A DNA stretch of 64,000 bases, taken from the NCBI GenBank assembly GCA_963978895.1, contig OZ022246.1:24274526-24338525 (forward strand). Reading direction: 5' to 3'. This DNA comes from Erpobdella octoculata. Its lineage: Eukaryota; Annelida; Clitellata; Hirudinida; Erpobdellidae. Made by a program: the position numbers and the translations under genes. Positions 1-64,000 of this stretch are shown piece by piece (positions within the stretch are counted from its first letter, which is position 1; each line of letters begins with the position of its first letter). The notes under the pieces are model-generated. The model made no database searches. It was not told the DNA's origin and saw only the letters and a program-made list of their open reading frames with translations.

Positions 1-913
1 TTTATGTTGAGTTTAACTTAATTACAAAATTAAACTAAAATTATAATTTTGCCAACATTGACGAAAAAGTGATTACTTTCACCATTTCAACAATCAGTCC
101 AGCATTGCCAGCTACAAACTTAAAAAGTGAGACTCATTTTATAAAATGCAACACAAACTATAAGTTTTGTTAAACTTAAAACCATGTTATTTTCACCCAT
201 TGAATAAATTAATATTCATTTTTTTACTTTGCAACTCTGGTCTACTAAAAAATTATTAGTTAAAAAATGTCTAATACCTATGTATCATTTTATATTTTAG
301 ATAAATATAAAAATTGAACTATTTTGAAATAAGCAACTCAAAACATTTGAATATTTTTTCAAAATTTGTTTATTTAATTTCATCAATAAATAATAGTTTT
401 AGTTGAAGCAATTGTTGGTGGAGTTGCTGGTGGTGTTGTTGTAATAATTGGAATTATTGCACTTGCCATTGTAATTGTAAAGAAGAAATGTAAAAGAAAA
501 GTAAACAGGTATTCATCGACGACTTTTTTTAATTGTTATACTTTAAAAAAATGAATTAACGATCTTTTATTTAGAAATTCCGATACTGAATTAGAACAGA
601 ATGATGCTTACGAGGATGTGTCTGAAACTAGAGAGCCGTCTGTAAATCTGGAGCACCCGTATGATACGTTAGTAAACTATTACATTTTAATATAGAAAGT
701 TACTTCTTGATAATTATTTATTTAAAATAACAATTCTAAGTTTAATACTTGGTCTGAAAATAAAACAAATTAACCGTATTTCATCAAATTGTTCAAAGTT
801 TTATAATATTATTCAGACTGCAGTCTGAAACGGGCAACACTTATGAGCAAGTCCCAACAAATAAAGTTTTTTCTGAAATTCCACTAACGTCGACAAATTC
901 TGTTAAAGTGTAA
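1..913 (+). CDS. Rec1, 3' part of a type A receptor (stalk, TM helix, tyrosine tail)
   Basis: Only the 3' exons lie in the window. A stalk-like coding stretch ends at 126 (donor GTGAG). The TM exon is 403-508 and encodes a glycine-rich helix with repeated GG pairs followed by KKKCKRK. Tail exons are 575-667 and 817-913, with the stop at 911-913. Phases agree across all junctions, and exon lengths match Rec3 (93-nt middle tail exon in both). The tail has YEDV, YDTL and YEQV; YDTL and YEQV are separated by seven residues, close to ITAM spacing but with V in the last position. The stalk exon lacks the acceptor AG used in Rec3 and has an in-frame TAA just upstream, so it may be skipped; its Rec3 counterpart is 99 nt and phase-neutral. 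Function as a signalling receptor is inferred from layout and motifs. Confidence 0.7.
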
Positions 914-1982
914 AACTTTTAAATAGAAATATATGAAACAGAAAATATATTTTATTATTTTTTTAAACTCAATACTTAAATCGTTTATATTTAGCTATAC
1001 AGTTAATCATTTACAATGTTTTACAATGTTACACTACTGGCCGTAGAATAATTAAATATAACAGTTGCGCATGTATTTAGCAGATGTTTACATTTTAAAT
1101 AGCAGAACTATCATTATTAAGAAGCTCAAGTAGAATATGACTATATTAGAGCCTATACTCTGTTCTATCTTGACATCGCAGTAGAACAAATGAAGGAACT
1201 TTTGATGACACAGTCCTAGCTTGGGACTCTCACGTACCTATATCAGAAAGCCGAATGTGCTAGAAACTAGAAATCATTTCACTGTCCGATGAAAAATAAT
1301 AAAAATAAGTCAAATTAATTGTGTGGGTTGTTAGATTATTTTAATATTAAGAGGTACGTCCAAATATGATTGTTGAAAGGATAGCTTGAATTTTTTAGGT
1401 TATCTTAAATCTATAAAAAAAGAAGTTATTCGGAAAAACAAAGAATGTGCTTGCACAACAGAACAGTTAAATTAGCAAAATATTAAAACTTCAAAAACTC
1501 TTCTGCAGTTCAAAAATAAACTCCATCCTTAATCGTTTTAATTTCATAATAATTCTTATCAACTACTTCCTGAAAATTAGTTTCTAATTTTAAACTCAAC
1601 AATTTTGAAAGAAATACCCAAACTAGATCTATTTTAGTACAACGTGACGTAGGTAAGCTTTGAGTGATACAGCAGCTTATGAGAATTTGTAAGAACCAAG
1701 GTTTTCAAAGTTAAGTTAATAGTGAGAACAGCACAGGCTAGGATTAAAAAAGTTAGTTTCTTTTTTAGATTCAATTATTCAATTTATAAAAAATCAAAGC
1801 TTTGATTATTTTAAAAAATTGTTATAGCATCCTTAATAGTAATTTTATAACGGCCCCAGTTAAGTAGCAAAGCACAGTTACAGTCATGACCTAAAAAAGT
1901 TGTAATCATTAAAAACAAATAAGGTCAATAACAGAAGTTCATAATAAAATCAAAAAAGTCAAAAGTCATAAAATAAACAACA
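914..1982. other. 3' flank of Rec1, no gene seen
   Basis: No coding exon is visible. The stretch is homologous to the 3' flank of Rec3 (about 8470-9650), including a segment at 1195-1260 that in Rec3 has become coding, so it belongs to the tandem duplication unit. Confidence 0.6.
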
Positions 1983-2503
1983 TGTATGTATGTATGTGTA
2001 TGTATGTATGTATGTATGTATATATGTATGTATGTATGTATGTATGCATGCATGCATGCATGTATGTATGTATGTATGTATGTATGTATGTATGTATGTA
2101 TGTATGTATGTATGTATGTATGTATGTATGTATGTATGTATGTATGTATGTATGTATGTATGTATGTATGTATGTATGTATGTATGTATGTATGTATGTA
2201 TGTATGTATGTATGTATGTATGAATGTATGTATGTATGTATGTATGTATGTATGTATGTATGTATGTATGTATGTATGTATGTATGTATGTATGTATGTA
2301 TGTATGTATGTATGTATGTATGTATGTATGTATGTATGTATGTATGTATGTATGTATGTATGTATGTATGTATGTATGTATGTATGTATGTATGTATGTA
2401 TGTATGTATGTATGTATGTATGTATGTATGTATGTATGTATGTATGTATGTATGTGTGTACATATGCATGTATGTATGTATGTATGTATGTATGTATGTA
2501 TGT
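1983..2503. repeat. (TATG)n microsatellite, ~520 bp
   Basis: A near-perfect tetranucleotide array with a few variant units (TGCATGCA cluster near 2045-2062, TGAA at 2221-2224, variants near 2455-2466). Open frames through it are an artefact of a 4-bp repeat without stops. The right flank is shared with the array at 9653-10120, so both come from the tandem duplication. Confidence 0.95.
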
Positions 2504-2771
2504 CTCTAGTATTTGATATTCCATCAAGAACAAACGTATTTTGAATGATTTGCGTTTTTAAACTTGTATTGCAAGAAATGAAGTTGCCTGCTTATGTGAA
2601 CTTTTGCAACTGGTTTGCATTTTCAACTGAAAAAAGATAAAACAAATTATAATTGCTGCCATTTAAAAATAATATTCACAGCTCACATATATGAATTAGC
2701 ATAAAATATTAAAACAACGATTAAATAACTCTAAATTATAGAGCAATTACAGCTACTCTACTGTAAGTAGG

Positions 2772-2778
2772 TATAAAA
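2772..2778 (+). promoter_or_regulatory. Candidate TATA box of Rec2
   Basis: TATAAAA lies 42 bp upstream of the Rec2 start codon and is conserved at the same place in Rec4 (10385-10391). If used, the 5' UTR would be only about 10-15 nt. Confidence 0.4.
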
Positions 2779-2813
2779 CTTAAGTTGATGCACTGTCTAA
2801 CCAAGAACGTTTT

Positions 2814-4918
2814 ATGATGTTAGTTATATATTTCAAATTTATTTTGTTACTATTTATCAATTTTCATTCTGCTGAAGATGTGTTTCAGTGGTGTGATCCT
2901 TACGAGACATTTTGTTTATTTTCATTTGGACCTAACCTAACCGTTTCCAGCCTGGAAGAAGCTCAAAAGTTGTGTACGGAAGCTAAAAATGGTAGTTGGT
3001 TGCCGGAGATAAATAGTCTTGAAATGCTCAATCATTTAAGCGTGTTCAAAAATAATTATTTTAAGATGGCGGATAAGAAGGTGATCGTCAGTAATATTTG
3101 TAAGAAAGTTATTCATTATTTTGTTTTTTAATTCTGTTTATTCAGTTTTAATTTTCAAACTTTATTTATTAACATTAATCTTGTGTTTATATTAAACTTT
3201 TTTATGTTTCGCAAATATTTTGAGTAAATAAACTAATCAAGAAATTAATGACAAGAGATGACAAGTTTACAATAAAAATAAAGCAGTTTAGTTTTTTATA
3301 GTTTAAAACAGCAATATATAATAGAAAAACACTCACCACAATCTTTCTTTAATTAAATTATTTAGCTATCTCGAATAGTCATATAAAGATAAACGATTCT
3401 TTTGCGTTTCCACCAATATCCAACATCAAGCACCAGTTTGGAGTTATTTGCATGACAGGTTATTTTCTTTATTTTTTATATTGTTTTTTTTTGTTAATAA
3501 ATTTATTTAAATGAAATGTCATTAGGTTCTAATTGTTAGTTTATACTCACAAATAAAAAAAATAACTTTTAATGATAATTTTCATACCTTATGTTACAAT
3601 GTCGTGGTAGGTACCTACACATTTTCTAATATAATGTCATTTCATGTATTGAAAATAGTTAAATTTATTTATTAATTATTGTCATTGCAATGAAAAAGTT
3701 GTATGCATATTCTATCAACATCAGAATTGATCAACCAGAATAATTTGTAATTATAATCTTGTTAATTAACGTTAACAGAATGTCTGGCAGAATGGACATT
3801 CTTTAGGGATTCGAGAATGCTTCTTGCAAAAAAATACCTAGAATATAATTCAGTAGAAAAGTGTAAAGATGTCTGTGAAAGAAATAAAACTCTTAAATGT
3901 GTTGCTGCTGAGTGGGAAAGCCAGATTGTTGGATGTTGGATTCACTCTTCAGTTTCCACAATAAAGAATAAACAAGATCAATTACTTTACATTATTAATC
4001 GTACTAATAAAGTTACCATGAAGTGTGTCGGAAATTTGACAAGTGAGTAATTTGTATTATTGCTGTTGTAATGAAAATGAATTAAACAATCTCTTGCATA
4101 AATGTTTAACAAATACCACTTGTAACAGGTTTATTTCATTTTGTTATTAAACTAAAAAAATATTTTTGAATAATTAAAATATTGTGCCGTGTTTTTTTAA
4201 TTTATTAAAACTTTAGGAAATAAATTGTCAAACTGTTTTATCAAACTAGATCCTCAATTACTTCTACGTAATCAATTTAAAAGTTATTTTTCCAGTTGCT
4301 ACTGTATTGAATGATGGTAATAAACTAGGTGAGTGTAAATACTTTGTTAAATTTAATTATTACTAGAAAAAAAACAAATAATTTACAATTGTAATCAAAC
4401 ATACTAAGATGTTGTTAAATTGTTTTCTCATATTGTTTACAGACATTTTCATAAAGCTAGGTGAGTGTATTTATTTTGTTCAACCATGTTATAAATTTTA
4501 TTTGAAAATAAATAAACATAAAACAAATGAGTTTTAATTGTAATCAAACATGCAAAGATGTTGTTAAATGTATTTCTTATTTTGTTAACAGACATTTTCA
4601 TAGACATAACAGCATCCCTAAGTGCTGTGATCATTATTCTTCTCTTTACTTTTATTTTTTTCATCACTTGGCATTTCAAGAAAATGAGGTAGAATTTTAT
4701 ATTTAAAACATTATAATACAAATTTATGATTTTATTTGCTTTTTAAACTAATTTTTCAAAGATCAAATTCAACAAAACAACAAACTTCCGAAAGAGAACA
4801 TCAACAATTAGATCATGTCATAAGATACAACAACAATACTGAAACTTACGACCACCTTTCAAATACTCTTCGTGATTTAGAAAGAAATGATCATCTTTAT
4901 ATTGGACTTTCCATTTAA
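2814..4918 (+). CDS. Rec2, CTLD/PAN receptor with two YxxL tail motifs
   Basis: Exons 2814-3099, 3366-3458, 3779-4042, 4296-4328, 4443-4460, 4592-4688, 4762-4918 give 315 aa in one frame. Residues 1-20 are a hydrophobic signal peptide (two adjacent ATGs, the first chosen). Then comes a degenerate CTLD with WCDPYETFCLF and a closing GVICM, lacking the WIG and WND motifs, followed by a PAN-like domain (CKDVCERNKTLKCVAAEW, then CWIHSS). Two microexons make a short stalk, then a TM helix and a basic HFKKMR stop-transfer. The tail has YDHL and YIGL separated by 13 residues, like a stretched ITAM (usual spacing 6-12). The ectodomain is nearly identical to Rec4 while TM and tail are unrelated. The role as the non-ITIM partner of Rec4 is inference. 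Confidence 0.8.
4329..4591 (+). repeat. Tandem duplicated intron/microexon unit in Rec2
   Basis: The 4329-4460 segment (intron plus the 18-nt microexon ending in CTAG) and 4461-4591 are similar. Both begin GTGAGTGTA and share the AATTGTAATCAAACAT stretch. Each ends in an acceptor followed by the same ACATTTTCATA exon start. Confidence 0.75.
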
Positions 4919-5459
4919 TTAATTGATTACACTTAAGTTGATAAATAATCAACAATTAATTTTTTATTTTTAATTAATTAAATGCGTAACTTATAGCAAT
5001 ACGATTTAACATTTGCAACTTTTGAGTTTCTTTTTAAATAACTATTCAGCTGCGGGTTTCGACAAATTACAAGCAAAAACTAAAGTTTTTTAACGTGTTG
5101 ACGGTAGTTACAATTTAGAATTGATTTAATTCTATCTGAAATAACTAATTAATGTTTCATGTTATTTACAACAAAGTATTAGATTTTCAGCAAAGCTACT
5201 GACGTTAATAAAAATAATTTCTTTATTAGTTTTTCGTTTTTTAAGTCATATAATAAAGTTAAAATTGTTTGTTAAGAGAAACATTTTTAGCTTTGATTTG
5301 GCCTACTTTTGATAGATCGTTGTTATACATGGTTAACCTTATTAGCAGTTAAACTCTGAAAGACAACAGTGGCAACAGAATTCGCACAACGTCATCAACA
5401 GGACAAGGAAAACAGTTGACAACCGCGTTGGAGATACTTTGATTTATTTATAAGGCACG
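4919..5459. other. Intergenic, no gene seen
   Basis: AT-rich flank between the Rec2 stop and a LINE relic. No exon with splice signals or homology to the receptors was recognised. Confidence 0.5.
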
Positions 5460-5747
5460 TTATTAGATTATTAGTATTATTATTATTATTATTTATTTAT
5501 TTAACGTGCTCTCTAAAAAGAAAAATTTCTCAGAGCACGAGGCGGCAGTGCCAAAATAAACGAACGAACAGAATCACACATCAGAAACAAAAAGGGTCAA
5601 TATCCGTTCGTCATACGAAGAAAAAAATGAGTTTTAAGTCGTTTCCTAAAAACATAAACGCTATCGACGCACGCCGGATCGGTAAGTTCAATCGGTAGAT
5701 TGTTCCAGGTAGTTGGACAAGAAACTGCAAAAGATTGATCAACATAC
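5460..5747 (-). mobile_element. LINE 3'-end relic
   Basis: On the minus strand, 5747-5597 encodes about 49 residues ending in a stop. They contain TTWNNLPIEL and VYVFRKRLKTHFF, which fit the C-terminal end of non-LTR retrotransposon reverse-transcriptase ORFs (LWNxLP then FKxxLK). The 3' UTR follows and ends in a (TTA/TTTA)n tail at 5460-5505. The element is strongly 5' truncated. Confidence 0.6.
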
Positions 5748-6063
5748 TAAAATAAAAGTATTTTAAAATCTAATTTATTGAATTTTTAAATCTAAACATA
5801 ATCAACGTGATTAATAAAGATTACTACTAAAATTTTCAATTTATCAGATATTCCAAAAAAGTCCTTGAACAACATTGTCGTTGAGATTCAGTTTAAAGAA
5901 AACATTTTTTATAATTAAATCTTGTTGTTTATATTATTTTTATATTTTTGAAACAAATTGAATTTATAATCAATTATTTTTATTAGTTGAATATTATTAA
6001 AAAAAATTTAAGATTTTTTATTACGTGTAAACCATTTATGGCCATAAATATTAAACATTGCAG

Positions 6064-6283
6064 TTGGAGCTATTCTTGGTGGAGTATTCGGCTGTTTTAC
6101 AGCAATTTTGGCTTCTATTTAGAGCTTTTATTTTAGAAAAACAATGCACACACAACTGGTATTCATATTCAGTTTTGATTATATATTTTTTTAATTCAAC
6201 TTTAAATACATTTAAACTAGTTTGAACCCAGCACGACCTCACAAGCAAACCGAAAACATAGCAAAATGTCACACAATTGGTAA
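6064..6283 (+). pseudogene. Relic receptor TM and tail exons with a nonsense codon
   Basis: A CAG acceptor at 6061-6063 precedes 6064-6158, which reads as a glycine-rich TM helix like that of Rec3 (GAILGGVFG), then an in-frame TAG at 6120-6122, then FYFRKT. A donor follows at 6159. A second exon at 6221-6283 continues in the same phase for 20 codons to TAA. No upstream CTLD/PAN exons belong to it. It looks like the broken 3' end of a lost receptor copy. Confidence 0.55.
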
Positions 6284-6479
6284 TTTTGATAGGTGTCAGA
6301 AATTGCTATTTCTTGTTTTTGTTCTTTTCTATTTCACGTTTAGCAGTGACAAAGGCGTTTTAAGTATCAAAGTCGACAAAATGAATGCTTTTTTATTAAG
6401 CGCGCTCGTAAATAAAAACATGTATAGTATACTGAATGAAGACTACTAAACTAAACGCATATATTCATAATATGCTACA

Positions 6480-8542
6480 ATGTTTTTAAATAATTTGACG
6501 TTTTTTGTTATTGTACTTTTGTTTCACAAAATGATCGAAGGAGATGTTTATCGATGGTGTGATCAATATGAGACATTTTGTCTGTTTTCATATGGACCAG
6601 ATGTTACTGTTTCTAATTTCAAAGAAGCTCAACAAGTTTGTACGGAAGCTAAAACTGGCAGCTGGCCAATCGAATTAGAAGATTCTACAAAACAAAATAT
6701 TGTTAATCAGTTTATTAAAGATAATTTGTTACCAAGTGATACGCCGGTAGTTCTAAACATCGAACTAAGAAACGATGGGAAACTGTATTGGATAGAACAA
6801 AATACAAGTAAATTGTGATTTAATTGTTTCAAAAAAGTATAATCGATAGTTTTATTTTAAATTTATCTTACAGAAGTTTTACAGATAGATCTAACAATTA
6901 ATGCAAGCATATGCTTTAGAAATACTCGTTTTGAGGTCTGCTTACCAGGAAAATCAAATTATGCTATCTGCACAGTTGGTAAATAATTTGCAACAATTTA
7001 TTTAGAAGTTGATGATTTTTAGATTTTTACCTACAGCATAGAATGTTGTTTGCGATCCACCTTTAGAAGTGTCAAAAATTTAAATTGGTAATCAAATAAG
7101 AAATAATGAAACTTAGGTAGATTTAGCTTTTTATATCTGAATTTTTATTATAGCAAAATCAAACAGCGACTCAAGTAATATAAAAACACGTTGTTATTTG
7201 AGATATTTATCTTTTAATATTATTAAACTTGTTGATTCAGGTTGCAGAGCGTCATGGACTTCTTTTGAACATCAACATGTTCACGGTGCTTCTCGAATAA
7301 CTGGAATCACAAACTTATCAAAGTGTAAAGATCTGTGCGAAACCAACAGAACCTTAGAATGTACAGCTGTTGATTTCACGCCACCACCAAGTTCTGAAAA
7401 TGGCTGTTGGGTACATTCAAAATCTTATTCAGCACTGGATATAGGAAAAAATCAATTAATAGACACTTCACACAACGTCATTAATAGGACAATGAAATCA
7501 GTTGAATATTGCATTGGAGATATTTCAGGTTTTTAATTGTTTAAAATTTTTTATGTGAATTTTAAGCTATTAACGGAAATTATAATTTTGGCAACATTGA
7601 CGAAAAAGAGACTACTTCTACCACTTCAGCAATCACTTCAGCATTGCCAGCAACAAACATTAAAAGTGAGATTCATTTTATAAAAAGCAGCACAAACTTT
7701 TAGTTATGTTAAATTTAAACCATGTAATTTCCCCACATTGAATAAAACAATATTTATTTTTTTTAATATGCAACTCAGTTATGCAATTGGGGATTTGAAC
7801 GACCGAATCTTCCGGTCTACAGAAGAATAATTAGTTTAAAAAAATGTCTAATAGTTATCACTTTATTTTTTAGATAATATAAAAATTAAACTGTTTTGAA
7901 AATAGCAACTAACAATTTTTAAATTTATTTTTTTCAAAGTTTGTTTATTTAATTCGATTAATAAATAATACTACAGTTTTAGTTGGAGCAATTGTTGGCG
8001 GAGTTGCTGGTGGTATTGTTGTAATAATTGGAATCGTGGCACTTACCATTGTTATAGTAAAAAAGAAATTTAGAGTAAACAGGTATGATGCTAAATACAC
8101 ATATATTTAGTGATGATTTTTATAATTTTTATACATATACAAATGAATTCACGATCTTTTATTTAGAAATTATTATTCTGAATTAAAACAGAATAATGCT
8201 TACAGGAATTTGTCTGAAATTAGAGAATCGTCTGTAAATCTGGAGCACACGTTTAATTCGTTAGTGAAATATTACATTTTTAATGTAGAAAATTACTGCT
8301 TAATAATTATTTATTTGAATTAATAATTTTACATTGAATACATTGGCTAAAAATAGAACAAATTAACTGTTTTTCATCAAATTGTTTGAAGTTTTATAAT
8401 TTCGAAAATGTAATTACTATTCAGACTGCAGACTGAAACGCACAACAATTATGAGCAAGTCCCAACAAATAAAGGCACTTGTGATGACATATTCCTAATT
8501 TGGGACTCTCACGTACCTACATCAGAAAGCCGAATGTGCTAG
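6480..8542 (+). CDS. Rec3, type A receptor with CTLD, PAN, stalk, TM and tyrosine tail
   Basis: Exons 6480-6807, 6874-6978, 7241-7528, 7567-7665, 7983-8082, 8167-8259, 8425-8542 give 376 aa. The signal peptide is followed by a CTLD-like region (WCDQYETFCLF, closing YAICTV) and a PAN-like domain (CKDLCETNRTLECTAVDF, CWVHS). A 33-residue Ser/Thr-rich stalk exon follows, then a TM helix rich in GG pairs and a KKK stop-transfer. The tail has YSEL, YRNL and YEQV; the site equal to Rec1 YDTL is FNSL. A deletion of about 300 bp relative to Rec1 replaces the Rec1 C-terminus with sequence homologous to the Rec1 3' UTR, ending SRMC. Signalling role is inferred from the tail motifs. Confidence 0.78.
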
Positions 8543-8848
8543 AAACTAATAATCAATTCACTGTCTGATGAAAAAATAAAAAACAAGTCAAATAAATTGT
8601 ATGTTGTTAGATTTCTTCAATATTAAGAAATACGTCAATTTTTTATTGTTGGAAGGATAGCTTTATTATCTTGGTTTTTCTTGAATCTATGAAAAAAAGT
8701 TTATTTATCGGGAAAACTAAGCATTTGTTTGAGTTAGCGTTTAATACCACAATGCAGCGGCAAAATAACTTACAAATTTTGAACAACACAACCAAACAGC
8801 TAGAATAGCAGGATATTAAAACTACAAAAACTTTTTTTAAGTTCAAAA

Positions 8849-9296
8849 ACAAGTCAATGAAAAAACGAGTTTTTCAACACAAACTTTTATTTCAAATACA
8901 CTCGATTTAGAAATACAAAAAACATTTAAATTAAGTTTTTTGGTTTTTGAGTAAATAACACTAAATTTGTTGTAAAAATTTTTGAATTTACAATAAATTG
9001 AAATTAAACAAAATTAATCTAGAAGTAGGACGAAAAAACATGAATAAATGTTACGCGAGCTTAAGATGGTTCACGTGCTCACTTTGCCGCACGATAATCA
9101 CACTTTTTTTGTTTAGTTTATTAACTTATGTCGAAATTAATTGAATCATGAATTTTCATCCAATATAAAGCTATGCTGAAAGTTTTAGCTTCCTAGCTAG
9201 TCAAAAAGCTGGTTCAATTTTACTTTCATGATTTGCGTACAGAGAAAGACACCCACAAACAAACAGAGATTGCAAGTTGAATAAATGTTTGCAATA
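8849..9296 (-). mobile_element. Interspersed repeat rep-A, copy 1 (unclassified)
   Basis: About 450 bp present here and absent at the matching point of the duplicated unit (about 1516). The reverse complement matches two blocks at 45222-45347 and 48482-48577. No protein or clear terminal inverted repeat was recognised. Confidence 0.6.
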
Positions 9297-9652
9297 AACT
9301 CCATCCTTATTCGTTTTAATTTTATAATAATTCCTTATCAACTACTTCCTAGCAATTTGTTTCTAATTTTAAACTCAGCAACTTTGAAGGAAATACCCAA
9401 CCTAGATTTATTATAACATGGCCTACATTACAACACCACATAACGTGGGTAAGCTTTGAGTGACAGCAGCTTCTGGGATATTGTAAAAACCAGGGTTTCC
9501 AAAGTTCACTTAATAGTGAGAACAGCACAGGCTAGGATTTAAGAAGTTAGTTTCCTTAGAATAAATTATAAAGCTATTTATTTTGTGTAAAAATAAAGCT
9601 TTGATTATGCTAAAAAAAAAATGGTTATAGTAATTTTATAACGGCCCCAGTT

Positions 9653-10120
9653 ATGTATGTATGTATGTATGTATGTATGTATGTATGTATGTATGTATGT
9701 ATGTATGTATGTATGTATGTATGTATGTATGTATGTATGTATGTATGTATGTATGTATGTATGTATGTATGTATGTATGTATGTATGTATGTATGTATGT
9801 ATGTATGTATGTATGTATGTATGTATGTATGTATGTATGTATGTATGTATGTATGTATGTATGTATGTATGTATGTATGTATGTATGTATGTATGTATGT
9901 ATGTATGTATGTATGTATGTATGTATGTATGTATGTATGTATGTATGTATGTATGTATGTATGTATGTATGTATGTATGTATGTATGTATGTATGTATGT
10001 ATGTATGTATGTATGTATGTATGTATGTGTGTATGCATGTATGTATGTATGTATGTATGTATGTATGTATGTATGTATGTATGTATGTATGTATGTATGT
10101 ATGTATGTATGTATGTATGT
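9653..10120. repeat. (TATG)n microsatellite, ~470 bp
   Basis: Almost pure tetranucleotide array with one TGTGTATGCA interruption near 10027-10036. Flanks match those of 1983-2503. No gene is implied by the open frames. Confidence 0.95.
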
Positions 10121-10384
10121 CTCTAGTATCTTATATTCCATCAAGAACAAACATATTTTGAATGATTTGCGTTTATAAACTTGTATTGCAAGAAATGAAG
10201 TTGCCTGCTTATGTGAACTTTTGCAACTGGTTTGCATTTTCAACTGAGTAAAGATAAAACAAATCATAATTGCTGCCATTTAAAAATAATATTAACAGCT
10301 CACATCTATGAATTAGCATAAAATATCAAAACAACGATTAAATCACTCTAAATTAGGGAGCAATTACAGCTACTGATCTGTAAG

Positions 10385-10391
10385 TATAAAA
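10385..10391 (+). promoter_or_regulatory. Candidate TATA box of Rec4
   Basis: TATAAAA 42 bp (edge to edge) before the Rec4 start codon, in the same context as in Rec2. Confidence 0.4.
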
Positions 10392-10432
10392 CATAGTTCA
10401 TAGTTGATGCATTGCCTTACCAAAAACTTTTT

Positions 10433-13000
10433 ATGATGTTAGTTACATATTCCAAATTTATTTTCTTACTTTTAATTAATTTACATTCTGCTGAAGATGT
10501 GTTTCAGTGGTGTGATCCTTACGAGACATTTTGTTTATTTTCATTTGGACCTAACCTAACCGTTTCTAGCCTGGAAGAAGCTCAAAAGTTGTGTACGGAA
10601 GCTAAAAATGGTAGCTGGTTGCCGGAGATAAATAGTCTTGAAATGCTCAATCATTTGAGCATGTTCAAAAATAATTATTTTAAGATGGCGGATAAGAAGG
10701 TGATCGTCAGTAAAATTTGTAAGAAAGTTATTCATTATTTTGTTTTTTAATTCTGTTTATTCAGTTTTAATTTTCAAACTTTATTTATTAACATTAATCT
10801 TGTTTTTATACTAAACTTTTATGTTTCGCAAATATTTTGAGTAAATAAACTGATCAAGAAATTAATGACAAGAGATGACAAGTTTACAATAAAAAATAAA
10901 CCATTTTAGTTTTTTATAGTTTAAAACAGTAAAATATAATATAAAAACACTCACCACAGTCTTTCTTTAATTAAATTATTTAGCTATCTTGAATAGTCAA
11001 ATAAACGATTCTTTTGCGTTTCCACCAATATCCAACGTCAAGCACCAGTTTGGAGTTATTTGCATGACAGGTTATTTTCTTTATTTTTTATATTGTTTTT
11101 TTTGTTAATAAATTTATTTAAATAAAATGTCATTAGGTTCTAATTGTTAGTTTATACTCACAAATAAAAAGAAATAACTTTTAATGATAATTTTCATACC
11201 TTATGTTACAATGTCGTGGTACCTACACATTTTCTAATATAATGTCATTTCATGTATTGAAAATAGTTAAATTTATTAATTAATTATTGTCATTGCAATG
11301 AAAAAGTTGTATGCATATTCTATCAACATCAGAATTGATCAACCAGAATAATTTGTAATTATAATCTTGTTAATTAACGTTAACAGAATGTCTGGCAGAA
11401 TGGACATTCTTTAGGGATTCGAGAATGCTTCATGCAAACAAATACCTAGAATATAATTCAGTAGAAAAGTGTAAAGATGTCTGTGAAAGAAATAAAACTC
11501 TTAAATGTGTTGCTGCTGAGTGGGAAAGCCAGATTGTTGAATGTTGGATTCATTCTTCAGTTTCCACAATAACGTATAAACAAGATCAATTACTTTACTT
11601 AATTAATCGTACTAATAAAGTTACCATGAAGTGTGTCGGAAATTTGACAAGTGAGTATTATTGCTGTTGTAATAAAAATGAAAAAAACAATCTCTTGCAT
11701 AAAAAATTTACAAAATACCATCATGTTTTTAGGTTCATTTCATAGCATGTATTTTGTAAACATGTGGTGTGGTGTAATCCAATGCTTATGACCTTTCATA
11801 CCGGGATATTTCTCGATCTCTTGCCTGTCTGTCTTTCTGTCATTCTTTCTGTTTGTCCAAGATTTTTATTTTATATAAAAAAAAGAAAATAATTTTTTTC
11901 TGGGATATGAGAAATGTCTTGATGGAGGCATGCATTAATTGTGGACATTCGTATAACAAACAAACCATAAATTTTTAACACTTAAAACATGGGGCGTGTT
12001 TTACTCAAACTAACCATCTGCTATATTTTAAACAGGATAGAATGTTTTTTTTGAATATAAATGGCGCCTCACGTTTCAAGTGTTAAAAATGTATGGCTTG
12101 TTTGTTATACGAATGTCCACAATTATTGCATGCCTCCATCAAGACATTTCTCACACAGCCAAGAGAAAAATTATTTTCGTTTTTTTTTATTTCACAAAAA
12201 CGTGGTATTTTAAAAAGTTTTTTTTTAATATTTTATTCAGTACCAACCTACTTTAATGAACCTAAAGGACGGAAAACTTCAAAAGGTCGCAGATTTCGTT
12301 TTAACGATTTTTTAACAATAATTATGTTAAATTATCTCAAATAATATTTGCCGATGCATTCAATAACCACCGTTTGAAAACGTGGTGATTCATAGAAGTT
12401 TGAAATGAAACCACATTTTAGAAACAATCATGATATTTTACAATATCAAACAAACACTGCATCTTATAGTATCTTGTGAACATTCAACCATTTTTTATTA
12501 TTTAATTTTATCTAAGTGTTTTTCATTGACATGAGCTGGATGTTATTATTAGGAGCAATAACAAAATTATTTCATAATTGAAAGTAATTGTTTGATTTGA
12601 TCATCTGTTCATCCAACCAATTTTAGTTATTTACATTCCGATACTGCTAGTACTTATAGCAGTATGCATAATAATCTTGGTCTTATTTCTGGCAAGAAGA
12701 TACAAGCAGAAAAAGTACGTATTGCTTATATAAAATTGTAATAAACAAAATCAAATTAGTATACAGACTAAAAGTACAATTTTAAATAATTAAATTTTTA
12801 GATCTTTATCAGAAGGATCTGCATCCATTTATTTCGACATCAAGCACAGCCCTAAAACAGCCGCAACAGTTATACCTGATAGTCAAAGCGAAGCTGTTCA
12901 TAAGGCTGACAAAGACACTGCCAATAATGCACAGAACCCCCTAGAAGAACTTAATTATATACAGCTATTTGTTCGTGACACGAAAAACACTTACGCTTGA
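10433..13000 (+). CDS. Rec4, CTLD/PAN receptor with two ITIMs (inhibitory candidate)
   Basis: Exons 10433-10718, 10984-11070, 11387-11650, 12627-12714, 12802-13000 give 307 aa. The ATG is aligned with that of Rec2. Signal peptide, CTLD-like region (WCDPYETFCLF ... FGVICM) and PAN-like domain (CKDVCERNKTLKCVAAEW, CWIHSS) differ from Rec2 at only a few residues and one two-residue indel. From intron 3 on the genes are unrelated. A TM helix (FYPI-like start, LLVLIAVCIIILVLF core) is followed by RRYKQKK and a 70-residue tail with SIYFDI and LNYIQL. Both fit the ITIM consensus (S/I/V/L)xYxx(I/V/L). ITIMs in known receptors recruit SH2 phosphatases after tyrosine phosphorylation, so an inhibitory role is likely but inferred. 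Intron 3 carries a fold-back element. Confidence 0.83.
11909..12152. mobile_element. Fold-back MITE-like element in Rec4 intron 3
   Basis: Arms of about 80 bp at 11909-11990 and 12073-12152 are near-perfect inverted copies (GAGAAATGTCTTGATGG at the outer end). They leave a loop of about 80 bp. No coding content; non-autonomous DNA element by structure. Confidence 0.7.
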
Positions 13001-13606
13001 AAAAATGAAAACACTGAAAAAGTAACTAACCTATTGAAAATAAATTTTTAACAAACAATTATTATTTATAAAATATATTCAATTTAAAAATTTTTTTCTC
13101 AATTTTTAAGCAGTTTTTTGTCCTTGTTTTTTATTTTAAATAATTTATTTCAATAACTATAAAAACTATTATTCAATAAAGTTACAAATTTAGATAAAAA
13201 TTGAATGTTGTAATGATTATTGGGTGTTGCAGTAAAGATTATTTACATTTAATTTACGAAAGAAATAATTCCGTTTAATCGGAAGCCTCTCGGAGTTTAT
13301 TTGGAGTAGTACTATACTGTATTTTCTTTGGCTTGACCAAGTAAAAATGGAATCACTTCTAAGAAAAATCGTTCATTAGTTTCATTTACAATACATAAAT
13401 GGACCGACACATCCATGCACGTGTAACACACGCCGAGCAGTTTATCTAAATCGATCGGCTTAAATTTAAAAATGCACCGTGATAAATATGAACAGAACAA
13501 ATTGAACCAAACAACATAAAATATCATTTAATTTTTAAAGTAAATTTTATTAAAAAAAAAATAAATCAAAGAGACTAGAGCAAAGCGAGCATCATTTTGA
13601 AGCTAC

Positions 13607-20370
<6,764 letters not shown>

Positions 20371-21326
20371 ACATAATTTTAAATGACTGTATGTATGTAT
20401 GTATTTATGCTAGCAATTTCACATAACGCAGAGGCCGCGATGGTCAGCAGTTAGCAGTTGCTAAAATTAGTGTGTGGAAGCATTTATTAAAAGTTATTAT
20501 GCAATTGTACACTGTCAGTCCTAAATATCAAAAGAGATGGCGTGCAATCGAAAAATAACATATAATGAGATTTTTTAAATCCGTCATTTTGACAGGCTAT
20601 CTCTAGTTGAAACCTAAAAACTTTAACAAAACAAACCCCATTTGTAACCAACACAAAAATTGAAATTCCATTATTTGAGGCTATCATTATCAAACCTAGA
20701 ATCTAGTTTAAGTTTAGTAGAGTCTACTCTAGAGTTTAAATTTTAAATTTTAGAGATGAACGACTTACAATAAAGAGAATATTTAGTAATTTAGTTACAG
20801 TCAGTAAATATTGGTAAAAAAAACTATTTTAATGGTTATATGTATTGTATACCATTTAAAATTAAAATTTAATTTGATAAAAAACAGCACTTAATTTAAA
20901 TTGATTGAAAATACCTGAAAAACATTTACGATTGTCGTGACAAAAAGCTGTAATGTTATAGCTAGATGCCGAAGACAAATGAAGGTTAGAGTGGTCAGAC
21001 CTGGTGCCAAACATTCCTGATCGGTCTACACTCTACATTTTACGATTATATTATTGTTTTTCTTATTTGTTTTGTAAACAACCTGGCGTCAAAAGGGATG
21101 GCAAAATGAAATTTGTCAATCTCTGGAATTAAATTAGACAATTATACAATCCATGGAATCGGAATGGCTGACCGTAACAAATATTTTTTCGGCAATGCTG
21201 TCTGAAATTTGAAATCAAGAAAGATCTTAAACTAATGAAAAAATAGGAAACTACCTATTCAATTTTACAAGATAGGGACGTTGACGAAATGTGCGTGTAT
21301 GACGTGGGACAAGAAAGCTTTGTCTG
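20371..21326. other. Intergenic, upstream of ACSL; microsatellite-linked sequence
   Basis: A short TATG run at 20390-20405 is followed by TGCTAGCAATTTCACATAACGC and CAGCAGTTAGCAGTTG. A related flank follows the array at 27043-27440. No exon was recognised in the rest. Confidence 0.5.
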
Positions 21327-21334
21327 GTTGAGGC

Positions 21335-21521
21335 CAGTGGCGTAGCTGGGGTTTTTGGAGGTACTTTTCCCAAAAACCATGACGAAGTACGTACTTGATC
21401 TCGGATGATCTCTAGTTTGTTTTTAAAATTTTTAAAATACCTACTCAACTTTTTTGCGCCCCTTAAAAAGTCTCCCGGGAACACCTGCAGGTATGTCTGC
21501 CCCTTCCTTGCTATGACTCTG
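21335..21521. mobile_element. hAT-like MITE, 187 bp
   Basis: Inverted ends CAGTGGCGTAGC and GCTATGACTCTG. They are flanked by GTTGAGGC (21327-21334) and GTTGTGGC (21522-21529), an 8-bp target duplication with one mismatch, as expected for hAT elements. Confidence 0.6.
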
Positions 21522-22009
21522 GTTGTGGCCAGTGACGCTTTCAGAAAGATTACGGAGATGATGTAGACGACGTCATTCCTCTAAAATATGCTGAAATGTT
21601 CGGATTGTACTTGAGAACTAGGTTATGCGAGTCTATTGTTTTTGTTCTAGATATGAAAGTTCAACTGCTACCTAAGGGATTAGAGATCTGTACATTGGCA
21701 TAGATTCTGTTCTTTATTGTTTTGTTTATAATAGTTATTGTTCATTGGCGCACGATAGATGATTGGTTGACTTTTTTGATTACTTGGCAGTTGCAATTGT
21801 TTTAACTACAAGAATTTATTAGATGTGCTCAATATTTAATAGACGTTAACATTTTTGTAGAACCTTAAAAATTGAATAGACTTCTATCTTTCAAGTTAAC
21901 AAAACCCCGTTGGTTTTATCATACACGGTTAACCGGTGTTTTTAGAAGTTTTTTTGTTGTTTCATCCTTTCATTTTCTTTCGTTTTTTCTCTATTTTTTG
22001 CATTTTAAC

Positions 22010-22158
22010 ACATACACATACATACATACATACATACATACATACATACATACATACATACATACATACATACATACATACATACATACATACATACATA
22101 CATACATACATACATACATACATACATACATACATACATACATACATACATACATACT
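22010..22158. repeat. (CATA)n microsatellite
   Basis: About 140 bp of near-pure tetranucleotide, followed by an unrelated GC-richer stretch ending ACTAGCTATATATAA, which resembles the end of the 18271-18929 element. Confidence 0.95.
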
Positions 22159-22330
22159 TACAAACGGCGTACCGGGACACGTGCCCTCTGCTCCCCCTCG
22201 CTACGCATCTGCTACTAGCTATATATAAACGTATTGTATTGACTTCACAGTTTAGTATGCATATGAACGGTAATGTAATGTTTGAGTTTTGGCTCAATTT
22301 TTGTATTCAATACAATTCTTTTCTGTTATT

Positions 22331-26201
<3,871 letters not shown>

Positions 26202-26513
26202 ATATATATTTCCTGGGTACATGACATCATTTGAAAGTTAATATATACATAGCCAATAAATACATCTTTTCTAGGTTCAAGTCATTATTTGAAAGTTAAT
26301 ATACTTGACCAATAAATACATTTTTTATGGGTTCAAATCATTATTTGAAAGTTAAGTAATAAACAAAACGCTATATAAATTAATTTGATTAGTTGAAAAA
26401 ACTCAACAAAATATAGCTTTTACAAGTTGTACATTTTTTCACAGCCACTTCTAAGGACAATGGAAAGATAATACTTTTCTGTCATACAAATTTTTATATT
26501 GTTTTTGTTTTGT

Positions 26514-26879
26514 TATACATACATACATACATACATACATACGTACATACATACATACATACATACATACATACATACATACATACATACATACATACAT
26601 ACATACATACATACATACATACATACATACATACATACATACATACATACATACATACATACATACATACATACATACATACATACATACATACATACAT
26701 ACATACATACATACATACATACATACATACATACATACATACATACATACATACATACATACATACATACATACATACATACATACATACATACATACAT
26801 ACATACATACATACATACATACATTCATACAAACATACAAACAAACAAACATACATACATACATAAAAACATACATACC
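26514..26879. repeat. (CATA)n microsatellite
   Basis: About 365 bp, pure at first and degenerate after 26823 (CAAA units). Lies downstream of Rec5. Confidence 0.95.
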
Positions 26880-26937
26880 TAAATACAGACTGAAATTATG
26901 TAGGTTGATTAAGTAGTTCAATCGTTCAACTGATTTA

Positions 26938-27040
26938 TATTGTTCGTGTATTGTTAAAGAAGGTAAACATGTCACATAAGACAAGATTCAATATTCGTTT
27001 ATTGTTAAAGATATTAAATGTCTCCTAAAACAAGATTGAC
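26938..27040. repeat. Two ~55-bp direct repeats between opposed microsatellites
   Basis: TTGTTCGTGTATTGTTAAAG..ACATAAGACAAGATTCAAT and ATTCGTTTATTGTTAAAG..CCTAAAACAAGATTGACAA are adjacent related copies. Confidence 0.6.
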
Positions 27041-27042
27041 AA

Positions 27043-27133
27043 TTATGTATGTATGTATGTATGTATGTATGTATGTATGTATGTATGTATGTATGTATGT
27101 ATGTATGTATGTATGTATGTATGTATGTATGTA

Positions 27134-27184
<51 letters not shown>

Positions 27185-27440
27185 ATGTATGTATGTATGT
27201 ATGTATGTATGTATGTATGTATGTATGTATGTATGTATGTATGTATGTATGTATGTATGTATGTATGTATGTATGTATGTATGTATGTATGTATGTATGT
27301 ATGTATGTATGTATGTATGTATGTATGTATGTATGTATGTATGTATGTATGTATGTATGTATGTATGTATGTATGTATGTATGTATGTATGTATGTATGT
27401 ATGTATGTATGTATGTATGTATGTATGTATGTATGTATGT
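27043..27440. repeat. (TATG)n microsatellite with (GT)n core
   Basis: About 400 bp; a (GT) run sits at about 27139-27168. The right flank (TTAGCATTTTTACATAACGC, CAGCAGTTGATAAAA) resembles the sequence at 20405-20470, so the array is associated with a dispersed repeat. Confidence 0.95.
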
Positions 27441-28002
27441 TAGCATTTTTACATAACGCGGCGGTCAGCATTCAGCAGTTGATAAAATGCAATAAGTTAT
27501 CCGATAACATCAAACATTAAGATAGATTTATTGTTCAAAAAATATTGAATCTATTTTACGAAGGCATGGCATAAAATGTAGTGATTTTAATTTGCTTGAA
27601 CCAGGTTCGATCCAAAGCATTAAACTTTTTTTTTTATTTCTTAGCACGTAAAGCAGCCACATTGTCTGATAACTACATTTAATAATAGTGGAGAAAAAAA
27701 GCGTTCATTATTTAATATCTGACACTTCGAGAAAAACAAAAAAAAGCAGTCATTTTTGAATAGATTCTTTCCATTAATAAATAACAATACAAGGTAGAGG
27801 TACAAATGTGATTGGACAAATTCCTTAATAGCAATATGCTTGAGTCAAAACCCCTAGTAAACTATTCTTTAGCTCTATTGTGTAACCGCCTACGGAAGCC
27901 ACAAGTCATACATAATAAACTTCTTCCTAAAGTTTTACAAGTCTGAAGAGCTCAATTATCTTTCAAAACTAATCTGATTTGGGTTTTTAAATACCAGCTA
28001 AA

Positions 28003-30293
28003 ATGTTGATACAGTGGAGTGCGGTTCTGGGACTAGCTTTAACGTTGTTAGGTTAGAAAAAAATTGTTTTTTTTTATTTATCATAAAATTAAACTAACAA
28101 CTTGCTATTTTATTTTAATCTGTTCAATTGAGTGTTTTTCACAGCAGGTTTTTTTATGTAATTCTTAATTTTTTGACGTAATTTAATAAACCATAATTCC
28201 ATGAATTAATTATAAAATTTAAAAAAGCTATTGATAGCTACTGGTTTTAATTTGTTAGTAGTTATACGAATAATCACAAACCAAATGTGCTGGCAGCATA
28301 AACAACAACAAAAAGCTAAATGGCTATTCATCCAAAGTAGTGCTTATTCTGCTTATTAAACACATTTTCAACACAAACTGAAACTTGTATGTGAATGACA
28401 TTTCGTGCTGTAAAAAGGTAGTATTTTCAAATGACAAAAAAAACAATAGTTTATTTGCTGAATTTTTTCTCAAATCAAATCAATCACAAACGTCTACTGA
28501 GCTATACACAAATCTTATTGTATTAATAATATTTAGCATTTGAATGCTCAACAGCTGTCAGACGCAGTTATGGTAAATCAAGTACAGATTTGAATTGTGA
28601 CCTTCACCCTCGTTACTGCTTTCGAGTGGAAAAATTGAAGACTCCTGCCAGCACTATTGAAGATGCCAATAAAATATGTACTTTACGCTATAACGGTTGG
28701 CTTTTAGAAATCCAAAATCAGGACATTCATGATACGGTAAACAATTACGTTACAACCTTGGGAGATGCATACAACACAAAATACGTGTTTCTAAATATAA
28801 AACCTACTCTTTACATGTGGGCATATGCTGATAACAATTCTTGTAAAAGTTAGAAAACAACTTCTTATTCAATGCTCTAATTCAACTCGTATAATAGATT
28901 GTAAGGTTTGTCTTTTTCCTAGATTGCAGTGACATCGATGTTTTAAGCTTACGATGGGAGAATGACTTTGTCTACTATAAATCACACTTTGATGTCTTTT
29001 TGACGCACCCTCATTATCGTAGATGCGGTCATGTCTGTTCCTACACCATCCCATCATCTTCGTGCAAAGGCGCCAATTCAACGTTCGCCATCGATCAATG
29101 CTTTAAGTTTTACAATTTGAATCGAACTTGGTTTGAAGCACAAAATTACTGCTTGAAAAGAGGAGGAAAACTGGCAATTATTCAAAAACAACATTTAGAT
29201 TTATTTAAAAAATTATTTATTGGAACCGGCAAAGGTGGATATTGGATTGGATTAGTACACAGTCCATTAAAATGGTTTAGTAACGGTGAGAGATTTTGAA
29301 TACATCTTTATTTTAAATTATTTTTAATAAATAACATTTTATTTTTATTCAGATAAGTTTTTAACATGGACAAATGTTGACTCAACGCTTGAAGAAGATC
29401 TAACAGATCAGGTTTACTTTCAAATAAACGTAAACAACAACGGCTGGCGATCTGGTGAAAAAATTGAAAAAGCTGAATTCCTGATATGCATGTCAAGTAA
29501 ATCATAATGTCATTTAAATTATAATCAGTCCATTTCATCGATGAAATATTTTTTTTAACCTTTGCTGCTTTGAGATTCAGATGAACACGTTTTAAACCGG
29601 CCTAGAGTCCTGTCAGTCCTGCACGACCCAAATTTTGTTAGGCCCGAACCCCACCCGTTCATAGGTACAAAATTTAAATAAAATACTTAGGGTATTTATA
29701 ATTAATTCAATTTATAATTAATTCAATTTATAATTAATTCAATTTATAAATTACTTTTAAATAAATTTTAGAAATTTAATTTAGAAAAGGCAGAAACTAT
29801 GGCGGCAGATCAATTCAATTTAACAAGTCTGCGTGAGTTGACTTTTTCACACGTTAAATTTACTTTTCAGTTTATTATAAGATAAAAACATAATACAGTT
29901 TACTTTCAATAATCCAACAACGCTGGAATAGTTTGACTTTGGCATTTCAACCCCAAGAAAGTTCGACTCTCTGATTTTAAGCTGCCGAGAAAGTTTCTTT
30001 CTCACTGGGAGCGGGAGCAAAACTTTTATGTTACAAATGCTGTTGCCACCTTAGTTAAAGTAGATTGTATTGATATAAATTTAAATAGATCTTTGAGCAA
30101 ATGGTTAAAATAATCTCTCCTGATAAAAACTCGCCATCTGAGTTAATTTTAGTGACATAAAATTTTGATGAAATAATCTTCTACAGTCAGTAACACAGCT
30201 CTACTGGGAATAGGAATTGCAGCTCTATTTCTCTGTTTCATTCTGGTTCGACTCAAAAAAACCCGTCGGTTCTTCAAGGTGCAAAGTTTTTGA
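28003..30293 (+). CDS. Rec6, two-CTLD receptor with short basic tail
   Basis: Exons 28003-28051, 28537-28848, 28923-29285, 29353-29496, 29785-29832, 30187-30293 give 340 aa. The signal peptide is MLIQWSAVLGLALTLL. CTLD1 starts NCDLHPRYCFRVEKLK. CTLD2 has DQCFKFYNLNRTWFEAQNYC, GGYWIGLVHSPLKW, LTWTNVD and closing FLICM. The TM helix is followed by RLKKTRRFFKVQSF and stop. The small fifth exon is ended at the strong GTGAGT donor (29833), six bases after the position used in Rec7, where Rec6 has a weak GTCTGC; both keep the frame. Highly similar to Rec7 including introns. A tail without tyrosines suggests dependence on a partner subunit, an inference. Confidence 0.82.
29693..29752. repeat. Three ~20-bp direct repeats in Rec6 intron 4
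   Basis: TATAATTAATTCAATT is repeated three times head to tail. The matching Rec7 intron lacks the expansion. Confidence 0.75.
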
Positions 30294-31009
30294 AATGTTT
30301 ATATGTCGTTTATCTATTAAAATGTGATTTGCCATTTGATTTTCTAAATATACTTGCTACTGGTATGTATATTTATTGTTACTGTAGCCAAGTTATGTCC
30401 TAACGACACGGAATGTTTGAAATTGAGTGCTTGCAAGTAAGTATAAGGTAAATATATAAGTTCAATTAAAAAATTTGATTTTATGTATAGTGCGATATGT
30501 GTGCATAATATTTTTGCAAAGTATTCTATTCGAATTTTTAACCAGCATGTACAAATTAAGTATGACTCTCAGAGAAAACTAAAACTAAAAAACTTAAATT
30601 TCTATAATTCAATTACTTTTAGTAAGTAAATGATGTTTTTTCATAATATGTTTAGCATTTATGTTTTCAAATGTTGACCAAATAAACATTATTTTGATTG
30701 TTTTTATACATTTTTTATTTTACATTTTTGTGTGTTAGTAATTTTTGGTTATTAAATAAACGTTTGTAACTTTTTGTTTTTAGACCAAACTTGTTTTAAA
30801 AAAAATAAAATGATTGAAAAATTATGAATTATATAAAGCAAACCCTTTAAGCAGTTTTTTAGAATGATTGCAAGCTTTTTTCAATAATCTTGTCGGTGTG
30901 GTCAGTCAGGTCAGCTAATCTATAGTTTTTTCACTAAAATGTTGCCAAGATTTCTGGTTATTAAAAAAATTTTAATAAGTAAGAACAATTTCAAAAAAAT
31001 ATCATAAAA

Positions 31010-31260
31010 ACAAGTTTCCCACTCAATGTATTTACACATGTGAAATTGATGAATAAAAAAAACTGTGTTGCCGTTGAGAAATATACAACTTTGAAATCTG
31101 GATGCATATGATGCTAATAATTTTCCAAATTTTACTACTTTTGATGGTGAAGATTTGTACATCATCAATCGAAATTCGAAAAAAACTTGAAAGATGTTTT
31201 GGAATTATGAAAGTTATATTTTTGTTCACCTTTATTTTTGTATTCAAGCAAATTAAATAA
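31010..31260 (+). pseudogene. Relic PAN exon of a Rec8-type gene
   Basis: Reads like the Rec8, Rec9 and Rec10 PAN exon from TTTCCCACTCAATG through the ATCATCAATCGAA block, with an in-frame TAA where Rec8 has GAATCG and frame loss near the Cys-Trp site. The upstream flank (about 30890-31005) matches the 5' flank of Rec8 (about 35990-36100), so the signal and CTLD exons were deleted. It sits after Rec6 as Rec8 sits after Rec7. Confidence 0.75.
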
Positions 31261-32569
31261 AAAAATTGTTGTTGTTAAAGTTGTTGCAGTTTATCATTTG
31301 ATACCAAATTGTTGTAAGTTACATTTCAACACATTTGCTTGACTAATTAATTTTTAAAAACTTTTTTTGCAACATGTTATTAGTTTATAACAAATAAAAA
31401 ATTCTATAAGCTTAAAAGTCGTATAACTGACGGTGGTTTAAATAAGGTATTACGGTACCTTTTAGTATATGTTTTTATTCGTTACTTAAATATACACAAA
31501 CATCAAATTGATAAAATGACAAGTTCTCATTTACATGATTTTTTCAAGACACAATCAGAGGTTTGACCTTGCAATAAAATTAAACCATTTTATAGTTTTT
31601 AGTTAGAATGGCAAACAATAAAATTACTAGCCAGTGGCGTAACAATGGTGTATGGCAACCTTTTATATTGTCAGGAAAATTGCTTTAAGATTGTTTTTTT
31701 TTAAATGACCTATTATGAGAGAAAGAATAATTTTTCCTCCAACATATATACCACATCTACATGTGCCACACAAAACACACCTGAAGCAACTTTCCTAACA
31801 ATATAAAGAGTGTCATCAGAAATTATTTTCGACTTTTTGGCAGATCTTTGACAATACAAAACCTCTATCAAGAAATTGCTTCTTTTTCTAGGAATTTTTT
31901 CTATTAGTTTATTCATAAATTAATTGCTTCTCAACCTCAGGAAACCTAATTTTTTCCGTGGAGGACGAGTGTAAAGATTAGTACTTTTAATTATATCGTG
32001 ACGGGAGGACATACAAGAGCTTAGAAAGGCGAACCCTTCCTTAAAATTATTTAAGCCACCTTGAAAACAATTCATCTCCTTTATCATGATTCTATGTGGT
32101 GTATCGTTATTTGATATAACATTGTTATTCAACCAATTGGAAGATGTTTATTATTTTACAAGTTGGTTAAGGCAACAATATCATAAATATAATACATGTT
32201 ATAAGAACGATATAAATATTATGGCAATAATAGTTAAATCAATGGTAAATCTCATAATACTATAATCATAACCACAATTATAATATAACATCCCTGTAGG
32301 TGCAAAAAATATGTAAATGCGCTAATACATAAAAAACAATCAATAAATTACAATACAAGCTAGAAGCTCAAACTTGATTGGACACATTCCTTGATAGCAA
32401 TGTGCTTGAATAAAATAACCTTAGTAAACTATTCTTTAGCTCAGTTGCGTAACAGCCTACTGAAGCCACAAGTCATACATATTAAACTTCTCTCTAACGT
32501 TTTACACGTCTGAGGAGTTCAATTATCTCTCAAAACTTATCCGATTTGGTTTTTTAAATACCAGCTAAT
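31261..32569. other. Intergenic; Rec7 upstream region, TE fragments
   Basis: 32355-32569 is nearly identical to the Rec6 upstream region (27790-28002) and is the best promoter candidate region. A CCAGTGGCGTAAC hAT-like end lies at 31631-31643. No exon seen in the rest. Confidence 0.5.
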
Positions 32570-35349
32570 ATGTTGTTACAGTGGATTGTGGTTGTAGGAC
32601 TTGCTCTGACGTTGTTAGGTTAGAAAATAGTATTACTTTTCTTTATCATAAAATAAAACTGAAGATTTCCTTTGCTTTATTGTTATGTGAAGTTGAGTTT
32701 TTTCAAAACATTTTCTTATGTAACTCTTGACGTTCTGACGTAATTCACTGAACCAATTTTCTATAAGTTACCAATAAATTTTTTTTAGGCTACGGATAGC
32801 TACTGGTTTTAATTATATATATATTATCACCTGATTAAACAATTTTGAATAATAAAGTCACATAAATTATGCAAATATATAGGCCAAGGTTTTGAAATTT
32901 TATTTTTTTTTGCAATTAAAAGTAGGTTAAACAAACAAAAAATCTGAAAACTGCCATAAACAATTTTTATTTTTGAAATTTGCTTGGGGGCCCGCAACGG
33001 TGTGTAGGGGATTGAGCCCTCGACCCCTCCTTGACTACACCACTGAAGTGACCTAATCTTCGACATTATTCAATCAGATGATAGTATTTGTCTCCCTATC
33101 TTTTACTGTCAAACATTGGCAAAAATGCGTACTGTCAGTATAACCAACAACAAAAAAAACAACTAAACATGGCTATTCGTCCAAAATAGTTTTCAATCTG
33201 CTTATTAAACACATTTACAACACAAACTGAAACTTCTATGTGAGTCTATCGTGCTTTCACAAGTAGTATTTAGAAATTAAAAAAAAAACTCAATAGATTA
33301 TTTTCTGGTTTTTTTTCTCTAAAATTAATCAATCAAAAACGTCTACTGAGCTATACACAAATCTTATTGTATTAATAAAATTTAGCATTTGAATATTCAA
33401 CAGCTGTCAGGCGCAGTTATGGTGAATCGAGCACAGATTTGAACTGTGACCTTCACCCTCGTTACTGCTTTCGCGTGGAAAAATTGAAGACTCCTGCCAG
33501 CACTCTTGAAGATGCCAATAAAATATGTACTTTACGCTATAACGGCTGGCTTTTAGAAATCCAAAATCAGGACATTCAAGATACGGTAAACAATTACGTT
33601 ACAACCTTGAGTGATGCATACAACACAAAATACGTGTTTCTAAATATAAAACCTACTCGTTACACGTGGACTTATGTTAATAACAATCCTTGTAAAAGTT
33701 AGAAAACAATTTCTTATTCTATGCTCAAATTCAACTCGTATAATAGATTGTAAGCTTTGTTTTTTTCCTAGATTGCAGTGACTTCGATTTTCTAAGTTTT
33801 CAACGGAAGCATGACTTTGTCTATTATAGTACACAGTTTAGTGTCTTTTTGACGCACCCTCATTATCGTAGATACGGTCATGTCTGTTCCTCCGCTTCCT
33901 CAAAATCTTCGTGCAAAATCGACAATTCAACGTTCGCCGTCGATCAATGCTTTACGTTTTACAATTTGAATAAAACATGGTTTGAAGCACAAAATTACTG
34001 CTTGGAAAAGGGAAGAAAACTGGCAATTATTCAACAACGACATCTAGATTTATTTAAAAAATTATTGATCGGAACTGGCAAAGGTGGATATTGGATAGGA
34101 TTAGTTCACAGTCCATTAAAATGGAGTAGTAACGGTGAGAGATTTTGAATACATCTTTATTTTAAATTATTTTTAATAAATAAGATTTTATTTTTATTCA
34201 GATAAGTTTTTAACATGGACAAATGTTGACTCAACGCTTGAAGAAGATCTAACAGATCAGGTTTACTTTCAAATAAACGTAAACAACAACGGCTGGCGAT
34301 CTGGTAAAAAAATTGAAAATGCTGAATTGCTGATATGCGTGTCAGGTGAATTATAATGTTATTTAAAATATTATTATCAGTCCATTTCATGTAAGAGATA
34401 TTTTTTGAATTTTTGCTGTTTTGGGATTCAATTTACAGTTAAAATATTCTCAGACCTTGCTAATTATAAACCGCCTAAAACCCTGTCAGCCCTGTACGGT
34501 TCAAATTTTGTTTGGCCTAACTCCGACCCGTTTCATAGCCACAAAATTTAAATAAAGTGTTTTGGGGTGTGTGTAAATGATTTAATTTTTAAATTACTTT
34601 TAAATAAATAAAAACAATTTTTAGAAAAGACAGAAACCTTTGATGAAGATCAATCCAATTTAACAAGTAAGTTTTACACTGTTTTACATGATAAATTGAC
34701 TTTTTGTTTATTATATAGATAAGATTATGATATTCCGACATCGGGAAGGTTTGACCTCGGCATATCAATCCCTAGAAAGTTCGACTACCTGATTTTAAGC
34801 TGCCGAGAAAGTTTTGTTTCTCACTTTTCTGTTACAAAAGCTGTTGCCACTTGAGTTGAAGTAGATTGTATTGATATTTATTTATTTATTTATTCACAAA
34901 CAGAAGGGCCTATCGGCCTCTAATACCGTTCGGACAGTACAAACATAACAAAAAAAAACAATAAACGAAATATGTACACATACTCAGTTGCAAATTGTGA
35001 ATTGTTAAGATGTTAGAAATATACAATAGCAAGGTATGCTCGCATAAAACATATTGAATAAGATATCTAATCTTGTAACTATTTAAATTTTGCATTTATG
35101 GATCGGTTAAACCTGACAATAAATGTATCTCTGAGCAAATGGTTGAAACAATTTTAACTAATAAAAATAAAAATTATGCTATTTGAGCTAATTCTAATGA
35201 CTTACAGTTTCAATGATATAATCGGTAATATGTCTTTTACAGTTAGTAACGCAGCTCTACTGGGAATAGGAGTTGCAGCTCTATTCATCTGTTTCGTTCA
35301 GGTTCGACGCAAAAAAACCCGTCGGTTCTTCAATGTGCAAAGTTTTTGA
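32570..35349 (+). CDS. Rec7, two-CTLD receptor with short basic tail
   Basis: Exons 32570-32618, 33386-33697, 33772-34134, 34202-34345, 34625-34666, 35243-35349 give 338 aa. The signal peptide is MLLQWIVVVGLALTLL. CTLD1 is nearly identical to Rec6. CTLD2 has DQCFTFYNLNKTWFEAQNYC, GGYWIGLVHSPLKW and LTWTNVD, closing LLICV. The TM helix contains a Gln near its inner end (FVQVRRKK), then TRRFFNVQSF and stop. Exons 1, 2 and 4 and many intron positions match Rec6 almost exactly, while part of exon 3 (SASSKSSCKIDN for YTIPSSSCKGAN) differs. Ligand and partner unknown. Confidence 0.82.
33000..33046. mobile_element. hAT-like element end in Rec7 intron 1
   Basis: The reverse complement begins CAGTGGTGTAGTCAAGG, similar to the ends seen at 21335. 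The other end was not located. Confidence 0.3.
34876..35125 (-). mobile_element. Retroelement fragment inserted in Rec7 intron 5
   Basis: A (TTTA)n tail followed by CACAAACAGAAGGGCCTATCGG is present in Rec7 but absent from the otherwise matching Rec6 intron (about 30078). It therefore inserted after the Rec6/Rec7 duplication. Confidence 0.6.
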
Positions 35350-36299
35350 AATGTTTATATGTCGTTTATTTATTAAAATGTGATTTGCCATTTGATTTTC
35401 TAAATTTACTTGCTACTGGTATGTATATTTATAGTTACTGCAGCCAAGTTATGTCCTTACGACACGGAATGTTTAAATTCAGTGCTTGCAAGTAATTATA
35501 AGGTATATATGTAAGTTCAATTAAAATATTTGATTTCATGTATGGTGCGATATGTGTGCATAATAATTTTGCAAAGTATTATATTCGAATTTTCCACCAG
35601 CATGTTGAAATTAAATATGACTCTCAGAGCAAATTACAACTAACAAATTTAAATTTCTATAATTCAATTACTTTTAGTAAGTAAAATGAGGTTTTTTATG
35701 ATATGTTCAGTTTTTAAGTTTTTAAATGTTAATCAATTAAACATCATATTGTGTTTAAAAAAAATTTAATTTGAATTTTGGTGCGTTTTCTTGGTTTTTG
35801 GTTATTAAATAAAAATAAAACAAGAAGTTTGTTGTTTTTAGACAAAATGAGTGACTCAAAACTTGTTTATATTGTTAATTTAAAGAAAAAAATGATTGAA
35901 AAATTATAAAGTAAATAAAACAAACTTTTTAAACAGTTTTGTTTAAATGGTTACGAGCATTTTTCAATAACCGTACACTACCTGGTCAGTGTGGTCAGTC
36001 AGGTCAGCTAATCTGTAGTTTTTGACTAAAAGATTGCCATTTTCTCAGATTATTAAAACATTTTATTAGGTAAAAAAAATTAAAAAAACATTATTATTTA
36101 TACAAATCAACTCAATGGGTAGTAATATTAAACATCAAAGTAGTACTTCGCAGCGCACGCATACATGTTCCATTGTGTATAGATGTTGTTTTTAGTTGTA
36201 CTTACTGGTACATCGGGTTGTTAGTTTTATAGATATACTCAGGATAAAAAGATTCACCGTGAAAAAACGATTTTGTATACAATTTAAATTTTGTCTACT

Positions 36300-39075
36300 A
36301 TGATCTTACTTGTACTGTACATAGCATATACGTTTAATGTATACTCAATGTTGCCAAACGACCCACCAAGAATCTGGTGCGATCTTTATAAAACATTCTG
36401 CCTTTACACATTCGGATCGGCTGTGAAAATTTCTAATTACGGAAAAGCTGAGAAAACATGTACGGAAACAAAAGCTAATAGTCGACTCCTAGAAATAACC
36501 GCATGGGAAAGGTTTCAAACAGCTAAGGTTTTCAAGCAGTCTGCATTTGACGACAACGAAAAAGTGTTGATAGGAAACGCATGTTAGTAAAAAAGCATAA
36601 TAAAAAATAAATTTAAATAAATTAAAAAAAATATTTAATTTTTTTCCAGCAATAACCAGAGAGGAGTTCAAAGAGTACGGGTTTTATAAAATTAGTTCTT
36701 ATGATAAATACCTCAATCATGGAGTTATTTGTATGATCGGTAAGTAATTTACACGTTTTATACTATAGTTTCAAATGTCAGGGGCGGGGTGGAATCTTGT
36801 AATCGGGATGTCACCCACTTTCTGAACCGCTACTTTTCTTTATTTGTCACAGACAAACAAGTTTTAAATTAAGTTAAAAAAATGAGAAATATTTATATTG
36901 GTTTTATACCTACATCGCTGGTTTTTTCTCTCTTGAGCAAACTTTCAAACGAAAACTAAGTTGGTAAATTATCTTAACTTTCTAACGAATTATTCATAAA
37001 GCGTGTTTACAATTTTTTGGAAATAAATTTTTTACGCATTTGATTGCAAGATCTTGAAAATTGTTTTCAGAAATTAAAACAAAAGCTTCAAGACATTGAA
37101 TAACTATTTTTACACAATGCAAACAATTGTTTGTGTATTTGCTAGTATTGATTGTTCCGATTCTAATAGATAGTATATTAAAAGAACGTTTTAAACAAAT
37201 GTTCAAAAAAGTATTAAAAATTTTTAAACAATGAAACTACGTTTATTGTTATACATTCACCACCTATCGCATCAAAAGAGCTTTGTGTGCAAGCAACACT
37301 GCACATCTATTTGAAATTACATTATGTTTTTCTTTATTTGATTTTAAATCTGTCATATTTTGAAAATGTTTTAAATTGCTTTCTTTGGCATTATACCCAC
37401 CCACGTAAAATTTGAGCCAAAGTTGTTTTTAGCGGCAACATCAACATCTGAACTCCGACAGATAGTCAGGTTGAATGAGAACCTATAACTAGATCAGAGG
37501 TGTACATTGTACATGGGTCTATTTTTGGCAACTCAACCCAACCCAGCCTATTATTTTTACAACCCAATCCAACCTAATATATTCTCAACCCATCCCAACC
37601 TACTATTTTCTCAACCCAGCCCAACCTGATCCACCTGAAATGTTTAATTTTCTAACTCAACTCAACCCATCTCACTGCTAAAATGTGTTTGTTAACTAAA
37701 ACATTTTTTTTAATTTTTTGAAACTCAACCCAACCCAATCCAACCCATGTACACCTATGAGCTAAATACAATTAAAAATTCTCAACCCAACCCAACCTAC
37801 TATTTTTTCAACACAGCCGAACCTGACCCACCTGAAAAGTTTATTTTTCTAACCCAACTCAACTTATCTCACTGCTAAAATGTGTTTGTTAACTGAAAAA
37901 AAAATCATTTTTTAAACCCAACCCATGCATGTGTAAGTAAAATTAGGAACCAGCCCAACCCAACCCATGTACACCTATGAGCTAAATAAAATTAAAAATT
38001 CTTGAATAGAGTTTTAAACAATTTTAGCATATTAAATCATTACTATAAAAAAATTTAATTAGTTAATTAGCAATTTTGATGATTTTGCAGTAAAGCTTTC
38101 TCATTTCATTTTGTAGTCTCAAACGTACAAAGAAATTTTTTTCCTTCTCTTATCTTGATCTTTTTAAAACATTGTTTGCCAAAAAACTATTAATTTTTTT
38201 AAATTTTTAAATGTAACCTGATGAATATTCATGTCTAATTGTCTATAAATAGATTGTTTAGCTACATGGACAGTGTATAACAAGTCGGACCTTATTGACG
38301 GAGAAGATTATCCCAAAAACAAAATCCCCACTCAATGCATTAACACATGTGAAACTGATGAATCGAAAAACTGTGTTGCCGTTGAGAAAGATACAACTTT
38401 GAAAACTGAATGCTGGTATTATGATGCTAATAATTTTCCAAATCTTACTACCTTTGATGGGGAAGCTTTGTACATCATCAATCGAACTTCAAAAAATCCT
38501 GAAAGATGTTTTGGAAGTATGAAAAATATTATTTTGTTTATCGTTTTTGCATTTAAATAAGAAAAGCAAATTAAATAAAATTTATTTTTTGTTTTTCAAT
38601 TCAAAAAACCTTACAACTGATTGCTGTTGCAGTTTATTATCCACCACCAAGTTGTTGTAAGTTACATTTTTAAACGTTTGCTTAACTAATTTATTGTTTT
38701 TAAACTTTGTCTTCAGCAATATGGTTTTAGTTGAAAAAAAAATTAATGTTCCAATTTTTTTTTGCAAATAAAATTTTTAAGTTTGTTTTTTTATAAAATT
38801 AATTTGCTACAGATTTTTCTCGGCCAGTGAAAACTCTCTTAGTTGCATTCATTTCATTTGGAGTACTAATGGTTTTGTTTCTTGTAGTATTCTTTAGAAA
38901 ATACAGAGCCAGACAGGTGAATTTGTGTCTGTTGCAATTATTCATATAACAAACTGTTTGCCTATAAAACTATAGCAAAAAATTTAATAATTTGTATCAG
39001 AATTCGCGTACTGGTTTGCAAAGGAGCAGGATTTACGAAAGACTGCGAGTAAGTTATTCGCACTCCAATCGTTGA
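36300..39075 (+). CDS. Rec8, CTLD/PAN receptor with one YxxL
   Basis: Exons 36300-36582, 36650-36739, 38253-38516, 38633-38656, 38813-38916, 39001-39075 give 279 aa. The signal peptide starts MILLVLYIAYTF. The CTLD-like part has WCDLYKTFCLYTFG, SRLLEIT and HGVICMI. The PAN-like domain has CINTCETDESKNCVAVEK and CWYYD. An 8-residue stalk exon, TM helix and FFRKYRARQ precede a 25-codon last exon containing SRIYERL (YxxL, Arg at -2). The PAN exon donor (GTATGA) lies seven bases before the Rec9/Rec10 position, where Rec8 has lost the GT. The last exon contains a good donor (GAGTAAGT at about 39048), so a longer spliced tail is possible. Intron 2 holds a hAT-like element. Confidence 0.75.
37495..37980. 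mobile_element. hAT-like MITE with a duplicated 3' half, Rec8 intron 2
   Basis: Starts CAGAGGTGTACATTGTACAT. The inverted end GTACACCTATG occurs twice (to 37759 and to 37979). The interior is dense in AACCCAACCC runs and is copied in tandem. Flanks AACTAGAT and AGCTAAAT are weakly alike. Confidence 0.5.
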
Positions 39076-39254
39076 ATTGCACGTCTAACTTAACTCAACT
39101 TGCTTTTGTAATCCTGATGCGAAGTTTTAAACAGCAGTCCGTATCTATGTTTTAAATCAATTAACGTATTGCTATGTTTCATAAAACGTTTTATTTTAAT
39201 TTATATTTACTTTATTTTTACTTATTGTTGTTTTATTAGATTTTTGAATGCGTT

Positions 39255-39850
39255 TTGTAAAAGTTAGAAAAGATCTAATTTTATGGTCTAATTCTACTTG
39301 TGTAATAACTTGTAGTTTTTGGGATTTGCATTGATTACAGTGACGTCGTCGTTTAAAGCTGACGATGGGAGTATGACTTTGTCTATTAATAGTTACATTT
39401 TGAAGGTTTTTTGTTTATTGGTCACATTTTGATAGGCTTTTTTTTGTCTATTATAAGTCACATTTTGATGGTTTTTTGTCTATTATAAGTCACATTTTGA
39501 TTTGTTTTTTGTTTATTAGTCACATTTTCATAGGTTTTTTTGGTCTATTATAAATCACATTTTGGATGTTATTTAGGCAAACTTAGCTGCTTCATGGTTC
39601 ATTGGAAATTAAAGCCCTAAAATTATTTCTTTAATCGCATCTGTTGAAATTTGTTCCTTGTCTGAAGAATTCAGCTGGTAAAAATCCACACCCAGTTCCA
39701 ATATTTGATTTTAAGTATGGTGTGATATTATTGAATAATATTTTTTAGGCAGAAATATTCCGCTGATAAATGCGTTTTTAACAAGCACGTATACATAACA
39801 AATAACAGATTTTAGTTTTAGGAAGAATTATAACTAAACTTGTTTAAATT
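39255..39850 (+). pseudogene. Relic two-CTLD gene with expanded exon repeat
   Basis: Sequence from about 39255 follows the Rec6/Rec7 intron 2 and exon 3 start (GATTACAGTGACGTCG..CTGACGATGGGAGTATGACTTTG). It then runs into six ~32-bp copies (39381-39570) of the piece that encodes VYYKSHFDVF in Rec6. Around 39690-39850 it resembles the Rec6/Rec7 3' UTR. No open frame survives. It is the two-CTLD partner expected before Rec9. Confidence 0.7.
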
Positions 39851-40234
39851 TCAAATTAATTTTATAAAAACAAGTAATATAATGTTTGTCAAATTAATGT
39901 TTGTCAAGCATATGTTTGGCTTTTACTTTGTCTTTCAGTAAAAATGAATTTTTTTAGCCAATTTCATCATATCATAGAAGTCCGTATTTAATATATGCAA
40001 GACTAATTGTTTGCTTATTTTTAAGCGTTTTGTCCAAACGTTTTCCCAAGGCTGGAAATAAGCATATTTAGTGTGTTTTCATGACTCTTTTGTAAGATTT
40101 TAGTTCTTAAAAATGTGGTAGTTCTTGCTTTTATAAGGATTCCGTGACTCTACTGGTTTTTATTCTGGTTTGTGTTTAATAAACAATTTGAAGTTGATAT
40201 AGCAAACCTTAAAATCAGTTCTATGTTGAAGATA

Positions 40235-40415
40235 GAGAAAGAAAGAGAGAGTGGGAGAGAGGAAGAGAGAGGAAGAGAGAGAAAGAAAAAGAGAAAGAGA
40301 AAAAAGTAAAAGAAACGAAAAGCAAAAGAAAAAGAAACAAAAACAAGGAAGAAAGAAAAAGAGAGAAGGAAAAAAAGGGAAAAAAAGAAAAAGAGAGAAA
40401 GAGAGAAAACGAAAC
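40235..40415. repeat. Polypurine (GA/AAAG) tract
   Basis: About 180 bp almost entirely A and G on the plus strand. The long frames there are compositional. Confidence 0.9.
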
Positions 40416-40910
40416 AATAAAAATTTAGCAGATGCAGAATGCTTGCTACTGAAACTCTGTAAGCCTATAAATAAGCTAACTTAGCTTGAGCAAGTGGAAT
40501 ATTTTTGTTTGGGTTTTCCCACCTAAGCCAATGATGTTGTGTAGAATCTAATAAATAGTTAATGAGGTCCAAATTTTAAAACGATAAGAGAACTGTGGAA
40601 AAAGCAGAGATGTTTGCATAATTAAATCTTGAAGAGCGAAGCTGCTTCAAACTATAGATTTTTTTGTAAGATTTTTCCCACCTCAACCAATAAAGTTTTG
40701 TAAGGTCTCATGAATAATTAATGAGGCTTAAGCTTTAACCTCCTTTGAAATCTTGTGTAATAATTATCTTTAAAATTATTTTTTTAAATAATTATTCATA
40801 AGGCCTAAGATTTCAAGCTGAACGCTTCAACCAATCAAGTGCTGCTGAATGTCATATTAATAATTAATGAGGCCCCAAATCATGTGTAGAAAATATAGCC
40901 ATACCCGCCC

Positions 40911-41750
40911 GCATATTTCTAAATGGTAGTATGCGGCAATACAGAGAGGTCGATTAGTCGCCTAAGAGGGGCGTGGCTGAACGCTTTGCTTTAAATATTT
41001 ATGATTGCTATTCTCAATGTGGCACTAAAAAGCTATAGAACAGAGAGACCTGGTTTTATATATGTTATTATTATATATAACATATAAAACCAGCAATATT
41101 AAATCAGCTACATATAATATGGTCGCTTTTTCTTTATGTGGTTTCAACTTAAGTTTCAATGTGTTTCATCAGTCAATAGCCGTATTAATTTGTTAAGTGA
41201 AGTCAATGATTCAGCTTAGCTCCTATTCAATGTCTCTGTCTAAACAAAACTTATAATTATTTCTGATTTTTAACTCAACTAATTCAACTTTTATAATATT
41301 TAATTTATTGTTTTAACATAGAGTTCTGTAGATGGCTTTATATAGCTGGAAATTTCCATTAATGGCCATAGTTAATCCTGATTGTTTTATTATTTATCTA
41401 TTTTTTAACATAATTTCTTTGATTAAAATTCTCGACATTTCATATGGATGAAAAGGGCTTTAAAAGAACATTTTTACTAGTGGGTAACCATGTTAATAGT
41501 AATAATAACATGAATGTGAAGTCAAGGCATTTTACGAATTATAAGTAAGTTTCATTCTAATTTACTCAAACTAACTTTGAACTAACTAAATCAACAATTC
41601 ATATTATTTGCGACACTTTTTATTAATATCAATAACATATCATTGAAACTGTGGAATTGAGTGCTATTTACGTCTAGCCTTAAACCACGCCCCTCTTAGC
41701 CTGCTAGTCGACCTCTCTGTATTGCCGCATACTACCATTTAGAAATATGC
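40911..41750. mobile_element. Mutator-like non-autonomous element with 9-bp target duplication
   Basis: Terminal inverted repeats of about 70 bp (GCATATTTCTAAATGG.. left, ..CCATTTAGAAATATGC right). Both sides carry the same 9 bases, TACCCGCCC (40902-40910 and 41751-41759). Long TIRs with a 9-bp duplication are typical of MULEs. No transposase. The right end lies 95 bp before the Rec9 start codon. Confidence 0.8.
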
Positions 41751-41845
41751 TACCCGCCCAGGGTATTAGCATAAGTTTTTTTTTTGAAAATGACTCACTG
41801 CAAGAGAAGAAAGAATCGTTACATGAAATTTTAACTTTCGATAGT

Positions 41846-44136
41846 ATGATCTACCGTGTATTACTCATAATATATACGTTTAATGTATGTTCAACGTTGC
41901 ATAACGAACAACCAAGAATCTGGTGCGATCTTTATAAAAGATTCTGCCTTTACACATTCGGACCAGCTGTGAAAATTTCTAGTTACGAAGAAGCCGAAAA
42001 GACATGTACGGAAACAAAAGCTAATAGTCGACTGTTAGAAATAACCGCATGGGAAGGTTTTCAAACAGCTAAGGTTTTCAAGCAGTCTGCATTTGAAGAC
42101 AACGAAAAAGTGTTAATAGGAAACGGATGTAAGTAGAAAAAACATTAAAAAATAAGATTCAATAAAATTATTTTTTTTTAATTTTGTTGTTAGCAATAAC
42201 CAGAAAGGAATTCAAAGAGTACGGGTTTTATCATTTTAGTTCTGTTCATGAAGAAATAAATTATGGAGTAATTTGTATGATCGGTAGGTATTTATATAAA
42301 TTTTATTTTTCAGGATGATTTTGTAATTTTTTAATGGGGATTTGCTCATTTCCTAAATAAACTATCAAATGAAAACAAAAGAGTTAAAATTATTTTAACT
42401 TATTTAGAGCATCTTTATAATGGGTGTATGTGAGTATGCTTGAGCATCACATCCAAATCGCTGAAGAAATTTGAACCAATTTTTGCATGGATGTAGTTTT
42501 CATTGATAAAAATAAGGCTTTTTTCTAATAAATCTGCTTTTTATTTTGCGTGTTATTGTAAAAAACGATAAAAAATCAATAATAAACTCGGACAACGCCG
42601 GATAAATCTACTAATTAATTATAAAACATGTTTTAAATTTTTAAGTTTCAAGATATCGATTATATAATTTTATAAAATACAAGAAATGTTTTTTTTGCAT
42701 TTTGTTATTGTTGGTTGTGATAATTTTAAGATAATTTTAGAAATACGTTTTATACAAATTTTAAGAAATTATTATAAAAGAACCGGTTATTAATTTAATT
42801 ACATCTATTATAAAACTTTTACTATCTCTTTCTTCTTATAATTACTATGCATGTACAAAGTACTTTCGCAACACGCAACTTTCACTTTGATCAATAATTA
42901 TTATAATGGAAACATCTGTCTGAAACTGTCATCAATTATGATTCTGTTTTGTATTTTGAATTGCGTCTCTGTGTATTTTCCCGCATAATATTAAAATACT
43001 AATTCATTTTTGTGACATTTTTGACATCTAAACTCATGCAGATAGTACGGTGTATCAAAAACTTGAAGATATGCCTAAAAATCTATGGACAATGTCTGGA
43101 GAATTTATTATTAAAAAAAATTGTATAAAGTTTTTTTAACTTAAAATTTTGACGATTTTTTAGTTAGGCTTTTTCATTCCACTTTGAAGTTTCAAACGTA
43201 CAAATAAACAAACTCTAACTTTTTTCCTTCTTTACGTTTGAATTTATAAAACACAACATACATAAGCCACAACATCATAAGGTTTTAGATAGGTGGAATG
43301 TAAGTCTGATGTGTTTACTTTCATAAATAGATTGTTTAGCTACATGGACAGTGTATATCAAGTCCAAGCTTATTGATGGAAAAGATTACCCCAAAGAAAG
43401 GTTCCCCACTCAATGTATTTACACATGTGAAACTGATGAATCGAAAAACTGTGTTGCCGTTGAAAAAGATACAACTTTGAAAGCTGGATGCTGGTATTAT
43501 GATGCTAATAATTTTCCAAATCTTACTAGTTATGATGGTGAAGCACTGTACATCATCAATCGAACTATGAAGAATGCTGAAAGATGTGTTGGAAATTTAA
43601 GTGGTAGATTTTTGCTTAGTTTTTTAAGTATTTAAGTCATGAAAATAAAATAAATAAAATTACTTTTTGTTTTTAAATTTCAAAACACCTTACAACTCAT
43701 TGCTGATGCAGATCAATATCAGCTATCGACTTGGCGTAAGTTATATCTTAAAACATTTGCTCAAAAACATGTTGTTATTTTATAATAAACCAACAATTAA
43801 AGTTTAAACAAATTGAAACGTGGAGGCCCATATCTTTTTGTAACATTTAAATAGTTTTTTTTATAAAATGAATTTAAAACAGATTACTTTTCACGAACGA
43901 CACTACTTGTTACAGTAATTAGCCTTTTAATTGGAGCATTACTGCTGGCTTTGTTTCCTATATTTTTCATCAGATGTTACAGACCCAAAGAGGTGAGCGT
44001 ATATCAACAGTAATTAAATAACATATAATTGTAATACTAAAAATAGTTAGCCTGTAAAATATAAAAAAAAACAATGGTTATTTTCTATTAGGAAGGACAG
44101 AATGTCTCTCGGAGAGAAGCATTTATGAAAACCTGA
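41846..44136 (+). CDS. Rec9, CTLD/PAN receptor, tail shortened by frameshift
   Basis: Exons 41846-42128, 42194-42283, 43331-43603, 43712-43735, 43883-43992, 44092-44136 give 274 aa. The ATG chosen starts the signal peptide MIYRVLLIIYTF. An in-frame ATG at 41747 inside the transposon end would add 33 residues and bury it. The CTLD-like part has WCDLYKRFCLYTFG and YGVICMI; the PAN-like domain has CIYTCETDESKNCVAVEK and CWYYD. An 8-residue stalk and a TM helix ending FFIRCYRPKE follow. With the first acceptor AG the last exon ends REAFMKT; relative to Rec8 it is shifted one base, losing the tyrosine motif. A later AG at 44112-44114 would instead read SIYENL. Which is used is unknown. Confidence 0.72.
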
Positions 44137-44711
44137 AAACACAGTTCGATAAAGCGCTCTTTATTTTTATTTTTCATAATAGTTTATAGTCCCTTACACC
44201 CGGTGTTTTAAGACTCAAATGATGAAGTGCTCTTTATTAACATGCCTTTATAAGCGTTCACTTGTCCGGATGTCCGTGGGGTGTCCATGTAATGTTCGCG
44301 GAAGTTTCAATTCTCAACAAACAGTTAATGTAATATCGTTAGGTTTTAAATTGTTTTTTCACTCTATTTATTTTTAGCTTTTTTGTTTTTTAATTAATTT
44401 TTTGAGAACTGAAATTTACATTACTGCGTCTATTTTAGTTTTATATAAAAATACAACGTTATTGGTTTATTGGTTAACGCATTTGAATTTATGGAAAAAA
44501 GCTATGCAACTATGTTTTATTGATTGAAGAACTTTCAAAACTCGGTGTTAACAATTAACCTTTACCCCTCCTTGCGAAACCATCACAAAGGCGTAACCAC
44601 TCGGATGCAGCTGTCTACAATGTGCGTGTTGTTAGTACAAATCGGCTACAGAAAAAACAACTTTAAATTAGTCATACAACAAACAGACAATGTGTGTATG
44701 TGTTTGCTTTG

Positions 44712-44965
44712 TGGGACGTGTTGGTGTAGTGGTATAGACACCGGCTTTGAGAGTCGTAGGACCCGGGTTCGATTTCCGGTCCAGGCACGTAATTTCCTTG
44801 AGCAAGAAACTAACTCACACGTGCTCACGTCAACTCAGCGTTATATAGGGTTAACTTCTCATGTCTATGTAAATAGCGTGTTCTTCGAAGTTTCCGATTC
44901 CAAGGGAACCTTCGTAAGCGCCTCTGACTTTATCTGGCGCTATATAAATAAATTCATTTATTATT
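44712..44965 (+). mobile_element. tRNA-derived SINE
   Basis: A box TGGTGTAGTGG (44722-44732) and a B-box-like GGTTCGATTTC (44766-44776) have the spacing of a tRNA-type Pol III promoter. The body ends TGGCGCTATATAAATAAAT, a SINE-like AT tail. The tRNA-like part does not fold into a standard tRNA by eye. Confidence 0.65.
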
Positions 44966-45221
44966 TCATCCGACAAACTGAATCAATCTTAACACAATTT
45001 GGCATAGAGGTATTCCACGTTGAAAAAAAGGTTTTTTAAAAATTTTAAAAAAGATATTTTGTTTTATTTTACGTTTTTTAGATAATAAACAAAAAAAAAC
45101 AAAAACAATTAGTTAGACGTTTAAGATTTTTTAAAAGAAAAGAAAGTACAACAAAACGTTAAAGTTGGTACGATAGATGTAGCAAAAAAATGGTAGATCA
45201 TTTTTTACAAACTTTTGTTTA

Positions 45222-45347
45222 GGTTACAGTATCTGTTTGTGTGTGTGGCTTTCTCTGTACACAAATCTTGCAAGTAAAATTTAACCAGTTTTTTGACTAG
45301 CTAGGAAGCTGAAACATTCAGCATAGCTTTATATTGGATGGCAATGC
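45222..45347 (+). mobile_element. rep-A copy 2, left piece
   Basis: Matches the reverse complement of 9150-9270 (CTTTCTCTGTAC .. TTTTTGACTAGCTAGGAAGCT .. CAGCATAGCTTTATATTGGATG). It is interrupted by the LTR element and continues at 48482. Confidence 0.6.
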
Positions 45348-48152
45348 TGTAAACGTAGAGGAATATGCTTTCTAGCGATTCGTAACGTTAAAGTCGAAGT
45401 TATTTATAACACAATATTTCTCGAATTTATTTTAACTTTATTATTCTTCCTTGAATATAATCCTATTCTTGACTCTAAACTGACTTATCTCACTTTGCAG
45501 AAGTTAACCCGGTTCTGACAAAATCTTTTGATAATTCCAATTTCTCTCCCCAGAACACTTCATTTTCTCAATGAAGACCACAAAAAGGAAAAGGACCAAT
45601 ACCAATTATATATATATACATATATATATACATATATATATACATATATATATATATATACATATACATCCATCCATCCATGTATATATACACTCAAACA
45701 CACATATACATATATATACATTAATGATACAAAAATTATACGCACACACAATGTCACAGGAGCACAAATATACATATATACATACATATACATATATATA
45801 TACACATATATACACACATATACACACATATACACACAGATACATTCATACATAAATGACTATTGTTTAAACACAACCAAAATATGCACCCATAATAAAA
45901 TAAAATAAACAACTATTATGAAAATACGTAAGATGAATCATCTTCATCTTACATATCCCCCCTCTTCGAAAAAAGGAACGCGTTAGCGTTTCTTGATTAC
46001 ATCGTCACTCTCTTTACGACTAAGAAAGTCAGCACCGATGTTTTCCTTGCCTTTGAAATAGTTTACTTTCAACTTATTCTCAACCTCTATCTCTCTGCGT
46101 GCTATGTCAACAGGACGGGCATCTCCGAAGATTGTCGAATTCAACTTTCCATCTTTCCCCACCCCTCCATGTTGGCCTCTAGGCAGCAGATTGAGACTTG
46201 GTCTTTCTTTTGGCGGATTCAAAGCCTGAACTTTTGCCTCAACTTTATTTCCTACCTTTGAAATGGCAGACGTGTTTCTTTCCTTGCTTTGATACAGCTC
46301 CGAGTTAGCCGACGATTTTCTATAATTTACCCGAACATTCCTCTGTGTGCTGTCGTAGTTAAGAGCGGATTTCTGACCAAAGCGTTTTCCTGCAGCCATT
46401 GCATCCAAACCTCTTACTCCTTCGACATTTCCCAGCACGAGATCGCAAAGCAGGTTTTTCATGCACACAACCTCTCTGGTTCCTTTGAACCAGTCTGTTT
46501 TGATTTTTACCACTGCTGTTGGAGCCACCCGAACTGTGCCGTCGATCAAAACACAGGGTCTTGTTCTTCCGGTCATCTGACGCGGGTGCACTAATGATTC
46601 CTTTACCATTATGGCAGTACAGCCAGTGTCCCTCAAAACTTTTACCGGTTTTCTGTTCACAAACCCTCTGGTTAATTCAAACTTTTCTCCTGAGTGAAAA
46701 CAACCATCCGCTATTACCGGTGAAAAGCAGCCACATTTTAATTGGACCTCATTCATTTTACCTTCCATCACCATGACCGCGCATGCATTCACTACTCCAG
46801 AGTCTTTGCATGGTGGTGTCATGGTGGCTTCTCTACGCGTTTGACACACGACTGGAGTTGCTTGAGTGGCTTGCCTGTAGTCCCTCGCGATCTGTCCAGC
46901 GTGATGACAATCCTTTGCCATATGGCCCGGTTTATTGCAATTGTAACAGCGTGGTCCAACCATTCCCGAGTCAATGTCTGGTTGACTACGATTTCCGCTA
47001 ATCCTGCTTGTGTTCTCGACCTTTGCCAAGCTTTTGACTGGGTGAGCTTGATTGTACTTGTTGACCCAGCGACTTAACTCATTGACGTCACCGCTTTCTT
47101 TCTCCAACAAATACTCAGCCATTCCCGACGGACACTTTCCAAAGAACTGCTCTTTTAAAAATAAAAACAAATAGTTTTTTGTACCCGCGAGATCCACCCA
47201 GCGCCTGAGGTAACTATCCAGTCGCACCAGATACTGTTCCCAAGTCTCTTCTGGTTCAAGCTTTGACTCTCGAAACTTTATGCGGTAGTCTTCTGCCGAC
47301 TTCCCAAAACGGCGAAGGAGTGCCTCTTTTACCGACTCGTAATCCTGCATCTGACTATCGCTGAGTTGGCCAAACACTTCCAATGTCTTCGCACTGAGCA
47401 GAGAACCCAGAAGCATTCCCCAACCCTTTTTTGGATGATCATTCGCCGTGGCCAATGCCTCAAAACGGAGCAGAAATGCGTCCACGTCGTCACCTTCCGA
47501 GAACTTTGGATATGGAATCTTTGTTACCTCTACCGTCGCCTTTGGCTCTTTCTTTGTTAGGGCTTCCAATTCCAGCTTCTTCAATTCTAATTCATGTTGA
47601 CGTTGAGCTATTTTATCTTCACGTTCCCGCTCTTGTTGTGCTTTTTTATCTTCCCGCTCCTCCATTCTCCTAACTCTTTCTTCATCTTTTAATTCTTTGA
47701 CAAAATTCTTCAATTCCTCTCCGGAATAGCCCAGAGCCTGTCCCATCGCAATGAATTTTTCTGTGTCAGACATTTTTCACAAAGTAAAAAAATTCGGTCA
47801 CTTGTGATCAAACAACTTCAGAAAATATATTTACGGATGAAAATGCGTAAATACGTCGAGGTCACCAATGTAAACGTAGAGGAATATGCTTTCTAGCGAT
47901 TCGTAACGTTAAAGTCGAAGTTATTTATAACACAATATTTCTCGAATTTATTTTAACTTTATTATTCTTCCTTGAATATAATCCTATTCTTGACTCTAAA
48001 CTGACTTATCTCACTTTGCAGAAGTTAACCCGGTTCTGACAAAATCTTTTGATAATTCCAATTTCTCTCCCCAGAACACTTCATTTTCTCAATGAAGACC
48101 ACAAAAAGGAAAAGGACCAATACCAATTATATATATATACATATATATATAC

Positions 48153-48183
<31 letters not shown>

Positions 48184-48481
48184 CATATACATCCATCCAT
48201 CCATGTATATATACACTCAAACACACATATACATATATATACATTAATGATACAAAAATTATACGCACACACAATGTCACAGGAGCACAAATATACATAT
48301 ATACATACATATACATATATATATACACATATATACACACATATACACACATATACACACAGATACATTCATACATAAATGACTATTGTTTAAACACAAC
48401 CAAAATATGCACACATAATAAAATAAAATAAACAACTATTATGAAAATACGTAAGATGAATCATCTTCATCTTACAAATGC
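45343..48481 (-). mobile_element. Young, internally deleted LTR retrotransposon (Gypsy-like gag)
   Basis: LTRs at 45348-45953 (606 bp) and 47869-48476 (608 bp) begin TGTAAACG and end CTTACA. They differ only by a TA unit and about one base. The 5-bp target duplication AATGC is intact (45343-45347, 48477-48481). On the minus strand a primer-binding-site-like TTGGTGACCTCGACG follows the 5' LTR (47868 downward), and a purine tract GAAGAGGGGGGA lies at 45955-45966. Reverse transcriptase and integrase are absent. Confidence 0.92.
45983..47773 (-). CDS. Retrotransposon gag/protease ORF fused to an RNase H remnant
   Basis: A 596-aa frame from the ATG at 47773. Residues 25-75 are a charged coiled coil. 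Residues 85-245 look like a Gypsy-type capsid region. A CCHC knuckle (CYNCNKPGHMAKDC) is at 276-289 and an aspartic-protease-like RDTGCTAIMV at 381-390. The last ~25 residues (NYFKGKENIGADFLSRK) resemble the end of the RNase H region that normally lies hundreds of residues further on. Reverse transcriptase is missing, so a large in-frame deletion joined the parts. The element would depend on another copy for mobility. Confidence 0.85.
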   Translation of the reverse strand: MSDTEKFIAMGQALGYSGEELKNFVKELKDEERVRRMEEREDKKAQQEREREDKIAQRQHELELKKLELEALTKKEPKATVEVTKIPYPKFSEGDDVDAFLLRFEALATANDHPKKGWGMLLGSLLSAKTLEVFGQLSDSQMQDYESVKEALLRRFGKSAEDYRIKFRESKLEPEETWEQYLVRLDSYLRRWVDLAGTKNYLFLFLKEQFFGKCPSGMAEYLLEKESGDVNELSRWVNKYNQAHPVKSLAKVENTSRISGNRSQPDIDSGMVGPRCYNCNKPGHMAKDCHHAGQIARDYRQATQATPVVCQTRREATMTPPCKDSGVVNACAVMVMEGKMNEVQLKCGCFSPVIADGCFHSGEKFELTRGFVNRKPVKVLRDTGCTAIMVKESLVHPRQMTGRTRPCVLIDGTVRVAPTAVVKIKTDWFKGTREVVCMKNLLCDLVLGNVEGVRGLDAMAAGKRFGQKSALNYDSTQRNVRVNYRKSSANSELYQSKERNTSAISKVGNKVEAKVQALNPPKERPSLNLLPRGQHGGVGKDGKLNSTIFGDARPVDIARREIEVENKLKVNYFKGKENIGADFLSRKESDDVIKKR

Positions 48482-48577
48482 ATGATTCAATTAAAAAAAA
48501 TTAATTAGAACTTTTTTCGCATTTCTAAATCGAGTGTATTTGAAATAAAAGTTTGTGTTAAAAAACTCGTTTTTTTC
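48482..48577 (+). mobile_element. rep-A copy 2, right piece
   Basis: Continues copy 2 after the LTR insertion (ATTTCTAAATCGAGTGTATT .. TTTGTGTTAAAAAACTCG). It lacks about 230 bp present in the copy at 8849-9296. Confidence 0.6.
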
Positions 48578-48667
48578 CTTTACTTGTTTGTTATTGGAGA
48601 GGGCGGCACGAATCAATCGCCAGGTGTTGCTGATTTGATATGAGTAAGAAAAAAAATATTAAAATTA

Positions 48668-49555
48668 CTGTATTATTCATTGATTTACCCCTATTTTACA
48701 TACTGCAATATAGTTTGGGCAGCTAACTATCCAACAAGATTAAGAGGACTACACATTCTTCAAAAGAAAGCAGTTCGCATCATTTTTCATTTGCCATATC
48801 GAGCTCCAACTGGGCCGACATTTCCTGTGAATGATCTTCTAAACATACATGAATTAAATAAATTTCAAATTTGCTTTTTTATGTTCAAATATAATAGTGG
48901 AGAATTACCTAATGTGTTCATTCATATGTTCAAGAAAACTTCGGAGATCCATACATTTGCTTTGCGTTCATCAATCAACTATAGATCTGATTTTTGTGGT
49001 ACTACTTTCAAAAGTTTTTCTATTTGCTGTCGAGGACCTCGGTTGTATAACTCCCTTTCAGTTCATTTAAAATCAATTAAATTAATAACACTGTTTAAAA
49101 AATGTTTGAAATCTTTCATTTTACTTTCAAATTGATCACATGTCTCTTTCTCAGCTTGTTTGTTTCTTCCCTTAATTCTATATTCTTAACTTTTCTTATT
49201 ATTATACACCTGCTTCTCAACTCTTGGTTCATTGATGATTTGATTTCTCTGCTTGTCTTTCAACTCGAATAGCCTTAATCTAAAACTTTATTACTCTTGA
49301 AATGAAATCTGAAGACTTGTATTTTATTTTTTTTCTTTCAATGAGATTGATTTTGTGTTTTCTGTTTGTTTGTGGTTTATTCTCATTTTTATTATTTACT
49401 ATAAGGATATCCCCTAGATGGGAAGTAATTCCCTTGGGAGACTCCTTTTGGGTGATGTTTATTTTGTTTTACTTTTTTTTGTGATCTGTTTTTTTTTGCT
49501 TATCATCATCCCAATAAACAAATTAAACCAAAAAGAAAAAAAAACCAAAAAACAT
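48668..49555 (+). mobile_element. 5'-truncated LINE: RT C-terminal fragment and 3' UTR
   Basis: 48668-49135 encodes about 155 residues ending in a stop: YPYFTYCNIVW, LHILQKKAVRIIF, LLNIHELNKFQICFFMFKY, then GPRLYNSLSVHLKSIK and LFKKCLKSF. These are landmarks of the region after the RT domain in non-LTR retrotransposons. A 3' UTR runs to an A-rich tail near 49555. The 5' part is absent. Confidence 0.75.
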
Positions 49556-49559
49556 TGAT

Positions 49560-50186
49560 TTATAATCTAGCCTTAAAAGTCCAATGCCCAGTGACCTGAC
49601 ATTAACCTTCTAAGTACTGTAGGACTGCTAGCAAGCCAAGCAATATATTTTTAATCCTTCGTTCCACTGTTAAATTACTTGCCTCACTAGAAATTTGAAG
49701 AGGTTACAACAACAAAAAATCTTACTAACCACCGTGCGGAAAAAGCAGAAATATTTCGGAGTGCAAAAACTGCTTGAGGAATGTCGCAGTTTTCAGTTTT
49801 TAGAAGCTTGTTTGATACAAAATTACCTATACTAAAATTCACCGGCATCTACCTCAAAATACTAAGTTAGTTTTTTTTTAAATAAGTGTGGAAACGGGGA
49901 CCCTGGTTGCCTGGGTCCTAAATGACCGCCTAGAGTACCACCTCGTTGTAAAGCCAGGCCTATCGGTGCAGGTGCAGGTATAAATGAACAGGTAAAAATA
50001 AGCTCCATGCAGCTGCTGTCAACACAGGTAGCTTTTTCTATTCTAAGCACATAGCTTCAATGAGTTCGTTTTTTTAAATAATAACAATAGTGGTTACGAC
50101 GGTGATGATGATACTGATGACTCTTTGGATATATTATCAGCTTTAGAATTGTTACAAGTTGTATATCTATGTAACTCGAAAGTAAC
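49560..50186. other. Intergenic upstream of Rec10
   Basis: GC-richer stretch at 49885-49985 resembling repeat sequence but not matched to another copy here. No exon found. Confidence 0.4.
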
Positions 50187-51946
50187 ATGAAAATCGTTTC
50201 ACTCTTATTCATTGAACTTCTTTGTGAGTGCTTCGCGCGAGAGATTCACGAGCCTCATGTATGGTGCGATCCTTACAAAACCTTCTGCTTGTTTACATTC
50301 GGATCGGCTGTAAAAGTTTCGAGTCTCAAAGAAGCTGAACGGATTTGCAAGAGTGCGAAAAAAGATGGCCGCCTCCTGGAAATAACAGGATCAGACGAGT
50401 TGCACACGGCGAATGCTTTCAAAAATTACGCATTTCTCGAGAAGGAAAACGTTTTGATATCAAATGAGTGTATGTGTTATAGTAAGGCTTGTAAACGTTG
50501 AATATACTATTTTTATAACATGGTCTTATGCGTAATTTTTTTTATCTAGCACTAAACAGGATTGAGCTAAGAGAATATGGATTTTATCACTTTCAGCCGA
50601 CTGAACAGGAACTCAGTTATGTTGTTATTTGTATGACAGGTATTTTTTATTGATTTTTTGGATAATTTTAATTGTTTTGTTTAATTATTAATTAATTAAA
50701 ATTGATCAAAAGTAAAGTTTTACTTATAAATTCTCGTTCACTTTAAATAAAAAAATATGAATTTAAAACAAAATTACTTTACAATATTTGTTTCTTTTAT
50801 TTTACAAACATTGAATTAAGAGCATGTAGTTGAAGACAGTTGAAGTGAATTTATAAATTTGTTTTTTTTTCGTAAATACATCAGTTGATTTCATTTCTAT
50901 AAATAGATTGCCTAGCCACTTGGACAGTGTATGAAAACTCCAAGCTTATTGATGGAAAAGATTACCCCAAAGAAAAGTTTCCCACTCAATGTATTTACAC
51001 ATGTGAAACTGATGAATCAAAGAACTGTGTTGGCGTTGAAAAAGATTCTTCTTTAGAGACACAGTGTTGGTATTACGATACGAATAGCTTTCCAAATCTT
51101 ACAAATTTTGATGGTGAAGCGTTGTATATCATCGATCGAACGACGAAAACCCCTGACAGATGTGTTGGAAATTTAACAAGTATAGATTTGTTTTATGATT
51201 TTTTAGTTCTGTATAAAAATTAAATTAAAAATGATTTAACTCACTTGATCAACTCTGATTATTTATATTATTCATTGCAGAACCAAATTTGCTTTTCATA
51301 AATGGTTATCCTGCGCTATCCAATTCTGGTGAGTCAAAATTTACATATATTTACTGATCTGCAATAAGTACTCAAGATAATAATTTGTTAGTCTAAATAA
51401 AAGAACTTTCAAAATATTTGAGCAAAGATAGCCTAAAAAGCTGTAATGTTTGATCATCGATCACCTGAGGCTTTAACTTTAAGATATGTCAAGCTGTAAT
51501 CCATTCTTTGCTTGGTTAAGCCACAGCCAAAAATGACTACAGGTAGATGAAAAGCTAGCTGAGTTGCCGATGGCTGTTTTTACACATGCAAGTATTGAAG
51601 CCGATATCTATGCGTAGAATTCGAAAACTATATATAACTATACCATCTGCCGCGATTATTAATTTAATAATTTTCTATAATTATTATTATAGAGCATGGA
51701 ACATCCAAGAAGTGGATAGCAATAACAGTCATCCTAATTTTGATTGTTTTAGTATTTTCTTCTGCTTTTGTTTATTGCAGAAGAGAAAACAATTATTTTC
51801 CAGAAATGTAAGTTAGGCTGGAGTGTTTCAAAATGTTGGTGTTTTTTAAATTTTTTCAATAATTTTTCCATTATTTTTCCAGACGAAGGAGACCGGATGA
51901 CCGATGTTTCATAATCGACGAAGAAGAGAAAGACAATGAATTATAA
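50187..51946 (+). CDS. Rec10, CTLD/PAN receptor with acidic tail
   Basis: Exons 50187-50469, 50550-50639, 50907-51179, 51281-51328, 51693-51807, 51883-51946 give 290 aa. The signal peptide starts MKIVSLLFIELLCECF. The CTLD-like part has WCDPYKTFCLFTFG, DGRLLEITG and YVVICM; the PAN-like domain has CIYTCETDESKNCVGVEK and CWYYD. A 16-residue stalk exon precedes a TM helix (ITVILILIVLVFSSAFVYC). The tail ends DDRCFIIDEEEKDNEL, acidic and without a YxxL/V motif. The CTLD exons are diverged from Rec8 and Rec9, but the PAN exon is very close to Rec9, suggesting conversion or exon exchange. Confidence 0.8.
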
Positions 51947-52981
51947 GGAAAAAATGGCGGTTGAAAACAATTTCTTTATTTGATTTGCAATTTTTTTTGT
52001 GATTTACTGTTTCAAATTACATTCCTAGTGTCACGTGGTTTTGTTTAACAAAGCATTTTTGTATTTTTAATGCACTGACCAAATGAAGGAACAAAAAATA
52101 AATTTTTAGTTTAAGAAAAATTTTTTTTCTCAATTTCCAAGTATCAACTAATAACACCTTTTCACTCATTCATAACTTCTACTAGATCTAATATAATAGT
52201 ATTTATATGCAATGCTATGTCTTGATGTTTTCCGAGACCGTTTTCATTGATTTTTACAATTAATTCATCGTTATTGTCTGTTAACCGCTGTGCGTCATTG
52301 TCAGGCTGGTTAATAAAGATTTACTTACTTACTTACTTAATTTATCGTATTTGAAATAAAACAAATTCGACTGATGGTTGTTTACATTAAAGATATTAGG
52401 ATAATATAATAGAACTTGCATTTTCAATTGCTACACCACTGAGCGACTCATTAGAAACTATTTTTAGTCATCTGGAGACTGTAATGAAAATATGTTAAAC
52501 ATTACACATAATTTACATTTTAATCTTAATTTAAAATTTTGTCTCATCCAAAAACTGAATTTTGTCAGCGTCTTGCACTCCTAAATAAGACTGCTGCTGA
52601 TAAAATGCATTATAACTGTATTTCAAGGTCATTTCTTGTTTATTCAACTTTTTTATTAATTGTTCAACTTTTATTGTTGTGTTTCTAGTTTTTTTGTTTC
52701 TGGATAATAATTGATAATTTTCATTTTAGTAACATGGCTTTTAGGTTGTTTAGTTTGTAGGGGTTATGATGTGTTTATAAATTTATTTAATGCAATTAAA
52801 TTATTGAAGCTAATAGTTAGCAATACTGTCGTTCATCGAACAAATTAATAGCTTAGGAAGAAGAAGAAGAAGATCATGTGAGCATTATTAATTAAACTTC
52901 CGCTTTCACACTCCATATAATTAAAAAGTTATCAAAATTTTGTAAATTCAGCTGAAACTTGTGGCGTTAAAGCGAACGATA
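51947..52981. other. Intergenic between Rec10 and Rec11
   Basis: A short ACTT tandem run at about 52323-52340 and AT-rich sequence. No exon or element was recognised. Confidence 0.45.
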
Positions 52982-54409
52982 ATGCTCTCAGAACTCATAT
53001 TGTTTCAACTCTTTCAACTTTCTTTTGGTAAATATTTGTGTCAGTGGTGTGATCCTTACGAGACATTTTGTTTATTTTCATTGGATTCTAACGTAACTGT
53101 TTCTAATCTGAATGAAGCCCATCAACTTTGTACGGAAGCGAAAAGTGGCAGTGAACCAATCGGATATCTAGAGAGCAAAAAGTTTGCTTCGTCAAATAAA
53201 GAGTTTATAAATTGTTCTAACTCAGATAGTAGAAAAATAATAATTAATACCGATAAACATGAAGAACAATGTTGGTTGGAACACAGTAATGTCTTTTTCA
53301 ATATCTGTTCATGATAATTTATTACTTTAAATATTTAGTTTTATGCACTGATAAAATATTTCAGATATCACAAATCAAAAAGAGAAAGAAATCGAATGTA
53401 GCAACAAGAGCTTAACTGACAATATTTACGGAGTAATTTGTAAGATTGGTTAGTAAAGTTGTGATCTATTCCTCACTAAAATTATTTACACATAGAGACA
53501 TTTTGTGTACAAACAGAATGTCATGCAAAATGGAATGTCACTGTTAAGAAAGGATTATCTGTGGCACAACGTGAGATTTATAAAACCAAACCAGGTTGCT
53601 TGAATGAATGTGAAACAAACAGAACATTACAATGTGCTGCTGTTCAGTTTAAAACAACGTACAACTCACATTGTTGGATTTCTTCTTACGGATCTCAAAA
53701 TGTAAAGGTCGTTGATGATGACCATGGAACTGTCTATTTTATAAATCGAAGTAATAAAACTATTGAAACTTGCAGTGCAAAGAATCCAAGTATGCGTTTC
53801 AATGTCTCATATTTTGATCATTTTATTGAATGAATTAAATAACATTTTTTACTTTAGGTCATCCAGGAAAACAAAATTCAACTTTTTTATATAATTGCCT
53901 CTTAATAGGTAAGTTATTGTTATTTATTTATTAATAAAAGTAAAAAAAAACTCGATCATATTTTCAAATTGTTTGCACAAAAAGAACGTTCCACAACTTC
54001 CACGTGTGATGATGACGATGATGCTGATAGTAATAAAAAATTATACTAATATACGAAATATTGTTTACAGTGCTGACAATTCTTCTAATCTCGATTCTCC
54101 TAATTTGTCTTTTCTGCGTTGTTTCTAAACAAAGAATAAAACGGAAATTACAACAGGAATCCGAATTCGAGTAATTTATTTAAATTATATTATTTACAAC
54201 AAATGAAAAAAATTTTTCTTTTTTTTAATTATTTAAAAATAATTTAATTTAAATAAAGATGGATTGACGGAAACAGCATAGAAAGCAAATCCAGAATACA
54301 ACAAACCGTGACCTTTCAATACCAGGAGGTCAAACCCGACAAGTACACCCTATGCTATTCAGTTTCCCACGTTGGACCAATTTTTGACGATAGAAAAACT
54401 CATTCTTGA
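52982..54409 (+). CDS. Rec11, CTLD/PAN receptor with YxxV tail
   Basis: Exons 52982-53285, 53365-53448, 53517-53789, 53858-53908, 54071-54170, 54259-54409 give 320 aa. The start ATG at 52982 opens a signal peptide (LILFQLFQLSF). The CTLD-like part has WCDPYETFCLFSL and YGVICKI; the PAN-like domain has CLNECETNRTLQCAAVQF and CWISSYG. A 17-residue stalk and TM helix (LTILLISILLICLFCVV) precede KQRIKRK. The tail has FQYQEV and further tyrosines (KYTLCYSV). YQEV resembles an ITIM core but Phe at -2 is not a consensus residue. A 40-odd-base patch in exon 1 is identical to Rec2 and Rec4 although the surrounding sequence is diverged. Confidence 0.78.
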
Positions 54410-56136
54410 AAAGAAGTACATTTTATAATAAGATATTATTTGCATCATAATAGATTATATTATATTTGGGTTTTGAAATAAAATATTTGAACTTGCTGGA
54501 AAGTTAATAAAAAGATGTGAATTAAAAGATCTATAATGGCGGTACCGTTTTTGTCGTGAAAACGGAACAATGAAATCATTTTGTTTTACTTAAGAGTTTG
54601 TTGTTGTTGTGGTTTATTATCAGGATAGCAGTTGAAGACTACTGATAACATTTATATTAACATGTTTTACATGTATATTTTAATGGAATAAAGAATATAA
54701 TCTAATATAATGTTAATTTCTAAGTAAAAAATAAACTTTTAGTATAAAAGCCTAAAATTCAATTTGAGCATTGTGGATTATATATCGGTCGGACTGTTCC
54801 TCTGCTCTTCGAGTGATTTTGATCTGTGTGTTACTTGGTTAATTTATAAGCGTCGTATTAGATTATATTACATATGATTTTAGAAATATCGTAGTTAAAC
54901 TTGATCGAACTGCTTATGCCTAATTAACTCTAAAAAGTATGAAATTGCCAAATATTACATGAAAGGCCGTCGATCAAACTTTCTGTTTCACTTTGAAATC
55001 CACCAGATGGGATCCGGTTGAGAAATACAAAATATTTAAATTTTAACTTTTTAAGCTACTGAACGTCAAATGAGCCACACACACAAACCAGATCTATTAA
55101 TCTTAAAAATTAGCATTTTGAGTGACACAGTGATAAAATCAGAGGTGGACATGGGATAGGATGACCCATGGATTGGATCGGGTTGGGTCCAATTTGTTTG
55201 ACACATGCGTGGGTTGGGTTGAACAAAAATTGTCAAATATTTTTTAATTAAAAAACTTTTTTTTAATATGGGTTGGCTTGAGTTGGGTTAAAAAATTTAA
55301 TTTTTAAGGTGGATTGGGTTGGGTTTTGTTACCAAAAATGGACCCATGCCCACATCTGGTTTTAAAATGTCGCAGCTGAACTAATAAAGTTTGACTCAAA
55401 TGTTTCTGATATCTTTTGACATGAAGGAAGTGAGGTGTGCTAACGTAATTTTATGGCTATTTATAAACTGTTAACATTTTGGACTCAGTAATTTAAAGGG
55501 ACATCTAAAAATAACGTGATTTGAAACCCCCTTTTTAGCAAGTTCTACCTACAGTCGCCTAAAACAAATTAGTAGTTTTCATCTTCAAACATATATTGAT
55601 ATATTGAAATAGAATTTATTACGGGTAATTATTTTTTAGATAGTTTTAGAGCAGCATTTTTAATTCTAGCTTTTATTTGGAATTATAAAGTACTTTTTTT
55701 TGAGTTGGTTAGAAAATAATTAAAAGTGTTTTGAATATGACAAGCATGTGTCAAACAAAAATTGAAACAGCAGAGTTTTTAACTTATTATAATTAAATAT
55801 TGTGTGAAACAACAATTTCATTTTCAGCTAATACAAAATATTCAAAATATTGCTCATTCAAAATTAGAAACAACTAAGTACGATAAGCATTATGTCATGC
55901 TACTAATAGGGCCAGGTTGCAAACTGCTAACTTACTAACTCACTTACTAATAACAGTTATTTAGTTAAATATAACTTTGAGGGGAATTTTCGAGTTAACC
56001 TGAGAAAATGTCTGATAAATTCAATAGAAAAGTTTTACCTTATAAATTCAACTGAGGCAGATGAATACGCACGTCGCTTGTAGCATATAGACTTCAGTTC
56101 AACCAAGACTGAGTTTTTTCTTAAGAATTTTGAGTT
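54410..56136. other. Intergenic between Rec11 and Rec12
   Basis: Contains the hAT-like element at 55140-55358; otherwise AT-rich with no exon recognised. Confidence 0.5.
55140..55358. mobile_element. hAT-like MITE related to 37495-37980
   Basis: Begins CAGAGGTGGACATGGG and ends CCCATGCCCACATCTG. The interior has GGGTTGGGTT runs complementary to the AACCCAACCC runs of the Rec8 intron copy. No clear target duplication. Confidence 0.5.
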
Positions 56137-57461
56137 ATGACGAAATTCTATTTTGTAAAAGTAATAATGATGCTCTTATATTATAGTTTAATTAAAGGAA
56201 CAAATAATAATTGTATTTCTGATCAAAAAAAGTACAACTGCAATACACTAAAATTTGTTCCTCTAAATTGTGGCAAAGCTAATGGATTTCAAGATACAGG
56301 TAAATTTCAATTATACAAAGCTGGAGGTTGCCTGTGTTTATTTTTTTGGTTTACTGACAGTTACAGATTGTTCGAGTATCTGGGATGTTTTACCAGCTAC
56401 TTCAATCGAAGGAGGACTTATGGCTAATCAGACAGCTATAACAGACCTTCCAAGTTGCCTGAATTTTTGTTCTGTTACAGTAACTTGCTTTGCTTTTGAT
56501 TTCAACACAAATTCTCAGTGCTTTACTTTTCAAAAAGATCTTCATAGTATTTGTGATACTGTTAATAAATCACAATCAAGCTTATATATAAAATTAAATT
56601 CAAAAAATTATTCGTCATTGCTGAACTGCTGCTTTCCTATTTTGACAAGTAAACAGATTTTTCATTATGAAACTAAATACTTGAAAAATTTTTATTTGTG
56701 TTATAAAAAATGTAAACAACAAACAAAACAACTATAACGTTTACTAATTAATTTTGCCATTGCCATTTTCTTAAGCCTCAAGGTACACGAGCGAACCTTC
56801 ACTGACATTCATATCAATGAATTTGTCCTCAGTTACTTCAATACCATTGTTATCTTCAACATTATTATCATCATCAGCATCATCATCATTGTCGTCATAC
56901 CAAAAATCGTCACTTGCTCCAGTTATTGGAGGAATTGTTGGTGGAGTTCTTGTTGTTGTGGTTGTATTAATTGCAATTGGTGTCGTTGTCAGGAAACAAA
57001 AGAAGTAAACGTTTATTACTTTTTATTTATCTTTAAAAAACCTTACGTGTCAAATGCTTTTTCGGTTTTAATAGTCAAAAGATAGACCTAATAAATTTTT
57101 ACATTAAGTACTAAATATATGAGCACTTAAACTCCAGAATTTTAACATTTTACTGTGGTACCCTTTCATATATGTCCTGAAGGTTTAAAAAATTCTGGTG
57201 TCTCGTGATTTACATAAAACACTGATACTATTTTTAAGTATTTTGTTTATCAAGATAACTTAACTTGTAAATAAATTTCAAAACAGAAGGAAAGAAGAGA
57301 AGCAGACTTCTTCCACCGTAATCACGGCGGAGGACATTGACATCGGCAGGTATCCTTCACAGGTACAATCAACTTCACCTGGTCTACTCGTTTATGCTGA
57401 TCTTGGTCTTGAAAACAAAACAATCACATCTACATCAAACTCTTCTGCTGAAGTCTTGTAA
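56137..57461 (+). CDS. Rec12, PAN receptor with Ser-rich stalk and ITIM
   Basis: Exons 56137-56299, 56367-56648, 56776-57004, 57287-57461 give 282 aa. A signal peptide (VIMMLLYYSLIKG) and a short Cys-containing N-terminal module (CISDQKKYNCNTLKF) come first. The PAN-like domain has CSSIWDV, CLNFCSVTVTCFAFDF and QCFTF. Exon 3 encodes a Ser/Thr-rich stalk built on TCA repeats, then a TM helix with GGIVGGVL and RKQKK. The tail has LLVYADL, a canonical ITIM (L at -2, L at +3), plus YPSQ. The acceptor TTAAG at 56771-56775 is the one that keeps the frame. The TM resembles Rec1 and Rec3. Inhibitory signalling is inferred. Confidence 0.82.
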
Positions 57462-58991
57462 ACTTTATTAATAAACAAATTGTAAACCAGGAGCTACAAC
57501 ATAAATGTTGTTAATTCAGTATTTATTTAGTTATTTTTAACAATTGTGACGTTTTGTTTTTTCTAGCAATCGTTGAACAATTATTAAAAACAAGTCACAT
57601 CCTGGTTATTTTGCTAAAGTTATTTCTGCTTATAAGCTTGTTTTTAAGTTGGCACCTATCAAGTTCACCTTAGTTTGCAGCGTTATATGTTTTGTTTAGT
57701 GGTAATTTATTATATGATAACATTATTATTAGTTTTCAGTTAACAAATTTCAATAAATGTTGTCTTTGTATTTAAATAAACTCGTTGTTTCTTTGGTTCT
57801 TTATTAATGCTGCAGTGTTGAGAGATCTCTTGTTTAACAAAGCAAATCAACAACAAAAAATAATAAATAAATGCTCAATGATTAAGTTGGTGTATATTTA
57901 TATAACTGTCAAATTTAACACCTTCACTGATTTGATAGTTTGACAGGCCGGATGAACAAGATATAACAATGTAACAATATTACTCATAACTCAAATGTTA
58001 CAAAAATTCCCTCAAAAGATTTCTCTACAAAAATTCAAGTAGGTATTCCTTTTCAACAGATAAGTAAAATACGTGGCTCAAATCAAATTTTACGTTATTT
58101 GCTCAGAGTTATCATTGATGAATAAGTCATGTCTAGGCACGGATTAAGATCATAAGAATGTAATCAACCATTACGTAGGTTTGAAATTTAAACTCAGAGA
58201 AGACAGACATGAGCACGTTTTATCACTTTCAACATTGATTTTTTCTAAAGCTCATAACTGAGATTAGACAGACCATTGGACAAACAACTCAAACAACTGG
58301 ATTTAAATAAAAAAGCAATTCTTTTTCAATCAATTTGGACTTGGACACAAACAAATTATTACTAGTTTGTATCAAATCACAAAAAACTGTTCTAATTATT
58401 TTGTGTTGTATTTATTTTTTTTTATAAATTAATAAAAAAAAAGTCAATTAGGGCAAAACTTCACTGAATTTTTTATTTAACCCACACACAAACTTGAAAA
58501 AAAACTTTAATTCAGCTCAATCTATATTACAAGCAAATCAATGTATAAGATATTTCAAAGCTGTACCTTCTATTAAATAACGTATAGAAGTGTTTTGTGT
58601 TATGGCTGGTTACAAATCCTATAAAAAAAATAAAAATACAAAATAATTTGTGCTTGGAGTGACATCTTTTGAATGCTTTTTAATTAAAACAATAAATAAA
58701 TTTGATATATTGCGATTACTCAATAAATTCAAAATAATTCAATTATTTTTTTGTCATAAGCATATTATTATACTTAAACGTCAAAGGTAAACATTTTCAC
58801 TTTCTGTTTCAATATCAAACTATTTTCAAATGAAAACATTTAACAACAACAAACGCTGATTTAGGTTTGTGACAAATTACGATCAATCATGACATATTTG
58901 ATACGACATGACATGACCATTTTAACATTTATAAATTTCCCAATAAATATTAAAAAAGTAGTTTTGTACTACAGTAAGTCAAGACTAATAA

Positions 58992-59040
<49 letters not shown>

Positions 59041-59285
59041 CTACATATAAAAAAATAAACTAATTTTAGTTAATTAATTTATAAATATAAATTATTATCA
59101 AGAAATTATAGACTTGGTGTTTTAGCTAGCGGTAAGCTCCCAATAGACATGGGAAAACGTCTAAGGTATTCAATAGAAGGCAAGTATTATTAGGAGTATG
59201 GGAGAGAAATAAATATACATATTATGCGATCATGTAAATTATAAACAAACTTATTCTCTCATTTGTTAAGAAGAAATTTATTAAA
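57462..59285. other. Intergenic between Rec12 and Rec13
   Basis: AT-rich; includes (TA)n at 58993-59038. No exon, RNA gene or transposon was recognised. Confidence 0.5.
58993..59038. repeat. (TA)n microsatellite
   Basis: Pure dinucleotide run of about 46 bp. Confidence 0.9.
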
Positions 59286-60736
59286 ATGATTTCGAAATTT
59301 TTCGGATTTGTATTTGTTAGTATTTTACAAACGTCGCTGGCACTTCAAGAGGATTGTTTTGCCATCGACAAAAAATATTATTGCTCTGAAAAGACAAATA
59401 CAATTCAAATTACAAACTGCCCGTCGAATACTTTAACCCAAGGTGAACTTTTAATTTGAATAATTATTTTCACTAAAAAATAAAACATTTTTTAAATTTA
59501 ATATTACAGGTTGCTCTACCATTTGGGAAGTTTTATCGGGTTTCACAATATCAAACGGATTTAACACCGATCAAGCTACCACCAGCACCCCAGCGACTTG
59601 CGTAGCTTTCTGTTCAAAAGATGCTACATGTTTTGCTGTTGATTTCAACCAAAAAGCTCAATGCTGGGCTTTTTTCAAAAGCACTCATAATATAAACAAC
59701 ATGATCAAAAACGATATTTCAACTTTGTACGTAAAAGGAAACTTAACCAGCAATTCATCGTTCTGTGATAATTATTGTCCTTCAACAATCAGTGAGTTGA
59801 TGTTGGAAATTATGAAATAAAGAAAAATAATAATATCAAAGAAATAAACAACATTTTAATGAAAATTTTCATGATAAGCTCATTTATTGTTAAAATAAAT
59901 TCAGTTTGATAACATCTCAATATTTTATGCAGCTTCACTGAAAACCAGCACTTCTCTTTCAAGTACGATGCAATCTGCTGTTTCACAACTATCCTCGTCA
60001 CTCCCACCATCATTATCGTCATCATCACCATTGACACAATCACCAACATCACCATCATCATCATCGCCACCATCAGCAGAAGGTGTTTCTTCGGCGGTTG
60101 GTTATATCGTAGGAGGAATTATCGGTGTGGTTCTCGTCTTTGTTGCAATCGGAGTTGTCGTTGCCTATGTCATTCCAGCTATAAAAAAGTAAAACAAATT
60201 GTATTTTTTATTTTAAATTTGGGGTTTTCCGAAATCGTTTTCCAATTGCTCTATACATGGCGGGCGGAAATGCAGGTTTAATATTTTTGACAAATTTGCG
60301 TATTAGTATTATAAATACGTTCGCAAGAGTTCACTTATGTAGAAAATTGTGAACCAAAAAAAAATAAAGCTATTTCTTCAAAATATTCTATACATATATT
60401 TATTATTAGGAAAAATATAAATAAATTAATTGATGATTTATTTTTATATTAACCAATATATCTAATTTTTCTATTCATAAATTTATTCGATAAAAACTAT
60501 GATAACACTTGAAACTAATTCATTTGTTAAAAATTTTCTAACTTTTTTGAAACAGGAAACTAGAAGTCAAAGCGGACGTCGAATCGTTCAACACTTTCAA
60601 ATACGAACAGGCCTTTCCAGTGCGCAACAATGCTCAACTCGGTCCAATCATTTACGCCAATTTAGGCTACAAATTTGGAACGACACCACCATTTCCTCGT
60701 TCCGCCATTTACTGTTTGGGTCAACAAAAATATTAA
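59286..60736 (+). CDS. Rec13, PAN receptor with Ser/Pro-rich stalk and ITIM
   Basis: Exons 59286-59442, 59510-59791, 59933-60188, 60556-60736 give 291 aa. The signal peptide starts MISKFFGFVFVSILQTSLA. An N-terminal Cys module (DCFAIDKKYYC) and a PAN-like domain follow (CSTIWEV, CVAFCSKDATCFAVDF, QCWAFFKS, closing CDNYC). The stalk is a Ser/Pro/Thr-rich run encoded by TCA-type triplets. The TM helix has a glycine zipper (YIVGGIIGVVL). The tail has GPIIYANLGY, a canonical ITIM with Ile at -2, aligned with LLVYADLG of Rec12, plus YEQA and IYCL. Exon 2 is similar to Rec14. The four-exon layout is shared with Rec12. Confidence 0.83.
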
Positions 60737-61751
60737 TTTAAATTTTACAGATAAATATTTAAACGGGTAATTGTGCTTTGTGCTTTAATAGACTATTTAA
60801 TTCAATTTTCAACTTGTTTATTGTTATGGTACTCGTTTTCAAGTAAAAATTATCACATGAAATAAATAACTTAAAACGTTTCTCCTTTCTAACACAAAAT
60901 TAAAATAATGTTAGATAACTTTATTTTGAAATACTATTTCAAACAAATTTTGTGACACTACGAAAGACTTCAACAATAACAATCAAGCGCCGTATTACAA
61001 AAATAGGATCGTAATGTTCTTGTAATATCTTTGAAAGCTCTTGTGGTCCACTCTCTCACGCCGAAACATGAAAATTCGTGTTTTAATATTCATTCATTGT
61101 ACCAAGAGTACTTTTTCAAAGGTTTGCCCGATAATTCTTATGTACTGCATAAAAAAATAATAATCGGCAATGAAAATAAGATTATTTCAATTTTGTTTTT
61201 ATTTTGAAAAGTTATCAGTCTTTTTTTTCAATCACCCTAGCAGAAGGCCGAGTTGTAGATCATGTTTACAAATAAGTTGTTGCGAAGATTTTAAAAAGCA
61301 GGAAGGCACTGCAACCTAACCTGAGGGCGTGGTTTTAAAGTGGATTTTAACCAAAAAAAAGGCCGCAATCTGTGGAAAAAGAAATAAAATTAGTTTATTA
61401 GATGTAAAAATCAAGCTGCAAGTTTTAAATAAACCGGGCAGAGATACGTATAGTTACTTTTGCATGATACGCTTCTGCCTACTACACTTACTTTATTCGC
61501 CACTCTGTGATTTGATTAATTGCGCTATTATAAAAGTTTAAATTAGATTATTTAAGTTTGCAATATAATCAGGTTAAAATCTAAATATGCAAATTATTAT
61601 ATCACTCTAAACATTATAAACTACAATGATTGTTGTATTACTTATAAACAAATAATAATTATCAGATATATAAAAAAATGTTGTACAACCTAAAAACCTT
61701 TTTTACACCTCACGAGGAAGTCAGGGAGTGCACTGTTAGTTTTTTTAAATA
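60737..61751. other. Intergenic, no gene seen
   Basis: AT-rich sequence downstream of Rec13. Short frames are not supported by homology or splice signals. Confidence 0.5.
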
Positions 61752-62127
61752 ATGATGACTTTCAAAAGTAAAATTATTCTATTGTTAGTTAGCATTTTGA
61801 AAATCAGATTGTTCAAGCGCGTGGAGTTTTAGTGCCAACATTTTAATCGAACACGGTATATTGGCCTTTCAAAGCCAAACTCATGATTTATCATCATGTT
61901 TGAAGTTTTGTGAAAATGATGCAAACTGCATTGCTGTTGATTTTGATAGAAGATCATTATGTTGGATTTTTTACAATAGGATTGTTGAAAAGGAAATAGG
62001 ACTACAAATAGTACGGAAACAAATACAAACCATAAACAATTTCTTTATTTTTTTTAATTTAAAATTATTACGTTATTGCCAAAAGATCAATGTGCCCCAG
62101 AGATCAAAAAGCCCCCATCTCCCCTAA
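61752..62127 (+). pseudogene. Orphan PAN exon (receptor relic)
   Basis: After an AG at 61806-61807 the frame reads CSSAWSF, CLKFCENDANCIAVDF, LCWIF, a good PAN-like core like Rec12 and Rec13. It then runs out into low-complexity sequence and a stop at 62125-62127. An ATG at 61752 with a hydrophobic run lies just upstream in another phase, and no N-terminal Cys module, stalk or TM exon follows. Probably a decayed class C gene; a short secreted product cannot be excluded. Confidence 0.55.
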
Positions 62128-63006
62128 TATATACATTACTTTCGCCGTCTTTATCATTTATTTGTTGTAATTAACTAATAAAACTAACAACAATAATGTT
62201 GGGTGAATTAAAAATAATTACTATTAATTATTATTGTATATTATACAGAAGAAGATTTGTTTGTTTGTTTGTATTCAGTTTCACTTCTTAATTTGCTTGG
62301 TTTTTTATATAACGATTAAAAATGTATTGTTTTTACAATTGGTGTTACAATCAATCTGTGAATCACTTCACTGGGGATATACAATATTTTTTGTGGGAAC
62401 GTAACGTAGCAATTCAATAACGTCTATTCTTTTTGAGACCATCGAATTACTAACATATCATGTCGTGTTCTGAAAATAAGAATAAGAAACGGTTGAAAAT
62501 TTCAAAGATATTATAGTCTATTTTGAAAAGGAGTGTAGAAGATTAAGTCATTAAGCTTTTCTAATTTTGTTAAATAAAAAACATTAAGAAAGACTAATGA
62601 AGTGACAAACCACCGTTCATTTTTTCTTTTCTTTCATTGTATCGTCGATTTATAAAATGTTTCTGAAGAATCGTAGATTTTACCATCTAGTACTTATTTT
62701 AATGTTCATAATAGTAATGAAAACAATTTCATATTAATTTTTAGACGGCTAGATTTATTTTAAGATTCTTATCAAGGATACGTGATATTTATAATTATGA
62801 AGCTCATGTATAAGAAATAAACATCAAAAGGCTTGTGAGAACCTTTAGCTGCAATAAATAAAAAGAACAGAATAAAAGCAGGCAGCTATGCTAGATTTGT
62901 CGTTATTATCATTCCGGATATAAATATTTAAAAATTACAAAAAGAATATCTGATTTTTAATAAAAATTATAAATAATAAAAATATTTGTTTTGTTTTAAT
63001 GTTATT
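62128..63006. other. Intergenic upstream of Rec14
   Basis: AT-rich, no exon or element recognised. Confidence 0.5.
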
Positions 63007-63504
63007 ATGATTGTTGTTATTGTATTATTTTGTTGTCTTTCAAGTTTGTTGGCGCTTCAAGATAACTGTTTTGCTCTCAACAGAACATATTATTGCGTTG
63101 AGAAAACAAATCAATTTCAGTTTCAATTCACTAACTGCTCGTCTAACACTTCAGTCAAAGGTTTTAAGACTATTTTTTATTTATCAATTTTAAATTATTT
63201 TTATTGATTATAAATTTAACAGACTGTTCAAACGTTTGGGAAGTTTATCCGGGTTTCTCTCTAAACATGGGCATTCTTGCTAAACAAGATATCATCTACA
63301 GCTTTTCTACATGTCTAGATTTTTGCATAGAAAATGTTTCTTGTTGTGCTTTTGATTATAACAAATTTTCCCAATGCTGGACTTTTTTCAAAAGTTTTCA
63401 TAATGTAAACAGCATGACTCCACGAAATTTCTCAACTTTGTACGTGAAAGGAAATGTTATCAGCAATTCGCCGTTCTGTGATAATTATTGTCCTTCAACG
63501 ACCA
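63007..63504 (+). CDS. Rec14, class C PAN receptor, 5' part
   Basis: Exons 63007-63160 and 63223-63504; further exons are not found before the window ends. The ATG at 63007 opens a signal peptide (MIVVIVLFCCLSSLLA). It is followed by the N-terminal Cys module (NCFALNRTYYC) and a PAN-like domain (CSNVWEV, CLDFCIENVSCCAFDY, QCWTFFKS, closing CDNYC). The exon ends A|GTGAGT in the same phase as Rec13, so a stalk/TM exon is expected downstream. Closest relative here is Rec13. Confidence 0.75.
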
Positions 63505-63744
63505 GTGAGTTGATTTATATATTTTTGTTGGAATGAAAAATATTTCAACTCTATGGAAGCCCATTAATTTTTTTGACAACAACAAAGTGCATTTTTATTT
63601 AAAATGAAAAAGATTGCAAAGCTACTTTTAAAATTGATCCATAGTTCATTAAGTAAAAAGTGTTCAATGGAACAAATAATTAAAAAAAGTAGCTTTCTGT
63701 TGTCAGAGGGGTTATTGAACACACTTAAATGAAACCAACTAAAA

Positions 63745-63920
63745 TAATATGAGTTCTAGCAACTCCGCCTTGCATTTGCAAACCAGTCCCAAGCCTGGAG
63801 AAAGGAGGAGGGAAAAGTTAAAAGGATCAAATTATGATCCACGACTGGAAGTACTTAGGTGCTTCTGACAGCCGTTTCAGTCTTAAAACACTTGGTGTAA
63901 AGGACTATAAACTATTATAT
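63745..63920. repeat. Interspersed repeat, second copy
   Basis: Related to 25775-25930 through AAAAGGATCAAATTATGATCC and the downstream ACTATAAAC. Lies in the expected intron 2 of Rec14. Confidence 0.4.
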
Positions 63921-64000
63921 AAAAAAAAATATAAAAAAAATATGAGTTCTAGCACAAGTGTTTTACATTAATCAAATAAAATAATGTTTTTAATTCATTT

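Follow-up and report, generated by a model that had tools for sequence, protein, structure and literature searches.

In vertebrate paired receptors the activating partner has a short tail and a charged membrane residue, according to the available text of PMC3533184, and in the primate CD300A/C pair gene conversion is reported between the ectodomains of the inhibitory and activating members (PMC12447643, accessible sections). Outside vertebrates, the Botryllus FcoR receptors form a multigene family at one locus, whose tails carry ITIM, hemITAM or core YxxI/L/V motifs and for which activating and inhibitory roles have been proposed (PMC12065747, in part). The same portion of that article cites Hydractinia Alr, a receptor complex of a cnidarian in which ITAM and ITIM motifs occur; the family is put at 41 members in the excerpted text of PMC11999971, which also describes an invertebrate receptor, the oyster CgIgIT2, whose own tail contains an ITAM. 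Going by these partial sources, the paired design is known outside vertebrates, with Ig-type precedents in Botryllus and Hydractinia.

The array considered here belongs to the annelid Erpobdella octoculata. The window is a stretch of 64,000 nucleotides (assembly GCA_963978895.1, contig OZ022246.1, forward-strand positions 24,274,526 to 24,338,525), in whose own numbering the short coordinates below are given; all genes so placed are on its forward strand. Of 70 genome-wide matches to the N-domain exon of one gene, Rec4, 63 fall inside a single 0.34-Mb block (C10:24.11-24.45 Mb) that holds dozens of surface-receptor genes of single-pass membrane type. Rec4 and Rec2 probably constitute one pair in a paired-receptor complex, with putative signalling, built on CTLD-like and PAN ectodomains.

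The Rec2/Rec4 pair

In the splice-consistent models of both genes all introns are GT-AG and phases match. Rec2 has two exons for signal peptide and CTLD-like N-domain (2814-3099, 3366-3458; phase 1 exits, profile match), a PAN exon (3779-4042; PAN profile, below), short stalk exons (4296-4328, 4443-4460), a transmembrane exon of class A type (4592-4688; path check, below) and a class A cytoplasmic tail with TYDHL-x13-YIGL (4762-4918; class A comparison). The second stalk exon lies inside a tandem duplication (4320-4453 / 4451-4602). Rec4 comprises exons 1-2 for signal peptide and CTLD-like N-domain (10433-10718, 10984-11070; supported also by block identity with Rec2), a PAN exon (11387-11650; PAN profile), a transmembrane exon (12627-12714; path check) and a tail with the ITIMs SIYFDI and LNYIQL (12802-13000; class I profile match).

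An earlier, sequence-only reading had described the signal, N-domain and PAN exons as nearly identical in the two genes and the Rec2 transmembrane segment and tail as unrelated to those of Rec4, and both statements hold. Protein identity over exons 1-3 is 92.5% (212 codons; Ka 0.033, Ks 0.064), and the exons sit in a homogenised block, with no strand assigned, whose copies at 2035..4139 (Rec2: flank, signal, N-domain, PAN and ~100 nt at the start of the intron that follows) and 9652..11743 (Rec4) are 94.6% identical in DNA over 2116 columns. Just downstream of PAN, within the adjoining intron, the block ends; beyond it identity is only 0.37-0.55 per 60-column block, and blastn of the two tail regions gave no match either way. 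Flanking duplicated stretches (38-1866 / 7577-9657) are only 77-82% identical. Microsatellites lie at the 5' edge of the block.

The labels CTLD and PAN, also proposed from the letters, gain profile support with qualifications. For the N-domain, Pfam Lectin_C gave no match in Rec2 or Rec4, a profile of 7 paralogues reached a CTLD chain at E 0.0088, and one of 10 sequences that includes neighbouring multi-CTLD genes matched a CTLD at E 1.9e-5; hhalign of the N-domain against the neighbours' second CTLD returned a probability of 0.3%. On its predicted sequence the N-domain is thus CTLD-like only. The profile of 10 PAN exons matches PAN domains of HGF and plasminogen (E 6.8e-5 to 2.4e-3), Pfam PAN_1 falls below cut-off on the Rec2 and Rec4 domains, and the predicted PAN structure has a mean pLDDT of 73. 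A Pfam scan of 8 sequences lists no Ig family, under filters that remove most matches with E above 0.1.

Tail motifs and tail classes

Under the consensus [SIVL]xYxx[IVL], the two ITIMs that had been read in the Rec4 tail are confirmed; shuffles of this tail give at least two ITIMs in 0.67%. Its match to the class I profile is weak (E 3.4) in the array scan and reaches E 4e-4 when run as a single sequence. The claim of two Rec2 motifs 13 residues apart is likewise borne out (YDHL-x13-YIGL, in a tail of 57 residues). Because 10% of shuffles of the Rec2 tail yield at least two YxxPhi motifs, this pair alone is not beyond chance; its weight comes from the class A paralogues, of which 13 of the 14 others keep x13 and one has x10. 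The ITAM consensus is (D/E)xxYxx(L/I)x6-8Yxx(L/I), and a textbook ITAM was rejected for Rec2, its spacer being 13 and not 6-8. A hemITAM, which follows a triacidic consensus, was considered and rejected, as was adaptor coupling through membrane charge, since the model places no basic residue (K/R) inside the hydrophobic membrane stretch. The motif pair is best described, from the predicted tail, as elongated and ITAM-like. An ITAM of the FcgammaRIIA type, in the own tail of a vertebrate Ig receptor, has a spacer of 12 residues, also more than 8.

Two conserved tail classes are evident among the predicted tails of the array. In class A (n=15, Rec2 included) paired Yxx[LIVM] motifs occur in 15/15, with a spacer of 13 in 14 and of 10 in one; the pattern is Y[DEN][QH][LI]-x13-Yxx[LIVM], and the only invariant residues of the alignment are Y, H and Y. 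Profile-matched class I tails (n=13) have an ITIM of LNYIDV type, in general form LNYIxV/L, often followed by further tyrosines; the ITIM consensus is satisfied strictly in 12/13 and in all 13 if M is allowed at -2, where L stands in 12 and M in one. Eight class A and six class I tails served as seeds for the tail profiles; they came from automatic gene models (several of them wrong) plus Rec2, and the non-seed tails (7 and 7) carry the same motifs. Pooled over six pairs each, pN/pS is 0.37 in the ectodomains and 0.39 in the tails, which shows that both halves are kept as protein. Because searches for homologues were empty, both for Rec4 (none among 900 candidates, E up to 10) and for a seven-paralogue profile (none among 5237, E up to 1), conservation is judged within this genome. 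In the path check, made on tail matches at E <0.2 (<10 for Rec4) and at most two per gene, 35/35 tails reach a transmembrane exon, two with a stop at the junction; path 24182798 looks wrong, and the check is weak evidence because many paths were tried per tail.

Other tails vary the theme. Rec1, whose ectodomain lies upstream of the window, has a transmembrane and tail region (397-508, 575-667, 817-913; splice model) reading YEDV-x13-YDTL-x7-YEQV, the end of which is ITAM-spaced (ExxYDTL-x7-YEQV) with V as last residue. Rec3 (6480..8542; splice model) has a tail of the Rec1 type, with F in place of the middle tyrosine (YRNL ... FNSL ... YEQV). Between Rec2 and Rec3 lies a relic receptor (5381..6121) with a PAN fragment (5381-5439; it matches the PAN exon of Rec3 at 81%) and, by eye, a transmembrane-like stretch near 6063-6121. 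The Rec42 tail is truncated. Two PAN-only receptors (splice model, motif scan) carry the ITIMs LVYADL (56137..57461) and IIYANL (59286..60736). Rec53 (52982..54409) shares an ectodomain block, 92% identical, with a gene on the other strand at C10:24432812, whose tail frame differs (YMSL-x8-YLSL). Tail-like frames behind opposite-strand genes have ITAM-spaced pairs in 5/5 looked at (spacing by eye), and the frame behind gene 24438634, EPDYLHL-x8-YSTL, fits the ITAM consensus. In 24360001-24378000, which contains four receptor genes and one ITIM-type frame (LNYVEL, profile E 0.026), a class A tail was looked for and none was found.

Probable exchange of ectodomains between tail classes

For the ectodomain tree, genes were labelled A or I by profile at E <0.01, and by hand for Rec4 (I), five A-prime, three I2, one IA and three O; row 24303121 was left out, and 12 of the 48 genes are labelled neither class. 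Classes A and I are interleaved, with 11 A/I changes. A/I cherries are mixed in 8/10, an excess that falls short of significance against label shuffles (p 0.074, or 0.10 if the classes are widened); in the N-domain-only and PAN-only trees the mixed cherries are 8/12 and 6/8, and the cherries partly differ from those of the joint tree. In the joint tree, Rec2/Rec4, Rec36 and two others come together on long branches, which calls for caution. With all six labels the tree requires 19 changes against 27.4 in shuffles (0/200 as low), because neither-class, A-prime and I2 genes cluster.

The next A/I gene along the array is the nearest ectodomain in 10/27 (order-shuffle mean 2.0, p 0.0004), and the nearest ectodomain is of opposite class in 19/27 (p 0.062, not significant); nearest-ectodomain identities are affected by gene 24253904, a frequent nearest row that has a split PAN match and fills only 42% of the columns. 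In 7 of 8 mixed-class pairs compared, the main match ends 6-377 nt past the end of the PAN profile; the pair 24259850/24267503 has no block ending there. Opposite-class pairs with a clear block, often neighbours, have ectodomain DNA identities of 81-95%. In one quartet, 62 ectodomain sites support the A/I pairs, against 4 and 7 for the other groupings, and the tails agree within class, as gene conversion between opposite-tail neighbours predicts. In the predicted genes the opposite-tail layout is real and recurs, with conserved motifs and a gene-conversion signature, and the simplest cause would be copying of ectodomain exons between genes, by gene conversion or unequal exchange.

Such sharing might be neutral: in an array rich in repeats, tandem duplication together with unequal crossing-over could reshuffle 5' and 3' halves with no selection for pairing, and the relic gene, the truncated Rec42 tail, the microsatellites at the 5' block edge and label-shuffle p values of just 0.06-0.10 fit this account. 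It is nevertheless doubtful, given that homology ends after PAN in those seven mixed pairs, that the pN/pS values show both halves to be kept as protein, and that tail classes A and I persist as neighbours.

It is unlikely that differences of the Rec2/Rec4 type arise in part from isoforms, one locus splicing its ectodomain exons to several tail cassettes: the ectodomain exons do end in phase 1, a complete I cassette (24153991, 24154247) comes after gene 24152895 and an A cassette (24156695) after that, no ectodomain match lying between the two, and motif-swapping splicing is reported for Botryllus FcoR in the available part of PMC12065747, but Rec2 and Rec4 each have their own start, ectodomain and tail.

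Signalling or sorting

All the tail motifs also fit YxxPhi, a possible endocytic signal, and four window tails (Rec36, Rec53, Rec56 and Rec59) have a single YxxPhi only, so the tails might differ in AP-2-dependent endocytosis or sorting and not in signal polarity. This reading is distinctly improbable. AP-2 signals are not known to need a second tyrosine at a fixed distance or L/M at -2, whereas class A keeps its 13-residue spacing in 14/15 tails and class I keeps L (12/13) or M (1/13) at -2; SHP-type phosphatase and SH2-SH2-kinase loci also exist in the genome.

Of the SHP-like phosphatase genes, the catalytic-loop pattern occurs at C2:46.07 Mb only, and is absent from the examined stretches of the C5 and C2:27 loci. 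The kinase locus, at C1:37.40 Mb, has two SH2 pieces and a kinase piece whose best PDB matches are EGFR (one entry), Fes and then SYK, and a search with the second SH2 piece gave no match; given these results, a Syk/Shark type is suggested by layout. Another SH2 locus, at C1:50.628 Mb, was rejected as a Syk candidate, since it reads like phospholipase C gamma.

An assembly artefact, with Rec2 and Rec4 as alleles or haplotigs set in tandem, is very improbable: 94.6% identity is within the range that allelic divergence can reach in polymorphic animals, but neighbouring duplicated stretches are much less alike, the tails are unrelated, Rec3 and the relic sit between the two genes, and the pattern recurs in other pairs.

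In the preferred reading, a paired-receptor complex, both members of a pair would bind the same or an overlapping ligand, and receptor clustering would lead a Src-type kinase to phosphorylate the tails. The elongated ITAM of class A would then recruit a Syk/Shark-type tandem-SH2 kinase and activate, class I would recruit an SHP-type tandem-SH2 phosphatase and restrain, and the cell would read the balance of the two. Copying may keep ligand specificity matched as the ectodomains diversify.

Comparison with known systems

The sequence-only reading had seen in Rec2 and Rec4 the paired-receptor layout of vertebrates; the same ectodomain with opposite tail types, recurring in the array, agrees with this, and the likeness stops at Rec2, which has neither the short tail nor the charged membrane residue and whose motif is no textbook ITAM. 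Tentatively, and with something less than moderate assurance, the locus may be regarded as a natural-killer-complex-like system outside vertebrates, carried by CTLD-PAN receptors, in which A and I genes are neighbours, pairs keep copying ectodomains so that both members read one ligand, and some ectodomains may choose their tail by splicing; it would be convergent, with its own elongated ITAM, and its role could lie in allorecognition or in the sensing of pathogens. Among the literature matches listed, from a search with subscription papers mostly outside it, none describes a CTLD-PAN family of this kind. If this is true, a scaffold other than Ig has given rise to one sensor common to a go receptor and a stop receptor, with gene conversion keeping the two in step, and why paired receptors exist would be testable in one compact locus. 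The locus offers many pairs, which differ in age, and both tail classes; putative SHP-type and tandem-SH2 kinase readers are present in the same genome.

Among invertebrates, Botryllus FcoR resembles the array, in the text available, as a multigene family at one locus with ITIM-type tails, but has Ig and sushi domains and is paired with fester proteins, whereas here the two partners have one and the same fold and probably exchange ectodomains. The ectodomains of Hydractinia Alr, again from partial sources, are Ig-like, with no mention there of CTLD or PAN. The oyster CgIgIT2 is an Ig receptor for which the accessible text of PMC11999971 describes no paired inhibitory partner. Vertebrate paired receptors (KIR, LILR, SIRP, CD300A/C, NKG2, Ly49) share with the array clustered genes, matching ectodomains and an ITIM in one member, but are built on Ig domains or a lone CTLD; their activating member has the short tail, charged membrane residue and adaptor described in the consulted part of PMC3533184, whereas the putative activating member here has a paired tyrosine motif of its own. 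As in the vertebrate type, the ectodomain is homogenised between partners while the tails stay separate.

Gene structure and domains of Rec2 and Rec4

In the receptor array on contig OZ022246.1 (C10), genes with shared ectodomains carry two conserved classes of tail, with similarity limited to the ectodomain and with constraint, as read from their sequences. Two of these genes, Rec2 and Rec4, are intact, splice-consistent models on the + strand, in which a hydrophobic leader is followed by an N-domain (two exons), a PAN domain (one exon), a membrane exon and a single tail exon. A stalk between PAN and the membrane exon is present in Rec2 only. Exit phases are 1 for every ectodomain exon and 2 for the membrane exon.

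The PAN exon named in the sequence-only reading is borne out at profile level, where a profile of ten PAN exons from the window matches the PAN domains of HGF and plasminogen (best E 6.8e-5), though the Pfam match of the window receptors is below cut-off. Modelled with AlphaFold, the Rec4 PAN exon gives a mean pLDDT of 73 and a pTM of 0.62. The exons which that reading called CTLD are CTLD-like by profile: a profile that includes the neighbouring multi-CTLD genes matches chains that are CTLDs by name (best E 1.9e-5), and one built from seven receptors alone reaches E 0.0088. The N-domain has no match in Pfam, and profile-profile comparison with the neighbours' second CTLD gave no significant likeness. 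The usual CTLD calcium and sugar motifs are EPN/QPD and WND, none of which was read in the N-domain sequence. The three multi-CTLD receptor genes lie at window 24178-25160, 28530-29490 and 33379-34350, with tails that by reading are apparently short and without tyrosine; one CTLD stretch matches Lectin_C (E 1.6e-6), and their profile matches NKG2-D and CD69.

The shared block and its age

Near-identical ectodomains joined to unrelated tails had been claimed for Rec2 and Rec4, and both parts hold. Window 2035-4139 and 9652-11743 are 94.6% identical in DNA, the homology stops about 100 nt inside the intron downstream of PAN, with chance-level identity beyond, and when the tail regions are compared neither finds the other. 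The surrounding segments belong to an older duplication, in which 38-866 and 1185-1866 (the tail of the receptor gene Rec1 and the region behind it) are 77-82% identical to 7577-8474 and 8464-9657 (Rec3). Ks is 0.28 for the Rec1/Rec3 membrane and tail segments and 0.064 for the Rec2/Rec4 ectodomain. Because of these differences in identity and Ks, the Rec2/Rec4 ectodomains are taken to have been homogenised later than the duplication of their surroundings. Aligned bases differ by just 3.4% in intron 1 and 0.6% in intron 2, and therefore copying took the whole block, coding and non-coding.

A relic of an additional receptor lies between Rec2 and Rec3 (5381-6121). The Rec4 intron contains an inverted repeat of about 318 nt (11873-12190; 82% to its own reverse complement), some 130 nt past the end of homology, which may be a foldback element.

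Two tail classes and their putative readers

Tails were classed with profiles from eight class A seeds (the Rec2 type, putatively activating) and six class I seeds (the Rec4 type, putatively inhibitory), searched against open frames with a cut-off of E <1e-4. All 15 class A tails, Rec2 included, have Yxx[LI] and then Yxx[LIVM], with a spacer of exactly 13 residues in 14 and of 10 in one; across their alignment, Y, H and Y alone never vary, and one L hardly does. The 13 class I tails all carry [LM]xYxx[IV], with the canonical L in 12; in seven, Y[AS][EV][IV] is followed by the last two or three residues of the tail. Non-seeds have the same motifs, seven in each class (seeds being 8/15 and 6/13, respectively). 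The Rec2 tail, itself a seed, matches the class A profile at E 2.4e-18. The Rec4 tail matches the class I profile through NPLEELNYIQL, at E 3.4 in the scan and 4e-4 tested alone, and is labelled class I because it has two ITIMs.

Rec1 and Rec3 belong to a third set, whose membrane segment is GG-rich and whose tails show a comparable layout (AYExL...YxxL) with extra tyrosines. The Rec1 tail (window 397-913) has ExxYDTL-x7-YEQV, nearer the textbook ITAM than the Rec2 motif; in Rec3, F replaces the first tyrosine of this pair. ITAM-spaced pairs (spacer 6 or 8, by eye) occur in candidate tail-like frames behind all five opposite-strand genes inspected, out of seven there, and these putative tails include EPDYLHL-x8-YSTL, behind gene 24438634, and YMSL-x8-YLSL. 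Two PAN-only receptors (window 56137-57461 and 59286-60736) have an ITIM core in common (GLLVYADLGL, GPIIYANLGY) and otherwise dissimilar tails.

In the proposed mechanism, both members of an A/I pair would bind a shared ligand, their tails would be phosphorylated, class A and class I outputs would be opposite, and the outcome would be a balance between the two. The genome has 101 matches to SH2 exons. At C5:33.548 Mb, the best PDB match of the SH2 piece is SHP-2 (E 6e-35), with SHP-1 second, and a PTP start downstream matches LAR, then PTPN11. By reading, C2:27.186 and C2:46.081 Mb each have a comparable pair of SH2 and PTP-start pieces, the latter locus with a CSAGIGRTG loop as well. At C1:37.404-37.412 Mb, a kinase is preceded by two SH2 pieces on the same strand; PDB matches of the kinase piece are EGFR, Fes and SYK, the second SH2 piece has none, and by layout the locus is probably a Syk/Shark-type kinase.

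The most serious rival holds that the tyrosine motifs serve sorting.

With 20,000 shuffles per tail, at least two YxxPhi arise in 10% of Rec2 tail shuffles, and at least two ITIMs in 0.67% of those of Rec4. Ten window tails hold 14 YxxPhi versus 5.5 expected (p 0.0002) and 4 ITIMs versus 1.05 (p 0.019), p values that are optimistic because some tails are kin.

Probable exchange of ectodomains between classes

The Rec4 N-domain exon has 70 match sites in the 386-Mb genome, 63 of them within C10:24.11-24.45 Mb. Array DNA was read over 24100001-24280000, the window (C10:24274526-24338525) and two further 18-kb pieces, leaving out 24338526-24360000, 24378001-24423000 and the region past 24441000. 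Profile matches in 24100001-24338525 number 55 for PAN and 58 for the N-domain, the latter partly two pieces per gene, and the 48 genes of this stretch with both domains make up the ectodomain tree. Within the array, reading of the - strand shows exons that resemble those of a long-chain acyl-CoA ligase gene (window 13607-20090). At 45348-48168, a gag-like frame (- strand, 597 aa) lies between identical 300-nt direct repeats, an arrangement that looks like a young LTR-type element. Elsewhere, C3:23.78-23.87 Mb holds a long tandem array with dozens of near-identical 317-aa kinase-like frames at about 1.68-kb spacing.

On the tree, the A and I labels change 11 times and the A label taken alone 13 times, versus 12.2 in label shuffles, at least 10 being forced by well supported branches; tail class, A versus I, is thus without memory of ectodomain ancestry. 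Such independence does not extend to every label: all six jointly need 19 changes versus 27.4 in shuffles, the lower total reflecting clusters of neither-class, A-prime and I2 genes. A long-branch warning applies to the groups of Rec2/Rec4 and Rec36, where such branches meet; Rec2 and Rec4 are sisters with full support. Among the 27 A/I genes, 8 of 10 sister pairs are mixed (one A, one I), including Rec2/Rec4 and several neighbours, an excess over the 5.2 of label shuffles that is not significant (p 0.074); the fractions are 8/12 on the N-domain-only tree and 6/8 on the PAN-only tree. The closest ectodomain is of the opposite class in 19/27 genes (p 0.062) and belongs to the next A/I gene in 10/27, versus 2.0 in order shuffles (p 0.0004). 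With blastn, the main match stops 6 to 377 nt past the PAN profile end in seven of eight mixed pairs; in the eighth (24259850/24267503, named by C10 position), the direct match stopped inside the ectodomain, without an end after PAN.

Four genes form the clearest case, 24146353 (A), 24149877 (I), 24160832 (A) and 24164967 (I). Tail identity is 86.8% for A-A and 88.6% for I-I, versus 44-46% between classes; the ectodomains of the two A/I pairs are 92.1% and 88.6% identical, versus 82-85% in other comparisons. Informative sites favour the A/I pairing by 62 versus 4 and 7, with exceptions at both block ends. Duplication of an A/I pair, followed by ectodomain homogenisation within each pair, would explain this simply. 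Rec53 (window 52982-54409) is 92.3% identical to C10:24432812 (- strand), 105 kb away, up to 25 nt past the Rec53 PAN exon, after which the distant gene has a YMSL-x8-YLSL tail frame, unlike that of Rec53.

A milder rival is that ectodomain exchange is neutral. Pooled pN/pS is 0.37 over six ectodomain pairs and 0.39 over six same-class tail pairs, and therefore ectodomain and tail are both maintained as protein. Alternative tails spliced onto a single ectodomain are a possibility raised by C10:24152895-24156847, where an entire ITIM cassette (TM 24153991, tail 24154247) comes first after gene 24152895 and a class A cassette (tail 24156695) second, the stretch between lacking any ectodomain match; the locus is a candidate for splicing between opposite tails.

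Comparison with known receptor systems

Among the literature matches listed, none described a paired CTLD-PAN family. Gene conversion is reported to keep the inhibitory and activating ectodomains of primate CD300A/C similar (PMC12447643), Botryllus has ITIM and hemITAM receptors (PMC12065747), Hydractinia has ITAM and ITIM motifs (as cited in PMC12065747), and the oyster has an ITAM receptor (PMC11999971). As described there, these receptors have Ig-type ectodomains, whereas those of the Rec2/Rec4 array are CTLD-like plus PAN.
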